Assembly: GCA_947564735.1 (NCBI GenBank)
Contig: CANOEC010000025.1
Coordinates: 1 to 59,539 of the forward strand
Reading direction: 5' to 3'
DNA from: an uncultured Lachnospiraceae bacterium
GTDB taxonomy: Bacteria > Bacillota > Clostridia > Lachnospirales > Lachnospiraceae
Length of the DNA stretch: 59,539 nucleotides
Below, in pieces: positions 1 to 59,539 of this stretch (positions are counted from its first letter, which is position 1; the number at the start of each line of letters is the position of its first letter). Below the pieces are notes generated by a model. The model was not told the DNA's origin and searched no databases. It saw only the letters and a list, made by a program, of their open reading frames with translations. The translations under genes were made by a program, and so were the position numbers.

Positions 1-58
1 CTCAAAATTCAGTATTTATCAGCATTTATGACCTAGTCAGCAGACACTAATTAAAGAA

Positions 59-538
59 GTGGTTGGACAAAGCGATAGCAGTCAGGTTATTATTTCCACA
101 CATGATCCGATTGTGATTGGAGGTCTTAATAAAGAAGCTGTTGTCATCTTTGATCGAACTGCTGAGGGGACGTCTGTTAGGATGCCCGGAGTCAATCCAA
201 AAGGTATGGGCGTAGCAGGATTGCTTACGAGCGATTTGTTTGGTCTTCCCACAACGCTTGACCCAGAAACGCAGGATGAATTAGATAGAAAACGACAATT
301 GCAATTTAAGGAAAACCGTACTCCCGAAGAAAATGTTGAACTTTCACATCTCACACAGGAATTGGAAAAGCTGGGATTTACCAGAACGACACGCGACCCT
401 ATGTATGATAAATATATTGAACGGTTGTTCTCCAGACCGGAATTTCAGGAGAAACCCATTACAGATAAAGAAAGACAAGAAATGTTAGAATTAACTGATG
501 ATATTTTGGCAGAAATTCTGGAAGAGGAAAACAAATGA
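59..538 (+). CDS. C-terminal part of a Septu/retron-type (PtuA-like) ATPase, probably broken upstream
   Basis: Only the C-terminal end of an ABC/SMC-like ATPase is present. The segment around residues 10-25 reads SQVIISTHDPIVIGGL, a D-loop/H-loop region with the switch histidine, followed by the family-typical NPKGMGVAGLLTSDLFGLPTTLD and a charged C-terminal helix. A GTG at 59 is the first possible start, but the frame is open back to 32 and encodes SQQTLIKEVV, which belongs to the same domain. Frame 1 of bases 1-28 encodes IQYLSAFM, which looks like the preceding stretch of the same protein, so a frameshift near base 30 is likely. The next gene overlaps by 4 bp and encodes an HNH protein, the PtuA-PtuB arrangement of Septu defence. 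Whether a retron reverse transcriptase lies upstream is outside the window. Confidence 0.6.
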   Translation: MVGQSDSSQVIISTHDPIVIGGLNKEAVVIFDRTAEGTSVRMPGVNPKGMGVAGLLTSDLFGLPTTLDPETQDELDRKRQLQFKENRTPEENVELSHLTQELEKLGFTRTTRDPMYDKYIERLFSRPEFQEKPITDKERQEMLELTDDILAEILEEENK

Positions 539-1359
539 TATTTATTGATTTATTTGGAAATCCGCCATCACAAGAGTTGATTGATGAGGGGACGAAACTT
601 ACAAAGCAGCTAATGGGGCTTCCGCCGGGTAAACGGAATGACTTTATTGATAAGCATGACAATTACTGGGGAAAATTAAAAGCACACTATGCAGGGTTAT
701 CACATAATAAATGTTGGTATACGGAAGCGAGAGAAAAGGCTTCGCATTATCATATGGATCACTTTCGCCCTAAAAAGAGTGTCACTGCACTTAATCCGAA
801 AGAGGTTTCGGATATTAAAACAACAAATAGTGGAGAAGCATATTGGTGGTTGGTATTTGATTGGAAGAATTATCGTTTATCAGCATCGATTCCTAATACA
901 AGTAAAGGTTCATATTTTCCTTTGAAGGATGGGACTTATGCAATAAAACAAGGGGAAGATCCAAGCAGAGAATGGTGTGGGTTACTTGATCCGACGGACG
1001 AATATGATGTTTCCCTGATTGCATTTGGCATAGATGGAAAAGTATGTCCATCTTGTGCAGATGCTGACTGCTGGGATGCCATACGAGTGTACTTATCTGT
1101 CAAGGTTTTTAATTTGGATGAGATATCACTGGTTGATGCCCGTAAAGAGATACAGAAATCGTGTAAGACCAAAATTGAATTGATTAAAAATGCGCAAAGA
1201 GAATATGCTGAAACACATTCTTTGGTTTTTAGAGATATGCTGAAAAAGAACATAAAAGAATTAAGAGATATGACCAAACCGACAGCTGAATTCTCTGCTG
1301 TTGCCCGCAATTACATAAGAAATGATACGGAGGAGTTTATTCGAAATATTGCTTGTTAG
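535..1359 (+). CDS. PtuB-like HNH endonuclease of a Septu/retron-type defence pair
   Basis: A 274-residue protein. Residues 62-85 carry CWYTEAREKASHYHMDHFRPKK, which resembles the Cys-Tyr plus HxDHFRPKK signature of the HNH family found next to Septu and retron ATPases (retron-associated HNH, PtuB). A second Cys group (KVCPSCADADCW, about residue 166) may help bind zinc. The start ATG overlaps the ATPase stop by 4 bp, typical of translational coupling. In characterised Septu systems the ATPase and HNH protein form one complex that cuts nucleic acid during phage infection; that role is inferred here. Because the ATPase seems frameshifted, the pair may be inactive in this strain. Confidence 0.7.
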   Translation: MIFIDLFGNPPSQELIDEGTKLTKQLMGLPPGKRNDFIDKHDNYWGKLKAHYAGLSHNKCWYTEAREKASHYHMDHFRPKKSVTALNPKEVSDIKTTNSGEAYWWLVFDWKNYRLSASIPNTSKGSYFPLKDGTYAIKQGEDPSREWCGLLDPTDEYDVSLIAFGIDGKVCPSCADADCWDAIRVYLSVKVFNLDEISLVDARKEIQKSCKTKIELIKNAQREYAETHSLVFRDMLKKNIKELRDMTKPTAEFSAVARNYIRNDTEEFIRNIAC

Positions 1360-1625
1360 GTACGAGGATAAAAATAAAATCTATTATGCTGTTTGTGGAC
1401 AGTTTGTATCTGGATATCAGGATTTTTATTGTACGTCAGGTAGAAGGAGAACAGACGATGAGATGAAGGATTAGTTAAGACACTTAAGCTGTATTCCAGC
1501 AATGGTTAAAAAACTTTAAGATAATAGTAGTATCTCGTTTTTTCTACAGTTTGACAAAACATAGCAATTTAAGACAGGAAAAGGAGAATCAGCGTCCATA
1601 TACTAGATGGCAGGAGGGATACTAT
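1360..1625 (+). other. Non-coding gap with a short degenerate reading frame
   Basis: No full gene is visible. Bases 1361-1474 are open in one frame and encode a protein-like 37-residue stretch (YEDKNKIYYAVCGQFVSGYQ and onward) ending at TAG with no start codon, which looks like the tail of a lost gene. The remainder holds a TTG at 1551 that could extend the AraC gene upstream, but the AGGAGGG at 1612-1618 favours the ATG at 1626. Confidence 0.3.
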
Positions 1626-2483
1626 ATGGAATGGATATATTCAATCAACAAAGCGATCGCGTATATGGAAGAGCATATGACGGAGGATGTTTCACTTTGT
1701 GATATTGCGGCGAGTGTCAATATTTCTCCATTCCATTTTCAGCGAGCGTTTAGCATGATGGCTGGAATGACGCCGGCGGAATATATGAGAAAAAGGCGGC
1801 TTTCTTTGGCAGGTTCTGAACTTGCAGGGGGCAGTGTAAAAGTGATAGATATTGCTTTGCAATATGGATATGATACCCCGGAAAGTTTTTCTAAAGCTTT
1901 TTCAAGATTTCATGGGGTTACGCCCCAGCAGGCGAAAAGTGGGTGTGCCTTAAATTTTTTCAATAGATTGTCCCTCAAGATGATTATTGAAGGAGGCAGT
2001 ACGATGAATTATACGATTGAAAAATGGGAGGCAATGGATTTACTAGTCCATACCACAAAAGTTCAGCCGGAAACCAGTGACAGTGAAATCCCTAAATTTT
2101 GGGATGAATATTTTGCAAATGAGAAATACAGTAAAGTTCCCGGTTATCTTGGAGTATGCGCCCAGCAAAAGACAGATGACGGTGCTTTTATATATGGCAT
2201 CGGATGTAAAGCCAGTGACGTGGATGGAGTTCCGGAGGGGTTTGAACTTCTGCATATACCGGAATATGAATGGGTGGTATTTAAATGTGTCGGACCATCG
2301 CCGGATGCAATCCAGAAGGTGTGGGATCAAATCTATCGTGAGTGGCTGCCAACGACGGAATATGAAATCGTCCAAGAGTATGATATCGAGAATTACTTAC
2401 CGGGGGACCCAAGTTCTGCAGATTATGTCAGTGAGATATGTATTCCCATAAAAAGGGGAAGTGGTAACGCTTCTCATGCATAA
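1626..2483 (+). CDS. AraC-family regulator with GyrI-like effector domain
   Basis: A 285-residue one-component regulator. Residues 1-105 form the double helix-turn-helix: first helix pair VSLCDIAASVNISPFHFQRAF, second GGSVKVIDIALQYGYDTPES with the signature FSKAFSRFHGVTPQQAK. Residues about 118-285 (MNYTIEKWEAMDLLVHT to ICIPIKRGSG) form a GyrI-like/AraC effector-binding fold, as in Rob or SoxS-related multidrug sensors, so it probably binds a hydrophobic small molecule. The ATG at 1626 follows AGGAGGG with 7-nt spacing; an upstream TTG at 1551 lacks such a site. The downstream helicase has its own promoter, so the two are probably separate units. Targets are not identifiable. Confidence 0.88.
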   Translation: MEWIYSINKAIAYMEEHMTEDVSLCDIAASVNISPFHFQRAFSMMAGMTPAEYMRKRRLSLAGSELAGGSVKVIDIALQYGYDTPESFSKAFSRFHGVTPQQAKSGCALNFFNRLSLKMIIEGGSTMNYTIEKWEAMDLLVHTTKVQPETSDSEIPKFWDEYFANEKYSKVPGYLGVCAQQKTDDGAFIYGIGCKASDVDGVPEGFELLHIPEYEWVVFKCVGPSPDAIQKVWDQIYREWLPTTEYEIVQEYDIENYLPGDPSSADYVSEICIPIKRGSGNASHA

Positions 2484-2506
2484 ATTTACGCCATTTAAAA
2501 GTTTTG

Positions 2507-2535
2507 TTGACTTTTCATTTTGTGCTTGCTAGTAT
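2507..2535 (+). promoter_or_regulatory. Sigma-A type promoter for the helicase-nuclease leader
   Basis: TTGACT (2507-2512), a 17-nt spacer and TAGTAT (2530-2535) form a near-consensus promoter. It lies 24 bp after the AraC stop and predicts a leader of about 120 nt before the helicase start at 2662. Confidence 0.7.
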
Positions 2536-2605
2536 GTATATATAAAGATAGTTTAGTGCTGATTGATATGTGATTACGGTATATCAATAGTCAGGATGAG
2601 AATAT

Positions 2606-2640
2606 AGTCCTTTACCGGAAGGTGGAGGACTTTTTACTTT
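2606..2640 (+). terminator. Intrinsic terminator/attenuator inside the helicase leader
   Basis: An 11-bp stem (AGTCCTTTACC, loop GGAA, GGTGGAGGACT, with two G-T pairs) is followed by TTTTACTTT. It lies between the promoter at 2507-2535 and the gene start at 2662, so transcripts would end near 2640 unless antitermination occurs. A second hairpin (ATTGATAT 2562-2569 with ATATCAAT 2581-2588) precedes it. It could also simply end AraC readthrough. Confidence 0.65.
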
Positions 2641-2661
2641 AGCGCAGGCGGAGACAAACAG

Positions 2662-5403
2662 ATGAACACAAGATATTATATGGTTATCATTAAGGATCAA
2701 ATTAAGACATCGGAGGTAATGTCATGCCGATATAACGCAGATACTCAGAAATGGGATGTTAAATTTAAAAATGGCAGAACATATTCCTATGCATTTGAGA
2801 ATGTGAAAAAATTGACGGAGCCAACCGTTTTAAATCCGCAAATGTACCATATTGGCAGAGAGGGACGTCAGTTCGCTTATGTAACAGCAATCTATGAATT
2901 TAGCAATAAAAATGATAAAGATGATTGCTACTGGCATATTTGCTTTGGCGATGGAAGTGAAAGAGATTATTGTAAAAAAGACTTAGATATTATGGAGTCG
3001 GTTTTAAGCCAGAGGCAGTCTGCAAATGTGTTTGAATATATCAGAGAAATCGCCGGGTTAAGTGATATTAGAAATGAAGAGACTGGCGAAAAGCTATTGG
3101 CAAAAAAATTTGAGAAGATATCTTTTGTAAGCAGTCATGTGGCTTTGGCGAAATATTTAAATCCCTCTTTGCTGAAAAGTTCTGAAGGGACGCAGGAATA
3201 TATACCTATTTTTCCATTTGGATGCAATAACAGTCAATATAAAGCTGTTAAAAATGCGATGGAAAACCAGATTAGTGTGATTCAGGGACCACCCGGGACC
3301 GGCAAGACGCAAACAATTCTAAATATCATTGCAAATATACTGATACAAGGGAAAACAGTTCAGATTGTTTCTAATAACAATTCGGCGACGGAAAACGTAT
3401 ATGAGAAATTATCGTCAGCAAAATATGGGTTAGGTTTTGTTGCCGCGGCATTGGGGAGCGCTAAAAACAAAAAAGTATTTATTGAGAGTCAGAGTACGAA
3501 TTACCCGGAATTTTCATCATGGAAAATAGAAGAAGATAAAGATGCTCTATTGAAAGAGATATTGGAGCAGTCTGTTCAGCTCAAAACAGTTTTTGATAAA
3601 AAAGAGCAATTGGCAGGTTTAAGGCAGGAACTTTCGCAGTTAGTTACTGAGCTGGATTATTTTAAGGTATATGTCGAGGAGTCTGATGTTGATTTAGAAC
3701 ATCAGTATTTTAAGAAGAAACTTTCTTCAAAGCAATGGATGACGCTGTGGCAGGAATGCCAGACGATATCGGAAGAGAAAAAGTCAATAAGCTTTCTGTT
3801 TAAAATGAGAGCTTTTATAAAATATGGGATAACGGATTGGAATTTTTACCGACAGGATATTTCAAAGATAATCACAATATTTCAGGCGATGTATTATGAC
3901 ACAAAGCAGGAGGAACTGTCTGCTGAGATTGAAGAAACAGAAAAATATTTAAACAGTGTTAGCAAAGATTTGCTCGCGGATTTAGTGAATCAGTCAATGG
4001 TGCTCTTAAAAGATACACTGGCTGGAAAGTATGGGAATCAAAACGTGCGCAGAATATTTAGTGAAGACAGTCTGTGGAAAGAGCCCTATGATTTCTTGGC
4101 GGAATATCCGGTTATCTTAAGCACGACATTTTCGTCAACAAGCAGTTTAAGCTCAGAAGTGGTGTATGATTATCTCATCATGGACGAAGCGTCGCAGGTA
4201 GATATTGCAACGGGTGCACTGGCGCTTTCCTGCGCAAGAAATGTTGTGATTGTAGGAGATACCAAACAGCTTCCAAATGTTGTTACGGATGAAATTAAGG
4301 CTAAGGCAAAAGCCATCTTTGATTGTTATCAAGTGAATGAGGGGTATCAGTATACGAAGAGCTTTTTACAGTCTATACTGGACGTTATGCCAAATGCTGC
4401 GCAGACATTGTTAAGGGAACATTATAGGTGTCATCCCAAAATAATCGACTTTTGCAACCAGAAATTTTATCGTGGTGAGTTGATTATCATGACAACGGAT
4501 AAAGGCGAAGAGGATGTTTTGTCGGTGGTAAAAACGGTGGCTGGAAATCATGAACGGAACCATTACAGCCAGCGCCAGATAGATGTCATTAAAAATGAAA
4601 TTATACCGAAATATGTTTCAAATCCGGAAGAAACCGGGATCATAGCACCATATAAAAATCAAGTGGAGGCTTTGGGCAGAGAGATTAAGGACATAGATGC
4701 AGCGACGGTACATAAATTTCAAGGCAAAGAAAAAGAGTGCATCATTATCTCCACGGTAGATGATGAGATTTCAGATTTTGCGGATGACCCGTATTTAATC
4801 AATGTTGCTGTTTCAAGAGCAAAAAAGAAGCTGATGCTGGTAGTAACTGGAAACGAACAGGTTAAAGAACGCAATATAACAGATTTAATAGATTACATTC
4901 AATATAATAATTTCGAGGTTGCCGATAGTCAGATTTATTCCATTTTTGATTATCTTTATAAGCAGTATACTGAGGAGAGAAAGGCATATCTGCAGAAACA
5001 TAAAAAGATATCAGAATATGATTCGGAAAATTTAATGTATGCACTGATAGATGAAATTATTGCGGATAACAGGTATGCAAGCTTGGACGTTGTCTGCCAT
5101 TTTTCGTTGAATATGTTGATTAAGAATCCGAAATTGCTAAATGAACAGGAATGTAAATATGCAATGAATCCGGCTACGCACTTGGACTTCCTAATCTATA
5201 ACAGAATTAGCAAAAAACCGGTGTTGGCAATTGAAGTTGACGGATATCAATATCATAAGAAGGATACGAAGCAGGGTTTTCGGGATTTCATGAAGAATCA
5301 TATATTGGAATTATATGGAATCCCTCTGCTCAGATTTCAGACAAATGGAAGCGGTGAAAAGGAAAAAATCGTAGAGGCGCTGGAAAAGGTGTATTTATCT
5401 TAG
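2662..5403 (+). CDS. Upf1/Dna2-like SF1 helicase with C-terminal PD-(D/E)XK-like nuclease domain
   Basis: A 913-residue protein. An N-terminal region of about 190 residues precedes the helicase core: Walker A GPPGTGKTQT near residue 210, a Gln-rich motif NSQYKAV just before it, Walker B LIMDEASQVD near 505, motif III VGDTKQLPN near 532, motifs V/VI HKFQGKEKE and NVAVSRAKKKL near 680-720. A coiled-coil insertion (about 295-440) splits the two RecA lobes, as in AAA_11/AAA_12 helicases. The last 70 residues contain HLDFLIYN...LAIEVDGYQYH, a Vsr/DUF2726-like restriction endonuclease fold with D...ExD. Such helicase-nuclease fusions are frequent in defence islands, so a role against foreign DNA or RNA is likely but inferred. 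Its transcript carries an attenuator-like leader. Confidence 0.85.
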   Translation: MNTRYYMVIIKDQIKTSEVMSCRYNADTQKWDVKFKNGRTYSYAFENVKKLTEPTVLNPQMYHIGREGRQFAYVTAIYEFSNKNDKDDCYWHICFGDGSERDYCKKDLDIMESVLSQRQSANVFEYIREIAGLSDIRNEETGEKLLAKKFEKISFVSSHVALAKYLNPSLLKSSEGTQEYIPIFPFGCNNSQYKAVKNAMENQISVIQGPPGTGKTQTILNIIANILIQGKTVQIVSNNNSATENVYEKLSSAKYGLGFVAAALGSAKNKKVFIESQSTNYPEFSSWKIEEDKDALLKEILEQSVQLKTVFDKKEQLAGLRQELSQLVTELDYFKVYVEESDVDLEHQYFKKKLSSKQWMTLWQECQTISEEKKSISFLFKMRAFIKYGITDWNFYRQDISKIITIFQAMYYDTKQEELSAEIEETEKYLNSVSKDLLADLVNQSMVLLKDTLAGKYGNQNVRRIFSEDSLWKEPYDFLAEYPVILSTTFSSTSSLSSEVVYDYLIMDEASQVDIATGALALSCARNVVIVGDTKQLPNVVTDEIKAKAKAIFDCYQVNEGYQYTKSFLQSILDVMPNAAQTLLREHYRCHPKIIDFCNQKFYRGELIIMTTDKGEEDVLSVVKTVAGNHERNHYSQRQIDVIKNEIIPKYVSNPEETGIIAPYKNQVEALGREIKDIDAATVHKFQGKEKECIIISTVDDEISDFADDPYLINVAVSRAKKKLMLVVTGNEQVKERNITDLIDYIQYNNFEVADSQIYSIFDYLYKQYTEERKAYLQKHKKISEYDSENLMYALIDEIIADNRYASLDVVCHFSLNMLIKNPKLLNEQECKYAMNPATHLDFLIYNRISKKPVLAIEVDGYQYHKKDTKQGFRDFMKNHILELYGIPLLRFQTNGSGEKEKIVEALEKVYLS

Positions 5404-5512
5404 GACATTGGAGAAAATTACTGTAAATTGAATGTTTAAAAGGGTTTTCATCTTTATTTCTTATGTGCTATGATGAATGAAACAAAAAAATAACAGATTG
5501 GAGAACGTGACA

Positions 5513-5863
5513 ATGCTATTTATACAATACCCCAGATGTACGACCTGCCAGAAGGCAAAGAAGTGGCTGGATGCACACAACATCACATATACGGAGCGTC
5601 ATATTGTGGAGAATCAGCCCTCCTATGACGAGTTAAAAGTGTGGTATGGGAAGAGCGGGCTACCGCTCAAGAGATTTTTTAATACCAGCGGGCTTATGTA
5701 TAAGGACATGCAGCTTAAGGACAAGCTTCCTACAATGGATGAGGAAGAACAGCTGCGGCTTCTTGCAACCAATGGAATGCTGGTGAAGCGTCCGCTGATT
5801 GTAGATGGGGATACTGTGCTTGTCGGATTCAAGGAAGCGGAGTGGACTGAGAAATTGCAATAA
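5513..5863 (+). CDS. ArsC/Spx-family thioredoxin-fold protein (YffB-like)
   Basis: A 116-residue arsenate-reductase-family protein. The N-terminus MLFIQYPRCTTCQKAKKWL contains the CxxC of the family, followed by the usual SYDELKVWY, SGLPLKRFFNTSG and LLATNGMLVKRPLIV blocks. These proteins are thiol-based reductases or transcription modulators; the substrate cannot be named. The ATG at 5513 follows GGAG with a good gap, and a TATGAT -10 at 5469-5474 would place the transcript start after an upstream ATG at 5477, so the shorter form is preferred. The ABM monooxygenase follows by 49 bp and is probably co-transcribed. Confidence 0.85.
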   Translation: MLFIQYPRCTTCQKAKKWLDAHNITYTERHIVENQPSYDELKVWYGKSGLPLKRFFNTSGLMYKDMQLKDKLPTMDEEEQLRLLATNGMLVKRPLIVDGDTVLVGFKEAEWTEKLQ

Positions 5864-5912
5864 AAGATTGCATGAAACCGGAAAGGAAACGAAAAAGCAG
5901 GAGGAAAGCGGC

Positions 5913-6245
5913 ATGAGTATCATGGTGAATATTTATTATACCGGGACGGACGGCAATGCACGGAAGTTCGCGGAGGAAATGGAGCAAAGCGGGGCTGCTG
6001 CCCAAATCCGCAAGGAAGAAGGAAACCTGCGGTATGAATATTTCATTCCAATGGCAGAGCCGGAGACGATACTTTTGATTGACTGCTGGAGCGACCAAGC
6101 GGCTATTGACAGGCATCACGATTCTCCGATGATGGAGAAGATTGCGCAGCTTCGGGAGAAATATGATTTGCATATGAAGGTTGAGCGGTATGTGCCGGAC
6201 GAGGGCGGGGTACCGGAGGGAGACAATCGTTTTATTAAGGAGTAG
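5913..6245 (+). CDS. YgiN-like antibiotic biosynthesis monooxygenase (ABM) domain protein
   Basis: A 110-residue small dimeric alpha/beta-barrel protein. The pattern MVNIYYTGTDGNARKFAEEM..LRYEYFIPMAEPETILLIDCW.....DRHHDSPMMEKI matches YgiN/ABM quinol monooxygenases and related heme or quinone-handling proteins. The start follows AGGAGG with good spacing. Positioned behind an ArsC/Spx-like gene, it may belong to a stress-linked redox pair. The true substrate is unknown. Confidence 0.82.
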   Translation: MSIMVNIYYTGTDGNARKFAEEMEQSGAAAQIRKEEGNLRYEYFIPMAEPETILLIDCWSDQAAIDRHHDSPMMEKIAQLREKYDLHMKVERYVPDEGGVPEGDNRFIKE

Positions 6246-6371
6246 ATTGAAAAATAAGCTTGATAGCTTATTTTTCAATCGGCAATTTGAGTCAGAGCCT
6301 CAAATGTGCCTTGAGCGCAGCCGAGAATTTGAGATTCTCGGCGCGATGTCATCGCAGTAAACTGCTCTGAC
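6245..6371. repeat. Structured intergenic element: 16-bp hairpin plus three-arm folded region
   Basis: Bases 6245-6260 and 6265-6280 form a perfect 16-bp inverted repeat with a TGAT loop, starting on the last base of the ABM stop codon. Then GTCAGAGC (6291-6298) pairs with GCTCTGAC (6364-6371) around three hairpins: 6299-6315, 6320-6342 (9 bp, GCCGAGAAT/ATTCTCGGC) and 6343-6355. The layout resembles a cloverleaf but lacks tRNA T-loop and D-loop sequence. The following GACATGGAGGAGTAGACTGG resembles the ends of the elements at 33056 and 35181. Confidence 0.55.
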
Positions 6372-6413
6372 ATGGAGGAGTAGACTGGAAACCGCAGGCA
6401 GTTTTATGAATGT

Positions 6414-6441
6414 AAAAGGGTCTCTCGGCGTTGAGAGACCC
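6414..6441 (-). terminator. Intrinsic terminator of the flavin reductase gene
   Basis: GGGTCTCTC (6418-6426) and GAGAGACCC (6433-6441) form a 9-bp perfect stem; on the minus strand it is followed by a T-run (AAAA at 6414-6417 on the plus strand). Confidence 0.8.
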
Positions 6442-6456
6442 TATAGGGTATCAGCA

Positions 6457-7023
6457 TTATTTTTTTAGCTGTAAGCCGTCTTTGAATGCTTCGCCTACTC
6501 TCTCGGTCACTTTGTAGTAACCATGTGTATAGGGGTCAAATGCGATTGCATTTACCAAAGACATATCAATCTTGTCATCAACGATAACGCTTTCGTCGGC
6601 TGTAACATTTACTACCTTACCGATAACGCCGCAGCCGTATGCTCCATCTTGATATTCAATGAACTCGCATTCTAAGCAGAGTGGAAACTCATTGATGATG
6701 GGTGCGTCCACGTGTTCCGATTTACTTGCAGAAAGACCGCTGTTCTCGAATTTGTCTGCAACTTGGTTGCCTGATTCGACGCCAAAATAATCTGCCTCAA
6801 CTACATGTGCGGCATCGGCGATGCTTACCGTAAAAGCGCCTCGTGCCTTAATATTTTTTACGGTTTTGTGCGTCTCAGTTAAATTAAGCGCCACATTGCC
6901 TCGCGCCTGCATCGTACCCCAAGCAGCGTTCATAACGTTAACGCTGCCGTCTTCATTGTAAGTCGCAATCATTAGAACCGGCATTGGGAAGATACCCTCT
7001 GTGATATTCACATTCTTTCTCAT
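6457..7023 (-). CDS. Flavin reductase-like domain protein (flavoredoxin family)
   Basis: A 188-residue FMN-binding split-barrel protein. The pattern FPMPVLMIATYNEDGSVNVMNAAWGTMQ...VALNLTETHKTVKNI...FTVSIADA matches the flavoredoxin/flavin reductase family, which binds FMN and moves electrons between NAD(P)H or ferredoxin and flavin. It is monocistronic with its own terminator and is divergent from the CMD/aldo-keto reductase genes. The divergent gap holds related AGTACTATC and AGATACTATC half-sites near 7107-7131 that could bind a regulator; no regulator gene sits nearby. Confidence 0.87.
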   Translation of the reverse strand: MRKNVNITEGIFPMPVLMIATYNEDGSVNVMNAAWGTMQARGNVALNLTETHKTVKNIKARGAFTVSIADAAHVVEADYFGVESGNQVADKFENSGLSASKSEHVDAPIINEFPLCLECEFIEYQDGAYGCGVIGKVVNVTADESVIVDDKIDMSLVNAIAFDPYTHGYYKVTERVGEAFKDGLQLKK

Positions 7024-7225
7024 CGTAATAACCTCGCTTCTTGTTTGGGATTGACAGAACTTGTGTCCTTGTATATAACTGTAACAGGTAATTGAGAAAG
7101 TGCAAGTACTATCTTTGTGGATAGATACTATCGTTGGGGTAAGCGTAAGGTGATAAAGATTTATATTGTTATTATCAGAAAAGTTTTGATTGACGGGAAT
7201 TAGAAAAAAACAGGGAGGATTTTAG

Positions 7226-7915
7226 ATGAATTATTATGAAACCGATCCGGAGTTTACCAAGAGACTCGAACATTTTATTACAGAAGAAGTAGTGAATGAA
7301 CCGGAATTGGAGCTTCCGGATGTCACGCGCTATATGGCGGTTCTTGCTGCGCTGATAGGATGTCAGGGAACAGAGGTTTACCGGGAAGTACTTCTGAAAG
7401 CGCTGAATTATGGGATGACGCCGGTCATGGTAAAGGAGATTGTCTATCAGTCGGTGGACTATCTTGGGCTAGGAAGGGTCATGCCATTTTTGACGATAAC
7501 CAATGAGGTTTTTGCGGACTGCCAAGGGATAGATTTACCGCTTCCGCCGCAGGAAACTACGACGCTGGATGACAGACTGCAAAAAGGCATTGAGGCACAG
7601 GTAAAAATTTTCGGAGAACATATGGAAGAGGCGTGGAAGGCGGGGCATATCAATCGTTTCCTTGCATCCAATTGTTTTGGCGATTATTATACAAGACGCG
7701 GACTTGATTTGAAACAAAGAGAGATGATCACGTTTTGTTTTCTGGCGGCGCAGGGCGGCTGTGAGCCGCAGTTGATTGCTCATGCCAAGGGGAATATGAA
7801 CCTTGGAAACGATAAGGAGTTTCTCATCAGGGTTATCATGCAGTGTCTGCCTTATATCGGGTATCCGAGGAGTTTGAACGCAATCAGTTGTGTCAACAAG
7901 GCGGCGGAGGAATGA
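7226..7915 (+). CDS. Tandem carboxymuconolactone decarboxylase (CMD) family protein
   Basis: A 229-residue all-alpha protein with two CMD/AhpD-like halves: VTRYMAVLAALIGCQGTEVYREVLLKALNYGMTPVMVKEIVYQSVDYLG (about 32-80), and KQREMITFCFLAAQGGCEPQLIAHAKGNMNLGN (about 160-193). The AhpD-type CxxC peroxidase motif is absent, so a peroxiredoxin partner role is not supported. In Clostridia such genes often pair with Fe-S aldo/keto reductases, as here (94 bp gap). The start follows AGGGAGG. Substrate unknown. Confidence 0.83.
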   Translation: MNYYETDPEFTKRLEHFITEEVVNEPELELPDVTRYMAVLAALIGCQGTEVYREVLLKALNYGMTPVMVKEIVYQSVDYLGLGRVMPFLTITNEVFADCQGIDLPLPPQETTTLDDRLQKGIEAQVKIFGEHMEEAWKAGHINRFLASNCFGDYYTRRGLDLKQREMITFCFLAAQGGCEPQLIAHAKGNMNLGNDKEFLIRVIMQCLPYIGYPRSLNAISCVNKAAEE

Positions 7916-8009
7916 ATGGATGACTGCTGGAATGTATGTTGTCAAAGCAGAACATAGGTTGCTTATCTCATGGAGAGAAGCTTTCAAGAGTTGAAAGGAG
8001 GAAGACAAG

Positions 8010-9131
8010 ATGTCAGATTATTTTGGAAAAGAGGTTCCGAAGCTTGGATTTGGTCTGATGCGGCTGCCGAAGAAAGGATTATCCATTGATATCCGGCAGA
8101 TGGAACAGATGGTAGATGCATTTTTGGAGGCAGGATTTACATATTTTGATACGGCATATGTTTATCCCGGTTCTGAGGCGGCGGCAAAAAAAGCGCTCGT
8201 GGACAGGCATCCAAGGGAAGCTTATACGCTTGCATCGAAACTGAATGTGATGGTGGCGCCGACGCAGAAAGCGGCGAAGAAGCAGTTTCAGACAAGTCTG
8301 GAACGCACTGGCGCAGGGTATTTTGACTATTATCTGTTACATGCTTTAATGGATAATAACTATGCGCGATATGACAAACTCAACTTGTGGGATTTTGTAA
8401 AAGAGCAGAAGGAAAAAGGACTGATTAAGCATGTCGGATTTTCGTTCCATGCCGGACCGCAGCTTTTGGAGAAATTGCTGCAGGAACATCCTGAGGTGGA
8501 TTTTGTGCAGCTGCAGATTAATTATGCGGATTGGGAGAAGCCTTCCGTTGCGTCGCGCGCCAACTATGAGGTTGCGCGTAAATACGGGAAATCCATTGTG
8601 ATTATGGAACCGGTAAAGGGAGGCACACTGGCAAACCCGCCGGCGGACATACAGAAGTTGTTTAAGGATTATCACCCGGAGATGTCCTATGCATCATGGG
8701 CAATCCGGTTTGCCGCATCGTTGGACGGGATTCTTACGGTGCTCTCCGGCATGTCGGATACGCAGCAGATGGCGGACAATCTTTCCTATATGAAAGATTT
8801 CAAACCGCTCAATGAAGAGGAACAAAAGATTGTGCAGGAGGCGCAGCGCATTCTCGGCAAGTCTGGGACGATTCCTTGTACGGCGTGCCGTTACTGTGTA
8901 GAGGGCTGCCCGAAGAAAATTCCGATTCCCGAAATTTTCTCGGTGATGAACAAGCGTCTGGGGAACGGACAGATTAGTGAGGCATCAGAAGATTACGCAA
9001 AAGCGGTGGAAGGCATGGGTAAGGCGTCAGACTGCATAGGCTGCGGACAATGTGAGCGTGCCTGCCCGCAGCATCTTGAGATTCCAAAGCACTTGAAGGA
9101 ATGTGCGGATGCTTTGGAAGCTGACGAGTAA
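8010..9131 (+). CDS. Aldo/keto reductase with C-terminal ferredoxin-type 4Fe-4S domain
   Basis: A 373-residue fusion. Residues 1-280 are an AKR TIM barrel (LGFGLMRLP at the N-terminus, catalytic YVYPGSEAAAKKAL region, YYLLHAL, VGFSFHAG). The C-terminus holds two Cys clusters, CTACRYCVEGCPKKIPIP and CIGCGQCERACPQHLEIP, suited to Fe-S clusters. This family is common in anaerobes and probably couples carbonyl or enoate reduction to ferredoxin. The start follows AAAGGAGG. It probably forms an operon with the CMD gene upstream. Confidence 0.92.
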   Translation: MSDYFGKEVPKLGFGLMRLPKKGLSIDIRQMEQMVDAFLEAGFTYFDTAYVYPGSEAAAKKALVDRHPREAYTLASKLNVMVAPTQKAAKKQFQTSLERTGAGYFDYYLLHALMDNNYARYDKLNLWDFVKEQKEKGLIKHVGFSFHAGPQLLEKLLQEHPEVDFVQLQINYADWEKPSVASRANYEVARKYGKSIVIMEPVKGGTLANPPADIQKLFKDYHPEMSYASWAIRFAASLDGILTVLSGMSDTQQMADNLSYMKDFKPLNEEEQKIVQEAQRILGKSGTIPCTACRYCVEGCPKKIPIPEIFSVMNKRLGNGQISEASEDYAKAVEGMGKASDCIGCGQCERACPQHLEIPKHLKECADALEADE

Positions 9132-9140
9132 ATTGGGATG

Positions 9141-9220
9141 TGACCGGCAGGCGGAGTCAGGACTGACAGACAAAATTAGGGGCTGACAGATAAAAGCAAG
9201 GGCTGACAGGCAGAATCATG
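9141..9220. repeat. 20-bp tandem repeat, four units
   Basis: Four head-to-tail 20-nt units: 9141-9160 (diverged), 9161-9180, 9181-9200 and 9201-9220. The last three share the core GRCTGACAGRYARAA. It lies in the 126-bp gap between the aldo/keto reductase and tag stop codons. Confidence 0.75.
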
Positions 9221-9257
9221 GGGATGAAATGAGTATGATAATAGGTAGAGGCGTGGT

Positions 9258-9812
9258 TTAATGCTCCAGAAAGCAGCCCCCGTCATGGGAGTAAATCACG
9301 CCTACTGCCTGCAGATAGGCATAAATAATCACTGTCCCGACAAATTTCATTCCCCTTTTTTGCAGGTCTTTCGATACTTGGTCTGACAGGGGAGAGCTGA
9401 CTTTATCATTTTCGTAGATGATTTTATTGTCGGTCCAGTGCCAAAGATAATCGGCGAAGCTCCCATATTCTTCCTGTATTTGGCGAAAAATGCGGGCATT
9501 GTTTACTGCAGCGCGGATTTTCAGCCGGTTGCGGATGATTCCCGGATTGCAGCGCAGTTCTTCCATTTTTTCTTCGTCGTATGCGCATACCTTCTCTAAG
9601 TCAAATCCGTCGAATGCCTGACGGAACGCTTCCTGCTTATTCAGCACACATTCCCATGACAGTCCCGCTTGAAAACATTCCAGAATCAACATCTCGAATA
9701 ATTTATGGTCATCGTGGACGGGAACACCCCATTCCTCGTCATGGTAGCGTATGTAGAGTTCGTTGTCTGGGTTCGCCCATCTGCAGCGTGTTTTGCCGTC
9801 TTTCCATTCCAT
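9258..9812 (-). CDS. tag: DNA-3-methyladenine glycosylase I
   Basis: A 184-residue Tag protein that removes 3-methyladenine from DNA in base-excision repair. The N-terminus TRCRWANPDNELYIRYHDEEWGVP and the C-terminus SHDGGCF supply the zinc ligands of the family (Cys, His ... His, Cys). The central FEMLILECFQAGLSWECVLNKQEAFRQAFDGFD is the helix-hairpin core. Length matches E. coli Tag. It is a single-gene unit facing the AKR operon. Confidence 0.95.
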   Translation of the reverse strand: MEWKDGKTRCRWANPDNELYIRYHDEEWGVPVHDDHKLFEMLILECFQAGLSWECVLNKQEAFRQAFDGFDLEKVCAYDEEKMEELRCNPGIIRNRLKIRAAVNNARIFRQIQEEYGSFADYLWHWTDNKIIYENDKVSSPLSDQVSKDLQKRGMKFVGTVIIYAYLQAVGVIYSHDGGCFLEH

Positions 9813-9921
9813 CTTAATTCCTCCCGGTGTATATATGAAAATTTTTAGTATGTCGAGTAATGTGATAGGTTTATCTTATCATGGAAGGACACTGCTGGCT
9901 ATCTTAAATTTTTTGTAGACT

Positions 9922-9949
9922 TTGAAAATAGCAGTGTTTATAGTATAAT
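9922..9949 (+). promoter_or_regulatory. Promoter of the 71-residue protein gene, with an overlapping inverted repeat
   Basis: TTGAAA (9922-9927), 16-nt spacer, TATAAT (9944-9949). AGCAGTGT in the spacer (9930-9937) is the inverse of ACACTGCT about 40 bp upstream, so a hairpin or repressor-site pair overlaps the promoter. Confidence 0.6.
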
Positions 9950-10035
9950 AAGTCTGTAATTTTCTATGAAAACAGGACAATTGGAGTCATGATATCCGAT
10001 GGACATGCGTTAGGAAAAGAGTAGGAGGAGGCAGG

Positions 10036-10251
10036 ATGTTCAAGAAGAAATCAGTTGTCAGACAATATGATTATGACAAGGAAATGCAGAAACCGATTTT
10101 AAAATGCAGTATCTGCAACGGAGAACAGGTAGCCGGATTTAAGAACCTTCAGACCGGAAAATTTGAAGAAGTGATGCTGGTACGAAATGAGGGTGAATTG
10201 CGGGAGTTTATGGAGCGGTGCGGGGTGGATGAAGTGCCAAAGGAATACTGA
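10036..10251 (+). CDS. Small conserved Lachnospiraceae-type protein of unknown function
   Basis: A 71-residue protein with CSICNGEQVAGFKNLQTGKFEEVMLVRNEGELREFMERCGV. The CxxC could bind metal, but a full zinc knuckle is not visible. Proteins of this shape recur in Lachnospiraceae; some databases carry a doubtful dehydrogenase label that this short sequence does not support. The start follows AGGAGGAGG and it has its own promoter. Function unknown. Confidence 0.75.
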   Translation: MFKKKSVVRQYDYDKEMQKPILKCSICNGEQVAGFKNLQTGKFEEVMLVRNEGELREFMERCGVDEVPKEY

Positions 10252-10285
10252 GGACATGGAAGATTGAATTGTTACGGTTCAATCT
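10252..10285. repeat. Hairpin with similarity to the end of the 33-kb/35-kb element family
   Basis: Immediately after the TGA stop, GGACATGGAAGATTGAA resembles the 3' ends of the elements at 33056-33162 and 35181-35303. AGATTGAA (10261-10268) pairs with TTCAATCT (10278-10285) around a 9-nt loop. There is no T-run. Confidence 0.4.
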
Positions 10286-10330
10286 AAGATATAACACATC
10301 ATCCGGATTAGAAATGCGTGGCACCAAATA

Positions 10331-10360
10331 TTGCATTGTAATAAGGAAATATGCTATAAT
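10331..10360 (+). promoter_or_regulatory. Promoter of the hybrid histidine kinase operon
   Basis: TTGCAT (10331-10336), 18-nt spacer and a perfect TATAAT (10355-10360) with a TG-like extension. The leader (about 90 nt) contains a hairpin AACATA..CGGC / GCCG..TATGTT at 10386-10415. Confidence 0.7.
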
Positions 10361-10454
10361 TAATACTTGCATATGAGGGTGTCATAACATAGATTCGGCA
10401 GAGTGCCGGTATGTTTTAAATGGCTCTTCTTTTGGGGAATTTTAAGGAAGGACA

Positions 10455-13022
10455 ATGCAAATGAACAAAGGTATAGTAAATACAAAAACGACACATTTTC
10501 TCATTGGAAGTTTTTGTGCCTTGATGGTTATCAGTGTAATCGCATTTCTGGCTCTGGGCGTTTACATGAACAGGGCAAGCGAAAGAACGATTAACGCTGT
10601 GGGAGATTTATACATGACCGGTATGAGCGACCGGATTTCAGCTCATTTTCAGACGATTATAGGTTCAAAGTTCGATCAGGCGGAAGCAACGGTTAAAGTA
10701 GTTGATGCAAATAATGATAATATCGAAGATTTGTATGATGAATTGATATATAGGGCGCGTGCCAGAGATTTTGATTATTTGGCGCTTTGCTCTGAAACGG
10801 GAGAGCTTCAGATGCTTTATGGTGACCCGATACATCTTGTTGATCCCGAACCATTTTTTACATCTTTGAGAAATCAGCAGAAGAAAGTTGCCGTGGGTGT
10901 GGATTCACAGGGAGATAATGTTGTATTGTTTGGTGTGGATGCTGAGTATCCTATGCAGGACGGCAGTGAGTGCATGGCTATGATTGCAGCAATGCCGGCG
11001 GACTATATTACGGCCATGCTTGCCATGGATAAAGATGATGCATTGGTGCATTCCCACATTATTCGTAAGGACGGCAGCTTTGTCATACAGGATTCCAAGG
11101 TAGAATATTCGGATTACTTCAGCGTTGTCAGAGAGAAACAGGATGATGACAAAATGGAGGAGGCGGAGGAATTTATCACAAATCTGGCGGCTTCCATGGA
11201 AGCGGGAGAAAATTACTCCGGTATTCTCCAGTTTGACGGAAACAGGCAGCAGGTATACAGTACGGCTTTGGCTAATTCGGAATGGTATCTGATTACGGCG
11301 CTGCCATATGGGGTTTTGAATGAAACGGTCAACAGCTTAAGCCAGCAGAGACTGGTTGCGACATGTGCGGCGTTTGCAATCATAGCGACATTGATGCTGT
11401 TAATTTTCTTTAGATATTTTCACTTGATTCGTCAACAGCTTCAGGAGGTGGAAGAATCCCGTCAGATTGCGCTGCAGGCAACAAAGGCAAAGAGCGAGTT
11501 CCTCTCCAATATGAGTCATGATATCCGGACACCCATGAATGCGATTGTCGGTATGACGGCGATCGCGGCGGCGCATATTGACGACAAAGAACAGGTACAG
11601 AATTGTCTGAAGAAAATATCATTGTCGGGAAGGCATCTGCTTGGTCTGATTAACGATGTGCTGGATATGTCAAAGATTGAGAGCGGTAAGATGACGCTCA
11701 GCATGGATCAGGTTTCTCTTCCGGAAGTGGTAGAGGGAATTGTCGGTATTGTCCAGTCGCAGGTTCACGGTAAGAAACAGTCCCTTAATGTACATGTGGA
11801 GAGTATAGAGGTAGAGAACGTTTATTGTGACAGTGTGCGTTTGAATCAGGTATTGCTGAATTTGTTGTCGAATGCAGTGAAGTATACACAGGAGGAGGGT
11901 TCTATCTGGTTTTCACTATGTGAGGAAGCATCACCGAGGGGTGACGATTATATAAGAGTTTGCATCAGAGTTGAGGATAATGGAATTGGTATGGATGAGG
12001 AATTCCAGCAGAAGATATTTGACTCCTATTCCCGGGCGGACAACAAGCGAGTACATAAAACAGAAGGCGCCGGGCTGGGCATGGCAATTACCAAGTACAT
12101 TGTGGATGCAATGGAAGGCACGATTCAAGTTGAGAGTAAGCTTGGTCAGGGAACAAAATTCAATCTGATACTTGATTTCGAGAAAGCACAAGTAACAGAC
12201 GTTGATATGGTTCTTCCTGCTTGGAAGATGTTAGTGGTCGATGATGATGAAGTGCTGTGTCAGACGACGGTACAAGCGCTACAGGACATTGGGGTGAAAG
12301 CGGATTGGACGCTTAGTGGCGAGAAGGCTATTGCGCTTGTTGATCAGCATCATAAGAAGCAGGATGACTACCAGATTATCCTGTTGGATTGGAAGCTACC
12401 GGGGTTGAACGGTATTCAGGTTGCCAGAAAAATCCGCAAAAGCTTAGGACACAATGTTCCAATCCTTTTAATTTCCGCATATGACTGGAGCGAATTTGAA
12501 GCAGAGGCAAGAGATGCAGGCGTGGACGGATTTATTTCTAAACCGTTGTTTAAGTCAACTTTGTATTACGGATTGCAGAAGTATATGGGGGTTGAGAAAT
12601 CAACAGAGGAGCAGGATAGGCAGCATATGGATTTGTCCGGGCGACGTATACTGGTTGCTGAAGATAATGATTTGAACTGGGAGGTATTGAATGAACTTCT
12701 GTCCGACGTTGGAATGAAACTGGAATGGGCGGAGAATGGTCAGATTTGTGTGGATATGTTTGCACAGTCTGATAAGGGATATTATGATGCGATTCTTATG
12801 GATGTGCGTATGCCGGTTATGAACGGTTACGAGGCGACGACGACAATCCGTGCTTTGGATCGGTCAGATGCACAGACTGTTCCGATCATTGCCATGACAG
12901 CAGATGCATTTTCCGAAGATGTCCAGAAATGTCTGGATAGTGGGATGAATGCGCATACGGCGAAACCTATTAATCTGGAAGAAGTTCTTTTCCTGCTGAG
13001 AAAATATTTTAGTGTTGTATAA
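10455..13022 (+). CDS. Membrane hybrid histidine kinase with two receiver domains
   Basis: An 855-residue sensor. TM1 (FLIGSFCALMVISVIAFLALG) and TM2 (near residues 297-318) frame an extracellular Cache-like sensor. Then come HisKA (FLSNMSHDIRTPMNAIVG, phospho-His), HATPase_c (NLLSNAVKYT, VEDNGIGMDEE, GAGLGMAI), a first receiver (VVDDDEVLC...LLDWKLPG) and a second receiver (VAEDNDLNW...LMDVRMPVMNG). No Hpt or DNA-binding domain is present, so the phosphoryl group must go to a separate protein or the receivers act as switches. ATG at 10461 is an alternative start with better spacing to GGAAGG. A TetR gene follows 20 bp downstream in the same unit. Confidence 0.93.
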   Translation: MQMNKGIVNTKTTHFLIGSFCALMVISVIAFLALGVYMNRASERTINAVGDLYMTGMSDRISAHFQTIIGSKFDQAEATVKVVDANNDNIEDLYDELIYRARARDFDYLALCSETGELQMLYGDPIHLVDPEPFFTSLRNQQKKVAVGVDSQGDNVVLFGVDAEYPMQDGSECMAMIAAMPADYITAMLAMDKDDALVHSHIIRKDGSFVIQDSKVEYSDYFSVVREKQDDDKMEEAEEFITNLAASMEAGENYSGILQFDGNRQQVYSTALANSEWYLITALPYGVLNETVNSLSQQRLVATCAAFAIIATLMLLIFFRYFHLIRQQLQEVEESRQIALQATKAKSEFLSNMSHDIRTPMNAIVGMTAIAAAHIDDKEQVQNCLKKISLSGRHLLGLINDVLDMSKIESGKMTLSMDQVSLPEVVEGIVGIVQSQVHGKKQSLNVHVESIEVENVYCDSVRLNQVLLNLLSNAVKYTQEEGSIWFSLCEEASPRGDDYIRVCIRVEDNGIGMDEEFQQKIFDSYSRADNKRVHKTEGAGLGMAITKYIVDAMEGTIQVESKLGQGTKFNLILDFEKAQVTDVDMVLPAWKMLVVDDDEVLCQTTVQALQDIGVKADWTLSGEKAIALVDQHHKKQDDYQIILLDWKLPGLNGIQVARKIRKSLGHNVPILLISAYDWSEFEAEARDAGVDGFISKPLFKSTLYYGLQKYMGVEKSTEEQDRQHMDLSGRRILVAEDNDLNWEVLNELLSDVGMKLEWAENGQICVDMFAQSDKGYYDAILMDVRMPVMNGYEATTTIRALDRSDAQTVPIIAMTADAFSEDVQKCLDSGMNAHTAKPINLEEVLFLLRKYFSVV

Positions 13023-13042
13023 AAATAGATGGAGGGATGGGC

Positions 13043-13633
13043 GTGCCTAACACGACGAAGTATGCATTAGAGGCATCGCTTAAGAAGCTTCTGGCAAATA
13101 AGACGCTGGACAAAATTACAATCAATGATTTGACGGCGGACTGTGGTATCAGTCGTATGTCATTTTACTATCATTTTAAAGATATCTATGATTTAGTCGA
13201 GTGGTGCTGTATTGAGGATGGCAGGCAGGCGCTGCAGGGAAAGAAGACTTATGAGACGTGGCAGGAAGGAATTTACCAGATTTTTGAGGCGGTGATGGAG
13301 AATAAGGCATTTATTCTGAATGTCTATCGTTCGATTGATCGTGGCAAACTTGAAAATTATCTGCACAAGCTGACGTATCAGTTGATTGTCGATGTAGTGG
13401 AAGAAAAATGCGGAGAGACAGATATTCCGCAGGAAGAGAAGGCGTTTATTGCCGAGTTTTATAAATACGGCTTTGTCGGGGTGATGCTCGACTGGATTGA
13501 ACGCGGCATGAAAGATGATTATGGAAAGATCGTAGAGCTGATGAGCGTTACACTGCGCGGGAGCATTACAAATTCCATTCATAATTTTGCAGCATTAGGG
13601 GGCGTAGAGCAGTCTGTCGCACCCATGAAATGA
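13043..13633 (+). CDS. TetR-family regulator (DhaS-like C-terminal domain)
   Basis: A 196-residue regulator starting MPNTTKYALEASLKKLLANK. The N-terminal HTH reads ITINDLTADCGISRMSFYYHFKDIYDLVEW, as in TetR/DhaS proteins; the C-terminal domain resembles TetR_C_8. An ATG at 13037 directly abuts GGAGGG (no gap), while the GTG at 13043 has 6-nt spacing, so GTG is preferred. It ends at a strong terminator and precedes the oleate hydratase gene, so control of ohyA and the lipid-exporter genes is plausible but inferred. Confidence 0.87.
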   Translation: MPNTTKYALEASLKKLLANKTLDKITINDLTADCGISRMSFYYHFKDIYDLVEWCCIEDGRQALQGKKTYETWQEGIYQIFEAVMENKAFILNVYRSIDRGKLENYLHKLTYQLIVDVVEEKCGETDIPQEEKAFIAEFYKYGFVGVMLDWIERGMKDDYGKIVELMSVTLRGSITNSIHNFAALGGVEQSVAPMK

Positions 13634-13669
13634 ATTTTCCAATAGAAGAGAGTCGTTTTTTATACAAAG

Positions 13670-13709
13670 AAGGCGGAATGATAAGTTTTTTATCATTTCG
13701 CCTTTTTTG
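13670..13709 (+). terminator. Strong intrinsic terminator after the kinase/TetR unit
   Basis: AAGGCGGAATGATAA (13670-13684) pairs with TTATCATTTCGCCTT (13690-13704, one G-T pair) around a 5-nt loop and runs into TTTT. Confidence 0.85.
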
Positions 13710-13798
13710 TAAATTGGATTGTTGAGAATCAAGGCATACAATATGCCCATAACAATTCATTACCATAACAATTCATTACAAGAAAGGTGGCAACCATT

Positions 13799-15775
13799 AT
13801 GGCAAATAAAAAAGGAATCGGACTCGGTGTGGCAGCGGTGGCAGCAGGCGCAGGGGCGGCAGCCTACGCGGCGAAGAATCACAAAAAGAAGGAAGCGGTC
13901 AGTCATGCCGCACAAAAGAAGGCGGCAGACGATTTGCAGTACCGCAATACGGAGCTGGGAAGGTATGATAAGAATAGTAAGGGGATTTACTATACAAACG
14001 GAAACTATGAAGCTTTTGCAAGACCCCGCAAGCCGGAAGGGGTAGATGAGAAAAATGCCTATATCGTAGGAAGCGGTCTTGCAGCGCTTGCGGCGGCATG
14101 TTTCTTAGTGCGTGACGGTCAGATGCCCGGCGACCATATACACATCTTGGAGGCGATGGACATTGCCGGGGGCGCCTGCGACGGCATCAACGATCCGACA
14201 AGAGGATATGTGATGCGGGGCGGTCGTGAAATGGAGAACCATTTTGAATGTCTGTGGGATTTATTCCGCAGCATTCCCTCGATTGAGACGCCCGGTGTAT
14301 CTGTGCTGGATGAATATTATTGGCTGAACAAGGAGGATCCAAACTATTCATTGTGCCGTGCAACCGTAAACCGTGGTGAGGATGCGCACACGGACGGCAG
14401 ATTTAATCTGAGCCAGAAGGGCTGTATGGAGATTATGAAGCTGTTTATGACAAAAGATGAAGATTTGTATGACAAGACCATTGAAGATGTGTTTGATAAG
14501 GAAGTGTTTGATTCAACGTTCTGGTTATATTGGAGAACAATGTTTGCATTTGAAAACTGGCACAGCGCATTGGAGATGAAGCTGTACTTCCAGAGATTCA
14601 TCCATCACATTGCCGGACTGCCGGATTTCAGCGCATTGAAATTTACAAAATACAACCAGTATGAGTCCTTGATTCTGCCGATGCAGAAGTACTTGGAAGA
14701 GGTTGGCGTTGACTTCCGGTTTAACACTGAGGTGACGAATGTCATATTTGATATTGCGGATGATAAAAAAGTTGCGAAAGCCCTTGAATGTAAAGTAAAG
14801 GGTGTGGAAAAGGGAATTGTGCTTACGGAGAATGACCTTGTATTTGTCACGAATGGAAGTTGTACGGAAGGGACGATTTACGGAGACCAGAACCATGCGC
14901 CGAACGGAGACGCTGAAGTTCGTACAAGCGGCTGCTGGAGCCTGTGGAAAAATATTGCAAAGCAGGATGCAGCATTTGGTAACCCAGAGAAATTCTGTTC
15001 TGATATTGCCAAGACCAACTGGGAGTCTGCAACGGTAACCACATTAGACGATAAAATTATTCCTTACATTACGAATATCTGCAAGCGTGACCCGAAGAGC
15101 GGCAAGGTAGTGACGGGTGGTATTGTAAGCTGTCAGGACTCTTCATGGCTGATGAGCTGGACAATTAACAGGCAGGGACAGTTTAAGGATCAGGATAAAG
15201 ATAAGGTATGCGTATGGGTTTACGGATTGTTCACCGATGTGCCCGGCAATTATGTCAAGAAGCCTATGAAGGAGTGTACCGGTAAAGAAATCACAGAAGA
15301 GTGGCTGTATCATCTGGGCGTGCCTGAGGAGGAGATTGCCGAACTGGCGGAAAACAGCGCGGTGTGCGTGCCTACTATGATGCCTTACATTACAGCATTT
15401 TTCATGCCGCGGACAAAGGGCGACCGACCGGACGTGATCCCGGATGGCTGCGTGAATTTCGCATTCTTGGGGCAGTTTGCCGAGACGCCAAGAGACACGG
15501 TGTTCACTACGGAGTATTCTGTCAGAACGGCAATGGAGGCTGTATATGGGCTGCTTGGCGTGGACAGAGGCGTACCGGAGGTATGGGGCAGCGTATATGA
15601 TATCCGTGAGCTGTTGAGCAGCAGCGTGAAATTGATGGATGGCAAGTCCCCGTTAGAAATTGAACTTCCGGGGCCGCTCAATGCATTAAAGAAGCCGATT
15701 CTTCACGTCATCAAAGGCACCGTGATTGAAAAGGTGTTGCGAGATCAAAAGGTATTAAAAGAGGGTATGCTGTAA
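13799..15775 (+). CDS. ohyA: Oleate hydratase (FAD-dependent fatty acid hydratase)
   Basis: A 658-residue protein that adds water to cis-9 double bonds of unsaturated fatty acids such as oleate, giving 10-hydroxystearate, a detoxification reaction. The FAD-binding Rossmann motif NAYIVGSGLAALAAACFLVRDG begins near residue 78, followed by GACDGINDPTRGYVMRGGREMENHFECLWDLF, hallmark sequence of the family. The N-terminus (GIGLGVAAVAAGAGAAAYAAK, residues 6-26) is a short hydrophobic segment that may anchor it to the membrane. The ATG at 13799 is preferred because AAAGGTGG sits 9 nt before it; a GTG at 13787 overlaps that site. It lies behind a TetR gene and before a membrane exporter unit. Confidence 0.95.
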   Translation: MANKKGIGLGVAAVAAGAGAAAYAAKNHKKKEAVSHAAQKKAADDLQYRNTELGRYDKNSKGIYYTNGNYEAFARPRKPEGVDEKNAYIVGSGLAALAAACFLVRDGQMPGDHIHILEAMDIAGGACDGINDPTRGYVMRGGREMENHFECLWDLFRSIPSIETPGVSVLDEYYWLNKEDPNYSLCRATVNRGEDAHTDGRFNLSQKGCMEIMKLFMTKDEDLYDKTIEDVFDKEVFDSTFWLYWRTMFAFENWHSALEMKLYFQRFIHHIAGLPDFSALKFTKYNQYESLILPMQKYLEEVGVDFRFNTEVTNVIFDIADDKKVAKALECKVKGVEKGIVLTENDLVFVTNGSCTEGTIYGDQNHAPNGDAEVRTSGCWSLWKNIAKQDAAFGNPEKFCSDIAKTNWESATVTTLDDKIIPYITNICKRDPKSGKVVTGGIVSCQDSSWLMSWTINRQGQFKDQDKDKVCVWVYGLFTDVPGNYVKKPMKECTGKEITEEWLYHLGVPEEEIAELAENSAVCVPTMMPYITAFFMPRTKGDRPDVIPDGCVNFAFLGQFAETPRDTVFTTEYSVRTAMEAVYGLLGVDRGVPEVWGSVYDIRELLSSSVKLMDGKSPLEIELPGPLNALKKPILHVIKGTVIEKVLRDQKVLKEGML

Positions 15776-15879
15776 GGGGCGTACAATGAGAGAAATATAT
15801 GATTTTCCAAGGGCACAGTACGGCGCCTGCCTGAATATCATAGAATGAATGAAAAGCTATGGCAGGAGAAGCGTGCGTG

Positions 15880-16422
15880 ATGGATGGAATAGAAAAAGTG
15901 TTACAAAATGACTGTAGCTTTGGGGGTACGGCGGCGTTAAATCTTCCGCTGCCGTACCCGCCAGTCAGGGTCATGGAAGAAAATCAGTTTTATGCGAATC
16001 TGCTTACGTTGGATTACTGTGGGTCTGTATCGGAGCTGACCGCCGCCATGCAGTATGTACACGGGGAGAGCTGTCTTTCTTGTCATCAGTGTGCAGCGGC
16101 AAAGATTATTGTTGGAATGGCAGTGGCGGAAATGACTCATCTGCAGAAATTAGGAGAACTGATACTGCTTCTGGGCGGTCATATTGATTTTTCGATTAAG
16201 ACAAGAACCGGAACGCAGATGTGGACGCCGGAATATACCAATTTGGCGAATGAGGAGACCGAGATAATTAGGGCAAATCTGAAGGCGGAGAGGGCGGCGA
16301 TTGAACAGTACGAGCAGCATATCAGCAAGATAGAAGACGAGTATATCAATGCGATGCTGAGAAGGATTATTCAGGATGAGGAATATCATATCATGCTGTT
16401 GGAAATGTTACAAAATCAGTAA
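15880..16422 (+). CDS. Ferritin-like domain protein with a Cys-rich insert
   Basis: A 180-residue four-helix protein. Helical segments carry carboxylate/His metal ligands: SELTAAMQY (about 45-53), AVAEMTHLQKLGEL (about 80-93), KAERAAIEQYEQH (about 128-140) and IQDEEYHIMLLEML (about 165-178), the E...ExxH pattern twice. An insert ESCLSCHQC between helices 1 and 2 has three cysteines in CxxCxxC order. It resembles rubrerythrin/CotJC-type ferritin-like proteins and probably binds iron or manganese. Start choice between GTG 15877 and ATG 15880 is open; GGAG at 15864 serves either. It lies 104 bp after ohyA. Confidence 0.75.
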   Translation: MDGIEKVLQNDCSFGGTAALNLPLPYPPVRVMEENQFYANLLTLDYCGSVSELTAAMQYVHGESCLSCHQCAAAKIIVGMAVAEMTHLQKLGELILLLGGHIDFSIKTRTGTQMWTPEYTNLANEETEIIRANLKAERAAIEQYEQHISKIEDEYINAMLRRIIQDEEYHIMLLEMLQNQ

Positions 16423-16505
16423 ATGATAGTGGAGGAGACCACCACAGACTTCGGGACAAATATACAAACTGTCGAAATTGTCGTCGTAATATGCGGCATA
16501 ATGGA

Positions 16506-16534
16506 TTGTCAAAAAAATATCACAGTGCTATAAT
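16506..16534 (+). promoter_or_regulatory. Promoter of the MMPL-GLUG operon
   Basis: TTGTCA (16506-16511), exact 17-nt spacer, TATAAT (16529-16534). Its position rules out the upstream ATG at 16491 as start of the MMPL gene and shows the exporter can be expressed apart from ohyA. Confidence 0.8.
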
Positions 16535-16565
16535 TCCCCCGAAGAGTGTAGGAGGCGCTTGTACA

Positions 16566-19070
16566 ATGGATAAGGAATTAAATACAAAAAAGAATGGTAA
16601 TCAGGCGATGTTGAAGATATGCGGGTTTATTGTGGATAAGAGAAATCTCTTTTTCCTCATCTTCGGTCTCCTGATTATTTTTTCTGCCATATCGAGAAAC
16701 TGGGTCGCGGTGGAAAACTCCATGGCACATTATCTGCCGGGGACGACGGAGACGAAGCAGGGGCTTGACTTGATGGCGGAGGAGTTTATTACATACGGGA
16801 CATGCAGCGTCATGGTTGCCAATGTGTCCTATGAACAGGCGGAACGTATTGATGAGCAGTTAGAGGAAGCGGCAGGCGTTTTTTCCGTGGATTTTGATGA
16901 TACGGAGGAACACTACACGAACGGTTCCGCTTATTACAATATTACATTTGACTATGATGAAAATGACGATGCATGTCTGACTGCATTGGACGGTGTGAAG
17001 GAGCTGTTGGAGGGCAGCGATTATTATCTGACGACTGCGCTCGGAGATACGCAGTCGGAGTTAATTGGGCAGGAGATGAACACGATTACGGTGCTTGTGG
17101 CAATTATCGTGGTATCGGTGCTTTTGCTGACGACGCAGGCATATGCGGAAATCCCTGTGCTGCTGATTACATTCCTGTCGGCGGCGATTCTGAATATGGG
17201 AACCAATTTCCTGCTTGGAACGATATCTTTTGTATCCGATTCGGTCACGATTGTGCTGCAGCTTGCATTATCCGTAGATTATGCGGTCATTCTTTTAAAC
17301 AGATATAAGGAAGAACATGTGGCGCTTGAAGCAAGAGAAGCGATTATTGTGGCGCTGAGTAAGGCAATACCAGAGATTGCGGGCAGTTCCCTGACGACCA
17401 TCGGCGGTCTGATTGCGATGACATTTATGCAGTATAAGATGGGACCCGATATGGGTGTTGTACTGATTAAGGCGATTCTTTTAAGTTTGTGCGCGGTGTT
17501 CCTGCTGATGCCGGGCGTCATTATGCTGTTTTCCAATCTGATGGAAAAGACGAAGCACAAAAACTTTATTCCGGACATTCCGATTGTGGGCAAGTTTGCT
17601 TATGTGTCCCGATATGTTGTGGCTCCGCTTTTTATTCTTGTGATTATGGTGGCATATAAGGTTTCCGGAAGCTGTCCGTATGTGTTCGGTTACAGTACGG
17701 TGACGCCGCCGCTGCAGAACAGCGTACAGAAGGCAGAAGAGATGCAGGAGACGAACTTCGGTGAATCCAACATGGTAGCGTTGATTGTGCCGGCGGGGAA
17801 CTATGACAAAGAGAAAGCGCTGCTGCGTGATTTGGAGGCATGTCCGGAAGTGGATTATACGATGGGACTTGCCAATATTGAGGCGATGGACGGTTATCAT
17901 CTGACAGATAAATTGACGCCCAGACAGTTTTCGGAATTGATTGATTTGGATTATGAGGTAGCGGAACTGATTTATGCGGCGTATGCGGTCAACGATGAGG
18001 ATTACGCGAAGGTGGTTAACGGTTTATCCGAATATCAGGTGCCGCTGATAGAAATGTTTATGTTTGTCTATGACGAGGTAGAAGAAGGCTATGTCACGCT
18101 TGAAGACGATCTGCAGGAAACGCTGGATGATGCATACAAGCAGATGAACTTTGGAAAGAATCAGCTTCAAGGAGAGAATTACAGCCGCATGCTTGTGTAT
18201 CTGACGCTGCCGGAGGAGAGTGAGGAGACATTTGCATTCATTGATAAGATGCATGAGATTGCCGGAAAGTACTATGACGGGACAGTCCTTGTGTGCGGCG
18301 AGTCGGTGAGTCAGTATGATTTGCAGAAAACTTTTTCCAGAGACAATATTGTGGTCAACGTCGTGTCTATACTGGTGGTACTCGTGGTACTGCTCTTTAC
18401 CTTTAAGTCGGCGGGTATGCCGGTGCTTCTGATTCTGGTTATCCAAGGAAGTATCTGGATTAATTTCTCCGTGCCGGCATTGCAGCATGACAACTTGTTC
18501 TTCATGGGCTATCTGATTGTCAGCTCTATTCAAATGGGTGCGAATATCGACTATGCAATTGTCATTGCCAGCCGGTATACGGAACTTCGTAAGGAAATGG
18601 GAAGAAGACAGTCTATCATTGATACCATGAATCAGTCCTTCCCGACGATAGTCACCTCGGGAACCATGCTTGCGATATCCGGTATTCTGATTGGTCAGAT
18701 GACTTCTGACGTGGCAATATTCGGTATCGGTAAATGTCTGGGACGGGGAACATTGATTTCTATCTTCATAACGATGTTTGTATTGCCCCAAATTCTGCTT
18801 GTGGGCGACACGATTATCGAGAAGACCGCCTTTGTTATGAATATGCCTATCAGGACGAAGAATGTGACGGGTCTGATGAAGGTGGACGGTCTGGTACGAG
18901 GCAGGATTGACGGTACGGTGACAGGTACGATGAATGCAATTATCAGAGGTAACGTGAGCGCATATGTGGAAGCCGGAGACGTGACGGAATTAACTGAAGA
19001 AGAATATAAGGAACTGTCTGAAACGGTAAAAGAGGAACTAAGCAGCAGGGAGGTGAAAGAACATGCATAA
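16566..19070 (+). CDS. MMPL/RND-family membrane exporter
   Basis: An 834-residue protein with two MMPL repeats. TM1 (NLFFLIFGLLIIFSAIS) is followed by a large extracellular loop (about 40-175), then a five-helix block with FVSDSVTIVLQLALSVDYAVILLNRYKEE and SSLTTIGGLIAMTFM, where the SVDYA aspartate is the family proton-relay motif. The second repeat has IQMGANIDYAIVIASRYTE. Family members export lipids, surfactants or hydrophobic compounds using the proton gradient. ATG 16566 follows AGGAGG, and the promoter lies just upstream. It overlaps the GLUG-protein gene by 8 bp, so both are made together and probably form one complex. Confidence 0.9.
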   Translation: MDKELNTKKNGNQAMLKICGFIVDKRNLFFLIFGLLIIFSAISRNWVAVENSMAHYLPGTTETKQGLDLMAEEFITYGTCSVMVANVSYEQAERIDEQLEEAAGVFSVDFDDTEEHYTNGSAYYNITFDYDENDDACLTALDGVKELLEGSDYYLTTALGDTQSELIGQEMNTITVLVAIIVVSVLLLTTQAYAEIPVLLITFLSAAILNMGTNFLLGTISFVSDSVTIVLQLALSVDYAVILLNRYKEEHVALEAREAIIVALSKAIPEIAGSSLTTIGGLIAMTFMQYKMGPDMGVVLIKAILLSLCAVFLLMPGVIMLFSNLMEKTKHKNFIPDIPIVGKFAYVSRYVVAPLFILVIMVAYKVSGSCPYVFGYSTVTPPLQNSVQKAEEMQETNFGESNMVALIVPAGNYDKEKALLRDLEACPEVDYTMGLANIEAMDGYHLTDKLTPRQFSELIDLDYEVAELIYAAYAVNDEDYAKVVNGLSEYQVPLIEMFMFVYDEVEEGYVTLEDDLQETLDDAYKQMNFGKNQLQGENYSRMLVYLTLPEESEETFAFIDKMHEIAGKYYDGTVLVCGESVSQYDLQKTFSRDNIVVNVVSILVVLVVLLFTFKSAGMPVLLILVIQGSIWINFSVPALQHDNLFFMGYLIVSSIQMGANIDYAIVIASRYTELRKEMGRRQSIIDTMNQSFPTIVTSGTMLAISGILIGQMTSDVAIFGIGKCLGRGTLISIFITMFVLPQILLVGDTIIEKTAFVMNMPIRTKNVTGLMKVDGLVRGRIDGTVTGTMNAIIRGNVSAYVEAGDVTELTEEEYKELSETVKEELSSREVKEHA

Positions 19071-22000
19071 GAAAAGGATGCTTTCCCTTCTGCTGGTAGG
19101 TCTTCTTGCAGTGATGCCTGTTATGAATGTACTGGCGGAAGAAACGACAAAAAATGGTGACACTGCGGGACCGACAGAAAAGGAAAATATATCGGATGAA
19201 AATACCGGTGAGGACGGAGAAATCATCAGCGTGGAGGACGCCAATGATACGCTGGATACTTATAACGATGAAGAAACCGAATGGGAAGAATTGTACATAC
19301 ATTCCGTAGATGATTTGGACAAATTTTCCCGGGACTGCAGACTGGATACATGGTCCCAGAATAAAAAAGTCTATCTGGCGCAGGACTTGAATCTTGCAGG
19401 CAGTGATTTTGTGTCCATACCTACTTTCGGAGGATATTTTGACGGACAGGGACATACAGTGAGTGGGTTATCAATTAAAGACTCTGTATCCTATACAGGC
19501 ATGTTCTGCTATACACAGAAGTCGGCGGTGATTGCGAACCTTAATGTGACGGGCGCTGTGCGTCCCGGCGGCGACCGGATGGTAGTCGGCGGCATTGTGG
19601 GAGATAACAGCGGTATTATTATCCACTGTAGTTTTGACGGAACCGTGGAGGGAACGGACTATGTCGGCGGCGTGACGGGATTCAATGAACAATGCGGCAT
19701 TATTATGGATTGTACAAATAGTGGAAAAGTGATAGGAACGCATTACACGGGCGGTATTGCCGGAGAAAATACCGGGAATATTGTAGGCTGTGTCAATGAA
19801 GCGGAAATCAACACCTCCAATGAAGATAAACCGGTGTCGCTGGATGATATCAATATTGCGCAGTATGTCGGACTGATAGATACAGTTGAGGGAAACGAAG
19901 AATCAGAGAAAGAAGCGGCTGTCATTAACAATACGATTGATTCGGGCGGCATTGCCGGATTGTCTACGGGCATCATACAATACTGCAATAACAGCGGCAA
20001 GGTTGGTTATGAGCATGTGGGATATAATACCGGCGGTATCGTGGGACGCCAGTCGGGATATGTGTACGCGTGTGAAAACACGGGAACAGTCTATGGGCGT
20101 AAAGATGTGGGCGGTATTGCCGGACAGACGGAGCCCTATATTGCGGTTGACTTATCCGCAGATATTGCATACCAGCTTACGGAAAATATTGATAAGATGC
20201 ACGATTTGACAGGGCGGATGCTGGAAGATGCAGGAAATGAATCTGACACGTTATCTGCAAGACTGACAGTGGTGCAGGATTTTGTGGATAAGGCATTGGA
20301 GGATACGTCTTTTCTGGCTGACAGGACGGTTGGATGGACGGACGAGATGATTGGTTCCGTCAATGAGGCCGTGAACCGTCTGGATTATGTGATGGATGAG
20401 ACGGCAAAGGATAACGGCGTGCTCGACCAGACCAAAAACGCTGCAGGCAACGTGAAAGATGCAGCCGGAAAACTGGGAGATACGGTGGATTCTCTGGATA
20501 TTTATCAGTATATGTCCCAAGAACAGCGGGACATGTACAATACTGCCAAGGCAAATATGGAGAGTGCGACGAAAAAGTATTCAGAGGATTATGCGAAGGC
20601 GGTTGAGGCGCAGAATCAATATTGGATAGCCCATTATGCATTTAAGGAATCGGAGTTTGCTGACGGCAGTCCGAATGAAATGGACTTAAAACCAATCCGA
20701 AACGGCGTAGTGGATACTTCATGGGATGGCACTGCAGATGAAAGCTCAAAGCCGTGGGAGTCATATATTGATTGTGACGGCTGGGTACATCATTCTGACG
20801 CGGACGGGGATAGTGAATTTCCGCAGCCAAGCGGTACGCCACAAGGTGATTTGGATCAGAGTCTGCTTAGTAAAGTGGCGGAAGAGATGTATAACCAGTC
20901 GGGCAATGTGGCTGATAATGCGTCTGATTATGCCAGAGATGAGTATAGCAAGGTAAATGTAGGAAGTCTTGGCTATGAGACAGATATGCGTAATTATCTG
21001 GAAACCATGGCGAATATTGTTATGGATGTGCAGGGTGAGATGTCGAAGGAGGCGGCGGAACAGTTAAGCGGGGCGGTCGGATACGTCAGAGATGCCTCCG
21101 ACAATCTTGAGTCTGCGGGGAGTCAGGCAAAAAGTATTTTCGATACCTTGAATGGAATGCCGGATATTGCGATGCCACAGCTTGGCGATGAGTATCGCTC
21201 CACGACGAACAGCCTGACGGCTAATCTGCAGGGATTATCGGAAAATATGGGGTATCTGAATGGAGAAATGGCTTCCACTAATGATGTGCTGATAGATGAT
21301 TTGGAAGATATCAATGACCAGTTCAGTACGATTATGAGATTATATACGGATGCCATTGACGGTGTTCTGGATATGGATTACACGAAGACCTATGAGGATA
21401 CTTCACAGGAGGACGCCGAGACAAGCACAGATGCTACGATTGCCGATTGCAGGAATAACGGAACGATACAGGGAGATATCAATGTTTCCGGTGTTGTCGG
21501 AACGATGGCGATTGAGTATGACTTTGACTTGGAAGGCGATGTAACCGGCATTGAAGATGCCAGAATGAATTCCACGTTTTTGACCAAGTGTGTGCTTCGG
21601 GGTAATATGAATCTGGGAAAAGTGACGGCACAAAAGAGCTGTGCCGGAGGTATCTCCGGATTACAGGAGATGGGAACCATTCTGCGCTGTGAGAATTACG
21701 GCAGAATTACCAGCAGCGCCGGAAATTATGTTGGCGGTGTGGCGGGGCAGTCGCTGTCCAATATCGTGGGCAGTTATGCGAAATGTACCTTGTCGGGAGA
21801 AGAGTATGTGGCAGGTATAGCAGGTTCCGGTTCCGGAATACAGGAATGCTGCGCGATTGTGCGCATACAGGATGCATCTGCTTTTTCGGGGGCGATAGCC
21901 GGTGATGTGGACGGAAGTAAGGAGATTAAGGGAAATTATTTCGTATCCGAGGAAATCGCGGGAATCGACCGTATCAGTTATAGTGGAAAGGCAGAGCCTA

Positions 22001-22803
22001 TCAGCTACAAAGAGATGTTGAATCTGGAGGGGATTCCAAATAAGTTCCGTATGATGACCATTTCCTTCTACGCTGATGATACGGAAGTCAAAACGGTACA
22101 GTGTCCGTATGGTGGAAGCGTACCGATGGAATTGTATCCGGAGATTCCGGCAAAGGAAGGGTTTTATGCGGATTGGGACATCAAAGATTTAAGCAGCGTA
22201 TTGTATGATGAGGACGTCACGGTAGAATATGTGCGTTATTTGACGACGCTTGCGTCAAAGCAGACACGCCCGAATGGACAGTCGGCAATTCTTGTTGACG
22301 GTTTGTTCAAACAGGAAGATGTATTAAGTGCTGAAGGAGGCGTTTCCGACAATGTTTCTGCCGGTGATGCTTCCGTAACAGGAACAACCAGCACGGAGAC
22401 GGGAACAAGTGATACTAATGACAACGCTGATGTGGAAATTTCCCCCGACAATCCGACGGAGCACTGGACGGTAGAGATTCCGGAGGACGGAAATACCAGT
22501 CACCAGATACGTTATCAGGCGCCGGAAGGGCAGACCGAGGACATTGAGATCTATGTGAAGAAAGATGGCGCATGGGTGCAGGCGGATACGGAACTGATGG
22601 GTATTTATCATCTGTTTACGGTGGAAGGAAACGAAGTGGATATAGCCGTCTGCATTCACGAGAAAGATATTTCGGAGTATCTGATTTATATCATTCCGGC
22701 AGTAGTGGTTGTGCTGGTGGTGGTCATTCTGTTGCTTAGGAAGCGCAGGAAGAAACGGAGGACGAAGAAGGAAGCAGAGGCGACGGAGGAAAAACAAGAA
22801 TAA
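19063..22803 (+). CDS. Large GLUG-repeat, coiled-coil membrane-anchored surface protein
   Basis: A 1246-residue protein. A signal peptide (KKRMLSLLLVGLLAVMPVMNVLA) is followed by an acidic linker and GLUG-type repeats (GGIVGDNSGIIIHCS, GGVTGFNEQCGIIMDCTN, GGIAGENTGNIVGCVN and others, about 175-360). A long helical region (about 365-790) has coiled-coil character, and a second GLUG set (about 800-970) follows. A Ser/Thr-rich stretch and a small beta domain lead to one C-terminal TM (YLIYIIPAVVVVLVVVILLL) and a basic cytoplasmic tail. No LPXTG motif. The start overlaps the MMPL stop by 8 bp behind GGGAGGTG, implying translational coupling. It may be an extracellular adaptor for the exporter; that role is inferred. 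Confidence 0.85.
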   Translation: MHKKRMLSLLLVGLLAVMPVMNVLAEETTKNGDTAGPTEKENISDENTGEDGEIISVEDANDTLDTYNDEETEWEELYIHSVDDLDKFSRDCRLDTWSQNKKVYLAQDLNLAGSDFVSIPTFGGYFDGQGHTVSGLSIKDSVSYTGMFCYTQKSAVIANLNVTGAVRPGGDRMVVGGIVGDNSGIIIHCSFDGTVEGTDYVGGVTGFNEQCGIIMDCTNSGKVIGTHYTGGIAGENTGNIVGCVNEAEINTSNEDKPVSLDDINIAQYVGLIDTVEGNEESEKEAAVINNTIDSGGIAGLSTGIIQYCNNSGKVGYEHVGYNTGGIVGRQSGYVYACENTGTVYGRKDVGGIAGQTEPYIAVDLSADIAYQLTENIDKMHDLTGRMLEDAGNESDTLSARLTVVQDFVDKALEDTSFLADRTVGWTDEMIGSVNEAVNRLDYVMDETAKDNGVLDQTKNAAGNVKDAAGKLGDTVDSLDIYQYMSQEQRDMYNTAKANMESATKKYSEDYAKAVEAQNQYWIAHYAFKESEFADGSPNEMDLKPIRNGVVDTSWDGTADESSKPWESYIDCDGWVHHSDADGDSEFPQPSGTPQGDLDQSLLSKVAEEMYNQSGNVADNASDYARDEYSKVNVGSLGYETDMRNYLETMANIVMDVQGEMSKEAAEQLSGAVGYVRDASDNLESAGSQAKSIFDTLNGMPDIAMPQLGDEYRSTTNSLTANLQGLSENMGYLNGEMASTNDVLIDDLEDINDQFSTIMRLYTDAIDGVLDMDYTKTYEDTSQEDAETSTDATIADCRNNGTIQGDINVSGVVGTMAIEYDFDLEGDVTGIEDARMNSTFLTKCVLRGNMNLGKVTAQKSCAGGISGLQEMGTILRCENYGRITSSAGNYVGGVAGQSLSNIVGSYAKCTLSGEEYVAGIAGSGSGIQECCAIVRIQDASAFSGAIAGDVDGSKEIKGNYFVSEEIAGIDRISYSGKAEPISYKEMLNLEGIPNKFRMMTISFYADDTEVKTVQCPYGGSVPMELYPEIPAKEGFYADWDIKDLSSVLYDEDVTVEYVRYLTTLASKQTRPNGQSAILVDGLFKQEDVLSAEGGVSDNVSAGDASVTGTTSTETGTSDTNDNADVEISPDNPTEHWTVEIPEDGNTSHQIRYQAPEGQTEDIEIYVKKDGAWVQADTELMGIYHLFTVEGNEVDIAVCIHEKDISEYLIYIIPAVVVVLVVVILLLRKRRKKRRTKKEAEATEEKQE

Positions 22804-22813
22804 GAACAAGTAG

Positions 22814-22853
22814 AAATGCCTATCCTGTCTGAAACACAGGATGGGCATTTTTT
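22814..22853 (+). terminator. Intrinsic terminator of the MMPL-GLUG operon
   Basis: AAATGCCTATCCTGT and ACAGGATGGGCATTT form a long stem (one G-T pair) directly followed by TTT. Confidence 0.85.
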
Positions 22854-22919
22854 GTAAAGAATGTGAAGTTAAAATATTGAGGTTGATATTGTTCTGGTAA
22901 TTGTGGGAAATTTTAGGGT

Positions 22920-22948
22920 TTGAAGTTTGCATCCGAATATGTTATATT
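22920..22948 (+). promoter_or_regulatory. Promoter of the candidate antitoxin RNA
   Basis: TTGAAG (22920-22925), 17-nt spacer, TATATT (22943-22948). Transcription would begin near 22954 and end at the hairpin 22997-23039. Confidence 0.6.
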
Positions 22949-22953
22949 AAAAG

Positions 22954-23039
22954 AAAGCAACCGCCCACAAGGTGGGTTGACAAATATGTTAGATAGAAAA
23001 ATCCACCCGTCTACTCGCCAAAAGTTTCGGGTGGTTTTT
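22954..23039 (+). ncRNA. Candidate antitoxin RNA of a type I toxin-antitoxin locus
   Basis: A short transcript is predicted between the promoter at 22920-22948 and a bidirectional terminator: CCACCCG (23003-23009) pairs with CGGGTGG (23028-23034), flanked by A-run and T-run so it works on both strands. The 5' part has a hairpin CCCAC/GTGGG. Its start, AAAAGAAAGCAACCG, resembles the start of the opposing toxin transcript (AAAAGAAAGTAATCG), and AAGGTGGGTTGAC resembles AGGGTGGGCTGAC there. Convergent RNAs sharing one terminator recall the enterococcal par (Fst) system. No protein of its own is supported. Confidence 0.6.
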
Positions 23040-23056
23040 CTATGTAGGGCTGCTTA

Positions 23057-23146
23057 CTACTTACAAAATGTAAATATGAATGTAAGCAACGCCAAAAGGA
23101 ACATGCCAAAATACATCACGTCCTTAAAATCAAAATGATTTTTCAT
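23057..23146 (-). CDS. Small hydrophobic toxin-like peptide (Fst/holin-like type I toxin candidate)
   Basis: A 29-residue peptide: short polar start (MKNHFDFKDV), one membrane helix (MYFGMFLLALLTFIFTF) and a C-terminal Cys-Lys. GGAGGTGATGCCT gives a near-ideal ribosome site before the ATG at 23146. It has its own promoter (23213-23241) and a 5' leader of about 60 nt. The gene is convergent with a short RNA and both share a bidirectional terminator, the layout of type I systems in which the peptide disrupts the membrane and the RNA blocks its production. Family assignment is by shape and context, not by close recall. Confidence 0.65.
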   Translation of the reverse strand: MKNHFDFKDVMYFGMFLLALLTFIFTFCK

Positions 23147-23212
23147 AGGCATCACCTCCATCTTTAGAATGAAGGTCAGCCCACCCTGCAACACGATTAC
23201 TTTCTTTTGGCT

Positions 23213-23241
23213 ATAATAGCATATGGATAGTTGTGTTGCAA
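23213..23241 (-). promoter_or_regulatory. Promoter of the small toxin-like peptide
   Basis: On the minus strand TTGCAA (23236-23241), exact 17-nt spacer and TATTAT (23213-23218). Confidence 0.7.
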
Positions 23242-23307
23242 CTTCAATTTGAACTGGAGAAAGAAACAAGCGAAAAAAGGACTACTCAGCTATTTGTTTG
23301 GAGCGTA

Positions 23308-25512
23308 TTAAAATATATCCATCACAAACAAATACCCAATCATCGCCAGCAGTCCGATGCAGAACAGCAAAAGTCCGAAGGACATGCTGCGTGCAATCAT
23401 CGTGCGGTTTTCAGACCACTCTTCATGAATCATTGCAAATTTGTGGTCGTAGTCTACTGATACAGGATGCCTTCTGCGGAATGTCCGGTTGCCGATGCGG
23501 TTGAAGAATCCGGCGATGCAGGCAAACATATGGGTAAGCGGCGTTCCTTCCGGTAACTCATGCGGCAGCTTGCTATCTTTGTATAATGTCTTTCTGAAAA
23601 GGACAACGATGGAGTCAACCAAGCTGTCCAGCACACGACAGAGGACACCGAATACAAAGGGAAGAATCTTAAGCAAAACAGGACGGTAAATAAGGTTTTC
23701 CAAATCCAGATATTTATGCCAGCGGTTCACATACATCTTTGTGCGGCGGGTAATAAACGCTGATGAGCCGGCAACGGAAATCTGCTTGATCTCGTGGGTA
23801 TCCGCGGCATTGCCGGGGATGGGGCGCATCATCCATAATCTGACGACGATAAGGTAGACAAGCGCGCCGATGATAAGTGAGACAGCCGCTCCTTTTAGGT
23901 TCGTCAGAGAAAAATAGGCGATGGAAAAGGACTCTGCCGCTGCTTGATTCTGTGTCAGCAATAGTTCCTGTCCTGCGTCTGCCAGCCCGTCCATTACGAT
24001 ATGAGGGAAAAAACCCATAACCGGCAGCAGTACAGCGCTTATGGTCAGCGCAAAAGCGCTGGCTTTATTCATATACCTGCCATGTAAACCGTCGTAAGCT
24101 GTCTGCACGCTTGCGTCGGTATTTTTTTCAATAAAAACTGCCACATACAGCTTCGTCATATAAGCAACGGTCAGTCCGCCACTGATTAAGAATGCCCATT
24201 CGATAACATGAGGCATATTTGTGGAGAACATGCTGTAAGTAAGCCCTTCGTTGACAAGTTCCGTATATTCCACGATACTTTCGTGTATCAGCGTCTTGCT
24301 GATATACCCGTTCCAGAGCGGCACGCCGCCGATGCCCAGTGCACCCATCAGGAAGATAAAATTTAACAGCGGTTTTTTGCGACCAAAGCCGCGGATGTCA
24401 TTCAAATCCAGTTTGTGGACATTCATAAAGACTACACCTGCCGCCATGAAGAGCGCAAGCTTTATCAGGGAATGATTTACCATATGAAGCATACTGCCGC
24501 GTACTGCAAGAAGGTTTTCTGTGCCGAGAAGCCCGGACATACCGACGCCCACCAGAATAAAGCCAATCTGGGAGACTGAGGAGCAGGCGAGGGTTCTCTT
24601 TAGGTCGATTGAAAAAAGCGCAAGCACCGCACCGATTACCATAGTGCATACGCCGAGCAGCAAAATCAGACTTCCCCATGCATTGACACCTAAGAAAATA
24701 TATGCGGTCAGAATTAAAATACCGTACATGCCGGCTTTGGTCAGAATACCGGACAACAGCGCCGAAGCCGGTGCAGGCGCAACCGGGTGTGCCTTCGGGA
24801 GCCAGATATGCAGCGGGAAGGCGCCGGCTTTTGCGCCGAAGCCAAACAGCATACAAAGCCCAGCAATCCAAAGCTGCGCAGGAGTCGTGGACAGGGAACT
24901 GAGCAGCCCGCAATTGTGATACGCGTATATAAGGTCGTCAAAGAATAAAGTGCCGGTCACATCGTACAGTAAGAAGATGCCCATCAGCATCACCAGACCG
25001 CCGATAACCGCAACGGCAAGGTAAGTTGCAGCGGCACGCAGAGAATCCTTCTTTTCGTCATGCGCCACCCACATATAGGAGGTGAAGGACATGATTTCAA
25101 AGAAGATAAAGGTAGTATAGAAATCTGCGGAAAGAAATACGCCTTCCGTTGCACCGAGCGTTAGCAGCAGGAAGAAATAATATCTGTTTCTGTTGTGATA
25201 ATGGCTTAAATATTCTTTGGTAAAAAGAGTGCTCATAAACCACATAAACGCTGCAATCGTACCATACATTGCGCGGAAGCCGCCCAATGTAAAGTGAAGT
25301 CCCATACCACAGATATAAGGAATTTCAACGAGGATATTCTGCGTTCCCTGCGTCAGCGTCTGTATCAACAGATACAGGCAAAGCGCAAAAGTGATTCCGG
25401 TTATGATATCCGCAAAATAGCTGCGCACATCCTTCTGATACCGCCCTATAATATAACCGATAAGCGCCGCCGCCATTGGCAGAAATACAATTGAATATAC
25501 TAGTATGTCCAT
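23308..25512 (-). CDS. NuoL/EchA-like large antiporter-type subunit
   Basis: A 734-residue membrane protein of the proton-conducting transporter family. The core carries the conserved TM5 glutamate (TFIFFEIMSFTSYMW) and the TM7 lysine region (FGFGAKAGAFPLHIWLPKAHPVAPAPASALLSG), then SIDLKRTLACSSVSQIG and a His-containing TM12 region (MLHMVNHSLIKLALFMAAG). A long C-terminal extension (about 570-734) has a further TM near the end, as in NuoL/EchA/HyfB proteins. It is the last gene of a ten-gene operon and is separated from the others by a 61-bp tandem hairpin repeat. Likely role: cation or proton translocation within an Mrp/Mbh-like complex. Confidence 0.87.
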   Translation of the reverse strand: MDILVYSIVFLPMAAALIGYIIGRYQKDVRSYFADIITGITFALCLYLLIQTLTQGTQNILVEIPYICGMGLHFTLGGFRAMYGTIAAFMWFMSTLFTKEYLSHYHNRNRYYFFLLLTLGATEGVFLSADFYTTFIFFEIMSFTSYMWVAHDEKKDSLRAAATYLAVAVIGGLVMLMGIFLLYDVTGTLFFDDLIYAYHNCGLLSSLSTTPAQLWIAGLCMLFGFGAKAGAFPLHIWLPKAHPVAPAPASALLSGILTKAGMYGILILTAYIFLGVNAWGSLILLLGVCTMVIGAVLALFSIDLKRTLACSSVSQIGFILVGVGMSGLLGTENLLAVRGSMLHMVNHSLIKLALFMAAGVVFMNVHKLDLNDIRGFGRKKPLLNFIFLMGALGIGGVPLWNGYISKTLIHESIVEYTELVNEGLTYSMFSTNMPHVIEWAFLISGGLTVAYMTKLYVAVFIEKNTDASVQTAYDGLHGRYMNKASAFALTISAVLLPVMGFFPHIVMDGLADAGQELLLTQNQAAAESFSIAYFSLTNLKGAAVSLIIGALVYLIVVRLWMMRPIPGNAADTHEIKQISVAGSSAFITRRTKMYVNRWHKYLDLENLIYRPVLLKILPFVFGVLCRVLDSLVDSIVVLFRKTLYKDSKLPHELPEGTPLTHMFACIAGFFNRIGNRTFRRRHPVSVDYDHKFAMIHEEWSENRTMIARSMSFGLLLFCIGLLAMIGYLFVMDIF

Positions 25513-25550
25513 AATCTAAGCCTCACTTTTTGTTATAAAAAATCATTGCC

Positions 25551-25663
25551 CACACCGAGTTTGCGAAGCAAATCTCGCAAAGTTATTTGCGAAGCAAATT
25601 ACTCATCATTTCACACCGAGTTTGCGAAGCAAATCTCGCAAAGTTATTTGCGAAGCAAATTAC
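25551..25663. repeat. Tandem hairpin repeat, 61-bp period, two units
   Basis: Units start at 25551 and 25612 and both begin CACACCGAGTTTGCGAAGCA. A 26-nt core (25556-25581 and 25617-25642) is the exact reverse complement of the core at 33264-33289. ATTTGCGAAGCAAAT forms a palindromic hairpin in each unit. It fills the gap between two antiporter-subunit genes, so it is transcribed within the operon. Confidence 0.85.
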
Positions 25664-25668
25664 TTTTT

Positions 25669-27141
25669 TTACTGGAACGACCACAACCCGGCAGCCACTT
25701 CTTGGAAGAAATCTACAAGCGGCTGGGAACAAACACCGAATAATACCATAAAAACGGTAAATACAAACAACGGAAGAAGCATTTTCCAGTTAGGGTCTTT
25801 GATGCCGTTGAGCGTACTGTAGTCAAAGTCTTTGCTGGGAAAAAATGCGCGCACCACAATGCTCATCATATAGATGGCGGTCAAAAGTGCGGAAATCAGC
25901 AGGCAGGCAATGCCGAAGTAAGCGATGACATTGCCGCTCTCAACAGCCGCCGAAGCCAGATTCCATTTGCTGATGAATCCGGCAAGTCCGGGCACGCCCA
26001 TCAGTGCGAGAGCCGATACGGTAAAGATACCGAAGATACATGGCATCCTGTAGCCCAGCCCATCCAACTCGTGCACATAGTTGCGTTCTGTCTGGTGAAT
26101 GATGGCGCCGGCGCAGAAGAAGGAAGTAATCTTAATGACTGCGTGGAAGACCAGATGGGACAGTGCGCCCACCAGCCCAAGCGACGTCATGATGGCGGCA
26201 CCGAATAATATATAGGAGAGGTTGCTGATGGTGGAGTAGGCAAGCCGCCTCTTTAAATGCGTTTCCTTGACTGCCCGGCTGCAGCCGTAGACAATCGTAA
26301 ACATGGTAACGAGCATGACAACGTTCTGCGCCCATGTGCCTCTAAGGAAATCGGTTCCGAAGCTGTAGTAGGTCAGGCGTATGATAGCAAACGCGCCGGA
26401 TTTCACTACGGCAACGGCATGTAAGAGCGCCGTGACCGGAGTGGGCGCCACACCTGCCTGCGGCAGCCATGAGTTAAAGGGACAGACGGCAGCTTTGACG
26501 CCGAAGCCCATAAATGCCATCACGTAGACGAACAGGAGCACATTGGTCCGGTCGCCGATTTTGGCAGGAGATAAAATACCTCCTAATACAAAATCCGTGG
26601 TGGTGCCGTAGACGATAATCATAATCAGTCCGATAAAGGCAAAAGCGGCGCCGCCCAGCGAATAATACAAATATTTACGGCTGGCAAGAATGGCTTCCCG
26701 CGTGAGCGTATGCATGACAAGGGGTACGGTAACCAGCGTGAGCAGTTCATAGAAGAAGTACATGGTCAACAGGTTCGCCGAGAGGGCGATGCCTAAGGTG
26801 ACGCCGTAGGTTATCGTGTAGAAGAGAAAAAATACCTTTTCATGCTCTTCTTTTGTCATATATTCAAATGCATACAGCGTGGCAAAGGGCCACAGCGCGG
26901 ATACCAGTCCGGCAAAAACCATGCCCATGCCGTCCATCTTGAAGCTAATGGATAGATTACCGGTAAAATGAGCCAGAAGGAACGTGCTGTCCGAATGATG
27001 AAGCAACAGATACCATACCAGAATGCTATTTAGGATAACGGCGCATTCCAGAAAGATTTCCCAGTGGCTTCTCTTCTTAAAGGGAAGCAAAGGAACAAGG
27101 ATTCCCGCGATAAAAGGAATTAATATCACCAATATAATCAT
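25669..27141 (-). CDS. MrpD/NuoM-like antiporter-type subunit
   Basis: A 490-residue protein with about 14 TM helices. Conserved functional residues are visible: TM5 Glu (YFFYELLTLVTVPLVMHT), TM7 Lys (GFGVKAAVCPFNSWLPQAGVAPTPVTALLHAVAVVKSG) and ETHLKRRLAYSTISNLSYI. This is one of four antiporter-type subunits in the operon. It lies 22 bp after the upstream gene. The proline/glutamine variation in the WLPQAGVAPTP loop separates it from its neighbour. Confidence 0.88.
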   Translation of the reverse strand: MIILVILIPFIAGILVPLLPFKKRSHWEIFLECAVILNSILVWYLLLHHSDSTFLLAHFTGNLSISFKMDGMGMVFAGLVSALWPFATLYAFEYMTKEEHEKVFFLFYTITYGVTLGIALSANLLTMYFFYELLTLVTVPLVMHTLTREAILASRKYLYYSLGGAAFAFIGLIMIIVYGTTTDFVLGGILSPAKIGDRTNVLLFVYVMAFMGFGVKAAVCPFNSWLPQAGVAPTPVTALLHAVAVVKSGAFAIIRLTYYSFGTDFLRGTWAQNVVMLVTMFTIVYGCSRAVKETHLKRRLAYSTISNLSYILFGAAIMTSLGLVGALSHLVFHAVIKITSFFCAGAIIHQTERNYVHELDGLGYRMPCIFGIFTVSALALMGVPGLAGFISKWNLASAAVESGNVIAYFGIACLLISALLTAIYMMSIVVRAFFPSKDFDYSTLNGIKDPNWKMLLPLFVFTVFMVLFGVCSQPLVDFFQEVAAGLWSFQ

Positions 27142-27163
27142 AGCTTAAGTCTTCCCCTCTCTC

Positions 27164-28633
27164 CTATACAATCAGGCTGATAAACTGTGTGAGCCAGTGG
27201 ACAAGCTGCATCGGAAATAATCCGATTAATACTGACAATATTGTCATAATAAGGATTGGTATTGTCATAAAAAGGGACGGTTCCCGCTTTTTCAAATTCG
27301 CATAATCATAGTCTGCTCCCGGCAAAAAACCATGAATCGTAAGTGGCAGCAGATAACCAGCAGTCAGCAGGGCGCTGACTAAAAGGACGAGCGGACCCAG
27401 CCAGCGGAAAACGGGAATGCCACCCGACAGACTCCCAATCGCCAGATACCATTTGCTGACAAAACCGCCGGTGGGCGGGATGCCGATCAATCCTAAAGAA
27501 ACAATCGTATAACACCACATGGTAAGTGGCATTTCCTTGCCAATGCCGCGCAGTTCTTCCACTTTTGTTTTGCCGGTTGTGTAGATGATGGCGCCGGCGC
27601 AGAGGAAGAGGACAGCTTTGATCATGCCGTGGGCAATGACATGTAACAGTGAGCCGGTCAAGGATTCTGTTTCCAGACAGGCAAGACCGAACAGGATATA
27701 GGAAAGCTGACTCACGGTAGAGTAGGCGAGTCGTTTCTTTAATACAGGTTCTCTGTAGGCAAGCATGGAACCCATGAAGATTGTAATTAAGGTAAGAACA
27801 AGCCAAGCATTCTGTACCCATGTCCCACGCAGAAAAGAAGCGCCAAAAATATAGTAGACGACGCGGATGATTCCTAATACACCGGCTTTGACAATGACTG
27901 CGGAAAGAACGGCAGAAGCGGGTGCGGGCGCTACTGGATGGGCGGTCGGAAGCCATGCATGCATCGGAAACATACCGGCTTTGACGCCAAACCCAATAAT
28001 CATGACCATAGCGGCAATGAAGAGTATTCCAGCGTGTAATCCGGCGTTTTCATTTAGGACGCCGCCGGCGGTAAAGCGCAGTGTATCGCTGCTTTGGTAG
28101 ACAAAATAAATACCGAACAGCGCCATATATGCGCCGCACAGTGAGTAAAGCAGATATTTCAGTCCGGCGATAATCGCTTCGTGCTGTCCGTTGTGGAGCA
28201 CAAGCGGCATGGAGGTCAAGGTCAGCATTTCAAAAAATAAATAGAAGGTAACAAGGCTGCCCGCAAAGCAAAGCGCATTGAGCACGCCGAAGACAATCAG
28301 ATAAAAGCCATAGTAGCGCTTTTCCTTCGTCTCATGCTTCATATATTCAAAAGAAAAGAAACCCGCGCAGAGCATGATAATAAGGGTCACAACTGAGAAG
28401 ATAACGCTCATTTCATCGACGGCAAAAATGACCGGCAGAGAATCAGTCAACCAAAACAGTGTAAAGGAATCGCCGTATGAGAAAGTCAAGACGCAAATAA
28501 CCGCTACCCCGGTCAGAATGAATCCTGCTCCGGCAGTCAGTAACAGAGCTTTTCTATTGTGAAATTCTTTTCGGACGAGCAGATAAATACCTGCAAGGAC
28601 CGGAAAGAGGATTGCTATCAGGATAAAATACAT
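27164..28633 (-). CDS. MrpD-like antiporter-type subunit
   Basis: A 489-residue polytopic protein. TM5 Glu (FYLFFEMLTLTSMPLVLHN), TM7 Lys (GFGVKAGMFPMHAWLPTAHPVAPAPASAVLSAVIVKAG) and EPVLKKRLAYSTVSQLSYILFG are intact, so proton conduction is plausible. The gene lies 12 bp after its upstream neighbour and 22 bp before the next, a tight operon. It is closest in layout to MrpD/MbhH subunits of Mrp antiporters and membrane-bound hydrogenases. Confidence 0.88.
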   Translation of the reverse strand: MYFILIAILFPVLAGIYLLVRKEFHNRKALLLTAGAGFILTGVAVICVLTFSYGDSFTLFWLTDSLPVIFAVDEMSVIFSVVTLIIMLCAGFFSFEYMKHETKEKRYYGFYLIVFGVLNALCFAGSLVTFYLFFEMLTLTSMPLVLHNGQHEAIIAGLKYLLYSLCGAYMALFGIYFVYQSSDTLRFTAGGVLNENAGLHAGILFIAAMVMIIGFGVKAGMFPMHAWLPTAHPVAPAPASAVLSAVIVKAGVLGIIRVVYYIFGASFLRGTWVQNAWLVLTLITIFMGSMLAYREPVLKKRLAYSTVSQLSYILFGLACLETESLTGSLLHVIAHGMIKAVLFLCAGAIIYTTGKTKVEELRGIGKEMPLTMWCYTIVSLGLIGIPPTGGFVSKWYLAIGSLSGGIPVFRWLGPLVLLVSALLTAGYLLPLTIHGFLPGADYDYANLKKREPSLFMTIPILIMTILSVLIGLFPMQLVHWLTQFISLIV

Positions 28634-28645
28634 ATTGCACCTCCC

Positions 28646-30139
28646 TTACGCAAATGTGGAGAGTCCCTGCTGGATGATATCTACGACCGGCTGGGAACTG
28701 ATACCGAGTACCACATTTAATATAATAAAAGCAACCAGAACAGCAGCGTATATCGGTATATCCTTGAAAGTCACATTTGTGTAGGCGGTTTCGCCTATCG
28801 GTGTATATATACGGATAACCGTTTTCATAAAGTAAATCGCATTCAGAATCGTACTGATACCGAGGACAATAAGAGCCGGAAGCATTTTTGTGTGATTCTG
28901 GACAGCAGCCTGCGAGAATAACAGTTTGCTGATAAATCCGGAAAAAAGCGGTACACCTACCATGGAGAGGGAACCGACTGTAAAAGCCACGCCCGCCCAC
29001 TTGTTGCGGTAACCGGAACCGGTCAGTTCGATAAATTTGCGGCTTCCGCCGGATACATCTGTCAGACCTATGGCGGCAATGAACAGCAGGGATTTTGTCG
29101 CTGCGTGGGACAGGATATGAAAAATGCTGGCAATCATGCCGACCTGTGTACCCATACCGAAGCCCATGTAAATATAGCCAATCTGTGCTACCGACGAGTA
29201 GGCAATCATCCTTCGCACGTCATTTTCCCGGATGGCACTGATGGAACCAAATATCATTCCCATCAGACCGAACAGGAACAGGATATCGACAATCCGCGTA
29301 TCGTGATAAATATCAAATCCAATGACGCGATAAATAATTTTAATCAGCAGAAAAATGTATCCCTTGGACACCAGACTGGAGAGAATGGCGGCGGAGGATA
29401 CCGTCGAGTAACCGTACGCGTCCGGCAGCCAAGCATGGAACGGGAACAGCGCACTCTTAATGCATAAACCTACGGACATTAATACGATAGAGACAATCAG
29501 AGGAATCTGATAGGCATTGTTTGCTACAAGCAGGGCAACGGCTTCCTTCATATTGCTCATCAAGAGATGTCCGGTCAGATCATAGAGCATGCACAGACCG
29601 AGGAGCAGCATACCGGAGCCTAACAGACTCATAATCATATATCTGACGGCAGCTTCGATAGTCCTGCCGTTCTGTCGTATCATAATCAGTCCACAGGCAG
29701 CGATTGTGTTAATTTCTACAAACACATATGCCGTGAACATATCGTTGGTGTAGACAAGCGCAAGAAGGGAACTGAGCAGCAAATCGGACAGCACATAATA
29801 CAGATAGGTTTTGCCTTCTTCCACTTCCTCAACCAGCTTATGTCTGCCGCCGAACAAGGACAGCAGCATAATCACACAGAAAAATAACGCCATCAAAGCT
29901 TCCAGAGCGCCGGCACGGATTTCATTGCCCCAAGGCGCCGGGAATCTGCCCATCACATAGACGAAGGGCTGACCGATAGAGAGCGTGTAGGTCAGCGTAA
30001 AGGCGCTTAATAACGTATTGACCGTAAGGAGGGCGGCATTAAGCCACATGGCAGCCTTATCCTTAAGCCCTGAGCTGATAATACCTGCAAACAGGCATAA
30101 TATAATGGAAATACAAGGGAAATTCTGTATAAAATCCAT
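28646..30139 (-). CDS. MrpD/NuoN-like antiporter-type subunit
   Basis: A 497-residue protein. TM5 Glu appears in AYVFVEINTIAACGLIM and the TM7 Lys in SVGLCIKSALFPFHAWLPDAYGYSTVSSAAILSSLVSKG; the YGYSTVSSA loop makes it distinct from the two subunits downstream. ENDVRRMIAYSSVAQIGYIYMG and HILSHAATKSLLFIAAIG follow. Its start overlaps the stop of the MrpC-like gene by 1 bp, so the two are translationally linked. Confidence 0.88.
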   Translation of the reverse strand: MDFIQNFPCISIILCLFAGIISSGLKDKAAMWLNAALLTVNTLLSAFTLTYTLSIGQPFVYVMGRFPAPWGNEIRAGALEALMALFFCVIMLLSLFGGRHKLVEEVEEGKTYLYYVLSDLLLSSLLALVYTNDMFTAYVFVEINTIAACGLIMIRQNGRTIEAAVRYMIMSLLGSGMLLLGLCMLYDLTGHLLMSNMKEAVALLVANNAYQIPLIVSIVLMSVGLCIKSALFPFHAWLPDAYGYSTVSSAAILSSLVSKGYIFLLIKIIYRVIGFDIYHDTRIVDILFLFGLMGMIFGSISAIRENDVRRMIAYSSVAQIGYIYMGFGMGTQVGMIASIFHILSHAATKSLLFIAAIGLTDVSGGSRKFIELTGSGYRNKWAGVAFTVGSLSMVGVPLFSGFISKLLFSQAAVQNHTKMLPALIVLGISTILNAIYFMKTVIRIYTPIGETAYTNVTFKDIPIYAAVLVAFIILNVVLGISSQPVVDIIQQGLSTFA

Positions 30140-30513
30140 TACAGTCCCTCCTTCTTAAGCTGCTTGGATATTTCATCCAGATCCAGCGTATGATAGCGTC
30201 TGTAAAGACGGATAGTGAGCGAAAGCATCAAGGCGGATACGGATACGGACACGACGATACCCGTCAGCACCAGTCCGCTTGGAATCGGATTGATGTAAGC
30301 TTCCATATTCTGCACGCCGTCTGTAACGATGGGCGCGACCCGTCCCACAATATATCCCTTTTCCGCAAGAAAAAGATAAATCGCAGTATCCATAATATTC
30401 AGTCCGATAATTTTCTTAATCAGGTTCGTCTGAAGCAGCAGATTGCCGAAGCCGATTCCAAAGAGGAGCATAGCGACGGCTTCACCGTAATTTGTAAATA
30501 AATTTGCGCCCAT
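30139..30513 (-). CDS. mrpC: MrpC/NuoK-like subunit
   Basis: A 124-residue protein with three TM helices. GEAVAMLLFGIGFGNLLLQTNLIKKIIGLNIMDTAIYLFLAEKGY matches MnhC/NuoK with the pattern L..NLI.KIIGL. The following PIPSGLVLTGIVVSVSVSALMLSLTIRLYR is the family's TM3 block. ATG 30513 is chosen because it starts the family N-terminus and lies 1 bp after the MrpB gene stop; a longer frame from 30591 would lie inside that gene. Confidence 0.87.
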   Translation of the reverse strand: MGANLFTNYGEAVAMLLFGIGFGNLLLQTNLIKKIIGLNIMDTAIYLFLAEKGYIVGRVAPIVTDGVQNMEAYINPIPSGLVLTGIVVSVSVSALMLSLTIRLYRRYHTLDLDEISKQLKKEGL

Positions 30514-30514
30514 T

Positions 30515-31477
30515 TTACAGCCCTCCTCTTCTGAAAAGTGCATAAAAAGCATACATTGTGCAGGCAACCTCCAGCCCGACACAGATATCAATGGGCAGAA
30601 TGATGCCGCCGCTTAAGATATGCCCCGGAATGCCGAGAGGAATATGATTCTCAATACCGTTTGCTCCTGTCATGTAGAAGTAAGTGCCAATCAGTCCGTA
30701 CATGCATAGAGCGGTAATCTTGGCAATTTTGTAAATATGCTCGTCAAAGAAACGCTGTGTTTTCTTGAAACCGAAAGCGCTCACATACAAAATCAACCCC
30801 GCGCCCATGATAGCGCCGCCGGAAAAACCGCCGCCGGGGGATAAGTGTCCGTTTAAAATAATGTATATGCCAAAGATAAATATAATCGGGCAGAGGATGA
30901 AAGCGGTTCCCTGTAAAATGGCGTCATTTTTCGGCTCATACCGGCGGTCATTTAAAACCGCCTGCTTTTTGAGGATGGCGTCGTCCACCATCAGCAGTAT
31001 CATGACGCAGCAGGTAGCGATGAACAATACATTGGTCTCGCCAAACGTGTCGAAGGCACGATAAGTTAAAATCATGCCTGCCACAATGTTGAGCGCGCCC
31101 GTCTCCTGCAGTCCGCTTTCAATATAACGCTCGGACACCACATTGTTGACGGGGTTATCCGGATTGCCGCTGGGCGGCAGATAAGAAACAGTAATCAACA
31201 GTACGGCGACCAAAGCGATGCAGAACAGGACTGCCATAATAACATATACTTTATGAAAAAGATGCGCCGGTTTGTTGAGTTCATCGTCGTAAACCTTGTC
31301 ACGGCGCATCTGTGCTTCACGCATCCGTTCAATGATGGTTTCTTCCGGAAGAATGTTTTCCTCCTGTATATGCATTTCCACTTCACCAATATATGGGTCC
31401 TTGCTGCCGGACAGCCAGCGGAAAAAGCGGAAGGCAGTTGTTTTTTCATATTCTTTCTGTGGTCTTAGCTTACTCAC
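30515..31477 (-). CDS. MbhE-MrpB fusion subunit
   Basis: A 320-residue protein. The first 70 residues are a charged, soluble segment; one TM (VYVIMAVLFCIALVAVLLITVSYLP) and an MbhE-like part (GALNIVAGMILTYRAFDTFGETNVLFIATCCVMILLMVDD) follow; residues about 190-320 are an MnhB domain (ILNGHLSPGGGFSGGAIMGAGLILYVSAFGF...LSGGIILPIDICVGLEV). In Mbh hydrogenases MbhE and MbhF are separate and in Mrp they are parts of MrpA and MrpB; here they are joined. It overlaps the DUF4040 gene upstream by 8 bp. Confidence 0.85.
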   Translation of the reverse strand: MSKLRPQKEYEKTTAFRFFRWLSGSKDPYIGEVEMHIQEENILPEETIIERMREAQMRRDKVYDDELNKPAHLFHKVYVIMAVLFCIALVAVLLITVSYLPPSGNPDNPVNNVVSERYIESGLQETGALNIVAGMILTYRAFDTFGETNVLFIATCCVMILLMVDDAILKKQAVLNDRRYEPKNDAILQGTAFILCPIIFIFGIYIILNGHLSPGGGFSGGAIMGAGLILYVSAFGFKKTQRFFDEHIYKIAKITALCMYGLIGTYFYMTGANGIENHIPLGIPGHILSGGIILPIDICVGLEVACTMYAFYALFRRGGL

Positions 31478-31748
31478 TTTGCGAGCCCTCCTCCTGCTGT
31501 TTCTCTTTTTCGATACGAATCGCCTGAATCTTTTTCAGCGTGGCAAAGAACAAAATACTGGTCACGCCTGCGCCGACGGCAGCTTCCGTGATTGCCAGAT
31601 CGGGAGATTCCAGACAGACCCACAGGATGGACATAATCAGACTGTAGGACATATATATTAGGATGGAATTTAACAGATTCTTGGAAAAACTGACGGAGAC
31701 TGCACATACAATCAGAAATCCCATTAAAATACATTGAAATAAAGTCAT
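31470..31748 (-). CDS. MbhD/DUF4040 subunit
   Basis: A 92-residue protein with three TM helices; it carries ESPDLAITEAAVGAGVTSILFFATLKKI, the hallmark of DUF4040, corresponding to the C-terminal part of MrpA or to MbhD. It overlaps its neighbours by 4 bp upstream and 8 bp downstream, a sign of a tightly coupled operon. Confidence 0.88.
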   Translation of the reverse strand: MTLFQCILMGFLIVCAVSVSFSKNLLNSILIYMSYSLIMSILWVCLESPDLAITEAAVGAGVTSILFFATLKKIQAIRIEKEKQQEEGSQSE

Positions 31749-32146
31749 GCTTCTTCGCCTCCCGTTTCATTTTGTGCGCTTTTCTTTTCCGCCTCCAGTT
31801 CCGCTTCCAACGACGCAAGATTCGTGTAAACATGGCAGTGGGACGTGAGGTTTTCATTTGTTGCAACTTCCAGTCTTGCCAGTACATGGGAAGAAACAGG
31901 AGAGGCAAACCATAGAAATATGACGATGAGCAGCAGCTTCAAGGAGGTGAAATTAAAGCCGGAAAAAATAATCAGCCCAATCATGCACGATGCAATGCCG
32001 AGCGTGTCGCCCATGGCAGTCGCATGCATTCGGTTTAGGACATATTGAAAATGAAATACACCGAATAGTTCCGTAAAGAAGATGACCAGTCCGCAGATTA
32101 AGAAGGTACAGCCTGCAATTAATCTAATCCATTCAAATATTCCCAT
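31745..32146 (-). CDS. mrpG: MrpG/MnhG-like subunit
   Basis: A 133-residue protein with three TM helices: IRLIAGCTFLICGLVIFFTELFGVFHFQYVLNRMHATAMGDTLGIASCMIGLIIF. RMHATAMGDTLG corresponds to the MnhG signature RxHAxTxxxTLG. A glutamate-rich tail follows. ATG 32146 is chosen by family N-terminus; it overlaps the MrpF stop by 14 bp with a GGAGGTAC site just before it. Confidence 0.88.
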   Translation of the reverse strand: MGIFEWIRLIAGCTFLICGLVIFFTELFGVFHFQYVLNRMHATAMGDTLGIASCMIGLIIFSGFNFTSLKLLLIVIFLWFASPVSSHVLARLEVATNENLTSHCHVYTNLASLEAELEAEKKSAQNETGGEEA

Positions 32147-32465
32147 CTGATGTACCTCCTTCGTTACCGGTATCCGGTTCTTCTGATTTGTGACGTTTTT
32201 CTTCATAAATACCAATGTATACTTTAGAAAGGACAACGACGGAGAGGAAGCTGATCATGGCATAAACCAGACAGACATCTACCAGATAGCCTTCGTTAAG
32301 CATAAGAGCGAGTACGGCAATCATGACCATGACCATTGTCCCCATCATATTTACCGATACAAGGCGGTCGGCAATGCGGGGACCTCTGATTGCACGGGCA
32401 AGACAAACAAACAGCATGACCGCCAGTATAAGAAGTATGGTGATGTAGATGTAGTGGTATATCAT
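32133..32465 (-). CDS. mrpF: MrpF/MnhF-like subunit
   Basis: A 110-residue protein with three TM helices: ITILLILAVMLFVCLARAIRGPRIADRLVSVNMMGTMVMVMIAVLALMLNEGYLVDVCLVYAMISFLSVVVLSKVY. The segment RGPRIADRLVSVNMMGT is the MnhF signature. A charged cytoplasmic tail follows. It lies 12 bp after the MrpE gene. Confidence 0.9.
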   Translation of the reverse strand: MIYHYIYITILLILAVMLFVCLARAIRGPRIADRLVSVNMMGTMVMVMIAVLALMLNEGYLVDVCLVYAMISFLSVVVLSKVYIGIYEEKRHKSEEPDTGNEGGTSDGNI

Positions 32466-32477
32466 AACGATCCTCCT

Positions 32478-32942
32478 CTAGTTGATGGCTTCAATTCTTT
32501 CTAATAGTTTTACAAAAATAGAGGAATCAAGTCCCTCGGCAAGCTCTTTGTCAAGGCAGTGAACAACATATTCGTCGTCTTTAAGGCTGACGGTAATGGT
32601 GCCCGGTGTCAAAGTGATGGAATTAGCAAGAAGCACTCTGGCAAAAGTCGAATGGAGAGTGGTTTTGAAATGGACAACCGCAGGTTCTATGCGGTATTTT
32701 GCAGAATAAATCATTTTAAACACTGCCCCGTTTGCCTTCAGGATTTCTACCACAAGTACGAATACATAGTGGAGCAGCAGAAAGACTCTTTTGCATAAAA
32801 CGATGTCGTTTCGGGGTTTATAATCCAGAAACTTACAGATGAACCAATACATTGCGCCTGCCACTACGATTCCGAATGCAGCAATCTCCAAAGTAAATTG
32901 TCCGTTGAAAATAATCCAAATCAGAAAAAATAGTACAAACAT
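32478..32942 (-). CDS. mrpE: MrpE/MnhE-like subunit, first gene of the antiporter operon
   Basis: A 154-residue protein starting MFVLFFLIWIIFNGQFTLEIAAFGIVVAGAMYWFICKF, then a second hydrophobic hairpin (LLHYVFVLVVEILKAN) and the soluble C-terminal domain LLANSITLTPGTITVSLKDDEYVVHCLDKELAEGLD, where SITLTPGT is the MnhE signature. GGAGGATACAGAT places the ATG at 32942; a longer frame from 33014 would start inside the promoter. It leads the ten-gene unit mrpE-F-G-D-E/B-C plus four antiporter subunits. Confidence 0.9.
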   Translation of the reverse strand: MFVLFFLIWIIFNGQFTLEIAAFGIVVAGAMYWFICKFLDYKPRNDIVLCKRVFLLLHYVFVLVVEILKANGAVFKMIYSAKYRIEPAVVHFKTTLHSTFARVLLANSITLTPGTITVSLKDDEYVVHCLDKELAEGLDSSIFVKLLERIEAIN

Positions 32943-32999
32943 ATCTGTATCCTCCGAAAAGTTTCTTCTTATTAAAAGGATAATCATATAACCATTGCA

Positions 33000-33027
33000 A
33001 TTATATGCTTTCAACAGAAAATGTCAA
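33000..33027 (-). promoter_or_regulatory. Consensus promoter of the Mrp/Mbh-like operon
   Basis: On the minus strand a perfect TTGACA (33022-33027), 16-nt spacer and perfect TATAAT (33000-33005), 58 bp before the mrpE start. It predicts strong housekeeping expression. Confidence 0.85.
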
Positions 33028-33055
33028 GTGCTTTATGTGATAAGAAATTGCCAAA

Positions 33056-33162
33056 GAGTAACAGTTCAGACTTCCATGTCGGTTCATTTCTTAGGACGCG
33101 TCTGACAGGATGTAGTTGTAATGGCTCCATTAACTGACATGGAAGACTGGTCTGTAACTGTC
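33056..33162. repeat. Element with terminal inverted repeats, copy 1
   Basis: The ends are related in inverse: GTAACAGTTCAGACTTCCAT at 33058 versus, on the opposite strand from 33155, GTTACAGACCAGTCTTCCAT, with CCATGTC (33074-33080) facing GACATGG (33136-33142). The interior segment ACGCGTCTGACAGGATGTAG (33096 on) is nearly the same as in the copy at 35181-35303. It sits just upstream of the antiporter promoter. No coding potential. Confidence 0.65.
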
Positions 33163-33201
33163 AAAGAATATATGGTGTATGAGATATCATGGTAAAAGGG
33201 A

Positions 33202-33230
33202 TTGACAAAAAAGTATAAAACAATGAGAAT
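33202..33230 (+). promoter_or_regulatory. Possible promoter for the aminotransferase gene
   Basis: TTGACA (33202-33207), 17-nt spacer, GAGAAT (33225-33230). If used, the hairpin repeats at 33244-33393 would lie in the mRNA leader. Confidence 0.5.
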
Positions 33231-33243
33231 GAAAATGGATTAT

Positions 33244-33393
33244 AAAAAAACGAGCAAAGCTCGTTTGCGAGATTTGCTTCGCAAACTCGTGCACAAACGT
33301 AGAAATTTCCTATACAGTAAAAAAACGAGCAGAGCTCGTTTGCGAGATTCGCTTCGCGAACTCGTGAATAAACAGAGGAATTTCCTATGACAT
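33244..33393. repeat. Tandem hairpin repeat, 75-bp period, two units
   Basis: Units start at 33244 and 33319. Each has CGAGC...GCTCG, then TTTGCGAGATTTGCTTCGCA, then CTCGTG and a tail ending ATTTCCTAT. The core 33264-33289 is the reverse complement of the repeat at 25551-25663, and the tail matches the elements flanking pyrG. Confidence 0.85.
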
Positions 33394-33444
33394 AAAATAG
33401 AATCTGAAAAAACCGACAGACGGGAGAAAAGAGGAAGGACAGTA

Positions 33445-34623
33445 ATGAAATACAATTTTGATGAAATAATCGACAGAAGGAATACGGATTGTTTAAAATA
33501 TGATTTTGCCGTGGAGAACGGGATGCCACAGGACGTGCTTCCGCTGTGGGTGGCGGATATGGATTTTCCCACGGCGCCGGGGATTATTGAACGGCTTTTG
33601 AAAGATGCGCGGTTCGGTATCTATGGATATACGGAAGGAAAGGATGATTATTTCCGGGCGGTTGCCGCGTGGTATGAAGATTATTTTGAATGGAAGGTAG
33701 ATAAGAGCTGGCTGGTGAAAACGCCCGGCATTGTTTTTGCCATCGGTATGGCGGTGCAGGCATTAACCGAAAAGGGCGATGCGGTCATCATTCAGCCGCC
33801 GGTCTATTATCCATTCAGCGCCGTGATAAAAGATAATGGCAGAAGGCTCGTTAACAATCCACTCATCATAAATGACGGACATTATGAAATAGATTTTGAT
33901 GATTTTGAGCAGAAGATTATTGAACATAAGGTAAAACTGTTCGTCCTGTGCAGCCCGCACAATCCGGTGGGCAGGGTATGGACGGTTGAAGAACTGCGCA
34001 GGTTAGGGGAAATCTGTCTGAAATATGATGTGAAAGTGGTCAGCGATGAGATTCACAGCGATTTTGTATATGAAGGGCGAAAGCACCATGTATTTGCCAC
34101 GGTGGATGCTGCCTTTGCCAAGAACAGTATTATCTGCACCGCACCCAGTAAGACCTTCAATCTTGCCGGATTGCAGGCATCCAATATTTTCATACCCAAT
34201 CCGCAGATAAGGGAAGCTTTTGAGAAGCAGATTCTGGCGGTGGGATACAGTCAGCTTAACATGTTCGGGCTGCATGCCTGTCAGGCGGCTTATGAGACGG
34301 GGAGAGAGTGGCTGGAAGAATTGAAAAAATATTTAAAAGGAAATCTTGACTGCGCCCGCACTTATCTGGAAGAGAAGATTCCGCAAATCAAGCTGATTGA
34401 ACCGGAAGGGACGTATTTAATCTGGCTGGACTGCCGTGGACTTGGACTGACGGAGGAGGCGCTGGAAGAGCTGATTGTGCAGAAGGCAAAATTGTGGCTG
34501 GATGCCGGAGCGATATTCGGCAGGGAGGGCGCAGGATTTGAACGCATCAATATCGCATGTCCGCGGGCTGTGCTTTTAGAGGCGCTTGAGAGACTAAAAA
34601 GAGCGGTAGAGGGAGTGAGTTAA
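33445..34623 (+). CDS. MalY/PatB-family PLP aminotransferase (cystathionine beta-lyase type)
   Basis: A 392-residue fold-type I PLP enzyme. N-terminal MKYNFDEIIDRRNTDCLKYD and LPLWVADMDFPTAPGI are typical of MalY/PatB C-S lyases; the Schiff-base lysine is in TAPSKTFNLAGLQASN (about residue 233), with CSPHNPVGRVWT and SDEIHSDF as cofactor-binding blocks. It would cleave cystathionine or related thioethers to a thiol, pyruvate and ammonia. The start follows GAGGAAGG. The GNAT gene follows 1 bp later, so the two are one transcript. Confidence 0.92.
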   Translation: MKYNFDEIIDRRNTDCLKYDFAVENGMPQDVLPLWVADMDFPTAPGIIERLLKDARFGIYGYTEGKDDYFRAVAAWYEDYFEWKVDKSWLVKTPGIVFAIGMAVQALTEKGDAVIIQPPVYYPFSAVIKDNGRRLVNNPLIINDGHYEIDFDDFEQKIIEHKVKLFVLCSPHNPVGRVWTVEELRRLGEICLKYDVKVVSDEIHSDFVYEGRKHHVFATVDAAFAKNSIICTAPSKTFNLAGLQASNIFIPNPQIREAFEKQILAVGYSQLNMFGLHACQAAYETGREWLEELKKYLKGNLDCARTYLEEKIPQIKLIEPEGTYLIWLDCRGLGLTEEALEELIVQKAKLWLDAGAIFGREGAGFERINIACPRAVLLEALERLKRAVEGVS

Positions 34624-34624
34624 G

Positions 34625-35095
34625 ATGCAGGTAATAGAATATTTCAAATGCGACAGACCAGAACATTGGTTGGCTCAGATAGGGAAAAGCGATTGGGGAG
34701 CAGGGCAATATCTGTATGAATTATTAAGTCAAAAGAAGTTTCAAGATGCTGTGGGAGAAAATTCCAAAGTACTGATGCTTACGAATGGAGAGGAACTCAT
34801 TTCGTTTTGTACCTATTCGGAAAAGGATGATATTCAGCCGACGGAGCTGACTCCGTGGATAGGTTTTGTTTATACCTTTCCCCAACATAGAGGGCATCGC
34901 TATATAGGAAAGCTGTTTGCGGAGATTGAGAAGCTTGCCAGAGCTGAAGAGGTATCCGATATTTATATCTCTACTGACCATACGGACTTATATGAAAAAT
35001 ATGGATACGAATTTTATGATATGATGGCTGATATGCACGGAGAACCTTCCAGAGTCTATAGGAAGCATGTGGCAAGTAATGGGGACATTTTCTGA
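34625..35095 (+). CDS. GNAT-family N-acetyltransferase
   Basis: A 156-residue acetyltransferase. The acetyl-CoA loop is in WIGFVYTFPQHRGHRYIGKLFAEIEKLA, with the expected Q/RxxGxG/A-type turn (QHRGHRYIG), and YISTDHTDLYEKYGYEFYDMMADMHGEPSRVYRK forms the C-terminal strands. Its start lies 1 bp after the aminotransferase stop, so it is co-translated. Substrate unknown. Confidence 0.85.
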   Translation: MQVIEYFKCDRPEHWLAQIGKSDWGAGQYLYELLSQKKFQDAVGENSKVLMLTNGEELISFCTYSEKDDIQPTELTPWIGFVYTFPQHRGHRYIGKLFAEIEKLARAEEVSDIYISTDHTDLYEKYGYEFYDMMADMHGEPSRVYRKHVASNGDIF

Positions 35096-35117
35096 AAAGG
35101 GAGAAAGAAAAATACGT

Positions 35118-35132
35118 AAGGAGAGCGATAGG
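35118..35132. repeat. 15-bp direct repeat, left copy, bracketing the RelB/YoeB cassette
   Basis: AAGGAGAGCGATAGG at 35118-35132 is repeated exactly at 35938-35952, where it contains the ribosome binding site of the PanE-type gene. The 805 bp between hold one TIR element and the toxin-antitoxin pair. Confidence 0.7.
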
Positions 35133-35180
35133 GCTTATAATAATGCATTAAATTACCGTTTATGGGAATATAGCAAAATA

Positions 35181-35303
35181 GACAGTAACAGTTTTGCCTT
35201 TTCATGTCAGTTTATTCATCAAGACGCATCTGACAGGATATAGTTATCCAAAGGACGCTGTGTGATGGTTCGATGGACATGGAAGACTGAACCGCCACAA
35301 CAG
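35181..35303. repeat. Element with terminal inverted repeats, copy 2
   Basis: Related to 33056-33162: shared GTAACAGTT start, CATGTC near the left end, interior ACGC(A)TCTGACAGGATATAG, and right end GGACATGGAAGACTG. About 123 bp, no coding potential. Confidence 0.6.
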
Positions 35304-35327
35304 ACAAGCAGATGTATAGCGAAATGA

Positions 35328-35356
35328 TTTACAAATGCTACAATATGAAGTATACT
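35328..35356 (+). promoter_or_regulatory. Promoter of the RelB/YoeB-type operon
   Basis: TTTACA (35328-35333), 17-nt spacer, TATACT (35351-35356), 30 bp before the antitoxin start. Confidence 0.65.
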
Positions 35357-35385
35357 AATAACATTAGAAAGGTAGAGGTGATATA

Positions 35386-35637
35386 ATGGCTCAAATTAGT
35401 TTGCGCATAGACGATGATGTGAAGAAAAATGCCGAGCAGGTTTGTGCTGATATTGGGATGTCTTTATCTACAGCTATTAATATTTATCTTAAAAAGCTGG
35501 GACGAGAGAAGCGTATACCGTTTGAAGTATCTGTGGATCCATTTTATTCACAGGAAAATATGGATAGGCTTAGAAAATCTGTGGCACAGATGGAAGCTAC
35601 AGGAGGTACGGTACATGAGGTAGACTTTGATAATTAA
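35386..35637 (+). CDS. RelB/DinJ-type antitoxin
   Basis: An 83-residue protein. The N-terminal ribbon-helix-helix MAQISLRIDDDVKKNAEQVCADIGMSLSTAINIYL is typical of RelB/DinJ antitoxins; the C-terminal half (FEVSVDPFYSQENMDRLRKSVAQMEAT) wraps the toxin. It would bind its own promoter. The start follows GTAGAGGTG. It overlaps the toxin gene by 11 bp. Confidence 0.92.
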   Translation: MAQISLRIDDDVKKNAEQVCADIGMSLSTAINIYLKKLGREKRIPFEVSVDPFYSQENMDRLRKSVAQMEATGGTVHEVDFDN

Positions 35638-35893
35638 AGTGTGGTCTGATGCTGCGTGGGAAGATTTTGAGTATTGGATGGAGCAGGATAAGAAGACATT
35701 AAAACGTATTCTTCGGTTATTGAAGGATATTGACCGAAATGGATATGACGGAATAGGTAAACCGGAAAGGTTAAGCGGTGATTTGGCTTCCTATTGGAGT
35801 CGGCGGATAGATGACGCGAATCGTATTGTATATCGCATAGAAGATAATATGATAAAGATTGTCCAATGTGGTTCCCATTATAGGGATAAGTAA
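35627..35893 (+). CDS. YoeB/Txe-type mRNA interferase toxin
   Basis: An 88-residue RelE-superfamily ribosome-dependent endoribonuclease. The sequence VWSDAAWEDFEYWMEQDKKTLKRILRLLKDIDRNGYDGIGKPERLSGDLASYWSRRIDDANRIVYRIE...QCGSHYRDK keeps the YoeB residues: the Glu in PERL, the Arg in SRRID/ANRIVY and the C-terminal His-Tyr. It starts at TTG (35627) behind GAGGTAGAC, inside the antitoxin gene, so translation is coupled. The cassette is bracketed by a 15-bp direct repeat. Confidence 0.92.
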   Translation: MIIKVWSDAAWEDFEYWMEQDKKTLKRILRLLKDIDRNGYDGIGKPERLSGDLASYWSRRIDDANRIVYRIEDNMIKIVQCGSHYRDK

Positions 35894-35937
35894 GAGATGA
35901 CAACGTTTTCGGCTGTCATCCCTTGATGTTCAAAAGA

Positions 35938-35952
35938 AAGGAGAGCGATAGG
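35938..35952. repeat. 15-bp direct repeat, right copy
   Basis: Exact second copy of AAGGAGAGCGATAGG (left copy 35118-35132), ending at the start codon of the PanE-type gene. Confidence 0.7.
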
Positions 35953-36873
35953 ATGAAATATTTAGTGATTGGCGCAGGCGGCACAGGCGGAAGCATCGGC
36001 GCTTATATGACAAAAGCCGGTAAAGACGTGACCTTGATTGCAAGAGGCGGGCATTTAAGACAGATGCAGCAGTATGGGCTGAAAATGGAGACGACGAAGG
36101 AGGGGAGTTATACCGTAAATCCCATCAAAGCGACGGATATGGAACATTATGACGAGCAGCCTGACATTATTTTTGTCTGTGTGAAAGGGTATTCGTTGGA
36201 GGAGACCATTCCTTTTATCCGCAGGGTTGCGAAGGAGAGCACTATCGTGATTCCGATTCTTAACATATACGGCACAGGCGGCAGGATGCAGGAGCAGTTG
36301 CCGGAGCTTCTCGTGACGGACGGCTGTATCTACATCGCCGGGGAGATTAAAGAGCCGGGAACTATATTGCTAAAAGGAGATATTTTCCGTATTGTGTATG
36401 GAGTAAGACAGCCGCAGGAGCTTCGGCAGGGGCTGTTTGAGGTGGCGCAGGACTTGAAAGACAGCGGTATTGAGGGTGTGCTGTCGGATAATATCAGACG
36501 TGATGCGCTACAGAAATTCGCGTTTGTTTCGCCCATGGCGGCATGTGGATTATACTATCATGTGTCTGCGAAGGAAGCACAGGTGACCGGTGAACCCAGA
36601 GATACCTTTGTAAAATTAATGAAAGAGGTTGATGCATTGGCGGTGGCGATGGGAGTGCCTTTCTTAGTGGATATTGTGACGACGAATTTACAGATTCTTG
36701 ACACATTAAATCCGGATGCAAGCACCTCCATGCAGAGGGACGTCTATGCTGGGAAATCGTCCGAGATAGATGGATTGATTTATGAGGTGGTGCGGATGGG
36801 AGAGCGCTATGGAGTGCCGACGCCAACTTACAAGATGATAGCGGATAAGGCGAGAGCGGACGGGCTTAAGTGA
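35953..36873 (+). CDS. ApbA/PanE-family ketopantoate reductase-like protein
   Basis: A 306-residue NADP-dependent reductase. MKYLVIGAGGTGGSIGAYMTKAGKDVTLIARG is the Rossmann start (GxGxxG); VCVKGYSLEETI and NIYGTGGRMQE correspond to the cofactor and substrate regions; the C-terminal helical domain has STSMQRDVYAGKSSEIDGL with the family's SSMxxDxxxGRxTE pattern. The true panE function is not assured because paralogues use other 2-keto acids. Start at 35953 behind GGAGAGCGATAGG. Confidence 0.87.
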   Translation: MKYLVIGAGGTGGSIGAYMTKAGKDVTLIARGGHLRQMQQYGLKMETTKEGSYTVNPIKATDMEHYDEQPDIIFVCVKGYSLEETIPFIRRVAKESTIVIPILNIYGTGGRMQEQLPELLVTDGCIYIAGEIKEPGTILLKGDIFRIVYGVRQPQELRQGLFEVAQDLKDSGIEGVLSDNIRRDALQKFAFVSPMAACGLYYHVSAKEAQVTGEPRDTFVKLMKEVDALAVAMGVPFLVDIVTTNLQILDTLNPDASTSMQRDVYAGKSSEIDGLIYEVVRMGERYGVPTPTYKMIADKARADGLK

Positions 36874-36926
36874 GGAAATAGTAAAAAAGTGAATTTATTA
36901 TCCTAATAAGGAAAGTTGGTAGTAGT

Positions 36927-38390
36927 TTGAAAGGCTTATTTGACATAGCAAAATTTGATTCATATAAAGAAAATAATCGCTTGGAAGTGAAACGTGCCAA
37001 TGGCGGACTTCCGATAGCTTTATGGGAAACATATTCTGCATTCGCAAATACTTATGGCGGAGTTATCATACTTGGAGTGAAAGAACGAGAGGATAAGATT
37101 TGGGAAACAACCGGTTTAAAAGCTGCTGATAAAGAGAAACTGTTGGATGACTTGTGGAATTTGCTTCATAATCGCCAGAAGGTCAACGCGAATCTTTTAA
37201 CGGAAGATGATATAGAAGTTTATGACGTTGGTGAGGATTTGATCATAGTAATATATGTCCCAATGGCAAAACGTGATCAGAGACCAATATACATCAATGA
37301 TGATTTGTTTGATGGAACATTTCGCCGGGATCATTCAGGGGATTACCACTGCACAAAGTCACAGGTAAAAGCCATGCTTCGTGACCAGACTGACGATACA
37401 ATCGATATGAAGGTTCTTGACGATATTCCGATGGAAGATTTGAACTATGAGACGATTCATGCATATAGAAACAGCCATAGGGCGTTAAGACCGGGGCACC
37501 CATTTGAACGATTAGATGATAATGAATATTTACGCAGCATTGGTGCGGCAGCAATTTCAGACAACGATAAGAAATTACATCCCACAGCGGCAGGAATGCT
37601 GATGTTTGGTGATGAATATAATATTGTTCGTCAGTTTCCAGAATTTTTTTTGGACTACCGGGAAACACTTGACCCGGCTACCCGCTGGACGGATCGTCTA
37701 CAGTCGAGTTCCGGTGAATGGTCTGGAAATATATTTGACTTTTATTATAGAGTTTACAATAAACTGATTAAGGATATCAAAGTGCCATTTAAAACAGTAA
37801 ACGGTGTTAGAATTGATAATACGCCGGTACATGATGCACTTCGCGAGGCGCTTGCGAACTGTCTTGTAAACGCAGATTATTTTGGAGTGAGGGGAGTTGT
37901 TATTAGAAAGGAACAGGATAAGTTAATATTGGAAAATCCGGGGTACATCAGAACAGGTAAAAAGTAAATGAGACTTGGTGGTATATCTGATCCACGTAAT
38001 AAGATATTGCTAAAGATGTTTAACATGGTAGATGTGGGAGAGCGTGCCGGAAGCGGTGTTCCAAATATCTTCAATATATGGGAAGACGAGGGATGGGTTG
38101 AGCCGATGATAGAAGAACAGTTTAACCCGGACAGGACGATTTTAACGCTTGAATTTAAGAAAAAACAAGCGAAGAAAAAAACAAGCGATAAAAAGCAAGC
38201 AAAGAAAACGATTGAAAACATGGAAAAGATTAGGAAATATTTGCGTGAGCATGGTGAATCAAAAACAAATGATATTGCTGATTATATAGAATTAAGTCCG
38301 GCAAGAACAAGAGCAATGCTTGCGGAGATGGGAGATGTTAAGTCGCGTGGCGGAAATAGTAACAGAAGATATATGTTGAAAAGTGATTAA
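36927..38390 (+). pseudogene. Schlafen/AlbA_2-type ATP-binding protein interrupted by one in-frame TAA
   Basis: Two frame-matched parts make one 487-codon gene. Part 1 (36927-37964) has the AlbA_2/Schlafen domain (RLEVKRANGGLPIALWETYSAFANTYGGVIILGVKE) and a GHKL-like ATPase motif (VHDALREALANCLVNADYFGVRG). TAA at 37965-37967 interrupts the run ENPGYIRTGKK*MRLGGISDPRN, where family members continue without a break; a CAA to TAA change explains it. Part 2 has DVGERAGSGVPNIF, a Lys-rich linker and a C-terminal winged helix. The TTG start at 36927 is weakly supported. Such proteins act as nucleic-acid-binding regulators or defence factors. Confidence 0.8.
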
Positions 38391-38497
38391 ATGAAAATAG
38401 GGGTGGCAGTATCCATCGAAATTAGTTTTGCAAAAATACGAGGCTGTCTTTTTGTTCAAGTTTCCACGAATATTTATGGCAGCCTGATATCTGCATT
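38391..38497. other. Gap without a recognisable gene
   Basis: The 107 bp between the Schlafen pseudogene and the AraC remnant show no start site or terminator; on the minus strand they may hold further decayed AraC coding sequence. Confidence 0.3.
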
Positions 38498-38710
38498 TTA
38501 GGAACAACTTTTAATAACATGCCGGGTTCGTGCTTCACTTGGTGCTACTCCATGAAAAAGCTGAAATCATGTATGAAAATATCTTTTGAAAAAAACAAAA
38601 GGACATTCTGCAATTTTGGAAATTTCTTCACTATCAATCGCTTCTTCTTTTCGCTGTAAATGATTTTCGACATAATCAATAATTACTTGCAGATTCTCAT
38701 TCCATTCTAT
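38498..38710 (-). pseudogene. Decayed AraC-family regulator fragment
   Basis: On the minus strand bases 38710 to 38567 encode IEWNENLQVIIDYVENHLQR, then EEAIDSEEISKIAECPFVFF, the first helix-turn-helix of an AraC protein, but the start codon is ATA instead of ATG and a stop follows. In another frame, 38566 to 38498 encode FQLFHGVAPSEART, the end of the second helix-turn-helix. The middle (about 45 residues) is deleted. The layout is close to the AraC-GyrI regulator at 1626. Confidence 0.75.
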
Positions 38711-38900
38711 GTTTATTTTCTTTCAGTTTGCCTTATTATCTTAGCAGATGTTGTAAAGTAGTTCCTCTTATTTTTGGCTCTGTATGGATAGTATCATACA
38801 CTGATTTGCTATTTGCAGCAAATAAACATATACAAAAATGTAAGCAAATATTCAACAATTATGTTATAGTTATAGAAAGCTGAAGCACAGCAGGAAAGGC
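38711..38900. other. AT-rich gap upstream of a small gene
   Basis: AT-rich sequence with TATAGT-like -10 candidates near 38865-38876 that could serve the next gene. No coding potential seen. Confidence 0.3.
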
Positions 38901-39125
38901 ATGGATGATATGGAACATACAGAGAAAAAATTTAAAGAAAAATACTTGGCAGGAGAAGCCCCGTTTGAAGAGATTGATGATTACAGCCAAGAGTGGGGAT
39001 TTAGCGATACGCCTGTTACGCTGCGGGAGTACCTTGGCTTAAATGCAGAGGAAGAAGACGCGTGGGTGAGCATCGGAGACGAGGCATTGAAGGAGCTTTT
39101 GGATAAGCAGAAGCGTGCTGGATGA
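38901..39125 (+). CDS. Small acidic protein of unknown function
   Basis: A 74-residue acidic protein: FKEKYLAGEAPFEEIDDYSQEWGFSDTPVTLREYLGLNAEEEDAWVSIGDEALKELLDKQK. No TM, no signal peptide. The shape (GEAPFEEIDDYI..W....T.LREYLGL...EE..W) recurs in Clostridia as a stand-alone short protein, but no function is known to me. AGGAAAGG precedes the start; a terminator follows. Confidence 0.75.
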   Translation: MDDMEHTEKKFKEKYLAGEAPFEEIDDYSQEWGFSDTPVTLREYLGLNAEEEDAWVSIGDEALKELLDKQKRAG

Positions 39126-39151
39126 GATGTGTAGTGAAATAATCAAAGACG

Positions 39152-39191
39152 AAGAGGACGGAAGACATATGATTGTGTTCCGTCCTCTTTG
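39152..39191. terminator. Intrinsic terminator between convergent genes
   Basis: AAGAGGACGGAA (39152-39163) pairs perfectly with TTCCGTCCTCTT (39178-39189) around a 14-nt loop. It ends the small acidic gene and could also serve the ABC operon arriving from the right. Confidence 0.75.
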
Positions 39192-39214
39192 CATTGTGCT
39201 ATTTTGTTCCAAAT

Positions 39215-39940
39215 TTATTCATGTCTCCGCAGGCATACCACCGAAATCACGGAAAATAGAAGGAAGTGGAAAAGGCAGCCGATGAGGAACGCTTGTATAT
39301 CCAATTCCATCTGTGGATTGTTAGCGTGCATTCCCATACAGTAGAGAGAGTAGGGATAATAGGTACCCAATCCTTTGTTGGTGATCATGAGTCCGCCGAT
39401 GCCGCCGGCAAGCCCGATACCGATAGGGATTGCGAAAGAGCGGATGACCATGGAAATGGTAAGCTGTACGCAGCAGATGACAATGCCGCCAAGAATACCG
39501 CCGATAATCCATCCGATGGATTCTTCTGGCGGAGTGCCGGGGAGACCACAAAGTTTGCCGCACAAATAATATAGTAAGTAAATCCAGATATTGCCCGCAG
39601 CAATCATTATGGCTGCCCAGACCAGTTTGCCCACATATAAGGAGGTGCGGGAAACCGGCGCAGTCAGAAAGCTGTTCCAATTGTTTCGCAGATGTTCCAG
39701 ACGCCACAGGTAGGAACAGTAGGTGCCGATTAAAGCCGGCATAAAGAGATAGCATAGGAATAAAGTATGCTGTGACCAGAGACTGTACCATTCGCTTTTC
39801 AGTACCCCTTGGTTTGCCATATAATTAAAGGTCCCGAAAAAGGCGGATATTATCGGCAGGGCAAAGAAGGCAAGCCAGACGGGACTTCTTTTTAGTTTCA
39901 ACTGCTCCGCCCTAATTGTTTTCATAAATGATAAATGCAT
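39215..39940 (-). CDS. ABC-2 permease, lantibiotic-immunity type (second permease)
   Basis: A 241-residue protein with six TM helices (SPVWLAFFALPIISAFFGTFNY, HTLFLCYLFMPALIGTYCSYLW, YVGKLVWAAIMIAAGNIWIYLLYYL, IGWIIGGILGGIVICCVQLTISM, GIGLAGGIGGLMI, FLIGCLFHFLLFSVISVVCL). It resembles LanG/BcrB-type permeases that remove bacitracin or lantibiotics from the membrane. The start MHLSFMKTIRAEQLKLKRSP at 39940 is chosen over 39997 because it begins 4 bp after the partner permease stop. Confidence 0.8.
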   Translation of the reverse strand: MHLSFMKTIRAEQLKLKRSPVWLAFFALPIISAFFGTFNYMANQGVLKSEWYSLWSQHTLFLCYLFMPALIGTYCSYLWRLEHLRNNWNSFLTAPVSRTSLYVGKLVWAAIMIAAGNIWIYLLYYLCGKLCGLPGTPPEESIGWIIGGILGGIVICCVQLTISMVIRSFAIPIGIGLAGGIGGLMITNKGLGTYYPYSLYCMGMHANNPQMELDIQAFLIGCLFHFLLFSVISVVCLRRHE

Positions 39941-39944
39941 AAGT

Positions 39945-40697
39945 TTATGCCTCCCTTCTTGTGAAAAGTATTCTGCCTGCGGCATAGAAGACCACAATCC
40001 AGACGAAAATACAGACTACGGCGGCTGTCTCAACCGATGAAAACGCGCGATAGAAATAAGTGCTGATTCTGGTTGTTTCGTCCCATTCTGACATGACTAA
40101 AGCTGCGCTTAAGTTGCCTCCCCACGGAAGAAAAGAGTAGGTCGTGACAAACATCAAAAGCAGCGCTGCCATGGAGCCGCCAAGCCCTGCTACGAGTGGA
40201 ACCATCTGGTTGGCAAAGAACATGGACAGCGCAAGCTGCAGCAGGAACAAGGATAGGTTGCTGGCAATCTTCAGCACATAGGAAAGCAGATAATATTTCA
40301 AGTCTGGATTCCCTTCATAGCCAAGAGCATAACCGAGCAGAATAAAAAAGACGAATTGGACGGCAAACAGTAACATGATAATAATGCACCCACAGATTGC
40401 TTTGGCATGGTAGAGGCTTCCGGCGCTGCGGAGTGTCTCAAGCTGCTTATAGGTGTTCCCCTTGTGCTCAATGTCGGCAAGGCGGGAGGCGAGCACAGCC
40501 ATCATTGTGGGCACCATGATTCCGTCCAAAAGTGACAAATGATACAGCAGTGACATCCAGCCGCATTGCAGTTCCCAGTCTTTGGGGTCACGGAATGCCC
40601 AGAGTCCCCACAGGAGTTGAACCGATAACATGGCAAACATTGTCAGCCATACGTTTCTTCTTTTAATCTTATAAAATTCCAGCAGCAGTGTTTTCAT
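39945..40697 (-). CDS. ABC-2 permease, lantibiotic-immunity type (first permease)
   Basis: A 250-residue protein with six TM helices. The N-terminus MKTLLLEFYKIKRRNVWLTMFAML is typical of LanE/BcrB permeases, and LSLLDGIMVPTMMAVLASRLADIEHKGNTYKQLETL is a conserved cytoplasmic loop of that group. Its start overlaps the ATPase stop by 4 bp. Together with the second permease it forms the heterodimeric membrane part. Confidence 0.83.
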   Translation of the reverse strand: MKTLLLEFYKIKRRNVWLTMFAMLSVQLLWGLWAFRDPKDWELQCGWMSLLYHLSLLDGIMVPTMMAVLASRLADIEHKGNTYKQLETLRSAGSLYHAKAICGCIIIMLLFAVQFVFFILLGYALGYEGNPDLKYYLLSYVLKIASNLSLFLLQLALSMFFANQMVPLVAGLGGSMAALLLMFVTTYSFLPWGGNLSAALVMSEWDETTRISTYFYRAFSSVETAAVVCIFVWIVVFYAAGRILFTRREA

Positions 40698-41614
40698 AGA
40701 CTCGACTCCTTTCCGGTTAAAGACAGGAAAATATCTTCCAGACTCTTCTCTCTTTTTTCAACGCGGTATAGGGCAATATGATGTTCGATCATTTTCCGGC
40801 AAAGATGAGCGACGTATTCGTCTTCCAGCATGGGAATCAGAAGGTAATCCTCTTCTTTGCTGACTTCAATGCCGTCTTGGTGCAATAGGGAGATGGTTGT
40901 GGCAGGCTGGTCGGTACGCAGTGCAATCTGTTGTTTTGCGTGGGAGTGAAGCGATTCCAGTGTATTCTGATATACCAGTTCCCCGTGGCGGATAATGCCC
41001 ACATGGTCAGCCATCTGGTCGATTTCACTCAGAAGGTGGGAGGAGACCACAACTGTGATACCGTAATGGGAGGGCAGTGTACAGATGAGTTCACGCATTT
41101 CTTGAATGCCGGCGGGATCCAGACCGTTGGTTGGCTCATCGAGAATGAGCAGCTTTGGAAAGCCGAGCAGAGCGGCGGCAAGTCCTAGACGCTGTTTCAT
41201 ACCGAGTGAATAGTGTGCGACCTTCTTTTTACGGGCTTCATTCAGACGCACGATATTTATGACTTCGTCAATATTTTCTTTTGGACAGCCTTTGAGTGTC
41301 TGCAGAATATGCAGATTTTCCTCACCAGTTAAATGTCCGTAATAGCTGGGGGATTCAATTAAGGAACCGGTATCGGCAAGCAGCTTGATACGGTTTTTCT
41401 CATTGGCTGGTATGCCAAAAAGCGTGATGGAACCGTCGGTAGGTTTGGCAAGTCCCAGAATCATCTTGAGTGTAGTGGATTTACCCGCGCCATTCGGACC
41501 TAAGAATCCGTAGACTGCACCTTGCGGCACCTTCATATTCAGTGCATTGACACATCGGACTTTGCCGTATTGCTTTGTCAGATTCGTAGTTTCAATTAAA
41601 TTTGTTACAGCCAT
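40694..41614 (-). CDS. ABC transporter ATPase, BcrA/LanF-like
   Basis: A 306-residue ATPase. Walker A FLGPNGAGKSTTLKM (about 36-50), Q-loop region, signature YSLGMKQRLGLA (about 136-147), Walker B KLLILDEPTNGLDP (about 156-169) and H-loop VVVSSHLLSEI are intact. The C-terminal extension with IEVSKEEDYLLIPMLEDE is typical of BcrA-type peptide-antibiotic exporters. ATG 41614 is preferred to GTG 41620 by spacing to GAGGA. It heads a three-gene operon divergent from the two-component system, which probably regulates it. Confidence 0.9.
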   Translation of the reverse strand: MAVTNLIETTNLTKQYGKVRCVNALNMKVPQGAVYGFLGPNGAGKSTTLKMILGLAKPTDGSITLFGIPANEKNRIKLLADTGSLIESPSYYGHLTGEENLHILQTLKGCPKENIDEVINIVRLNEARKKKVAHYSLGMKQRLGLAAALLGFPKLLILDEPTNGLDPAGIQEMRELICTLPSHYGITVVVSSHLLSEIDQMADHVGIIRHGELVYQNTLESLHSHAKQQIALRTDQPATTISLLHQDGIEVSKEEDYLLIPMLEDEYVAHLCRKMIEHHIALYRVEKREKSLEDIFLSLTGKESSL

Positions 41615-41646
41615 AGTCACATTCCTCTTTTCTTAATCATTTTTAA

Positions 41647-41742
41647 CCTGTTCACAACCAAGCTTGTTTGTAATGGAACCTGTTCGCAATCAAACTTACT
41701 TGTGATGGAACCTGTTTGTGAATAAACTTGTTTATTCTGATA
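41647..41742. repeat. 32-bp tandem repeat, three units, upstream of the ABC operon
   Basis: Units 41647-41678, 41679-41710 and 41711-41742 begin CCTGTTCACAACCAAGCTTG, CCTGTTCGCAATCAAACTTA and CCTGTTTGTGAATAAACTTG. The first two end TGGAA. They directly precede the ABC operon on the minus strand and may be regulator-binding sites. Confidence 0.8.
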
Positions 41743-41759
41743 CCGTAACCATACGCATC

Positions 41760-41846
41760 TTACATTAAACCCGGATGAATTCTACATTACATTTACATTA
41801 AGAATCGGGGAAAGCTGTTTTGCAAAGGGGAGAAAAAGAGTATACT
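41760..41846 (+). promoter_or_regulatory. Promoter of the two-component genes with TTACATT-type direct repeats
   Basis: TTTGCA (41819-41824), 16-nt spacer, TATACT (41841-41846). Upstream, TTACATTAAA (41760) and TACATTACATTTACATTAAG (41783-41802) hold four TACATT repeats suited to an OmpR-type regulator, possibly self-regulation. Confidence 0.55.
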
Positions 41847-41880
41847 TCTGTTATAGAAAGCAGGGAAGGACACAAACGAT

Positions 41881-42618
41881 ATGGAATTATATGATTATAA
41901 AATTATGCTGGTGGATGATGAGCCGGAGCTGCGCAGAATGGTGAAGGATTTCTTGACAAAGGAGGGGTTCCGGTTTGTGGTGACTGCCGGAAGCTGTAGG
42001 GAAGCAAGAGAAGTGTATCATAGAGAAGCGCCGAGGCTGATTTTGCTGGACGTGATGCTTCCGGACGGCGATGGGTTCGGCTTATTGCAGGAGCTGCATA
42101 AAGAGTCGGAGGTGCCGGTGATTTTCCTGTCGGCAAAGGACGAGGATGAGGACAGGCTTCATGGACTTGGGCTGGGAGCGGACGACTATATTACGAAGCC
42201 TTTTTTGCCAAAAGAATTGATTCTGCGTGTGAGAGCGGTGTTAAAAAGAGTGTACCGCATCAAGACGGATGACAAAGAGAATGAAGTGATTCGTCTGGGA
42301 GACTGCACTGTTGATTTGGGGAGCGGATTAGCGCTTTGGAACAGCAGGGTGGAAAGCGGCTTGGAAGGAGCACAGACAAAAGGAAAGGAACTGACATTGA
42401 CGGCAAAGGAATATGCCATTATAGAAAAACTGGCAGCCAACAGGGGAAGGATTGTGACAATTGACGCACTGTGCGAGGCGGTCTGGCAGGAGGGAAATTA
42501 CGGATATGAGAACACATTGATTGTGCATATCAGGCGGCTGCGGGAGAAAATTGAAGAGGACCCATCCCATCCGAGATATTTGCTGACGGCGCGTGGACTG
42601 GGGTATAAGCTGGTGTAA
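41881..42618 (+). CDS. OmpR/PhoB-family response regulator
   Basis: A 245-residue regulator. The receiver domain has MLVDDEPELRRMV (acidic pocket), LILLDVMLPDGDGF with the phospho-Asp, and DDYITKPFLPKEL with the conserved Lys. The C-terminal winged helix (LTAKEYAIIEKLAANRGRIVTIDALCEAVWQEGNYGYENTLIVHIRRLREKIEEDP) binds DNA. It is divergent from the ABC operon and 13 bp upstream of its kinase gene. Control of the ABC transporter by peptide antibiotics is the usual arrangement and is inferred. Confidence 0.93.
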   Translation: MELYDYKIMLVDDEPELRRMVKDFLTKEGFRFVVTAGSCREAREVYHREAPRLILLDVMLPDGDGFGLLQELHKESEVPVIFLSAKDEDEDRLHGLGLGADDYITKPFLPKELILRVRAVLKRVYRIKTDDKENEVIRLGDCTVDLGSGLALWNSRVESGLEGAQTKGKELTLTAKEYAIIEKLAANRGRIVTIDALCEAVWQEGNYGYENTLIVHIRRLREKIEEDPSHPRYLLTARGLGYKLV

Positions 42619-42631
42619 AGAGGAGATGTAT

Positions 42632-43882
42632 ATGAAAATTAGGAGCGGACTGCCGGGATTGCGCAAAGCGTTATACCATGTGACTGCGCTTATGCTGATT
42701 ATATGGTTGACAATCATTGCGAATGTCATACTGCTGGTGGTGGTAGCGATACGATATCACAGGGAGCTGCCGGAGTATGTGGAGGGCGGAGAAATCATGG
42801 AGGCGCTGACACCGACACAGAACGGCTATGAACTCAGTGTGCCCGTGCAGGAGTCGATGACCAAGTTGAAGCAGTGGGCGATACTGCTTGATGAAAATGG
42901 GAAAGTTATCTGGAGCTACAGAAAGCCGGCGGAGATTAAGGAATCATTTACGCAGTCTGAAATTGCCAGAATGAGTAAATGGTATCTGGAGGATTATCCC
43001 GTCCACTTAAGAGTGTGGGACGATCGGATCATGGTGGTGGGAATGCCTAAGTTTTCCATGTGGAAATATAATATGGAATATCCGATTCCGTGGATAGACT
43101 ATATTAAAGCTGTATGGTTCTGGATTGTTCTGTTCGATTTTCTTCTGGTTCTGGTATCTGCTTTTTTCTTTACCAGAAAATGGGCAAAAAACCGGGAGCA
43201 GGTGAGGATAGAGTGGATATCCGGGATATCACACGATATTCGTACGCCCCTGTCCATGGTGATGGGATATTCGGATGCACTGCAAAGCAGTGAAAATCTG
43301 TCGCCGGAAGAAAAACGGCAGATGGAAGTCATCAGGCATCAGAGCATCGTGATGAAGGAGCTGGTGGAAGATTTGAACCTTACTTCCCGGCTGGAATATT
43401 CCATGCAGGCGCTTCGCGTAGAGAAATTGCGTCCTGCGGCAGTGCTGCGAGAGGTGGCAGCGTCATTTTTAAGTGATGTCAATGAAAAAGAAGCGGACGT
43501 TGATATGGTGGTGTCCGAACAGGCGGAAGAATTGTGGACAGAGGCGGATCGTCAATTGCTGCTTAGGGCGTTCCGTAATCTGCTAAATAACAGTATACAA
43601 CACAGCGAGCAGAAGAAGACAATTGTGATTACATTACGCATGTGGAAAGCAGGGCGGTGGTGCTGCATCAGTTTTGCGGATAACGGTGTGGGATATTCGC
43701 AGGATTTGCTGCGGCAGATGCACAGCCGGAAGAAAAAGAAGGTGCAGCAGAACATCGGCGGGCTTCATATTGTTCAAAAAATCGTGTTGGCGCACGGCGG
43801 CAAAATTCGTTTTGAAAACAATAAACAAGGAGGCAGTTTTTGTGAGATAAGGCTGAGCGCATATAGTGTAAAAAGAAGATAA
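42632..43882 (+). CDS. Sensor histidine kinase, partner of the preceding response regulator
   Basis: A 416-residue kinase. TM1 (VTALMLIIWLTIIANVILLVVVA) and TM2 (AVWFWIVLFDFLLVLVSAFFF) frame a sensor of about 120 residues. HisKA: WISGISHDIRTPLSMVMGYSDALQ; ATPase: RNLLNNSIQHSE and FADNGVGYSQDLL, with a short G2 region GGLHIVQKIVLAHGG. ATG 42632 is preferred because AGAGGAG precedes it. It forms an operon with the regulator; the C-terminus is intact. Confidence 0.93.
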   Translation: MKIRSGLPGLRKALYHVTALMLIIWLTIIANVILLVVVAIRYHRELPEYVEGGEIMEALTPTQNGYELSVPVQESMTKLKQWAILLDENGKVIWSYRKPAEIKESFTQSEIARMSKWYLEDYPVHLRVWDDRIMVVGMPKFSMWKYNMEYPIPWIDYIKAVWFWIVLFDFLLVLVSAFFFTRKWAKNREQVRIEWISGISHDIRTPLSMVMGYSDALQSSENLSPEEKRQMEVIRHQSIVMKELVEDLNLTSRLEYSMQALRVEKLRPAAVLREVAASFLSDVNEKEADVDMVVSEQAEELWTEADRQLLLRAFRNLLNNSIQHSEQKKTIVITLRMWKAGRWCCISFADNGVGYSQDLLRQMHSRKKKKVQQNIGGLHIVQKIVLAHGGKIRFENNKQGGSFCEIRLSAYSVKRR

Positions 43883-43936
43883 GAAAGGTATAGCAAACTC
43901 CATGTGGCTGTGCTACACTGAAATTATCATGTATGG

Positions 43937-43962
43937 TACTTTGTACCTGCAGGTGTAAAGTA
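43937..43962. promoter_or_regulatory. 26-bp imperfect palindrome upstream of the GH3 gene
   Basis: Left half TACTTTGTACCTG and right half CAGGTGTAAAGTA match at 11 of 13 positions. It ends 25 bp before the GH3 start codon, the position of an operator; it could also fold as a hairpin in the mRNA. The centre ACCTGCAGGT is a perfect 10-bp palindrome. Confidence 0.5.
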
Positions 43963-43987
43963 TATGGGAAATGCAGGAGGTTATCAA

Positions 43988-46267
43988 ATGACAGCAGACA
44001 AGATCAGAGAACTGGTAGCACAGATGACTTTGGAGGAGAAGGCAGCTATGTGTTCGGGAGCAGATTTCTGGCATACTGAGGCGGTAGAGCGCTTGGGAAT
44101 CCCGGCAAGCATGGTATCTGACGGACCTCATGGGTTGCGCAAACAGGATGAGCAGGCAGACCATTTAGGAGTGAATGAGAGTATTAAAGCGGTGTGTTTT
44201 CCTGCCGGATGCGGCACGGCGGCGTCTTTTAACAGGGAATTGCTTGTGAAGATGGGCGAAGCGCTTGGAAATGAATGTCAAGCGGAAGGCGTAAGCGTCA
44301 TATTAGGACCGGCTGTCAATATTAAGCGTTCACCGTTGTGCGGACGTAATTTCGAGTATTATTCGGAAGACCCGCTTGTGGCAAGCGAGATGGCGGGTGC
44401 ACTGATTCATGGAATACAGAGTAAGAATGTTGGCACGAGTATCAAGCATTTTCTTGCAAATAATCAGGAGACGCGAAGAATGTCTTCTGACTCCCGTGTA
44501 GATGAAAGAACATTAAATGAAATTTATCTGGCGGCTTTTGAAGGCGCGGTGAAGAAAGAAAAACCGTGGACGGTGATGTGCTCCTACAACAAGATTAACG
44601 GCACTTACGCTGCGCAGAATCACTTATATTTAACGGAGACACTCCGTGAAAAATGGGGATTTGAAGGTTATGTGATGAGTGACTGGGGTGCGGTCAACAA
44701 TCGTGTGGAGGACTTGAAGGCAGGGCTTGACCTTGAGATGCCCAGTTCTAACGGTGTGAATGACAAACTGATTGTGGGCGCTGTTTTGAGCGGAGAGCTG
44801 GATGAAGGCATTGTAGATGAAGCGGTTGAGCATATTTTGAATATTGTATTCCGTTATGAAGAGAACCGGGATAAGGATGCAGTATTTAATAGGGATGAAG
44901 ATCATGAGACAGCCCGCAGGGTGGCGGAGGAGACGATTGTACTCTTAAAGAACGAGGGCGTGCTTCCTCTGTCGGATAAACAGAAGGTTGCTTTTATAGG
45001 CAAGTATGCGAAAATTCCACGCTATCAGGGCGGCGGCAGTTCCCATATCAACAGCCATAAGGTGACGTCGGCGTTAGACGCGGCGGCAGGGATGGACAAT
45101 GTTACCTATGCGCAGGGATTTGATGACAAAGAAGACAGGACCGATGAGAAACTGCTGGCGGAAGCAGTCGAGGCGGCAAAGGGTGCAGAAGTGGCAGTTA
45201 TTTTTGCAGGGCTGCCGGATAAGTTTGAGTCGGAAGGATTTGACAGACAGCATATGGCGATGCCGGACTGCCAGAATGAATTGATAGAGAGAATTGCAGC
45301 AGTACAGCCTAATACGGTTGTGGTACTGCATAACGGTTCACCGGTTGAGATGCCTTGGATTGACAAGGTAAAAGGTGTTGTGGAGGCATATCTGGGCGGT
45401 CAGGCAGTGGGCGGCGCAGTCTGCGATATCTTATTTGGCAAGGTGAATCCCAGCGCGAAGCTGCCGGAGACATTCCCGCTCAGACTGGAAGATAATCCGT
45501 CGTATTTGTCGTATATCGGTGAGGGCGATATGGTAGAATACCGCGAAGGCATTTTTGTAGGATACCGCTATTATGATAAGAAAAAGATGGATGTCCTGTT
45601 CCCCTTCGGACATGGGTTGTCTTACACGACATTTGCGTATTCTAATCTGACAGTAGATAAAGAGCAGATGAAAGATTCGGATATCCTGCGTGTGACGGTT
45701 GATGTAAAGAACACCGGCGATGTGGCAGGTAAGGAAGTTGTTCAGCTTTATGTGGCGGATAAGGAGAGCATGGTCATCCGTCCGGTAAAAGAACTGCGTG
45801 ATTTTGCGAAGGTGGAATTACAGCCCGGCGAGACCAAGACGGTGACGTTTATGCTGGATAAGAGGGCATTTGCATACTATAGTGTGAGAATCCATGACTG
45901 GCATGTGGAGACCGGCGAATTTGATATTTTGATTGGTAAATCATCCAGAGACATTGTACTGAAAAAGACGGTGACAGTGGAATCTACAGAGAAGCTTCCG
46001 TTTGTGTATACAACAGACACCACGATAGGCGACGTCAAGAAAGACCCAAGAGCTTGGGCGCTGGCACAGGAGCTGTTTAAGAACGGATTGTTTGGTGCAC
46101 CGCCGGAGGGCGCTGAGAGCGTGGCGACAAGCGAAGCGATATCGGATGAGATGAATGAGGCGATGGAAGGATTCCTTCCGCTTCGCGGACCAATCAGTTT
46201 CACCGGCAAGGTAACGATGGCGGACGTGCAGGCGCTTGTGGATAGGCTGAATGCGTTGGAAGAGTAA
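43988..46267 (+). CDS. GH3 beta-glucosidase family glycoside hydrolase
   Basis: A 759-residue cytoplasmic enzyme (no signal peptide) that likely removes terminal beta-linked glucose from oligosaccharides. The (beta/alpha)8 domain has SDGPHGLR, GRNFEYYSEDP, KHFLANNQETRR and the nucleophile Asp in GFEGYVMSDWGAV; the second domain and the fibronectin-like C-terminal domain (VTVDVKNTGDVAGKEVVQLYV) follow. A 70-residue C-terminal extension (VKKDPRAW...ALVDRLNAL) ends it. ATG 43988 follows GCAGGAGG; the ATG at 43964 overlaps the palindrome zone. Confidence 0.93.
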   Translation: MTADKIRELVAQMTLEEKAAMCSGADFWHTEAVERLGIPASMVSDGPHGLRKQDEQADHLGVNESIKAVCFPAGCGTAASFNRELLVKMGEALGNECQAEGVSVILGPAVNIKRSPLCGRNFEYYSEDPLVASEMAGALIHGIQSKNVGTSIKHFLANNQETRRMSSDSRVDERTLNEIYLAAFEGAVKKEKPWTVMCSYNKINGTYAAQNHLYLTETLREKWGFEGYVMSDWGAVNNRVEDLKAGLDLEMPSSNGVNDKLIVGAVLSGELDEGIVDEAVEHILNIVFRYEENRDKDAVFNRDEDHETARRVAEETIVLLKNEGVLPLSDKQKVAFIGKYAKIPRYQGGGSSHINSHKVTSALDAAAGMDNVTYAQGFDDKEDRTDEKLLAEAVEAAKGAEVAVIFAGLPDKFESEGFDRQHMAMPDCQNELIERIAAVQPNTVVVLHNGSPVEMPWIDKVKGVVEAYLGGQAVGGAVCDILFGKVNPSAKLPETFPLRLEDNPSYLSYIGEGDMVEYREGIFVGYRYYDKKKMDVLFPFGHGLSYTTFAYSNLTVDKEQMKDSDILRVTVDVKNTGDVAGKEVVQLYVADKESMVIRPVKELRDFAKVELQPGETKTVTFMLDKRAFAYYSVRIHDWHVETGEFDILIGKSSRDIVLKKTVTVESTEKLPFVYTTDTTIGDVKKDPRAWALAQELFKNGLFGAPPEGAESVATSEAISDEMNEAMEGFLPLRGPISFTGKVTMADVQALVDRLNALEE

Positions 46268-46295
46268 GTGCATAGATACGATAAGTAATATAAAA

Positions 46296-46328
46296 AACAT
46301 GCGAGAGATTAACTCCCGCATGTTTTTG
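46296..46328 (+). terminator. Intrinsic terminator after the GH3 gene
   Basis: ACATGCGAGAG and CTCCCGCATGT form an 11-bp stem with one mismatch around a 5-nt loop, followed by TTTT. Confidence 0.8.
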
Positions 46329-46329
46329 T

Positions 46330-46435
46330 TCTATAATAGGAAATTTCTCCAAAGAGCGGAAGAATGCAAAGCATTCTTCTCAGGATAATTGCGAAGCGAT
46401 TTTCTCAAGATAATTGCGAAGCAATTTTCTTGTTT
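46330..46435 (-). repeat. Modular hairpin repeat at the 3' end of pyrG
   Basis: Read on the minus strand: two AAAAT-NGCTTCGCAATTAT hairpin modules, then a GAAGAATGC..GCATTCTTC hairpin and a tail ending GGAGAAATTTCCTATT. The 45 bp at 46335-46379 match 48283-48327 in inverse with about four differences. Its right end supplies the last codons of pyrG. Confidence 0.85.
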
Positions 46436-48027
46436 TCTAACGCCGCCTTGACAAATCCTTTGAACAACGGGTGCGGTCTGTTGGGTCTTGACTTTAATTC
46501 GGGATGCGCCTGTGTGGCAACGAAGAACGGATGGCTGGGCAATTCACACATTTCCACAATTCGTCCATCGGGGGATAAGCCCGACAGCTTCATGCCGTTC
46601 TCTGTAAGCACTGCACGATAATCGTTATTGACTTCATAGCGGTGTCTGTGTCTTTCATGAATGGTCTCTTCTCCGTATAGTGCATACGCCTTGGAGGTCT
46701 TGTCCAATACGCAGGGATAGGAGCCGAGGCGAAGTGTGCCGCCGATATCTTCCACGCCGTTCTGGTCGGGCATCAGTGCAATGACCGGATGGGTGGTGGA
46801 AGGGTCAAGTTCTATGCTGTGCGCGTCGTTAAAGGAAAGTACATTTCTGGCAAATTCTACGATAGCTAACTGCATACCAAGGCAAAGCCCAAGGAAAGGG
46901 ATATTGTTTGTCCTTGCGTATGTGATGGCGTAAATCTTGCCTTCAATCCCTCTGTCGCCGAAACCGCCCGGAACGAGGACGCCGTTGACACCGCTTAGGA
47001 TGTCACTGACATTATCTTTTGTCACGGTCTCGGAATCAACCCATTTGATATTGACCACGCACCGGTTAGAAATACCGCCGTGCTTCAATGCTTCCACAAC
47101 GCTGATATATGCATCGTGAAGCTGGGTATACTTACCTACAAGGGCAACCGTTACTTCACTGGTAGGAGTCCTCAAGGATTCAACCACGGCTTTCCAGTCT
47201 GTCAGGTCGGGCTCAGGACAGTCCAGTTTCAGACAGTCACATGCAACCTGCGCCAAATGCTCTTCTTCCATGGCAAGAGGCGCTTCATAGAGATGCTCCA
47301 CGTCCAGATTCTGCAGTACACGGTTGCTTGGTACGTTACAGAATAAAGCAATTTTATCTTTTAGCGTCTGGTCAAGAGGATGTTCGCTGCGGCATACGAT
47401 GATGTCCGGCTGAAGTCCCATGCCCTGCAGTTCCTTGACACTTGCCTGCGTGGGTTTTGTTTTCATCTCCTGAGAAGCGTTTAAATACGGAATGAGCGTA
47501 ACATGAATCAGGATGGCGTTTTCCCTTCCTACTTCGTGCTGGAACTGACGAATGGATTCCAAGAAAGGCTGGCTTTCAATGTCACCAACTGTTCCGCCGA
47601 CTTCTATGATTGCGATACGGGTTTCCTCGTCGGTAAAGTTGCGATAGAAACGGCTTTTGATTTCGTTGGTAATGTGAGGGATTACCTGCACCGTACCGCC
47701 GCCGTAATCGCCACGGCGTTCCTTTTGTAATACGGACCAGTATACTTTACCGGTAGTAACGTTGGAATTTTTATCCAGATTTTCGTCGATAAACCGCTCG
47801 TAGTGACCAAGGTCGAGATCAGTCTCCGTACCGTCCTCCGTTACAAATACCTCGCCATGCTGAATCGGATTCATTGTGCCGGGGTCTATATTGATATAGG
47901 GATCAAACTTCTGCATCGTGACTTTATAGCCGCGGGCTTTCAAAAGTCTTCCCAATGAAGCGGCAGTGATGCCCTTGCCGAGACCGGATACAACACCACC
48001 TGTTACAAACACGTATTTTACTGCCAT
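46405..48027 (-). CDS. pyrG: CTP synthase
   Basis: A 540-residue enzyme that makes CTP from UTP, ATP and glutamine. The amidoligase domain starts [30 protein letters not shown] with the P-loop, and has [12 protein letters not shown] and [16 protein letters not shown]. The glutamine amidotransferase domain has the oxyanion region [11 protein letters not shown] and the nucleophile Cys in [16 protein letters not shown] 48027 is chosen by the family N-terminus. The final residues NKKIASQLS are encoded by an intergenic hairpin repeat, so the native end has been replaced. Confidence 0.97.
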
Positions 48028-48248
48028 TTTTCTCCATGCCTTTCTATCACAAAAACTAATCGCGCAATACCTTGTGTCATGTGCTGACACACAAAACAAT
48101 ATATGGCTTATTATACAATGAAAAGGCAGGAAAAATCTACTGAAAAGGTTAAAATTTGTAAAAAACTTTAGAATTCTTTAATACTTGTGTTCATAAATTC
48201 ATAATTCGCATATTGATTTATGATTTTGCCTTCTATATACTATGTTAT
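48028..48248. other. Divergent region between pyrG and the repeat upstream of ftsH
   Basis: AT-rich sequence upstream of pyrG. No RNA gene was recognised; promoters for pyrG presumably lie here but no consensus pair stands out. Confidence 0.3.
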
Positions 48249-48446
48249 AGTACAAGAAAATCTGATTCGCAGATTTTCTTGGGAAGAATGCAGAGCATTC
48301 TTCCGCGCTTTGGAGAAATTTCCTATTGTACAAGAAAAAATTGAGTTGCGCTCAATTGCGAGATATTGCTTATGAGATGCTGCGCTTCTCCGCAAACTCG
48401 TGTACAACCGAAGCATTTTTCCACATTGGTCGAAATTTTCTATAAT
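48249..48446 (+). repeat. Two adjoining modular hairpin repeats between pyrG and ftsH
   Basis: Unit 1 (48249-48330): AGAAAATCT..AGATTTTCT hairpin, GAAGAATGC..GCATTCTTC hairpin, tail GGAGAAATTTCCTATTGTAC. Unit 2 (48328-48446): AAAAAATTGAG..CTCAATTGCGAGAT, then CGCAAACTCGTGTACAA and a tail GAAATTTTCTATAATA, the same module order as at 33244-33393. Shared TGTACAAGAAAA joins the units. Confidence 0.85.
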
Positions 48447-48506
48447 AATAAAAATAAGAGATGTTTATGTCGCGTGAGCGATATGGATAGAAAGTGAGGA
48501 TTCCTC

Positions 48507-50861
48507 ATGGATGATAATTTAAATCAGTACGACGGCGGATCAAATCGTGGTCCCGGCGGACCGGGTGGACCAAACGGTCCGGGCGGTCCGAATAATAACG
48601 GCGGACCGAATGGAGGCGGGAGCGATCCCCGCAAGCAAAGTCTGATTATGCTCGTAGTAGCAGCTTTGGTTACACTGTTGTGTATCAGCATGTTTATGAA
48701 AATGCTGACTGGAGCGAGCAATCAGGAGATTACCTACAATGCCTTTGTAAAGATGGTAGAGGATGGTGACGTCAAGAGCGTCACGGTTGAGACCGACAGA
48801 GTGATTATTTATCCGAAGGAAGAAAAGGCGAGTTCTCCCTTTATGTACGGGTATGGTCTTGGAACCATGACTTACTATACGGGTAAGATGGAAGATGACG
48901 ATACATTGACAAAACGCTTGCTGGAACATGACATTGATGTGAACAAACAGACGTCGGACAGTTCCAGTGTGATTATGACGGTGCTGCTTTACTATGTTCT
49001 CCCGATTCTTTTGATGTGGGGGCTTCTCAGTCTGTTGTTCAGGAGGATGGGAGGCAAAGGCGGCCCGATGGGCGTAGGCAAGAGTACGGCGAAAGCTTAT
49101 GTGCAGAAAGAGACCGGAATTACATTCAAAGATGTGGCGGGCGAGGACGAAGCGAAAGAGTCGCTGGTGGAAGTTGTAGATTTTCTGCATAATCCCGGCA
49201 AGTACGCCAAAATTGGCGCGAGACTGCCTAAAGGTGCCCTCTTAGTCGGTCCTCCCGGAACGGGTAAGACACTGCTTGCCAAAGCGGTAGCGGGTGAAGC
49301 GCATGTGCCGTTTTTCTCGCTGTCCGGTTCTGACTTTATTGAGTTATATGTCGGCGTGGGAGCGTCCCGTGTACGTGACCTTTTTAAAGAGGCGGAGAAG
49401 AATGCGCCTTGTATCGTGTTTATTGACGAGATTGACGCCATCGGCAGAAGCAGGGATTCCAAGTATGGCGGCGGCAATGAAGAAAGAGAACAGACATTGA
49501 ACCAGCTTTTGTCAGAGATGGACGGTTTCGACGGCAGAAAGGGAATTATCATTCTGGCGGCGACCAACAGACCGGAGATTCTGGATAAAGCGTTGCTTCG
49601 TCCGGGACGTTTCGATAGGAGAATCATTGTAGATAAACCCGATTTAAAAGGGCGAGTGGAGATTCTTAAGGTACATGCCAAAGATGTGCGGATGGATGAG
49701 ACGGTTGATTTGAATGAGATTGCACTTGCAACCTCCGGAGCGGTCGGCTCTGACCTTGCCAATATGATTAACGAGGCGGCAATCAATGCCGTTAAGACGG
49801 GCAGGGAATATGTGAGCCAGAAAGATTTGTTTGACGCCGTTGAGCAGGTACTTGTAGGAAAAGAGAAGAAAGACCGCGTCATGAGCAAGGAGGAGCGTAA
49901 GATTGTATCCTATCATGAAGTGGGTCATGCGCTGATTAGCGCCTTGCAGAAAAATTCCGAGCCGGTGCAGAAGATTACGATTGTGCCAAGAACAATGGGC
50001 GCCCTTGGATATGTCATGCATGTGCCGGAAGAAGAGAAATATCTGGATACGGAGGCAGAGCTGCGTGACAGACTGGTAAGCCTTCTGGGCGGACGTGCAG
50101 CAGAGGAAGTTGTATTCGATACGGTGACCACGGGGGCGGCGAATGATATTGAGCAGGCGACGAGTCTCGCACGCAACATGATTACACGTTTTGGTATGAG
50201 CAAGAAATTTGGTTTGATGGGACTTGCGACAGTCGAAAGCCAGTATCTGGACGGAAGGGCGTCTTTGACATGCTCTGATGTGACAGCGGCAGATATTGAT
50301 ACGGAAGTCATGAAAATGCTTCGTGACAGTTATAAGCAGGCGAAGAAGTTACTCAAAGAAAACCGCGAGATTATGGATAAGCTGGCGGCACATCTGATAG
50401 AGAAAGAAACGATTACAGGCAAAGAGTTCATGAAGATTTTCCGAAAGGAAAAAGGACTTCCGGAGCCGGAAGAGGATGAGAAAGAAGGCAAAAAGGACGG
50501 GGAGAAAGTTTTGGAGAAGCCTGTGGAGCCGCCGAAGGCGGAGGAACAGGGAGCAGAGTCGCCGCAAGTCGGACAGCCATCTCAGAATATGCCGGGCGGG
50601 CAGCCGCCGTTACAAGGGCAGCAGAATGTATCCGACGGGCAGCCTGCACAGCAGGATGTATCTGGCGGAGAATCCGGACAGCAGAATGTATCCGACGGGC
50701 AGCCTGCACAGCAGAATGTACCCGGCGGACAGTCTGGGCAGCAGAATGTACCAAATGGACAGTCCGGACAGGAGCCGCGTTGGATGCCGCCCACACAGCC
50801 ACAGACGGAGAACCGTGGAATTTTTTCACAGGCGCCGGAACCGAAGGATGATAACAAGTAG
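48507..50861 (+). CDS. ftsH: FtsH-type membrane AAA+ zinc metalloprotease with unusual low-complexity ends
   Basis: A 784-residue membrane protease that degrades misfolded membrane and regulatory proteins. A Gly/Pro/Asn-rich tail (residues 8-40) precedes TM1 (SLIMLVVAALVTLLCISMF); an extracytoplasmic domain and TM2 (VIMTVLLYYVLPILLMWGLLSLLF) follow. AAA domain: GPPGTGKTLLAKA, CIVFIDEIDAIG, TNRPEILDKALLRPGRFDR. Zinc site: SYHEVGHALIS. The C-terminus (about 655-784) is an acidic/Lys linker and a Gln/Gly/Pro repeat built of decapeptides. Start follows AGTGAGGA. Confidence 0.95.
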   Translation: MDDNLNQYDGGSNRGPGGPGGPNGPGGPNNNGGPNGGGSDPRKQSLIMLVVAALVTLLCISMFMKMLTGASNQEITYNAFVKMVEDGDVKSVTVETDRVIIYPKEEKASSPFMYGYGLGTMTYYTGKMEDDDTLTKRLLEHDIDVNKQTSDSSSVIMTVLLYYVLPILLMWGLLSLLFRRMGGKGGPMGVGKSTAKAYVQKETGITFKDVAGEDEAKESLVEVVDFLHNPGKYAKIGARLPKGALLVGPPGTGKTLLAKAVAGEAHVPFFSLSGSDFIELYVGVGASRVRDLFKEAEKNAPCIVFIDEIDAIGRSRDSKYGGGNEEREQTLNQLLSEMDGFDGRKGIIILAATNRPEILDKALLRPGRFDRRIIVDKPDLKGRVEILKVHAKDVRMDETVDLNEIALATSGAVGSDLANMINEAAINAVKTGREYVSQKDLFDAVEQVLVGKEKKDRVMSKEERKIVSYHEVGHALISALQKNSEPVQKITIVPRTMGALGYVMHVPEEEKYLDTEAELRDRLVSLLGGRAAEEVVFDTVTTGAANDIEQATSLARNMITRFGMSKKFGLMGLATVESQYLDGRASLTCSDVTAADIDTEVMKMLRDSYKQAKKLLKENREIMDKLAAHLIEKETITGKEFMKIFRKEKGLPEPEEDEKEGKKDGEKVLEKPVEPPKAEEQGAESPQVGQPSQNMPGGQPPLQGQQNVSDGQPAQQDVSGGESGQQNVSDGQPAQQNVPGGQSGQQNVPNGQSGQEPRWMPPTQPQTENRGIFSQAPEPKDDNK
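50621..50770 (+). repeat. 30-bp tandem repeat in the ftsH 3' end (five units)
   Basis: Units at 50621, 50651, 50681, 50711 and 50741 encode QNVSDGQPAQ, QDVSGGESGQ, QNVSDGQPAQ, QNVPGGQSGQ and QNVPNGQSGQ. Units 1 and 3 are identical at DNA level, a 60-bp higher period that points to recent expansion. Confidence 0.9.
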
Positions 50862-50885
50862 AGTTTAGGAGATAGAAAATTGTTC

Positions 50886-50923
50886 AAGGCAAAGTCAGCT
50901 GAAAGGATTGACTTTGCCTTATT
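50886..50923 (+). terminator. Intrinsic terminator after ftsH
   Basis: AAGGCAAAGTCA (50886-50897) pairs perfectly with TGACTTTGCCTT (50909-50920) around an 11-nt loop, followed by ATTT. Confidence 0.75.
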
Positions 50924-50974
50924 TACCGTCATAATAAACTTAATAAGTGAAAGGATAACACAGAGGAACGAGAT

Positions 50975-52834
50975 ATGTTTGATTTTGATGAGGAATTGAA
51001 AAAACTTCCCAATTCTCCGGGCGTTTATTTGATGCATGATGCGGCTGATACAATTATTTATGTGGGGAAGGCAGTGAACCTGCATAACCGCGTGCGCTCC
51101 TATTTCCGCAAAATTGTCGGAAGAGGTCCGCAGATTGATAAGATGGTGCAGCAGATTGCGCGGTTTGAATATATTGTGACAGACTCCGAACTGGAAGCGC
51201 TTGTATTGGAAAATAATCTGATTAAAGAGTACAGCCCGAAATATAATACGATGCTCAAGGATGATAAGACGTACCCATATATTAAAGTGACGATGGGCGA
51301 AGAATATCCGCGGATTCTTTTTTCCAGAGAGATGAAAAAGGACCGTTCCAAATATTTCGGACCGTATACCAGCGCGGCGGCTGTCAAAGACACGATAGAG
51401 CTGATGAATAAACTGTATCAGCTAAAAACCTGCAATCGGAAGCTGCCCCGGGTCGGCTTGGAGCGTCCATGCTTAAACTATCATATCAAGCAGTGTATGG
51501 CTCCCTGTCAGGGATATATCAGCAAGGAAGAATACCGTGAGAGGGTGGAACAGGCGCTGGATTTTTTGAATGGAAATTATAAACCGCTGTTGAAAAGTTT
51601 AGAAGAAAAAATGACGCAAGCGTCAGAAAATATGGAATTTGAAGAGGCGATACGTTACCGTGACCTCTATAACAGTGTCAAAAGCGTGGCGCAGAAACAG
51701 AAAATTACAGACTCAGCCGGAGAAGATAAGGATATTCTTGCACTGGCAAAGGATGATACGGATGCGGTGGTGCAGGTGTTTTTTGTGCGGGATGGCAAAC
51801 TGATTGGCAGAGAGCACTTCTATATGACGCATGTGCAGGGGTATGACAATGCGCAGATTCTGCTGGATTTTGTGAAACAGTTTTATGCGGGAACGCCTTA
51901 CATTCCGAAGGAGCTGATGCTGCAGGAGGAGATTGCGGATATTGAGATTCTGGAGAAATGGCTGAGTACCCGTAAAGGCGGCAGAGTATACATACGGATA
52001 CCAAAGAAAGGGGCAAAGGAGAAGCTGGTGGAGCTGGCAGCTCAGAACGCACATCTTATCTTGAGTCAGGATAAAGAACGCATAAAACGGGAAGAGGGAA
52101 GAACAATTGGTGCGGTAAAAGAGATTGCGGCATTGCTTGAGCTGGAGCATGTGAACCGTATGGAGGCTTTTGATATTTCTAACATTAGCGGTTTTGCCAA
52201 TGTGGGTTCCATGGTGGTCTTTGAAAAAGGGAAGGCGAAGCGCAGCGACTACCGTAAGTTCCGCATTCAGTCCGTATCGGGACCGGATGACTATGCGTGC
52301 ATGAAAGAAGTGCTCACGAGGCGGTTTGTACACGGTATGGCGGAAAAAGAAGAACTGAACCGCAAAGAGATGGATCACGAGTTTGGGAGTTTTACGAAAT
52401 TTCCGGATTTACTGTTAATGGACGGCGGCAGGGGACAGGTCAACATTGCCCTTCAGGTATTGGAAGAGCTGCATCTTGATATTCCGGTGTGCGGTATGGT
52501 GAAGGACGATAATCACCGCACCAGAGGATTGTACTATCATAATGTGGAGATTCCCATAGACACGCACTCGGAAGGCTTTAAGCTGATTACCAGAATACAG
52601 GACGAGGCGCACCGGTTTGCCATCGAATACCACCGTTCACTGCGCTCCAAGGCGCAGGTGAAGTCCGTGTTAGACGAGATACCGGGAGTGGGTCCGGCGA
52701 GACGCAAGGCGCTCATGAAACACTTCGGTTCCATCAATGAAATCAAGGAAGCATCGGTTGAGCAGCTGTGCGAAGTGCCGGAAATACCGGAGCATATCGG
52801 GCAGCAGATTTATGAGTTTTTTAGGAAAGAGTAA
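50975..52834 (+). CDS. uvrC: Excinuclease ABC subunit C
   Basis: A 619-residue nucleotide-excision repair nuclease. GIY-YIG domain: [34 protein letters not shown]; Cys-containing region [29 protein letters not shown] motif [26 protein letters not shown]; endonuclease domain with [21 protein letters not shown] and [13 protein letters not shown]; two helix-hairpin-helix motifs at the C-terminus ([40 protein letters not shown]). The last 34 bp of the gene belong to a 40-bp sequence duplicated at 53461-53500 beyond a TA pair. Confidence 0.97.
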
Positions 52835-52840
52835 GGTGCT
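52801..52840. repeat. 40-bp direct repeat, left copy (uvrC 3' end)
   Basis: Begins GCAGCAGATTTATGAGTTTT and covers the last 11 codons of uvrC, its stop and 6 bp beyond. It is identical to 53461-53500. The two copies start 660 bp apart and enclose one toxin-antitoxin pair. Confidence 0.95.
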
Positions 52841-52843
52841 ATT

Positions 52844-53122
52844 TTATTTTCCGAATAAATCAGCATGACTGCCAGTTGCGGTAGCTGACAGAATGAGTGT
52901 ATCTTCATAAATTTGATACATAAGAAGCCAGTCTGGTTCTATGTGACATTCCCTAAAGTCATTTAGATTGCCAGTTAATGAATGATCTCTATATTGGGCG
53001 GGTAATTGACTGCCACTTGCAAGCATAGAAAGTATGTTGACAAGTTTTTGCATATCCTTGCCTCTTTTTTTCATCAATTTGGCATCTTTTTTCATGCGGT
53101 TAGTGTATACAATTTTATACAT
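52844..53122 (-). CDS. YafQ/RelE-type mRNA interferase toxin
   Basis: A 92-residue toxin that cuts mRNA on the ribosome. Residues matching the YafQ active site are present: QYRDHSLTGNL (His), ECHIEPDWLLMYQ (His, Asp, Trp) and GSHADLFGK (His). MYKIVYTNRMKKDAKLMKKRG is the usual N-terminus. It follows its antitoxin gene by 3 bp and ends 10 bp from the uvrC stop on the opposite strand. Confidence 0.94.
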   Translation of the reverse strand: MYKIVYTNRMKKDAKLMKKRGKDMQKLVNILSMLASGSQLPAQYRDHSLTGNLNDFRECHIEPDWLLMYQIYEDTLILSATATGSHADLFGK

Positions 53123-53125
53123 AAG

Positions 53126-53389
53126 TTAATCCTCTAACATGGAAGCAACCGCATCTTCAGCAGTGGTAAATGGACCATGAAGATTTTGCTGGAATCTACT
53201 GTCATAAACCGCGTCTTGAAGCGAATAGGGGACAGCCCTATGTTGTACTGAAAACGGGATGCCTGCATTTTCAATAGACGCGTTTAGAAAAATGCGAATC
53301 GCTGTTGATGTATCCATACCAAGACTGGAAAATAATGCATCTGCCTGTTTTTTTAATGTATCATCAATACGAATTTGTAATGTCGCCAT
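53126..53389 (-). CDS. RelB/DinJ-type antitoxin
   Basis: An 87-residue protein starting MATLQIRIDDTLKKQADALFSSLGMDTSTAIRIFLNASIENAGIPF, a ribbon-helix-helix domain of RelB/DinJ type; the tail (TTAEDAVASMLED) binds the toxin. ATG 53389 follows GGAGGTGT; the longer frame from 53446 would include promoter bases. It is cognate to the YafQ-type toxin downstream. Confidence 0.93.
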   Translation of the reverse strand: MATLQIRIDDTLKKQADALFSSLGMDTSTAIRIFLNASIENAGIPFSVQHRAVPYSLQDAVYDSRFQQNLHGPFTTAEDAVASMLED

Positions 53390-53417
53390 ATTACACCTCC
53401 AATGATTTAGTAATTTG

Positions 53418-53446
53418 ATTGTAACATATAGATATTGAAGAAGCAA
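53418..53446 (-). promoter_or_regulatory. Promoter of the DinJ/YafQ-type operon
   Basis: On the minus strand TTGCTT (53441-53446), exact 17-nt spacer, TACAAT (53418-53423). It lies inside the segment enclosed by the 40-bp repeats, so the cassette carries its own promoter. Confidence 0.7.
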
Positions 53447-53460
53447 TGATAATTACCATT

Positions 53461-53500
53461 GCAGCAGATTTATGAGTTTTTTAGGAAAGAGTAAGGTGCT
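53461..53500. repeat. 40-bp direct repeat, right copy
   Basis: Exact copy of 52801-52840. It also supplies the last codons (LTLS and stop) of the truncated AgrC-like frame on the minus strand. Confidence 0.95.
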
Positions 53501-53975
53501 CTTGATTTCTCAGCATGATAATCGTGTGAAAAGAAGTATTTTCAGCGTCATAATACATCTGGATGTCTCCGCAGTATTTTTCGACAATTCGTGTGATACT
53601 TCTCAATCCGTACCCATGGCGAAGGGAGTCCTTTTTGCTGCTGGGAAGCCTGCCGTCTTTTGAAAAAGGAGAAACGCGGCAGGAATTGATTACGGATATG
53701 AACGTAAAAGGGGTAGAAGCCTGTCTGGTGATGTGAAGCTGAATACAGCCTTCAGATATTTTTTCGGCTGCTTCTACAGCGTTGTCCAGTAAATTACAGA
53801 AGAGAGCAGTGATATCGTTGTCTTCCATAAAATCAATCACAGAACAGCGTATATCCAGTTGGAAATCAATCTTTTTTCACTACACTGCTGTTGATATTGA
53901 TAGATGACCAGATTGAGCAGCTTATTGTCACAAATACGGGCAGTTTTGCCAAAAGATGGCGACTGGATTAACTGA
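53481..53975 (-). pseudogene. Truncated, frameshifted AgrC-like histidine kinase
   Basis: On the minus strand bases about 53975 to 53870 encode AYIHQLIQSPSFGKTARICD and NKLLNLVIYQYQQQCSEK. At an A-run the frame changes to IDFQLDIRCSVIDFMEDNDITALFCNLLDNAVEAAEK, then GYGLRSITRIVEKYCGD, the GHKL ATPase of AgrC-type quorum-sensing kinases. The sensor/TM half is missing, and the 3' end runs into the uvrC-derived repeat. Its 5' edge abuts the truncated agrB on the opposite strand. Confidence 0.8.
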
Positions 53976-53978
53976 TGG

Positions 53979-54500
53979 ATGTATGCAGCTCATAGCTTTA
54001 TCATGACTCTGGCGCCGCTTGGTCTGGCATTAGTGGTTGGCGCGATATTTGAGTGTATAGTATCAGCAGTGACAATTATTCTTCCATTTATGATGATTAG
54101 AAAGTTTGGTGGAGGATACCATGCACAAAGTGCATGGAAGTGCCTAATCAGTTCAACGATCATACTGTGTGGATACATATGGGTTTCTGAATATATTACA
54201 TATGGATATAGGCTGGGATTTACGATGATTGTAGCAGCTCTATCGTTGATAAACAATAGTCCTATCGATTCTGAGAACAGAAAACTTGATATGCAAGAGC
54301 AGCGCATGTATAAGAGAATCACGATTGTATTAGTGATTTTTAACGTGCTGATAAGCCTTGTTTGCTATAAGTGTGGGAGAGAAAGGGTAGCAACAGGTTT
54401 AGCGATGGGAATTATTTTGACGGGTGGACTACAGCTTCCGTGCTTGCATATTCAATTACATTTGATAAGTTTAAAGTATCTGATACCTCATGTAAATTGA
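53979..54500 (+). pseudogene. Truncated AgrB-like processing peptidase
   Basis: The reading frame encodes a membrane cysteine protease of the AgrB type. The catalytic region is visible as RKFGGGYHAQSAWKCLISS, with His and Cys seven residues apart as in AgrB; TM helices follow. The N-terminus before YAAHSFIMTLAPLG is missing (stop just upstream), and after TGGLQLPC the sequence appears to join an unrelated frame. No AgrD-type peptide gene is found. The fragment may still be translated but is unlikely to be complete. Confidence 0.75.
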
Positions 54501-54670
54501 CAATGGATGCCGGAGCAGGGAGCGAAGCGGGTTCTGAATATTATGTAACGCTAATGAAAGCGGGCAAGATAGCCGATACAAGAGCGAAAACAGTTATTTA
54601 TTATACAGGAGGAGTTTATGAGTACACTTTTACGGGGCTAAGTACATCCGCTCAATACTATTTAGTGTAA
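54437..54670 (+). pseudogene. 3' fragment of an unidentified gene fused behind agrB
   Basis: In a frame different from agrB, bases about 54437-54670 encode ASVLAYSITFDKFKVSDTSCKLTMDAG and onward to TFTGLSTSAQYYLV with stop. It reads like the C-terminal end of a secreted beta-rich protein. No proper start exists (a GTG at 54371 lies in agrB). I do not recognise the family. Confidence 0.45.
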
Positions 54671-54698
54671 GAAAGCAGGAAAAAGGAATGGAAAAAAT

Positions 54699-55370
54699 AT
54701 GGACACTTTAAAGGTAACGTCGCTTGTAAAAGATTATATATGCGGAGAAAAATTGGTGAGAGTTCTGGATCACGTTGACTTTGGCGTGGCTCATGGAGAG
54801 TTTGTTGCAATTATGGGGAAGTCGGGAAGTGGAAAAACAACTTTGTTAAATATCATTGGTGGAATTGATAATCCCACAGAAGGAAGTATCTCTGTTAACG
54901 GAGTTGAATTGACAACCCTTTCCAATGAAGAGAAGACGGAATTTCGCAGAGGTAATATTGGTTATATTTTTCAAAACTATAATTTGCTGCCAGTATAAAA
55001 TGGATATGAAAATATTATTTTACCTTCCAGACTGGGTGGAGAAGAGCTGGATAAAGAATTACTTGGTGAAATTGTGAATGCATTAGAAATAGAAGAGCAG
55101 CTCTATCAGATGCCCGATACAATGTCGGGTGGTGAACAGCAGCGGATTGCTATAGCGAGGGCAATTTATACAAGACCGGAAATGATACTCGCCGATGAAG
55201 CGACAGGCAGTCTGGATTCTGCGAGCGGGAAGGCGGTCATAAGTCTCTTAAAACAGATGGGAAAAAGATATGACCAGACGATAATGATTGTTACACATGA
55301 TTACGAGGTTGCTAAGGCGGCGGATAGGATTTTATATATTGAAGATGGAAAACTTTATACAAAGAAATAG
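54699..55370 (+). pseudogene. ABC transporter ATPase (LolD/MacB type) with one in-frame TAA
   Basis: A 223-codon gene that is complete except for TAA at 54996-54998. Walker A IMGKSGSGKTTLLNI, Q-loop IFQNYNLLPV*NGYENI, signature MSGGEQQRIAIARAI, Walker B MILADEATGSLDS and H-loop IMIVTHDYE are all present. Relatives usually have Phe or Tyr at the TAA, so a single base change of TAT or TAC explains it. It precedes an FtsX-type permease by overlap and resembles bacteriocin-immunity or peptide-exporting systems. Confidence 0.85.
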
Positions 55371-58053
55371 GAATGACAAATCAAATATTTCGCCAATTCA
55401 TATGCTGGCACAGGCATATTATAAAAATGACAGACGCAGATATAGCATGGTTGTGATTGCTATGTCTTTGACAATTGTATTGATTTTTGGTGTGTTTAGC
55501 AGTGTATATGGCAAATTCAATGCGGATAGACAAAAAGCTGTTTGCGAGCTTGGTATGACAGCATCGGCATGGCTTGAAAATGGGATGGAAGAACAGGAAC
55601 GGCAAATAGAACACCTTTCTTTTATCAATAAAGTTGGGCGTTATAAGAAATGTGGCGTATTGACAGATAACGGGAGAATGGTCGGCGAGTGCGTTTACAC
55701 GGACGAGGAAACATTTAACAGTATGCTGCAGCCTGCTTATGGAAAAATCATCGGAAGGTATCCGCAAAATAGCAATGAAGTCATGATGGCGCTAAGCAGT
55801 CTCCAGCATTTAGGAATTGAGAATCCTGATGTTGGTACAAAACTAACTATGAGATTTGACTGGTATGGGATGGAGGAAAATCATACCGGAGTACAAGAAC
55901 TAGTCCTATCAGGGTTTTATGAAGATTTGACGGCTTATTCGTCAGCGATGCCGCCAATTTATGTTTCTGCGGAAAGATTAGAGGAAAGTAATATTGCCTT
56001 ATATCCACAAAGGATTTTAATAGAAACGCAGTTGGGTTTACCGGGCAATCAACTAAAAGAATTGCTGTATGACCAGATTGCTTTACCACAAAATAATCAA
56101 GTATTTGTGTGTATGGACTCACCGCAATATGATGCAGTCAAAAATATGCTGGGCGGATATGGAATGGCAATTTCCTTTTGCTTTTTATTTTTGCTCGGTA
56201 TGTTTTTGTTAATCTATAATGTGTTGTTTCTATCACTTGGGCAGGATACGAGGCAGTTTGGGATATTTCATATTGTGGGTGGTACAATCAGGCAGTTGTA
56301 TGCTGTCATCTGGCTCATAGGCGTTAAAATTGCCCTAAGGGGGCTTTTGATTGGTGCGGGATTAGGAAGTATTCTGATTTCAATTGGCATGTCTATATTG
56401 CTGAAGGGATTGTATTCGGGGAAATTGGAGTCGGCACCATCCCTGCATGTCTATCATCCGGGGTTATTGCTAATAGCAGGTTTGTTTGCGACTGGAACGC
56501 TATTTGCTGCATTGACGATGGTTATTAGGCGGTTGGCGGACACTACACCTGTCCAAACCCAGTTCCATGGAAATGGTGACGGTAAGAAGCTTGGAAAAAG
56601 TAAGAGAAAATCCAAGGGTTATTTTAAATATCATTGGAAAAAGAATATTGTATTGTACATGGCATGGAAGAATACGCTTAGATTAAAAAGAAAGATGTGT
56701 TATACACTTGTTTCAATGATATCTGGCTGTCTCGTAGCGTTGATTGGAACAATGATTATTACTGGTGGAGACCGCACGAATGAAATTGATAAAATGTATT
56801 CTGATTTTACAATTGGTGTGACAAAGGATGCACTGGTTGATTTTCCGTATCAGAAGCCTCTGCCCGTTGCGAAGGAAACAATATATGATTATTCGCTAAT
56901 TTCAGATGAATTAATCCATAACATGATGCTGATTGCCGGCACAGAAAATATGCAATATACATATGGCTGTTTTGCAAGGATAAATGATGTAGAAGAGTCT
57001 TCCTTTTATGGGCTTGACTCTGTAGAGCGGGGCAAAATTAAGAAAGAAACTGCTTTTGTACCTATCCGTGGCAATGAATACGGACTTTATGACGGTGTTG
57101 GTGCAGGCTTCCATGAACTGGGGATTATACAGGTCATCGATGAGAATGAGGTGGAAGCATTACAAAAATATATGAAAGAAAATCAATTGAATGTGAATAT
57201 CGAAACATTTACAGATAGAAATGAGAATGGAGCTTTTATCATCCATGAGGGAGCTTTATCTGAAAAAGAACAGAAAAAGACAGAGGAATCAATTGGAAAA
57301 TCCCTATACTTATATTCAGTATTTGATTTACACGAACGGGAAAATACATATGTAGAAAGAGGGCAGCTTGTAAATTGCGGCTATTTGGACCGGACGATGA
57401 AGGACTTTCCCGATATTACGCAGACTTGGTCTGGACAGAATGTGCTGTACTTTCTGGTAACAGAAGATACTTTTCATAAATTGGATGCATTTCCATTACA
57501 AATCTTTCAGCTTGAATTTGATGTAAATCAAAGCAAAGAAAGCAAAATCAGGAGTGCATTGAAACAATTGATTGCGGAGGAAAATAGTAAGTTTCAAAGC
57601 GAAAAGAAACAGAATGTAGATTTATTGTTTCTTACATGTAAAGCGGATATCTTAGCAGAGCAGAAAGGATATCTTGGTGCGGGGAAAATGGCAATTGGCA
57701 TACTCAGCGCATCACTGCTGGTTATGGGCATCATGAATTATTTTAATGTGATAGTGACTGACCTCTTAGTACGGCAGCAGGAGTTTTCTATTTTAAATTG
57801 TGTTGGAGCGACTCGGAAATTTATTTTGAAAATGCTCAGAATAGAGGGCTTGCTGTACTGGCTTGCCGTAAATTTGTTTCTTTTATCCGTTGGCAATCTA
57901 ATCATATATTTGGTGGGAGAAGCGATGAAGAGGAAAATAGATTATTTTGTGTTTTCCTATCCCATTATTCCGTATTTGGTTTTGAGTTTGTCAATGCTGT
58001 TGGCTTGTATGATGATGCCAGCGGTTCTATTTAAAAAGATGAGAGAAAAATAA
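55345..58053 (+). CDS. FtsX-type ABC permease, large form
   Basis: A 902-residue permease. TM1 (YSMVVIAMSLTIVLIFGVFSSVYG), an extracellular domain (about 60-265), a three-helix FtsX block (GMAISFCFLFLLGMFLLIYNVLFLSL, IKIALRGLLIGAGLGSILI-like and LLLIAGLFATGTLFAALTMV), a second TM (TLVSMISGCLVALIGTMIITGG), a second extracellular domain, and a C-terminal FtsX block (MAIGILSASLLVMGIMNYFNVI, LLYWLAVNLFLLSVGNLIIYLVG, YLVLSLSMLLACMMMPAVLF). The start at 55345 overlaps the ATPase gene by 26 bp; ATG 55402 is an alternative. AT-richer than its neighbours, suggesting transfer. Without a working ATPase it may not function. Confidence 0.83.
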   Translation: MENFIQRNRNDKSNISPIHMLAQAYYKNDRRRYSMVVIAMSLTIVLIFGVFSSVYGKFNADRQKAVCELGMTASAWLENGMEEQERQIEHLSFINKVGRYKKCGVLTDNGRMVGECVYTDEETFNSMLQPAYGKIIGRYPQNSNEVMMALSSLQHLGIENPDVGTKLTMRFDWYGMEENHTGVQELVLSGFYEDLTAYSSAMPPIYVSAERLEESNIALYPQRILIETQLGLPGNQLKELLYDQIALPQNNQVFVCMDSPQYDAVKNMLGGYGMAISFCFLFLLGMFLLIYNVLFLSLGQDTRQFGIFHIVGGTIRQLYAVIWLIGVKIALRGLLIGAGLGSILISIGMSILLKGLYSGKLESAPSLHVYHPGLLLIAGLFATGTLFAALTMVIRRLADTTPVQTQFHGNGDGKKLGKSKRKSKGYFKYHWKKNIVLYMAWKNTLRLKRKMCYTLVSMISGCLVALIGTMIITGGDRTNEIDKMYSDFTIGVTKDALVDFPYQKPLPVAKETIYDYSLISDELIHNMMLIAGTENMQYTYGCFARINDVEESSFYGLDSVERGKIKKETAFVPIRGNEYGLYDGVGAGFHELGIIQVIDENEVEALQKYMKENQLNVNIETFTDRNENGAFIIHEGALSEKEQKKTEESIGKSLYLYSVFDLHERENTYVERGQLVNCGYLDRTMKDFPDITQTWSGQNVLYFLVTEDTFHKLDAFPLQIFQLEFDVNQSKESKIRSALKQLIAEENSKFQSEKKQNVDLLFLTCKADILAEQKGYLGAGKMAIGILSASLLVMGIMNYFNVIVTDLLVRQQEFSILNCVGATRKFILKMLRIEGLLYWLAVNLFLLSVGNLIIYLVGEAMKRKIDYFVFSYPIIPYLVLSLSMLLACMMMPAVLFKKMREK

Positions 58054-58171
58054 TTGATTGCGAACAACTGAATGAGTCTGCCATAAAAGTGCCTTTTCGT
58101 GAAAAAAGGAATTGAATTATTGTGCCTTTTCGGAATGTAATATTTTATGATAGGACAAAGAGGTGGTTTGT

Positions 58172-58267
58172 ATGAAAAGGAAAGTATATGCGTGTCTGTT
58201 AGAGTGGAAAGAAAAAGATGATGGAGGATGTGCACTTTTACTGGATGGCGCGCCGGCGTGTAGGTAA
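58172..58267 (+). pseudogene. N-terminal remnant of an AAA ATPase (AAA_14/DUF4143 type)
   Basis: MKRKVYACLLEWKEKDDGGCALLLDG resembles the start of AAA_14 ATPases, which continue GARRVGKS. Here an extra C (GGCGCGCCGGCG) shifts the frame so that it ends APACR and stop; removing it restores GARRVGKS. AGAGGTGG before the ATG is a good ribosome site. The rest of the gene is missing. Confidence 0.7.
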
Positions 58268-58333
58268 AAGTCTTGGATTCTTTTATTCAAGAAGCGATAC
58301 AGACCGGAGGGCAAATATCAAGCGGATTTGTTA

Positions 58334-59356
58334 TCATAGAATCACCTTTTCCTTCACAAACTGCAATAACTCAGGCTGTATGAGCGGATAAGTCCATTTT
58401 TCGGGCAGCGTCTCGGTAATCTCTATCCGCTCAATTTCACTATGCAGTTCCGGTTCAAAGGACTGAATATCTGCATAGAATAACATGCCGAATGTTTCCT
58501 GTCCGTCAAAATTGTCCGGTGAAGTGACGGAATATACGCAGACTGGTTCTATATGAAATTCCAAAGCACCCGTCTCCTCATATAATTCCCGTTTGGCAGT
58601 ATCTATAATGTGTTCACCGGCTTCCCTGTGTCCGCCCGGCACTTCCCATGTATCCCTGTCTTTATGTTTGCAGAAGACATATTTCCCCTCGTTTCTGGCA
58701 ATGATGACAGCAAACATAAGCAGTTCGTCCTGCACGCTCTCATAAAATTGTACTACGGTATCATTTGCCGATGGGCGGAAAGTATCTTTCTCAACAACAA
58801 GATAGGTGTCCATTCCGGTCAGTTCCTCAAAGTGTTTCTTTAGTACAAGATTCTGATTCCATTTTTCCGGTGGATATGCGCCGTACCTGCGTTTCACATC
58901 ACCCATTCTCTCTTCGATATCCAGTACGCCCTCTGCGCCTGCCAAAGAATCACACAGCTGGATGAGTCGGTCATATTCATCATAGGTAATCGTGCGAAGC
59001 GCTTCTTGAATCGTGCGCAGCTCTTCCGCAGTCGTATCAAAGTTTCCAATATAGTCATCAGTTGTTTTGTTATTAAAAGAGTGGGTAAGGCACACTCTGG
59101 CAACTTCGTCGAATCCCAGCGACATCATGTATGTATAGCCGTCTGATACATGCCCTAAATGTCTGGTGCCGAATTTTCTGCCAATATCATGAAGCAGACC
59201 CAGAATATAGGCTTTTTCAGAATCTAACATCGGGCATGCTGCAGCGATTTTTTCAGCGCAATGGGCTGCCACGCGGCTATGATTTCCCCAAGGTCCGGGG
59301 TTACAGCTTTCTGCTTCTCTCAAGAGTGTCTCTGCTTCTTTTCTTGTCGGTAACAT
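58334..59356 (-). CDS. HD-domain protein fused to a Nudix hydrolase
   Basis: A 340-residue two-domain protein. The N-terminal HD domain has GNHSRVAAHCAEKIA...AYILGLLHDIGRKFGTRHLGHVSDG with metal-binding HD and flanking His. The C-terminal Nudix domain has the complete box GGHREAGEHIIDTAKRELYEETGA. Both domains hydrolyse phosphorus-containing nucleotides or derivatives, so nucleotide clean-up is likely; the substrate is unknown. ATG 59356 follows GGAGGTTTATCCC; a longer frame to 59467 lacks support. Confidence 0.9.
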   Translation of the reverse strand: MLPTRKEAETLLREAESCNPGPWGNHSRVAAHCAEKIAAACPMLDSEKAYILGLLHDIGRKFGTRHLGHVSDGYTYMMSLGFDEVARVCLTHSFNNKTTDDYIGNFDTTAEELRTIQEALRTITYDEYDRLIQLCDSLAGAEGVLDIEERMGDVKRRYGAYPPEKWNQNLVLKKHFEELTGMDTYLVVEKDTFRPSANDTVVQFYESVQDELLMFAVIIARNEGKYVFCKHKDRDTWEVPGGHREAGEHIIDTAKRELYEETGALEFHIEPVCVYSVTSPDNFDGQETFGMLFYADIQSFEPELHSEIERIEITETLPEKWTYPLIQPELLQFVKEKVIL

Positions 59357-59539
59357 GGGATAAACCTCCAAATAGTAGTCGCGAATATAAGCCGCTGGGC
59401 TTGCGTCTATTGTATCATAAGAGATTGTAAAATAATAGCGATGATTGAAAATGCAAAGTCGTATCACATGGGATTGGGATAATAATCAGCTTTGAAAGGA
59501 AAAAATAATTCGCACAAATCATGCTGAAAACCAGCCCCT
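59357..59539. other. Right edge of the window, no gene seen
   Basis: Upstream region of the HD-Nudix gene. No promoter of good consensus and no further coding start was recognised before the window ends. Confidence 0.4.

Follow-up and report, generated by a model that had tools for sequence, protein, structure and literature searches.

A DinJ-YafQ-type toxin-antitoxin operon inserted at the uvrC 3′ end between 40-bp direct repeats, and an excess of flanking repeats around YafQ cassettes

The toxin-antitoxin (TA) locus that follows uvrC in an uncultured Lachnospiraceae bacterium is an insertion, in which a TA operon and one copy of a 40-bp direct repeat have been added. It is probable that this insert duplicated its target, in that a fragment was joined without long homology, the gene end was kept and addiction aided the retention of the insert. 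A survey of YafQ cassettes from other genomes further indicates that the repeat-flanked insertion at uvrC is not a one-off. The window, by which we mean the whole stretch of 59,539 nucleotides that was analyzed, corresponds to contig CANOEC010000025.1, and the features of the locus are given in Table 1.

Table 1. Features at the uvrC 3′ end, in window coordinates
Feature	Position	Strand	Details
uvrC	50975..52834	+	619 aa, intact
Direct repeat copy 1	52801..52840	+	final 34 bp of uvrC including the stop codon (52801-52834), then 6 bp (52835-52840)
Inserted unique stretch	52841..53460		620 bp
YafQ-family toxin, predicted	52844..53122	-	92 aa; PF15738 E 1.7e-33
RelB/DinJ-family antitoxin, predicted	53126..53389	-	87 aa; PF04221; TIGR02384 72.9 bits (cut-off 45.65)
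Imperfect palindrome GCAATGATAATTACCATTGC	53443..53462		upstream of the antitoxin; by-eye reading
Direct repeat copy 2	53461..53500	+	adjoins the kinase as in cassette-free relatives; provides the stop codon of the kinase ORF
GHKL-domain kinase ORF	53481..53840	-	PF14501 E 2e-22; 119 aa, fragment, convergent to uvrC

The two copies of the repeat are identical and are offset by 660 bp. When up to 3 mismatches were allowed, the 40-mer was found exactly twice in the draft genome (4,524,511 bases, 102 contigs), both times at this locus, and a reversed control pattern gave 0 matches. The GC content is 36% in the 620-bp insert versus 47% in uvrC, and the stop codon of the kinase ORF (53481-53483) lies inside copy 2. 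A first-pass annotation of this DNA had described an exact recurrence of the uvrC end, a duplication longer than that left by a transposon, and an intervening stretch holding only a DinJ/YafQ-type pair with its own promoter. The recurrence is borne out by copies that are identical and unique to this locus in the draft genome, their 40 exact bp exceed the duplication made by a classical transposon, and the intervening 620 bp do consist of the pair and little else. The promoter did not emerge: scanning 52750-53560 for consensus sequences gave no promoter-like site on the minus strand, and a promoter belonging to the pair is thus unproved.

The predicted toxin scores above the cut-off of TIGR02385 and slightly under that of TIGR00053 (83.8 bits, cut-off 87.25), and it matches the Escherichia coli YafQ structure 4ml2 (E 2e-19). 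The antitoxin ORF is directly upstream of the toxin ORF on the same strand, with 3 bp between them, and a GGAGG stretch can be seen by eye ahead of its start. Both protein families and the antitoxin-first order are those of the DinJ-YafQ type II TA system (E. coli YafQ structures 4ml2 and 4q2u); the proteins are ordinary, and the insertion signature alone is unusual. The final two bases of the palindrome upstream of the antitoxin are the initial two of repeat copy 2, and this element is a possible operator as well as a possible source of microhomology.

We compared the uvrC loci of 78 genomes of the genus, our own included, in 71 of which the uvrC 3′ end was detected. None of the 70 other congeners with a detected end had a YafQ match beside uvrC, with matches counted at E 1e-10 or better and with the proviso that contigs ending near uvrC could conceal a neighbor. 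The YafQ matches of the congeners lie on contigs other than that of uvrC, the exception being G071, where the match is ~8 kb away. Six relatives (G011, G014, G030, G012, G017 and G019) have uvrC paired with the GHKL kinase and no TA; the distance between the uvrC and kinase matches is 3 bp in G011 and G014, 10 bp in G030 and 107 bp in G012, and in G011 and G014, as read from the sequence, the ends of the two convergent frames have a few bases in common. Because the cassette is absent beside uvrC in 70 relatives and six of these keep the uvrC-kinase pairing without it, it must be regarded as an insertion, and it follows from the arrangement in the relatives that the right-hand junction, from copy 2 to the kinase, is ancestral. 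The first-pass annotation had likewise read the locus as a minimal TA cassette inserted with preservation of the uvrC end, and had named a comparison of related uvrC loci as one way to check this, with a pair fixed there in all relatives as the contrary outcome. That outcome was not found (0/70), uvrC is intact, and sites without the cassette were indeed seen, in a comparison that is between species and involves six relatives.

In G017 and G019 (L038 and L039), a different stretch of ~1.6 kb, with an ORF starting inside it, lies at the uvrC-kinase junction, which may thus be an insertion-prone spot. The nine nearest homologues of the TA pair within the genus are at other sites and have 76-81% DNA identity to it; by eye, those in G058, G011 and G017 sit after an ABC-transporter-like gene. 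No flanking exact repeat of at least 11 bp was present at any of these nine, and since these genus-level homologues have no flanking repeats, most YafQ cassettes do not carry the signature. Homologous cassettes in G001, G041 and G047 (L047, L048 and L049) have a whole antitoxin ORF and no full toxin ORF listed, a pattern in which the toxin decays first.

The frequency of such repeats was determined by taking, in fixed windows, the longest exact word that the sequence following the toxin shares with the sequence preceding the antitoxin, and a flanking exact repeat of at least 18 bp was scored as positive; this threshold was chosen after the first set had been seen, and only the second set was unaffected by it. 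Of 570 relatives found, the best 80 were kept. The discovery set comprised 153 distinct YafQ cassettes, 148 of which had enough flank (5 were dropped for short flanks). The second set was drawn from 121 PF15738 places, from which 30 and a further 60 loci were taken and the own-genome locus L231 was set aside, leaving 89, of which 3 were dropped for short flanks to give 86; the 31 places left out by hand were near contig ends, partial, low-scoring, of this genus, or surplus. Flanking repeats were found at 11/148 cassettes of the discovery set, or at 10/147 without the window, which had prompted the test, as against 4/2060 random intervals in the same loci, these four coming from 2 loci. With the same windows and threshold, the second set gave 4/86 cassettes versus 0/1468 random intervals.

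When one geometry was applied to all classes, 14/146 YafQ cassettes of the first set and 4/84 of the second were positive, and neighboring ORFs were positive in 7/363 cases, in 4/154 loci (L101, L144, L162 and L181). The difference between YafQ cassettes and neighboring ORFs (18/230 versus 7/363, p 0.0006, a value that is too small because the cassettes are partly related) represents a smaller excess than that over random intervals. The remaining classes, of 30 loci each, are rough controls in which the longest ORF spanning the locus center served as anchor, with family membership unchecked: the HicA loci gave one weak positive of 19 bp (1/28), the PIN loci one weak, low-complexity positive of 27 bp (1/30), and the acetyltransferase loci, representing an accessory-gene background, none (0/29). 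A rule for all TA families was rejected, as HicA and PIN showed no clear excess; the excess of flanking repeats holds for YafQ, and we do not claim it for TA systems more widely.

The repeats differ from case to case in both length and sequence, with 13 of them ranging from 28 to 234 bp, and no site is shared among these 13 (mean longest shared word 6.22, versus 6.27 in shuffles). Extended through mismatches, the repeats reach 168 bp in L321, 195 bp in L122 and 234 bp in L199. Their spacing is 567-1089 bp, which corresponds to about one bare operon. In six cases (the window, L151, L182, L199, L122 and L318), one copy runs as far as the stop codon of an adjacent ORF, in L122 to the second base of that codon, and in L321 a copy covers an ORF start. 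The draft genome itself contains a second DinJ-YafQ pair (L115; G000 contig C18, 13500-16000), upstream of which 59 bp from within the terminal 89 bp of a GNAT acetyltransferase ORF are repeated, with 57/59 positions identical. In G011, G014, G017 and G019, the sequence shown after the corresponding GNAT gene has no TA. In G058, a TA with a partly missing toxin region lies beside the same GNAT end and is followed by sequence resembling that of G011; no second copy of the repeat was found at this G058 locus.

Some of the positives are not clear-cut. By eye, L141, L162 and L195 may be dispersed repeats, the positive at L142 may be a ribosome-binding-site match, and that of the neighboring ORF in L101 is a duplicated stretch around the locus's own TA. 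In L072, a dispersed repeat of ~104 bp (1269-1372; query 770-873) with many copies in the genus lies beside the direct repeat and not within it. Next to the YafQ cassette of L144, a PIN-domain gene (3445-4400) lies between 74-bp imperfect repeats with 64 identical positions, one copy of which is in the 3′ part of the valyl-tRNA synthetase gene (valS).

We infer the molecular pathway of the insertion as follows. Template switching at microhomology could have attached a DNA fragment bearing the operon in the absence of long homology; alternatively, the fragment could have been captured in a break whose long staggered ends were then filled in. In gene-dense DNA, such events would persist if the duplication takes in the end of a neighboring gene: where two genes converge, an insertion alone would deprive one of them of its end, while duplication of the shared end would give both a stop codon. 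Here the kinase may have had no function to lose, its ORF being no more than a fragment of 119 aa. New direct repeats would be prone to slip or recombine and so to delete what lies between them. A cell that depended on the antitoxin would be penalized by such a deletion, so that TA inserts would outlast other inserts between repeats; the proposed retention by addiction draws on general TA biology. A TGCT occurs shortly before the toxin end in four relatives (L041-L044), as it does at the left junction here, and at the right junction a GC is common to the palindrome upstream of the antitoxin; both could hint at microhomology. Ku end joining was considered as a route and rejected, since no Ku was found at E 0.001 in the one draft genome searched, that of this bacterium.

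Target duplication is not the only way in which uvrC sequence could have come to lie at both borders. Incoming DNA in which the TA already adjoined a uvrC end could have entered by recombination with the resident gene at one border and by an illegitimate joint at the other, a combination that is known from transformation and that would directly account for uvrC sequence on both sides. However, no plausible donor was seen, the TA being beside uvrC in none of the 70 relatives, and the two copies are identical, whereas the uvrC ends of the relatives differ by several bases, which makes such homology-assisted insertion unlikely.

Site-specific integration is still less probable. Here, a recombinase acting in trans would have recognized the uvrC 3′ end, the 40-bp copies would be attL and attR, and the TA would be either a mini-element or what is left of an island that was deleted. 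Integrases commonly target gene 3′ ends, a 40-bp core that restores the gene end would fit, and copy 2 retains the ancestral junction. Nevertheless, none of the 9 ORFs profiled between 50,975 and 58,053 matched an integrase or transposase family, in agreement with the statement in the first-pass annotation that no integrase is present. The uvrC-end pattern was matched in 51/78 genomes and, outside our own genome, never twice on one contig; nor did it occur in any viral contig, where only exact matches were sought. Moreover, the repeats at the 13 cassettes have no common site and vary widely in length. Searches for a carrier gave no DNA match to a plasmid or phage and no relative of the toxin in viral contigs. 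An insertion sequence or classical transposon is not indicated either: the 9 profiled ORFs gave no transposase family match, there is no inverted-repeat pair at the cassette ends, and the duplication is as long as 40 bp. Of the site-specific or homology-driven insertion put forward in the first-pass annotation, the insertion itself therefore stands, and the site-specific component is not supported, given the absence of a shared site in the 13 repeats compared, the lack of a second uvrC-end match on any one contig of the other genomes matched, and the location of the nine nearest homologues at other sites without flanking repeats.

A tandem duplication of the uvrC end together with an older, adjoining TA, followed by partial loss, had also been suggested and would likewise yield a direct repeat enclosing the TA, but it is highly improbable because none of 70 relatives has the pair next to uvrC, and relatives have the kinase directly after uvrC. 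An assembly artefact is the least credible explanation, for although the draft assembly is divided into 102 contigs, misjoins on both sides would require a TA that already had 40 bp of uvrC at its flanks, and a like signature is present in other assemblies and at another gene of the same genome.

Duplication of the target by the TA insert, our preferred reading, can be compared with known systems. The pdif modules are TA operons between XerC/XerD sites and resemble the cassette described here in being small and in lacking an integrase; they have a common recombination site, whereas no shared site emerged when the 13 repeats were compared with one another. Insertion of restriction-modification genes with long target duplication was reportedly described by Nobusato in 2000 and Furuta in 2010. 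The available portions of further studies describe restriction-modification systems inserted with a long, variable target duplication (PMC3874152, PMC3031569, PMC1643837, PMC4978471), with repeats "in the order of 100 bp" in length. As far as these portions go, those inserts resemble ours in being addiction-type units within long, variable direct repeats, in having an insert-free site in a related genome and in the lack of a described recombinase of their own; they differ in that the present insert is a 620-bp type II TA operon with a repeat of only 40 bp, shown across species and not strains. The exact 40-bp repeat, the insert-free site in six relatives and the varying targets at 13 repeats all agree with this mode of insertion. 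According to the accessible part of another report, a ParE/ParD-like TA of Microcystis aeruginosa lies between 152-bp direct repeats (PMC7935541), identical on both sides and with one copy just after a host gene, as here; that part presents a single case in which the repeats carry inverted repeats, and it proposes no target duplication. Among the matches listed from open-licence PubMed Central papers, there was no recognizable report of long target duplication for a type II TA family, nor was a systematic excess of repeats around such a family found.

These comparisons bear on an open question, namely how bare TA operons come to occupy many chromosomal sites without a visible mobile element. 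We tentatively suggest that YafQ-type TA operons are mobile as bare operons, which would move without a recombinase or long homology, duplicate ~30-230 bp of their target, leave gene ends whole and then be locked in, since a deletion invited by the repeats would cost the cell its antitoxin. If this is true, restriction-modification genes would use the same insertion route, which could serve addiction modules generally in the colonization of chromosomes. The signature, which is present at 4/86 to 11/148 YafQ cassettes and almost never at random intervals, would be a direct handle on TA spread, and hints at how TA genes can spread when they bring along neither integrase nor transposase. TA operons would thereby be linked to the mode of movement of restriction-modification genes, with the prediction that addiction protects inserts located between deletion-prone repeats.

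Other features of the window were noted in passing. The kinase fragment belongs to a decayed agr-like cluster (53481-58053) that also comprises a short AgrB, an ABC ATPase interrupted near 54,997 by an in-frame stop, and an FtsX-like permease. The gene preceding uvrC, ftsH-like by eye, has a repetitive Q/N/G-rich tail (50620-50800) with repeats of the QQNVSDGQPAQ type. On the minus strand at 23308-32465, a run of membrane-protein ORFs resembles, by eye, an Mrp-type antiporter cluster.
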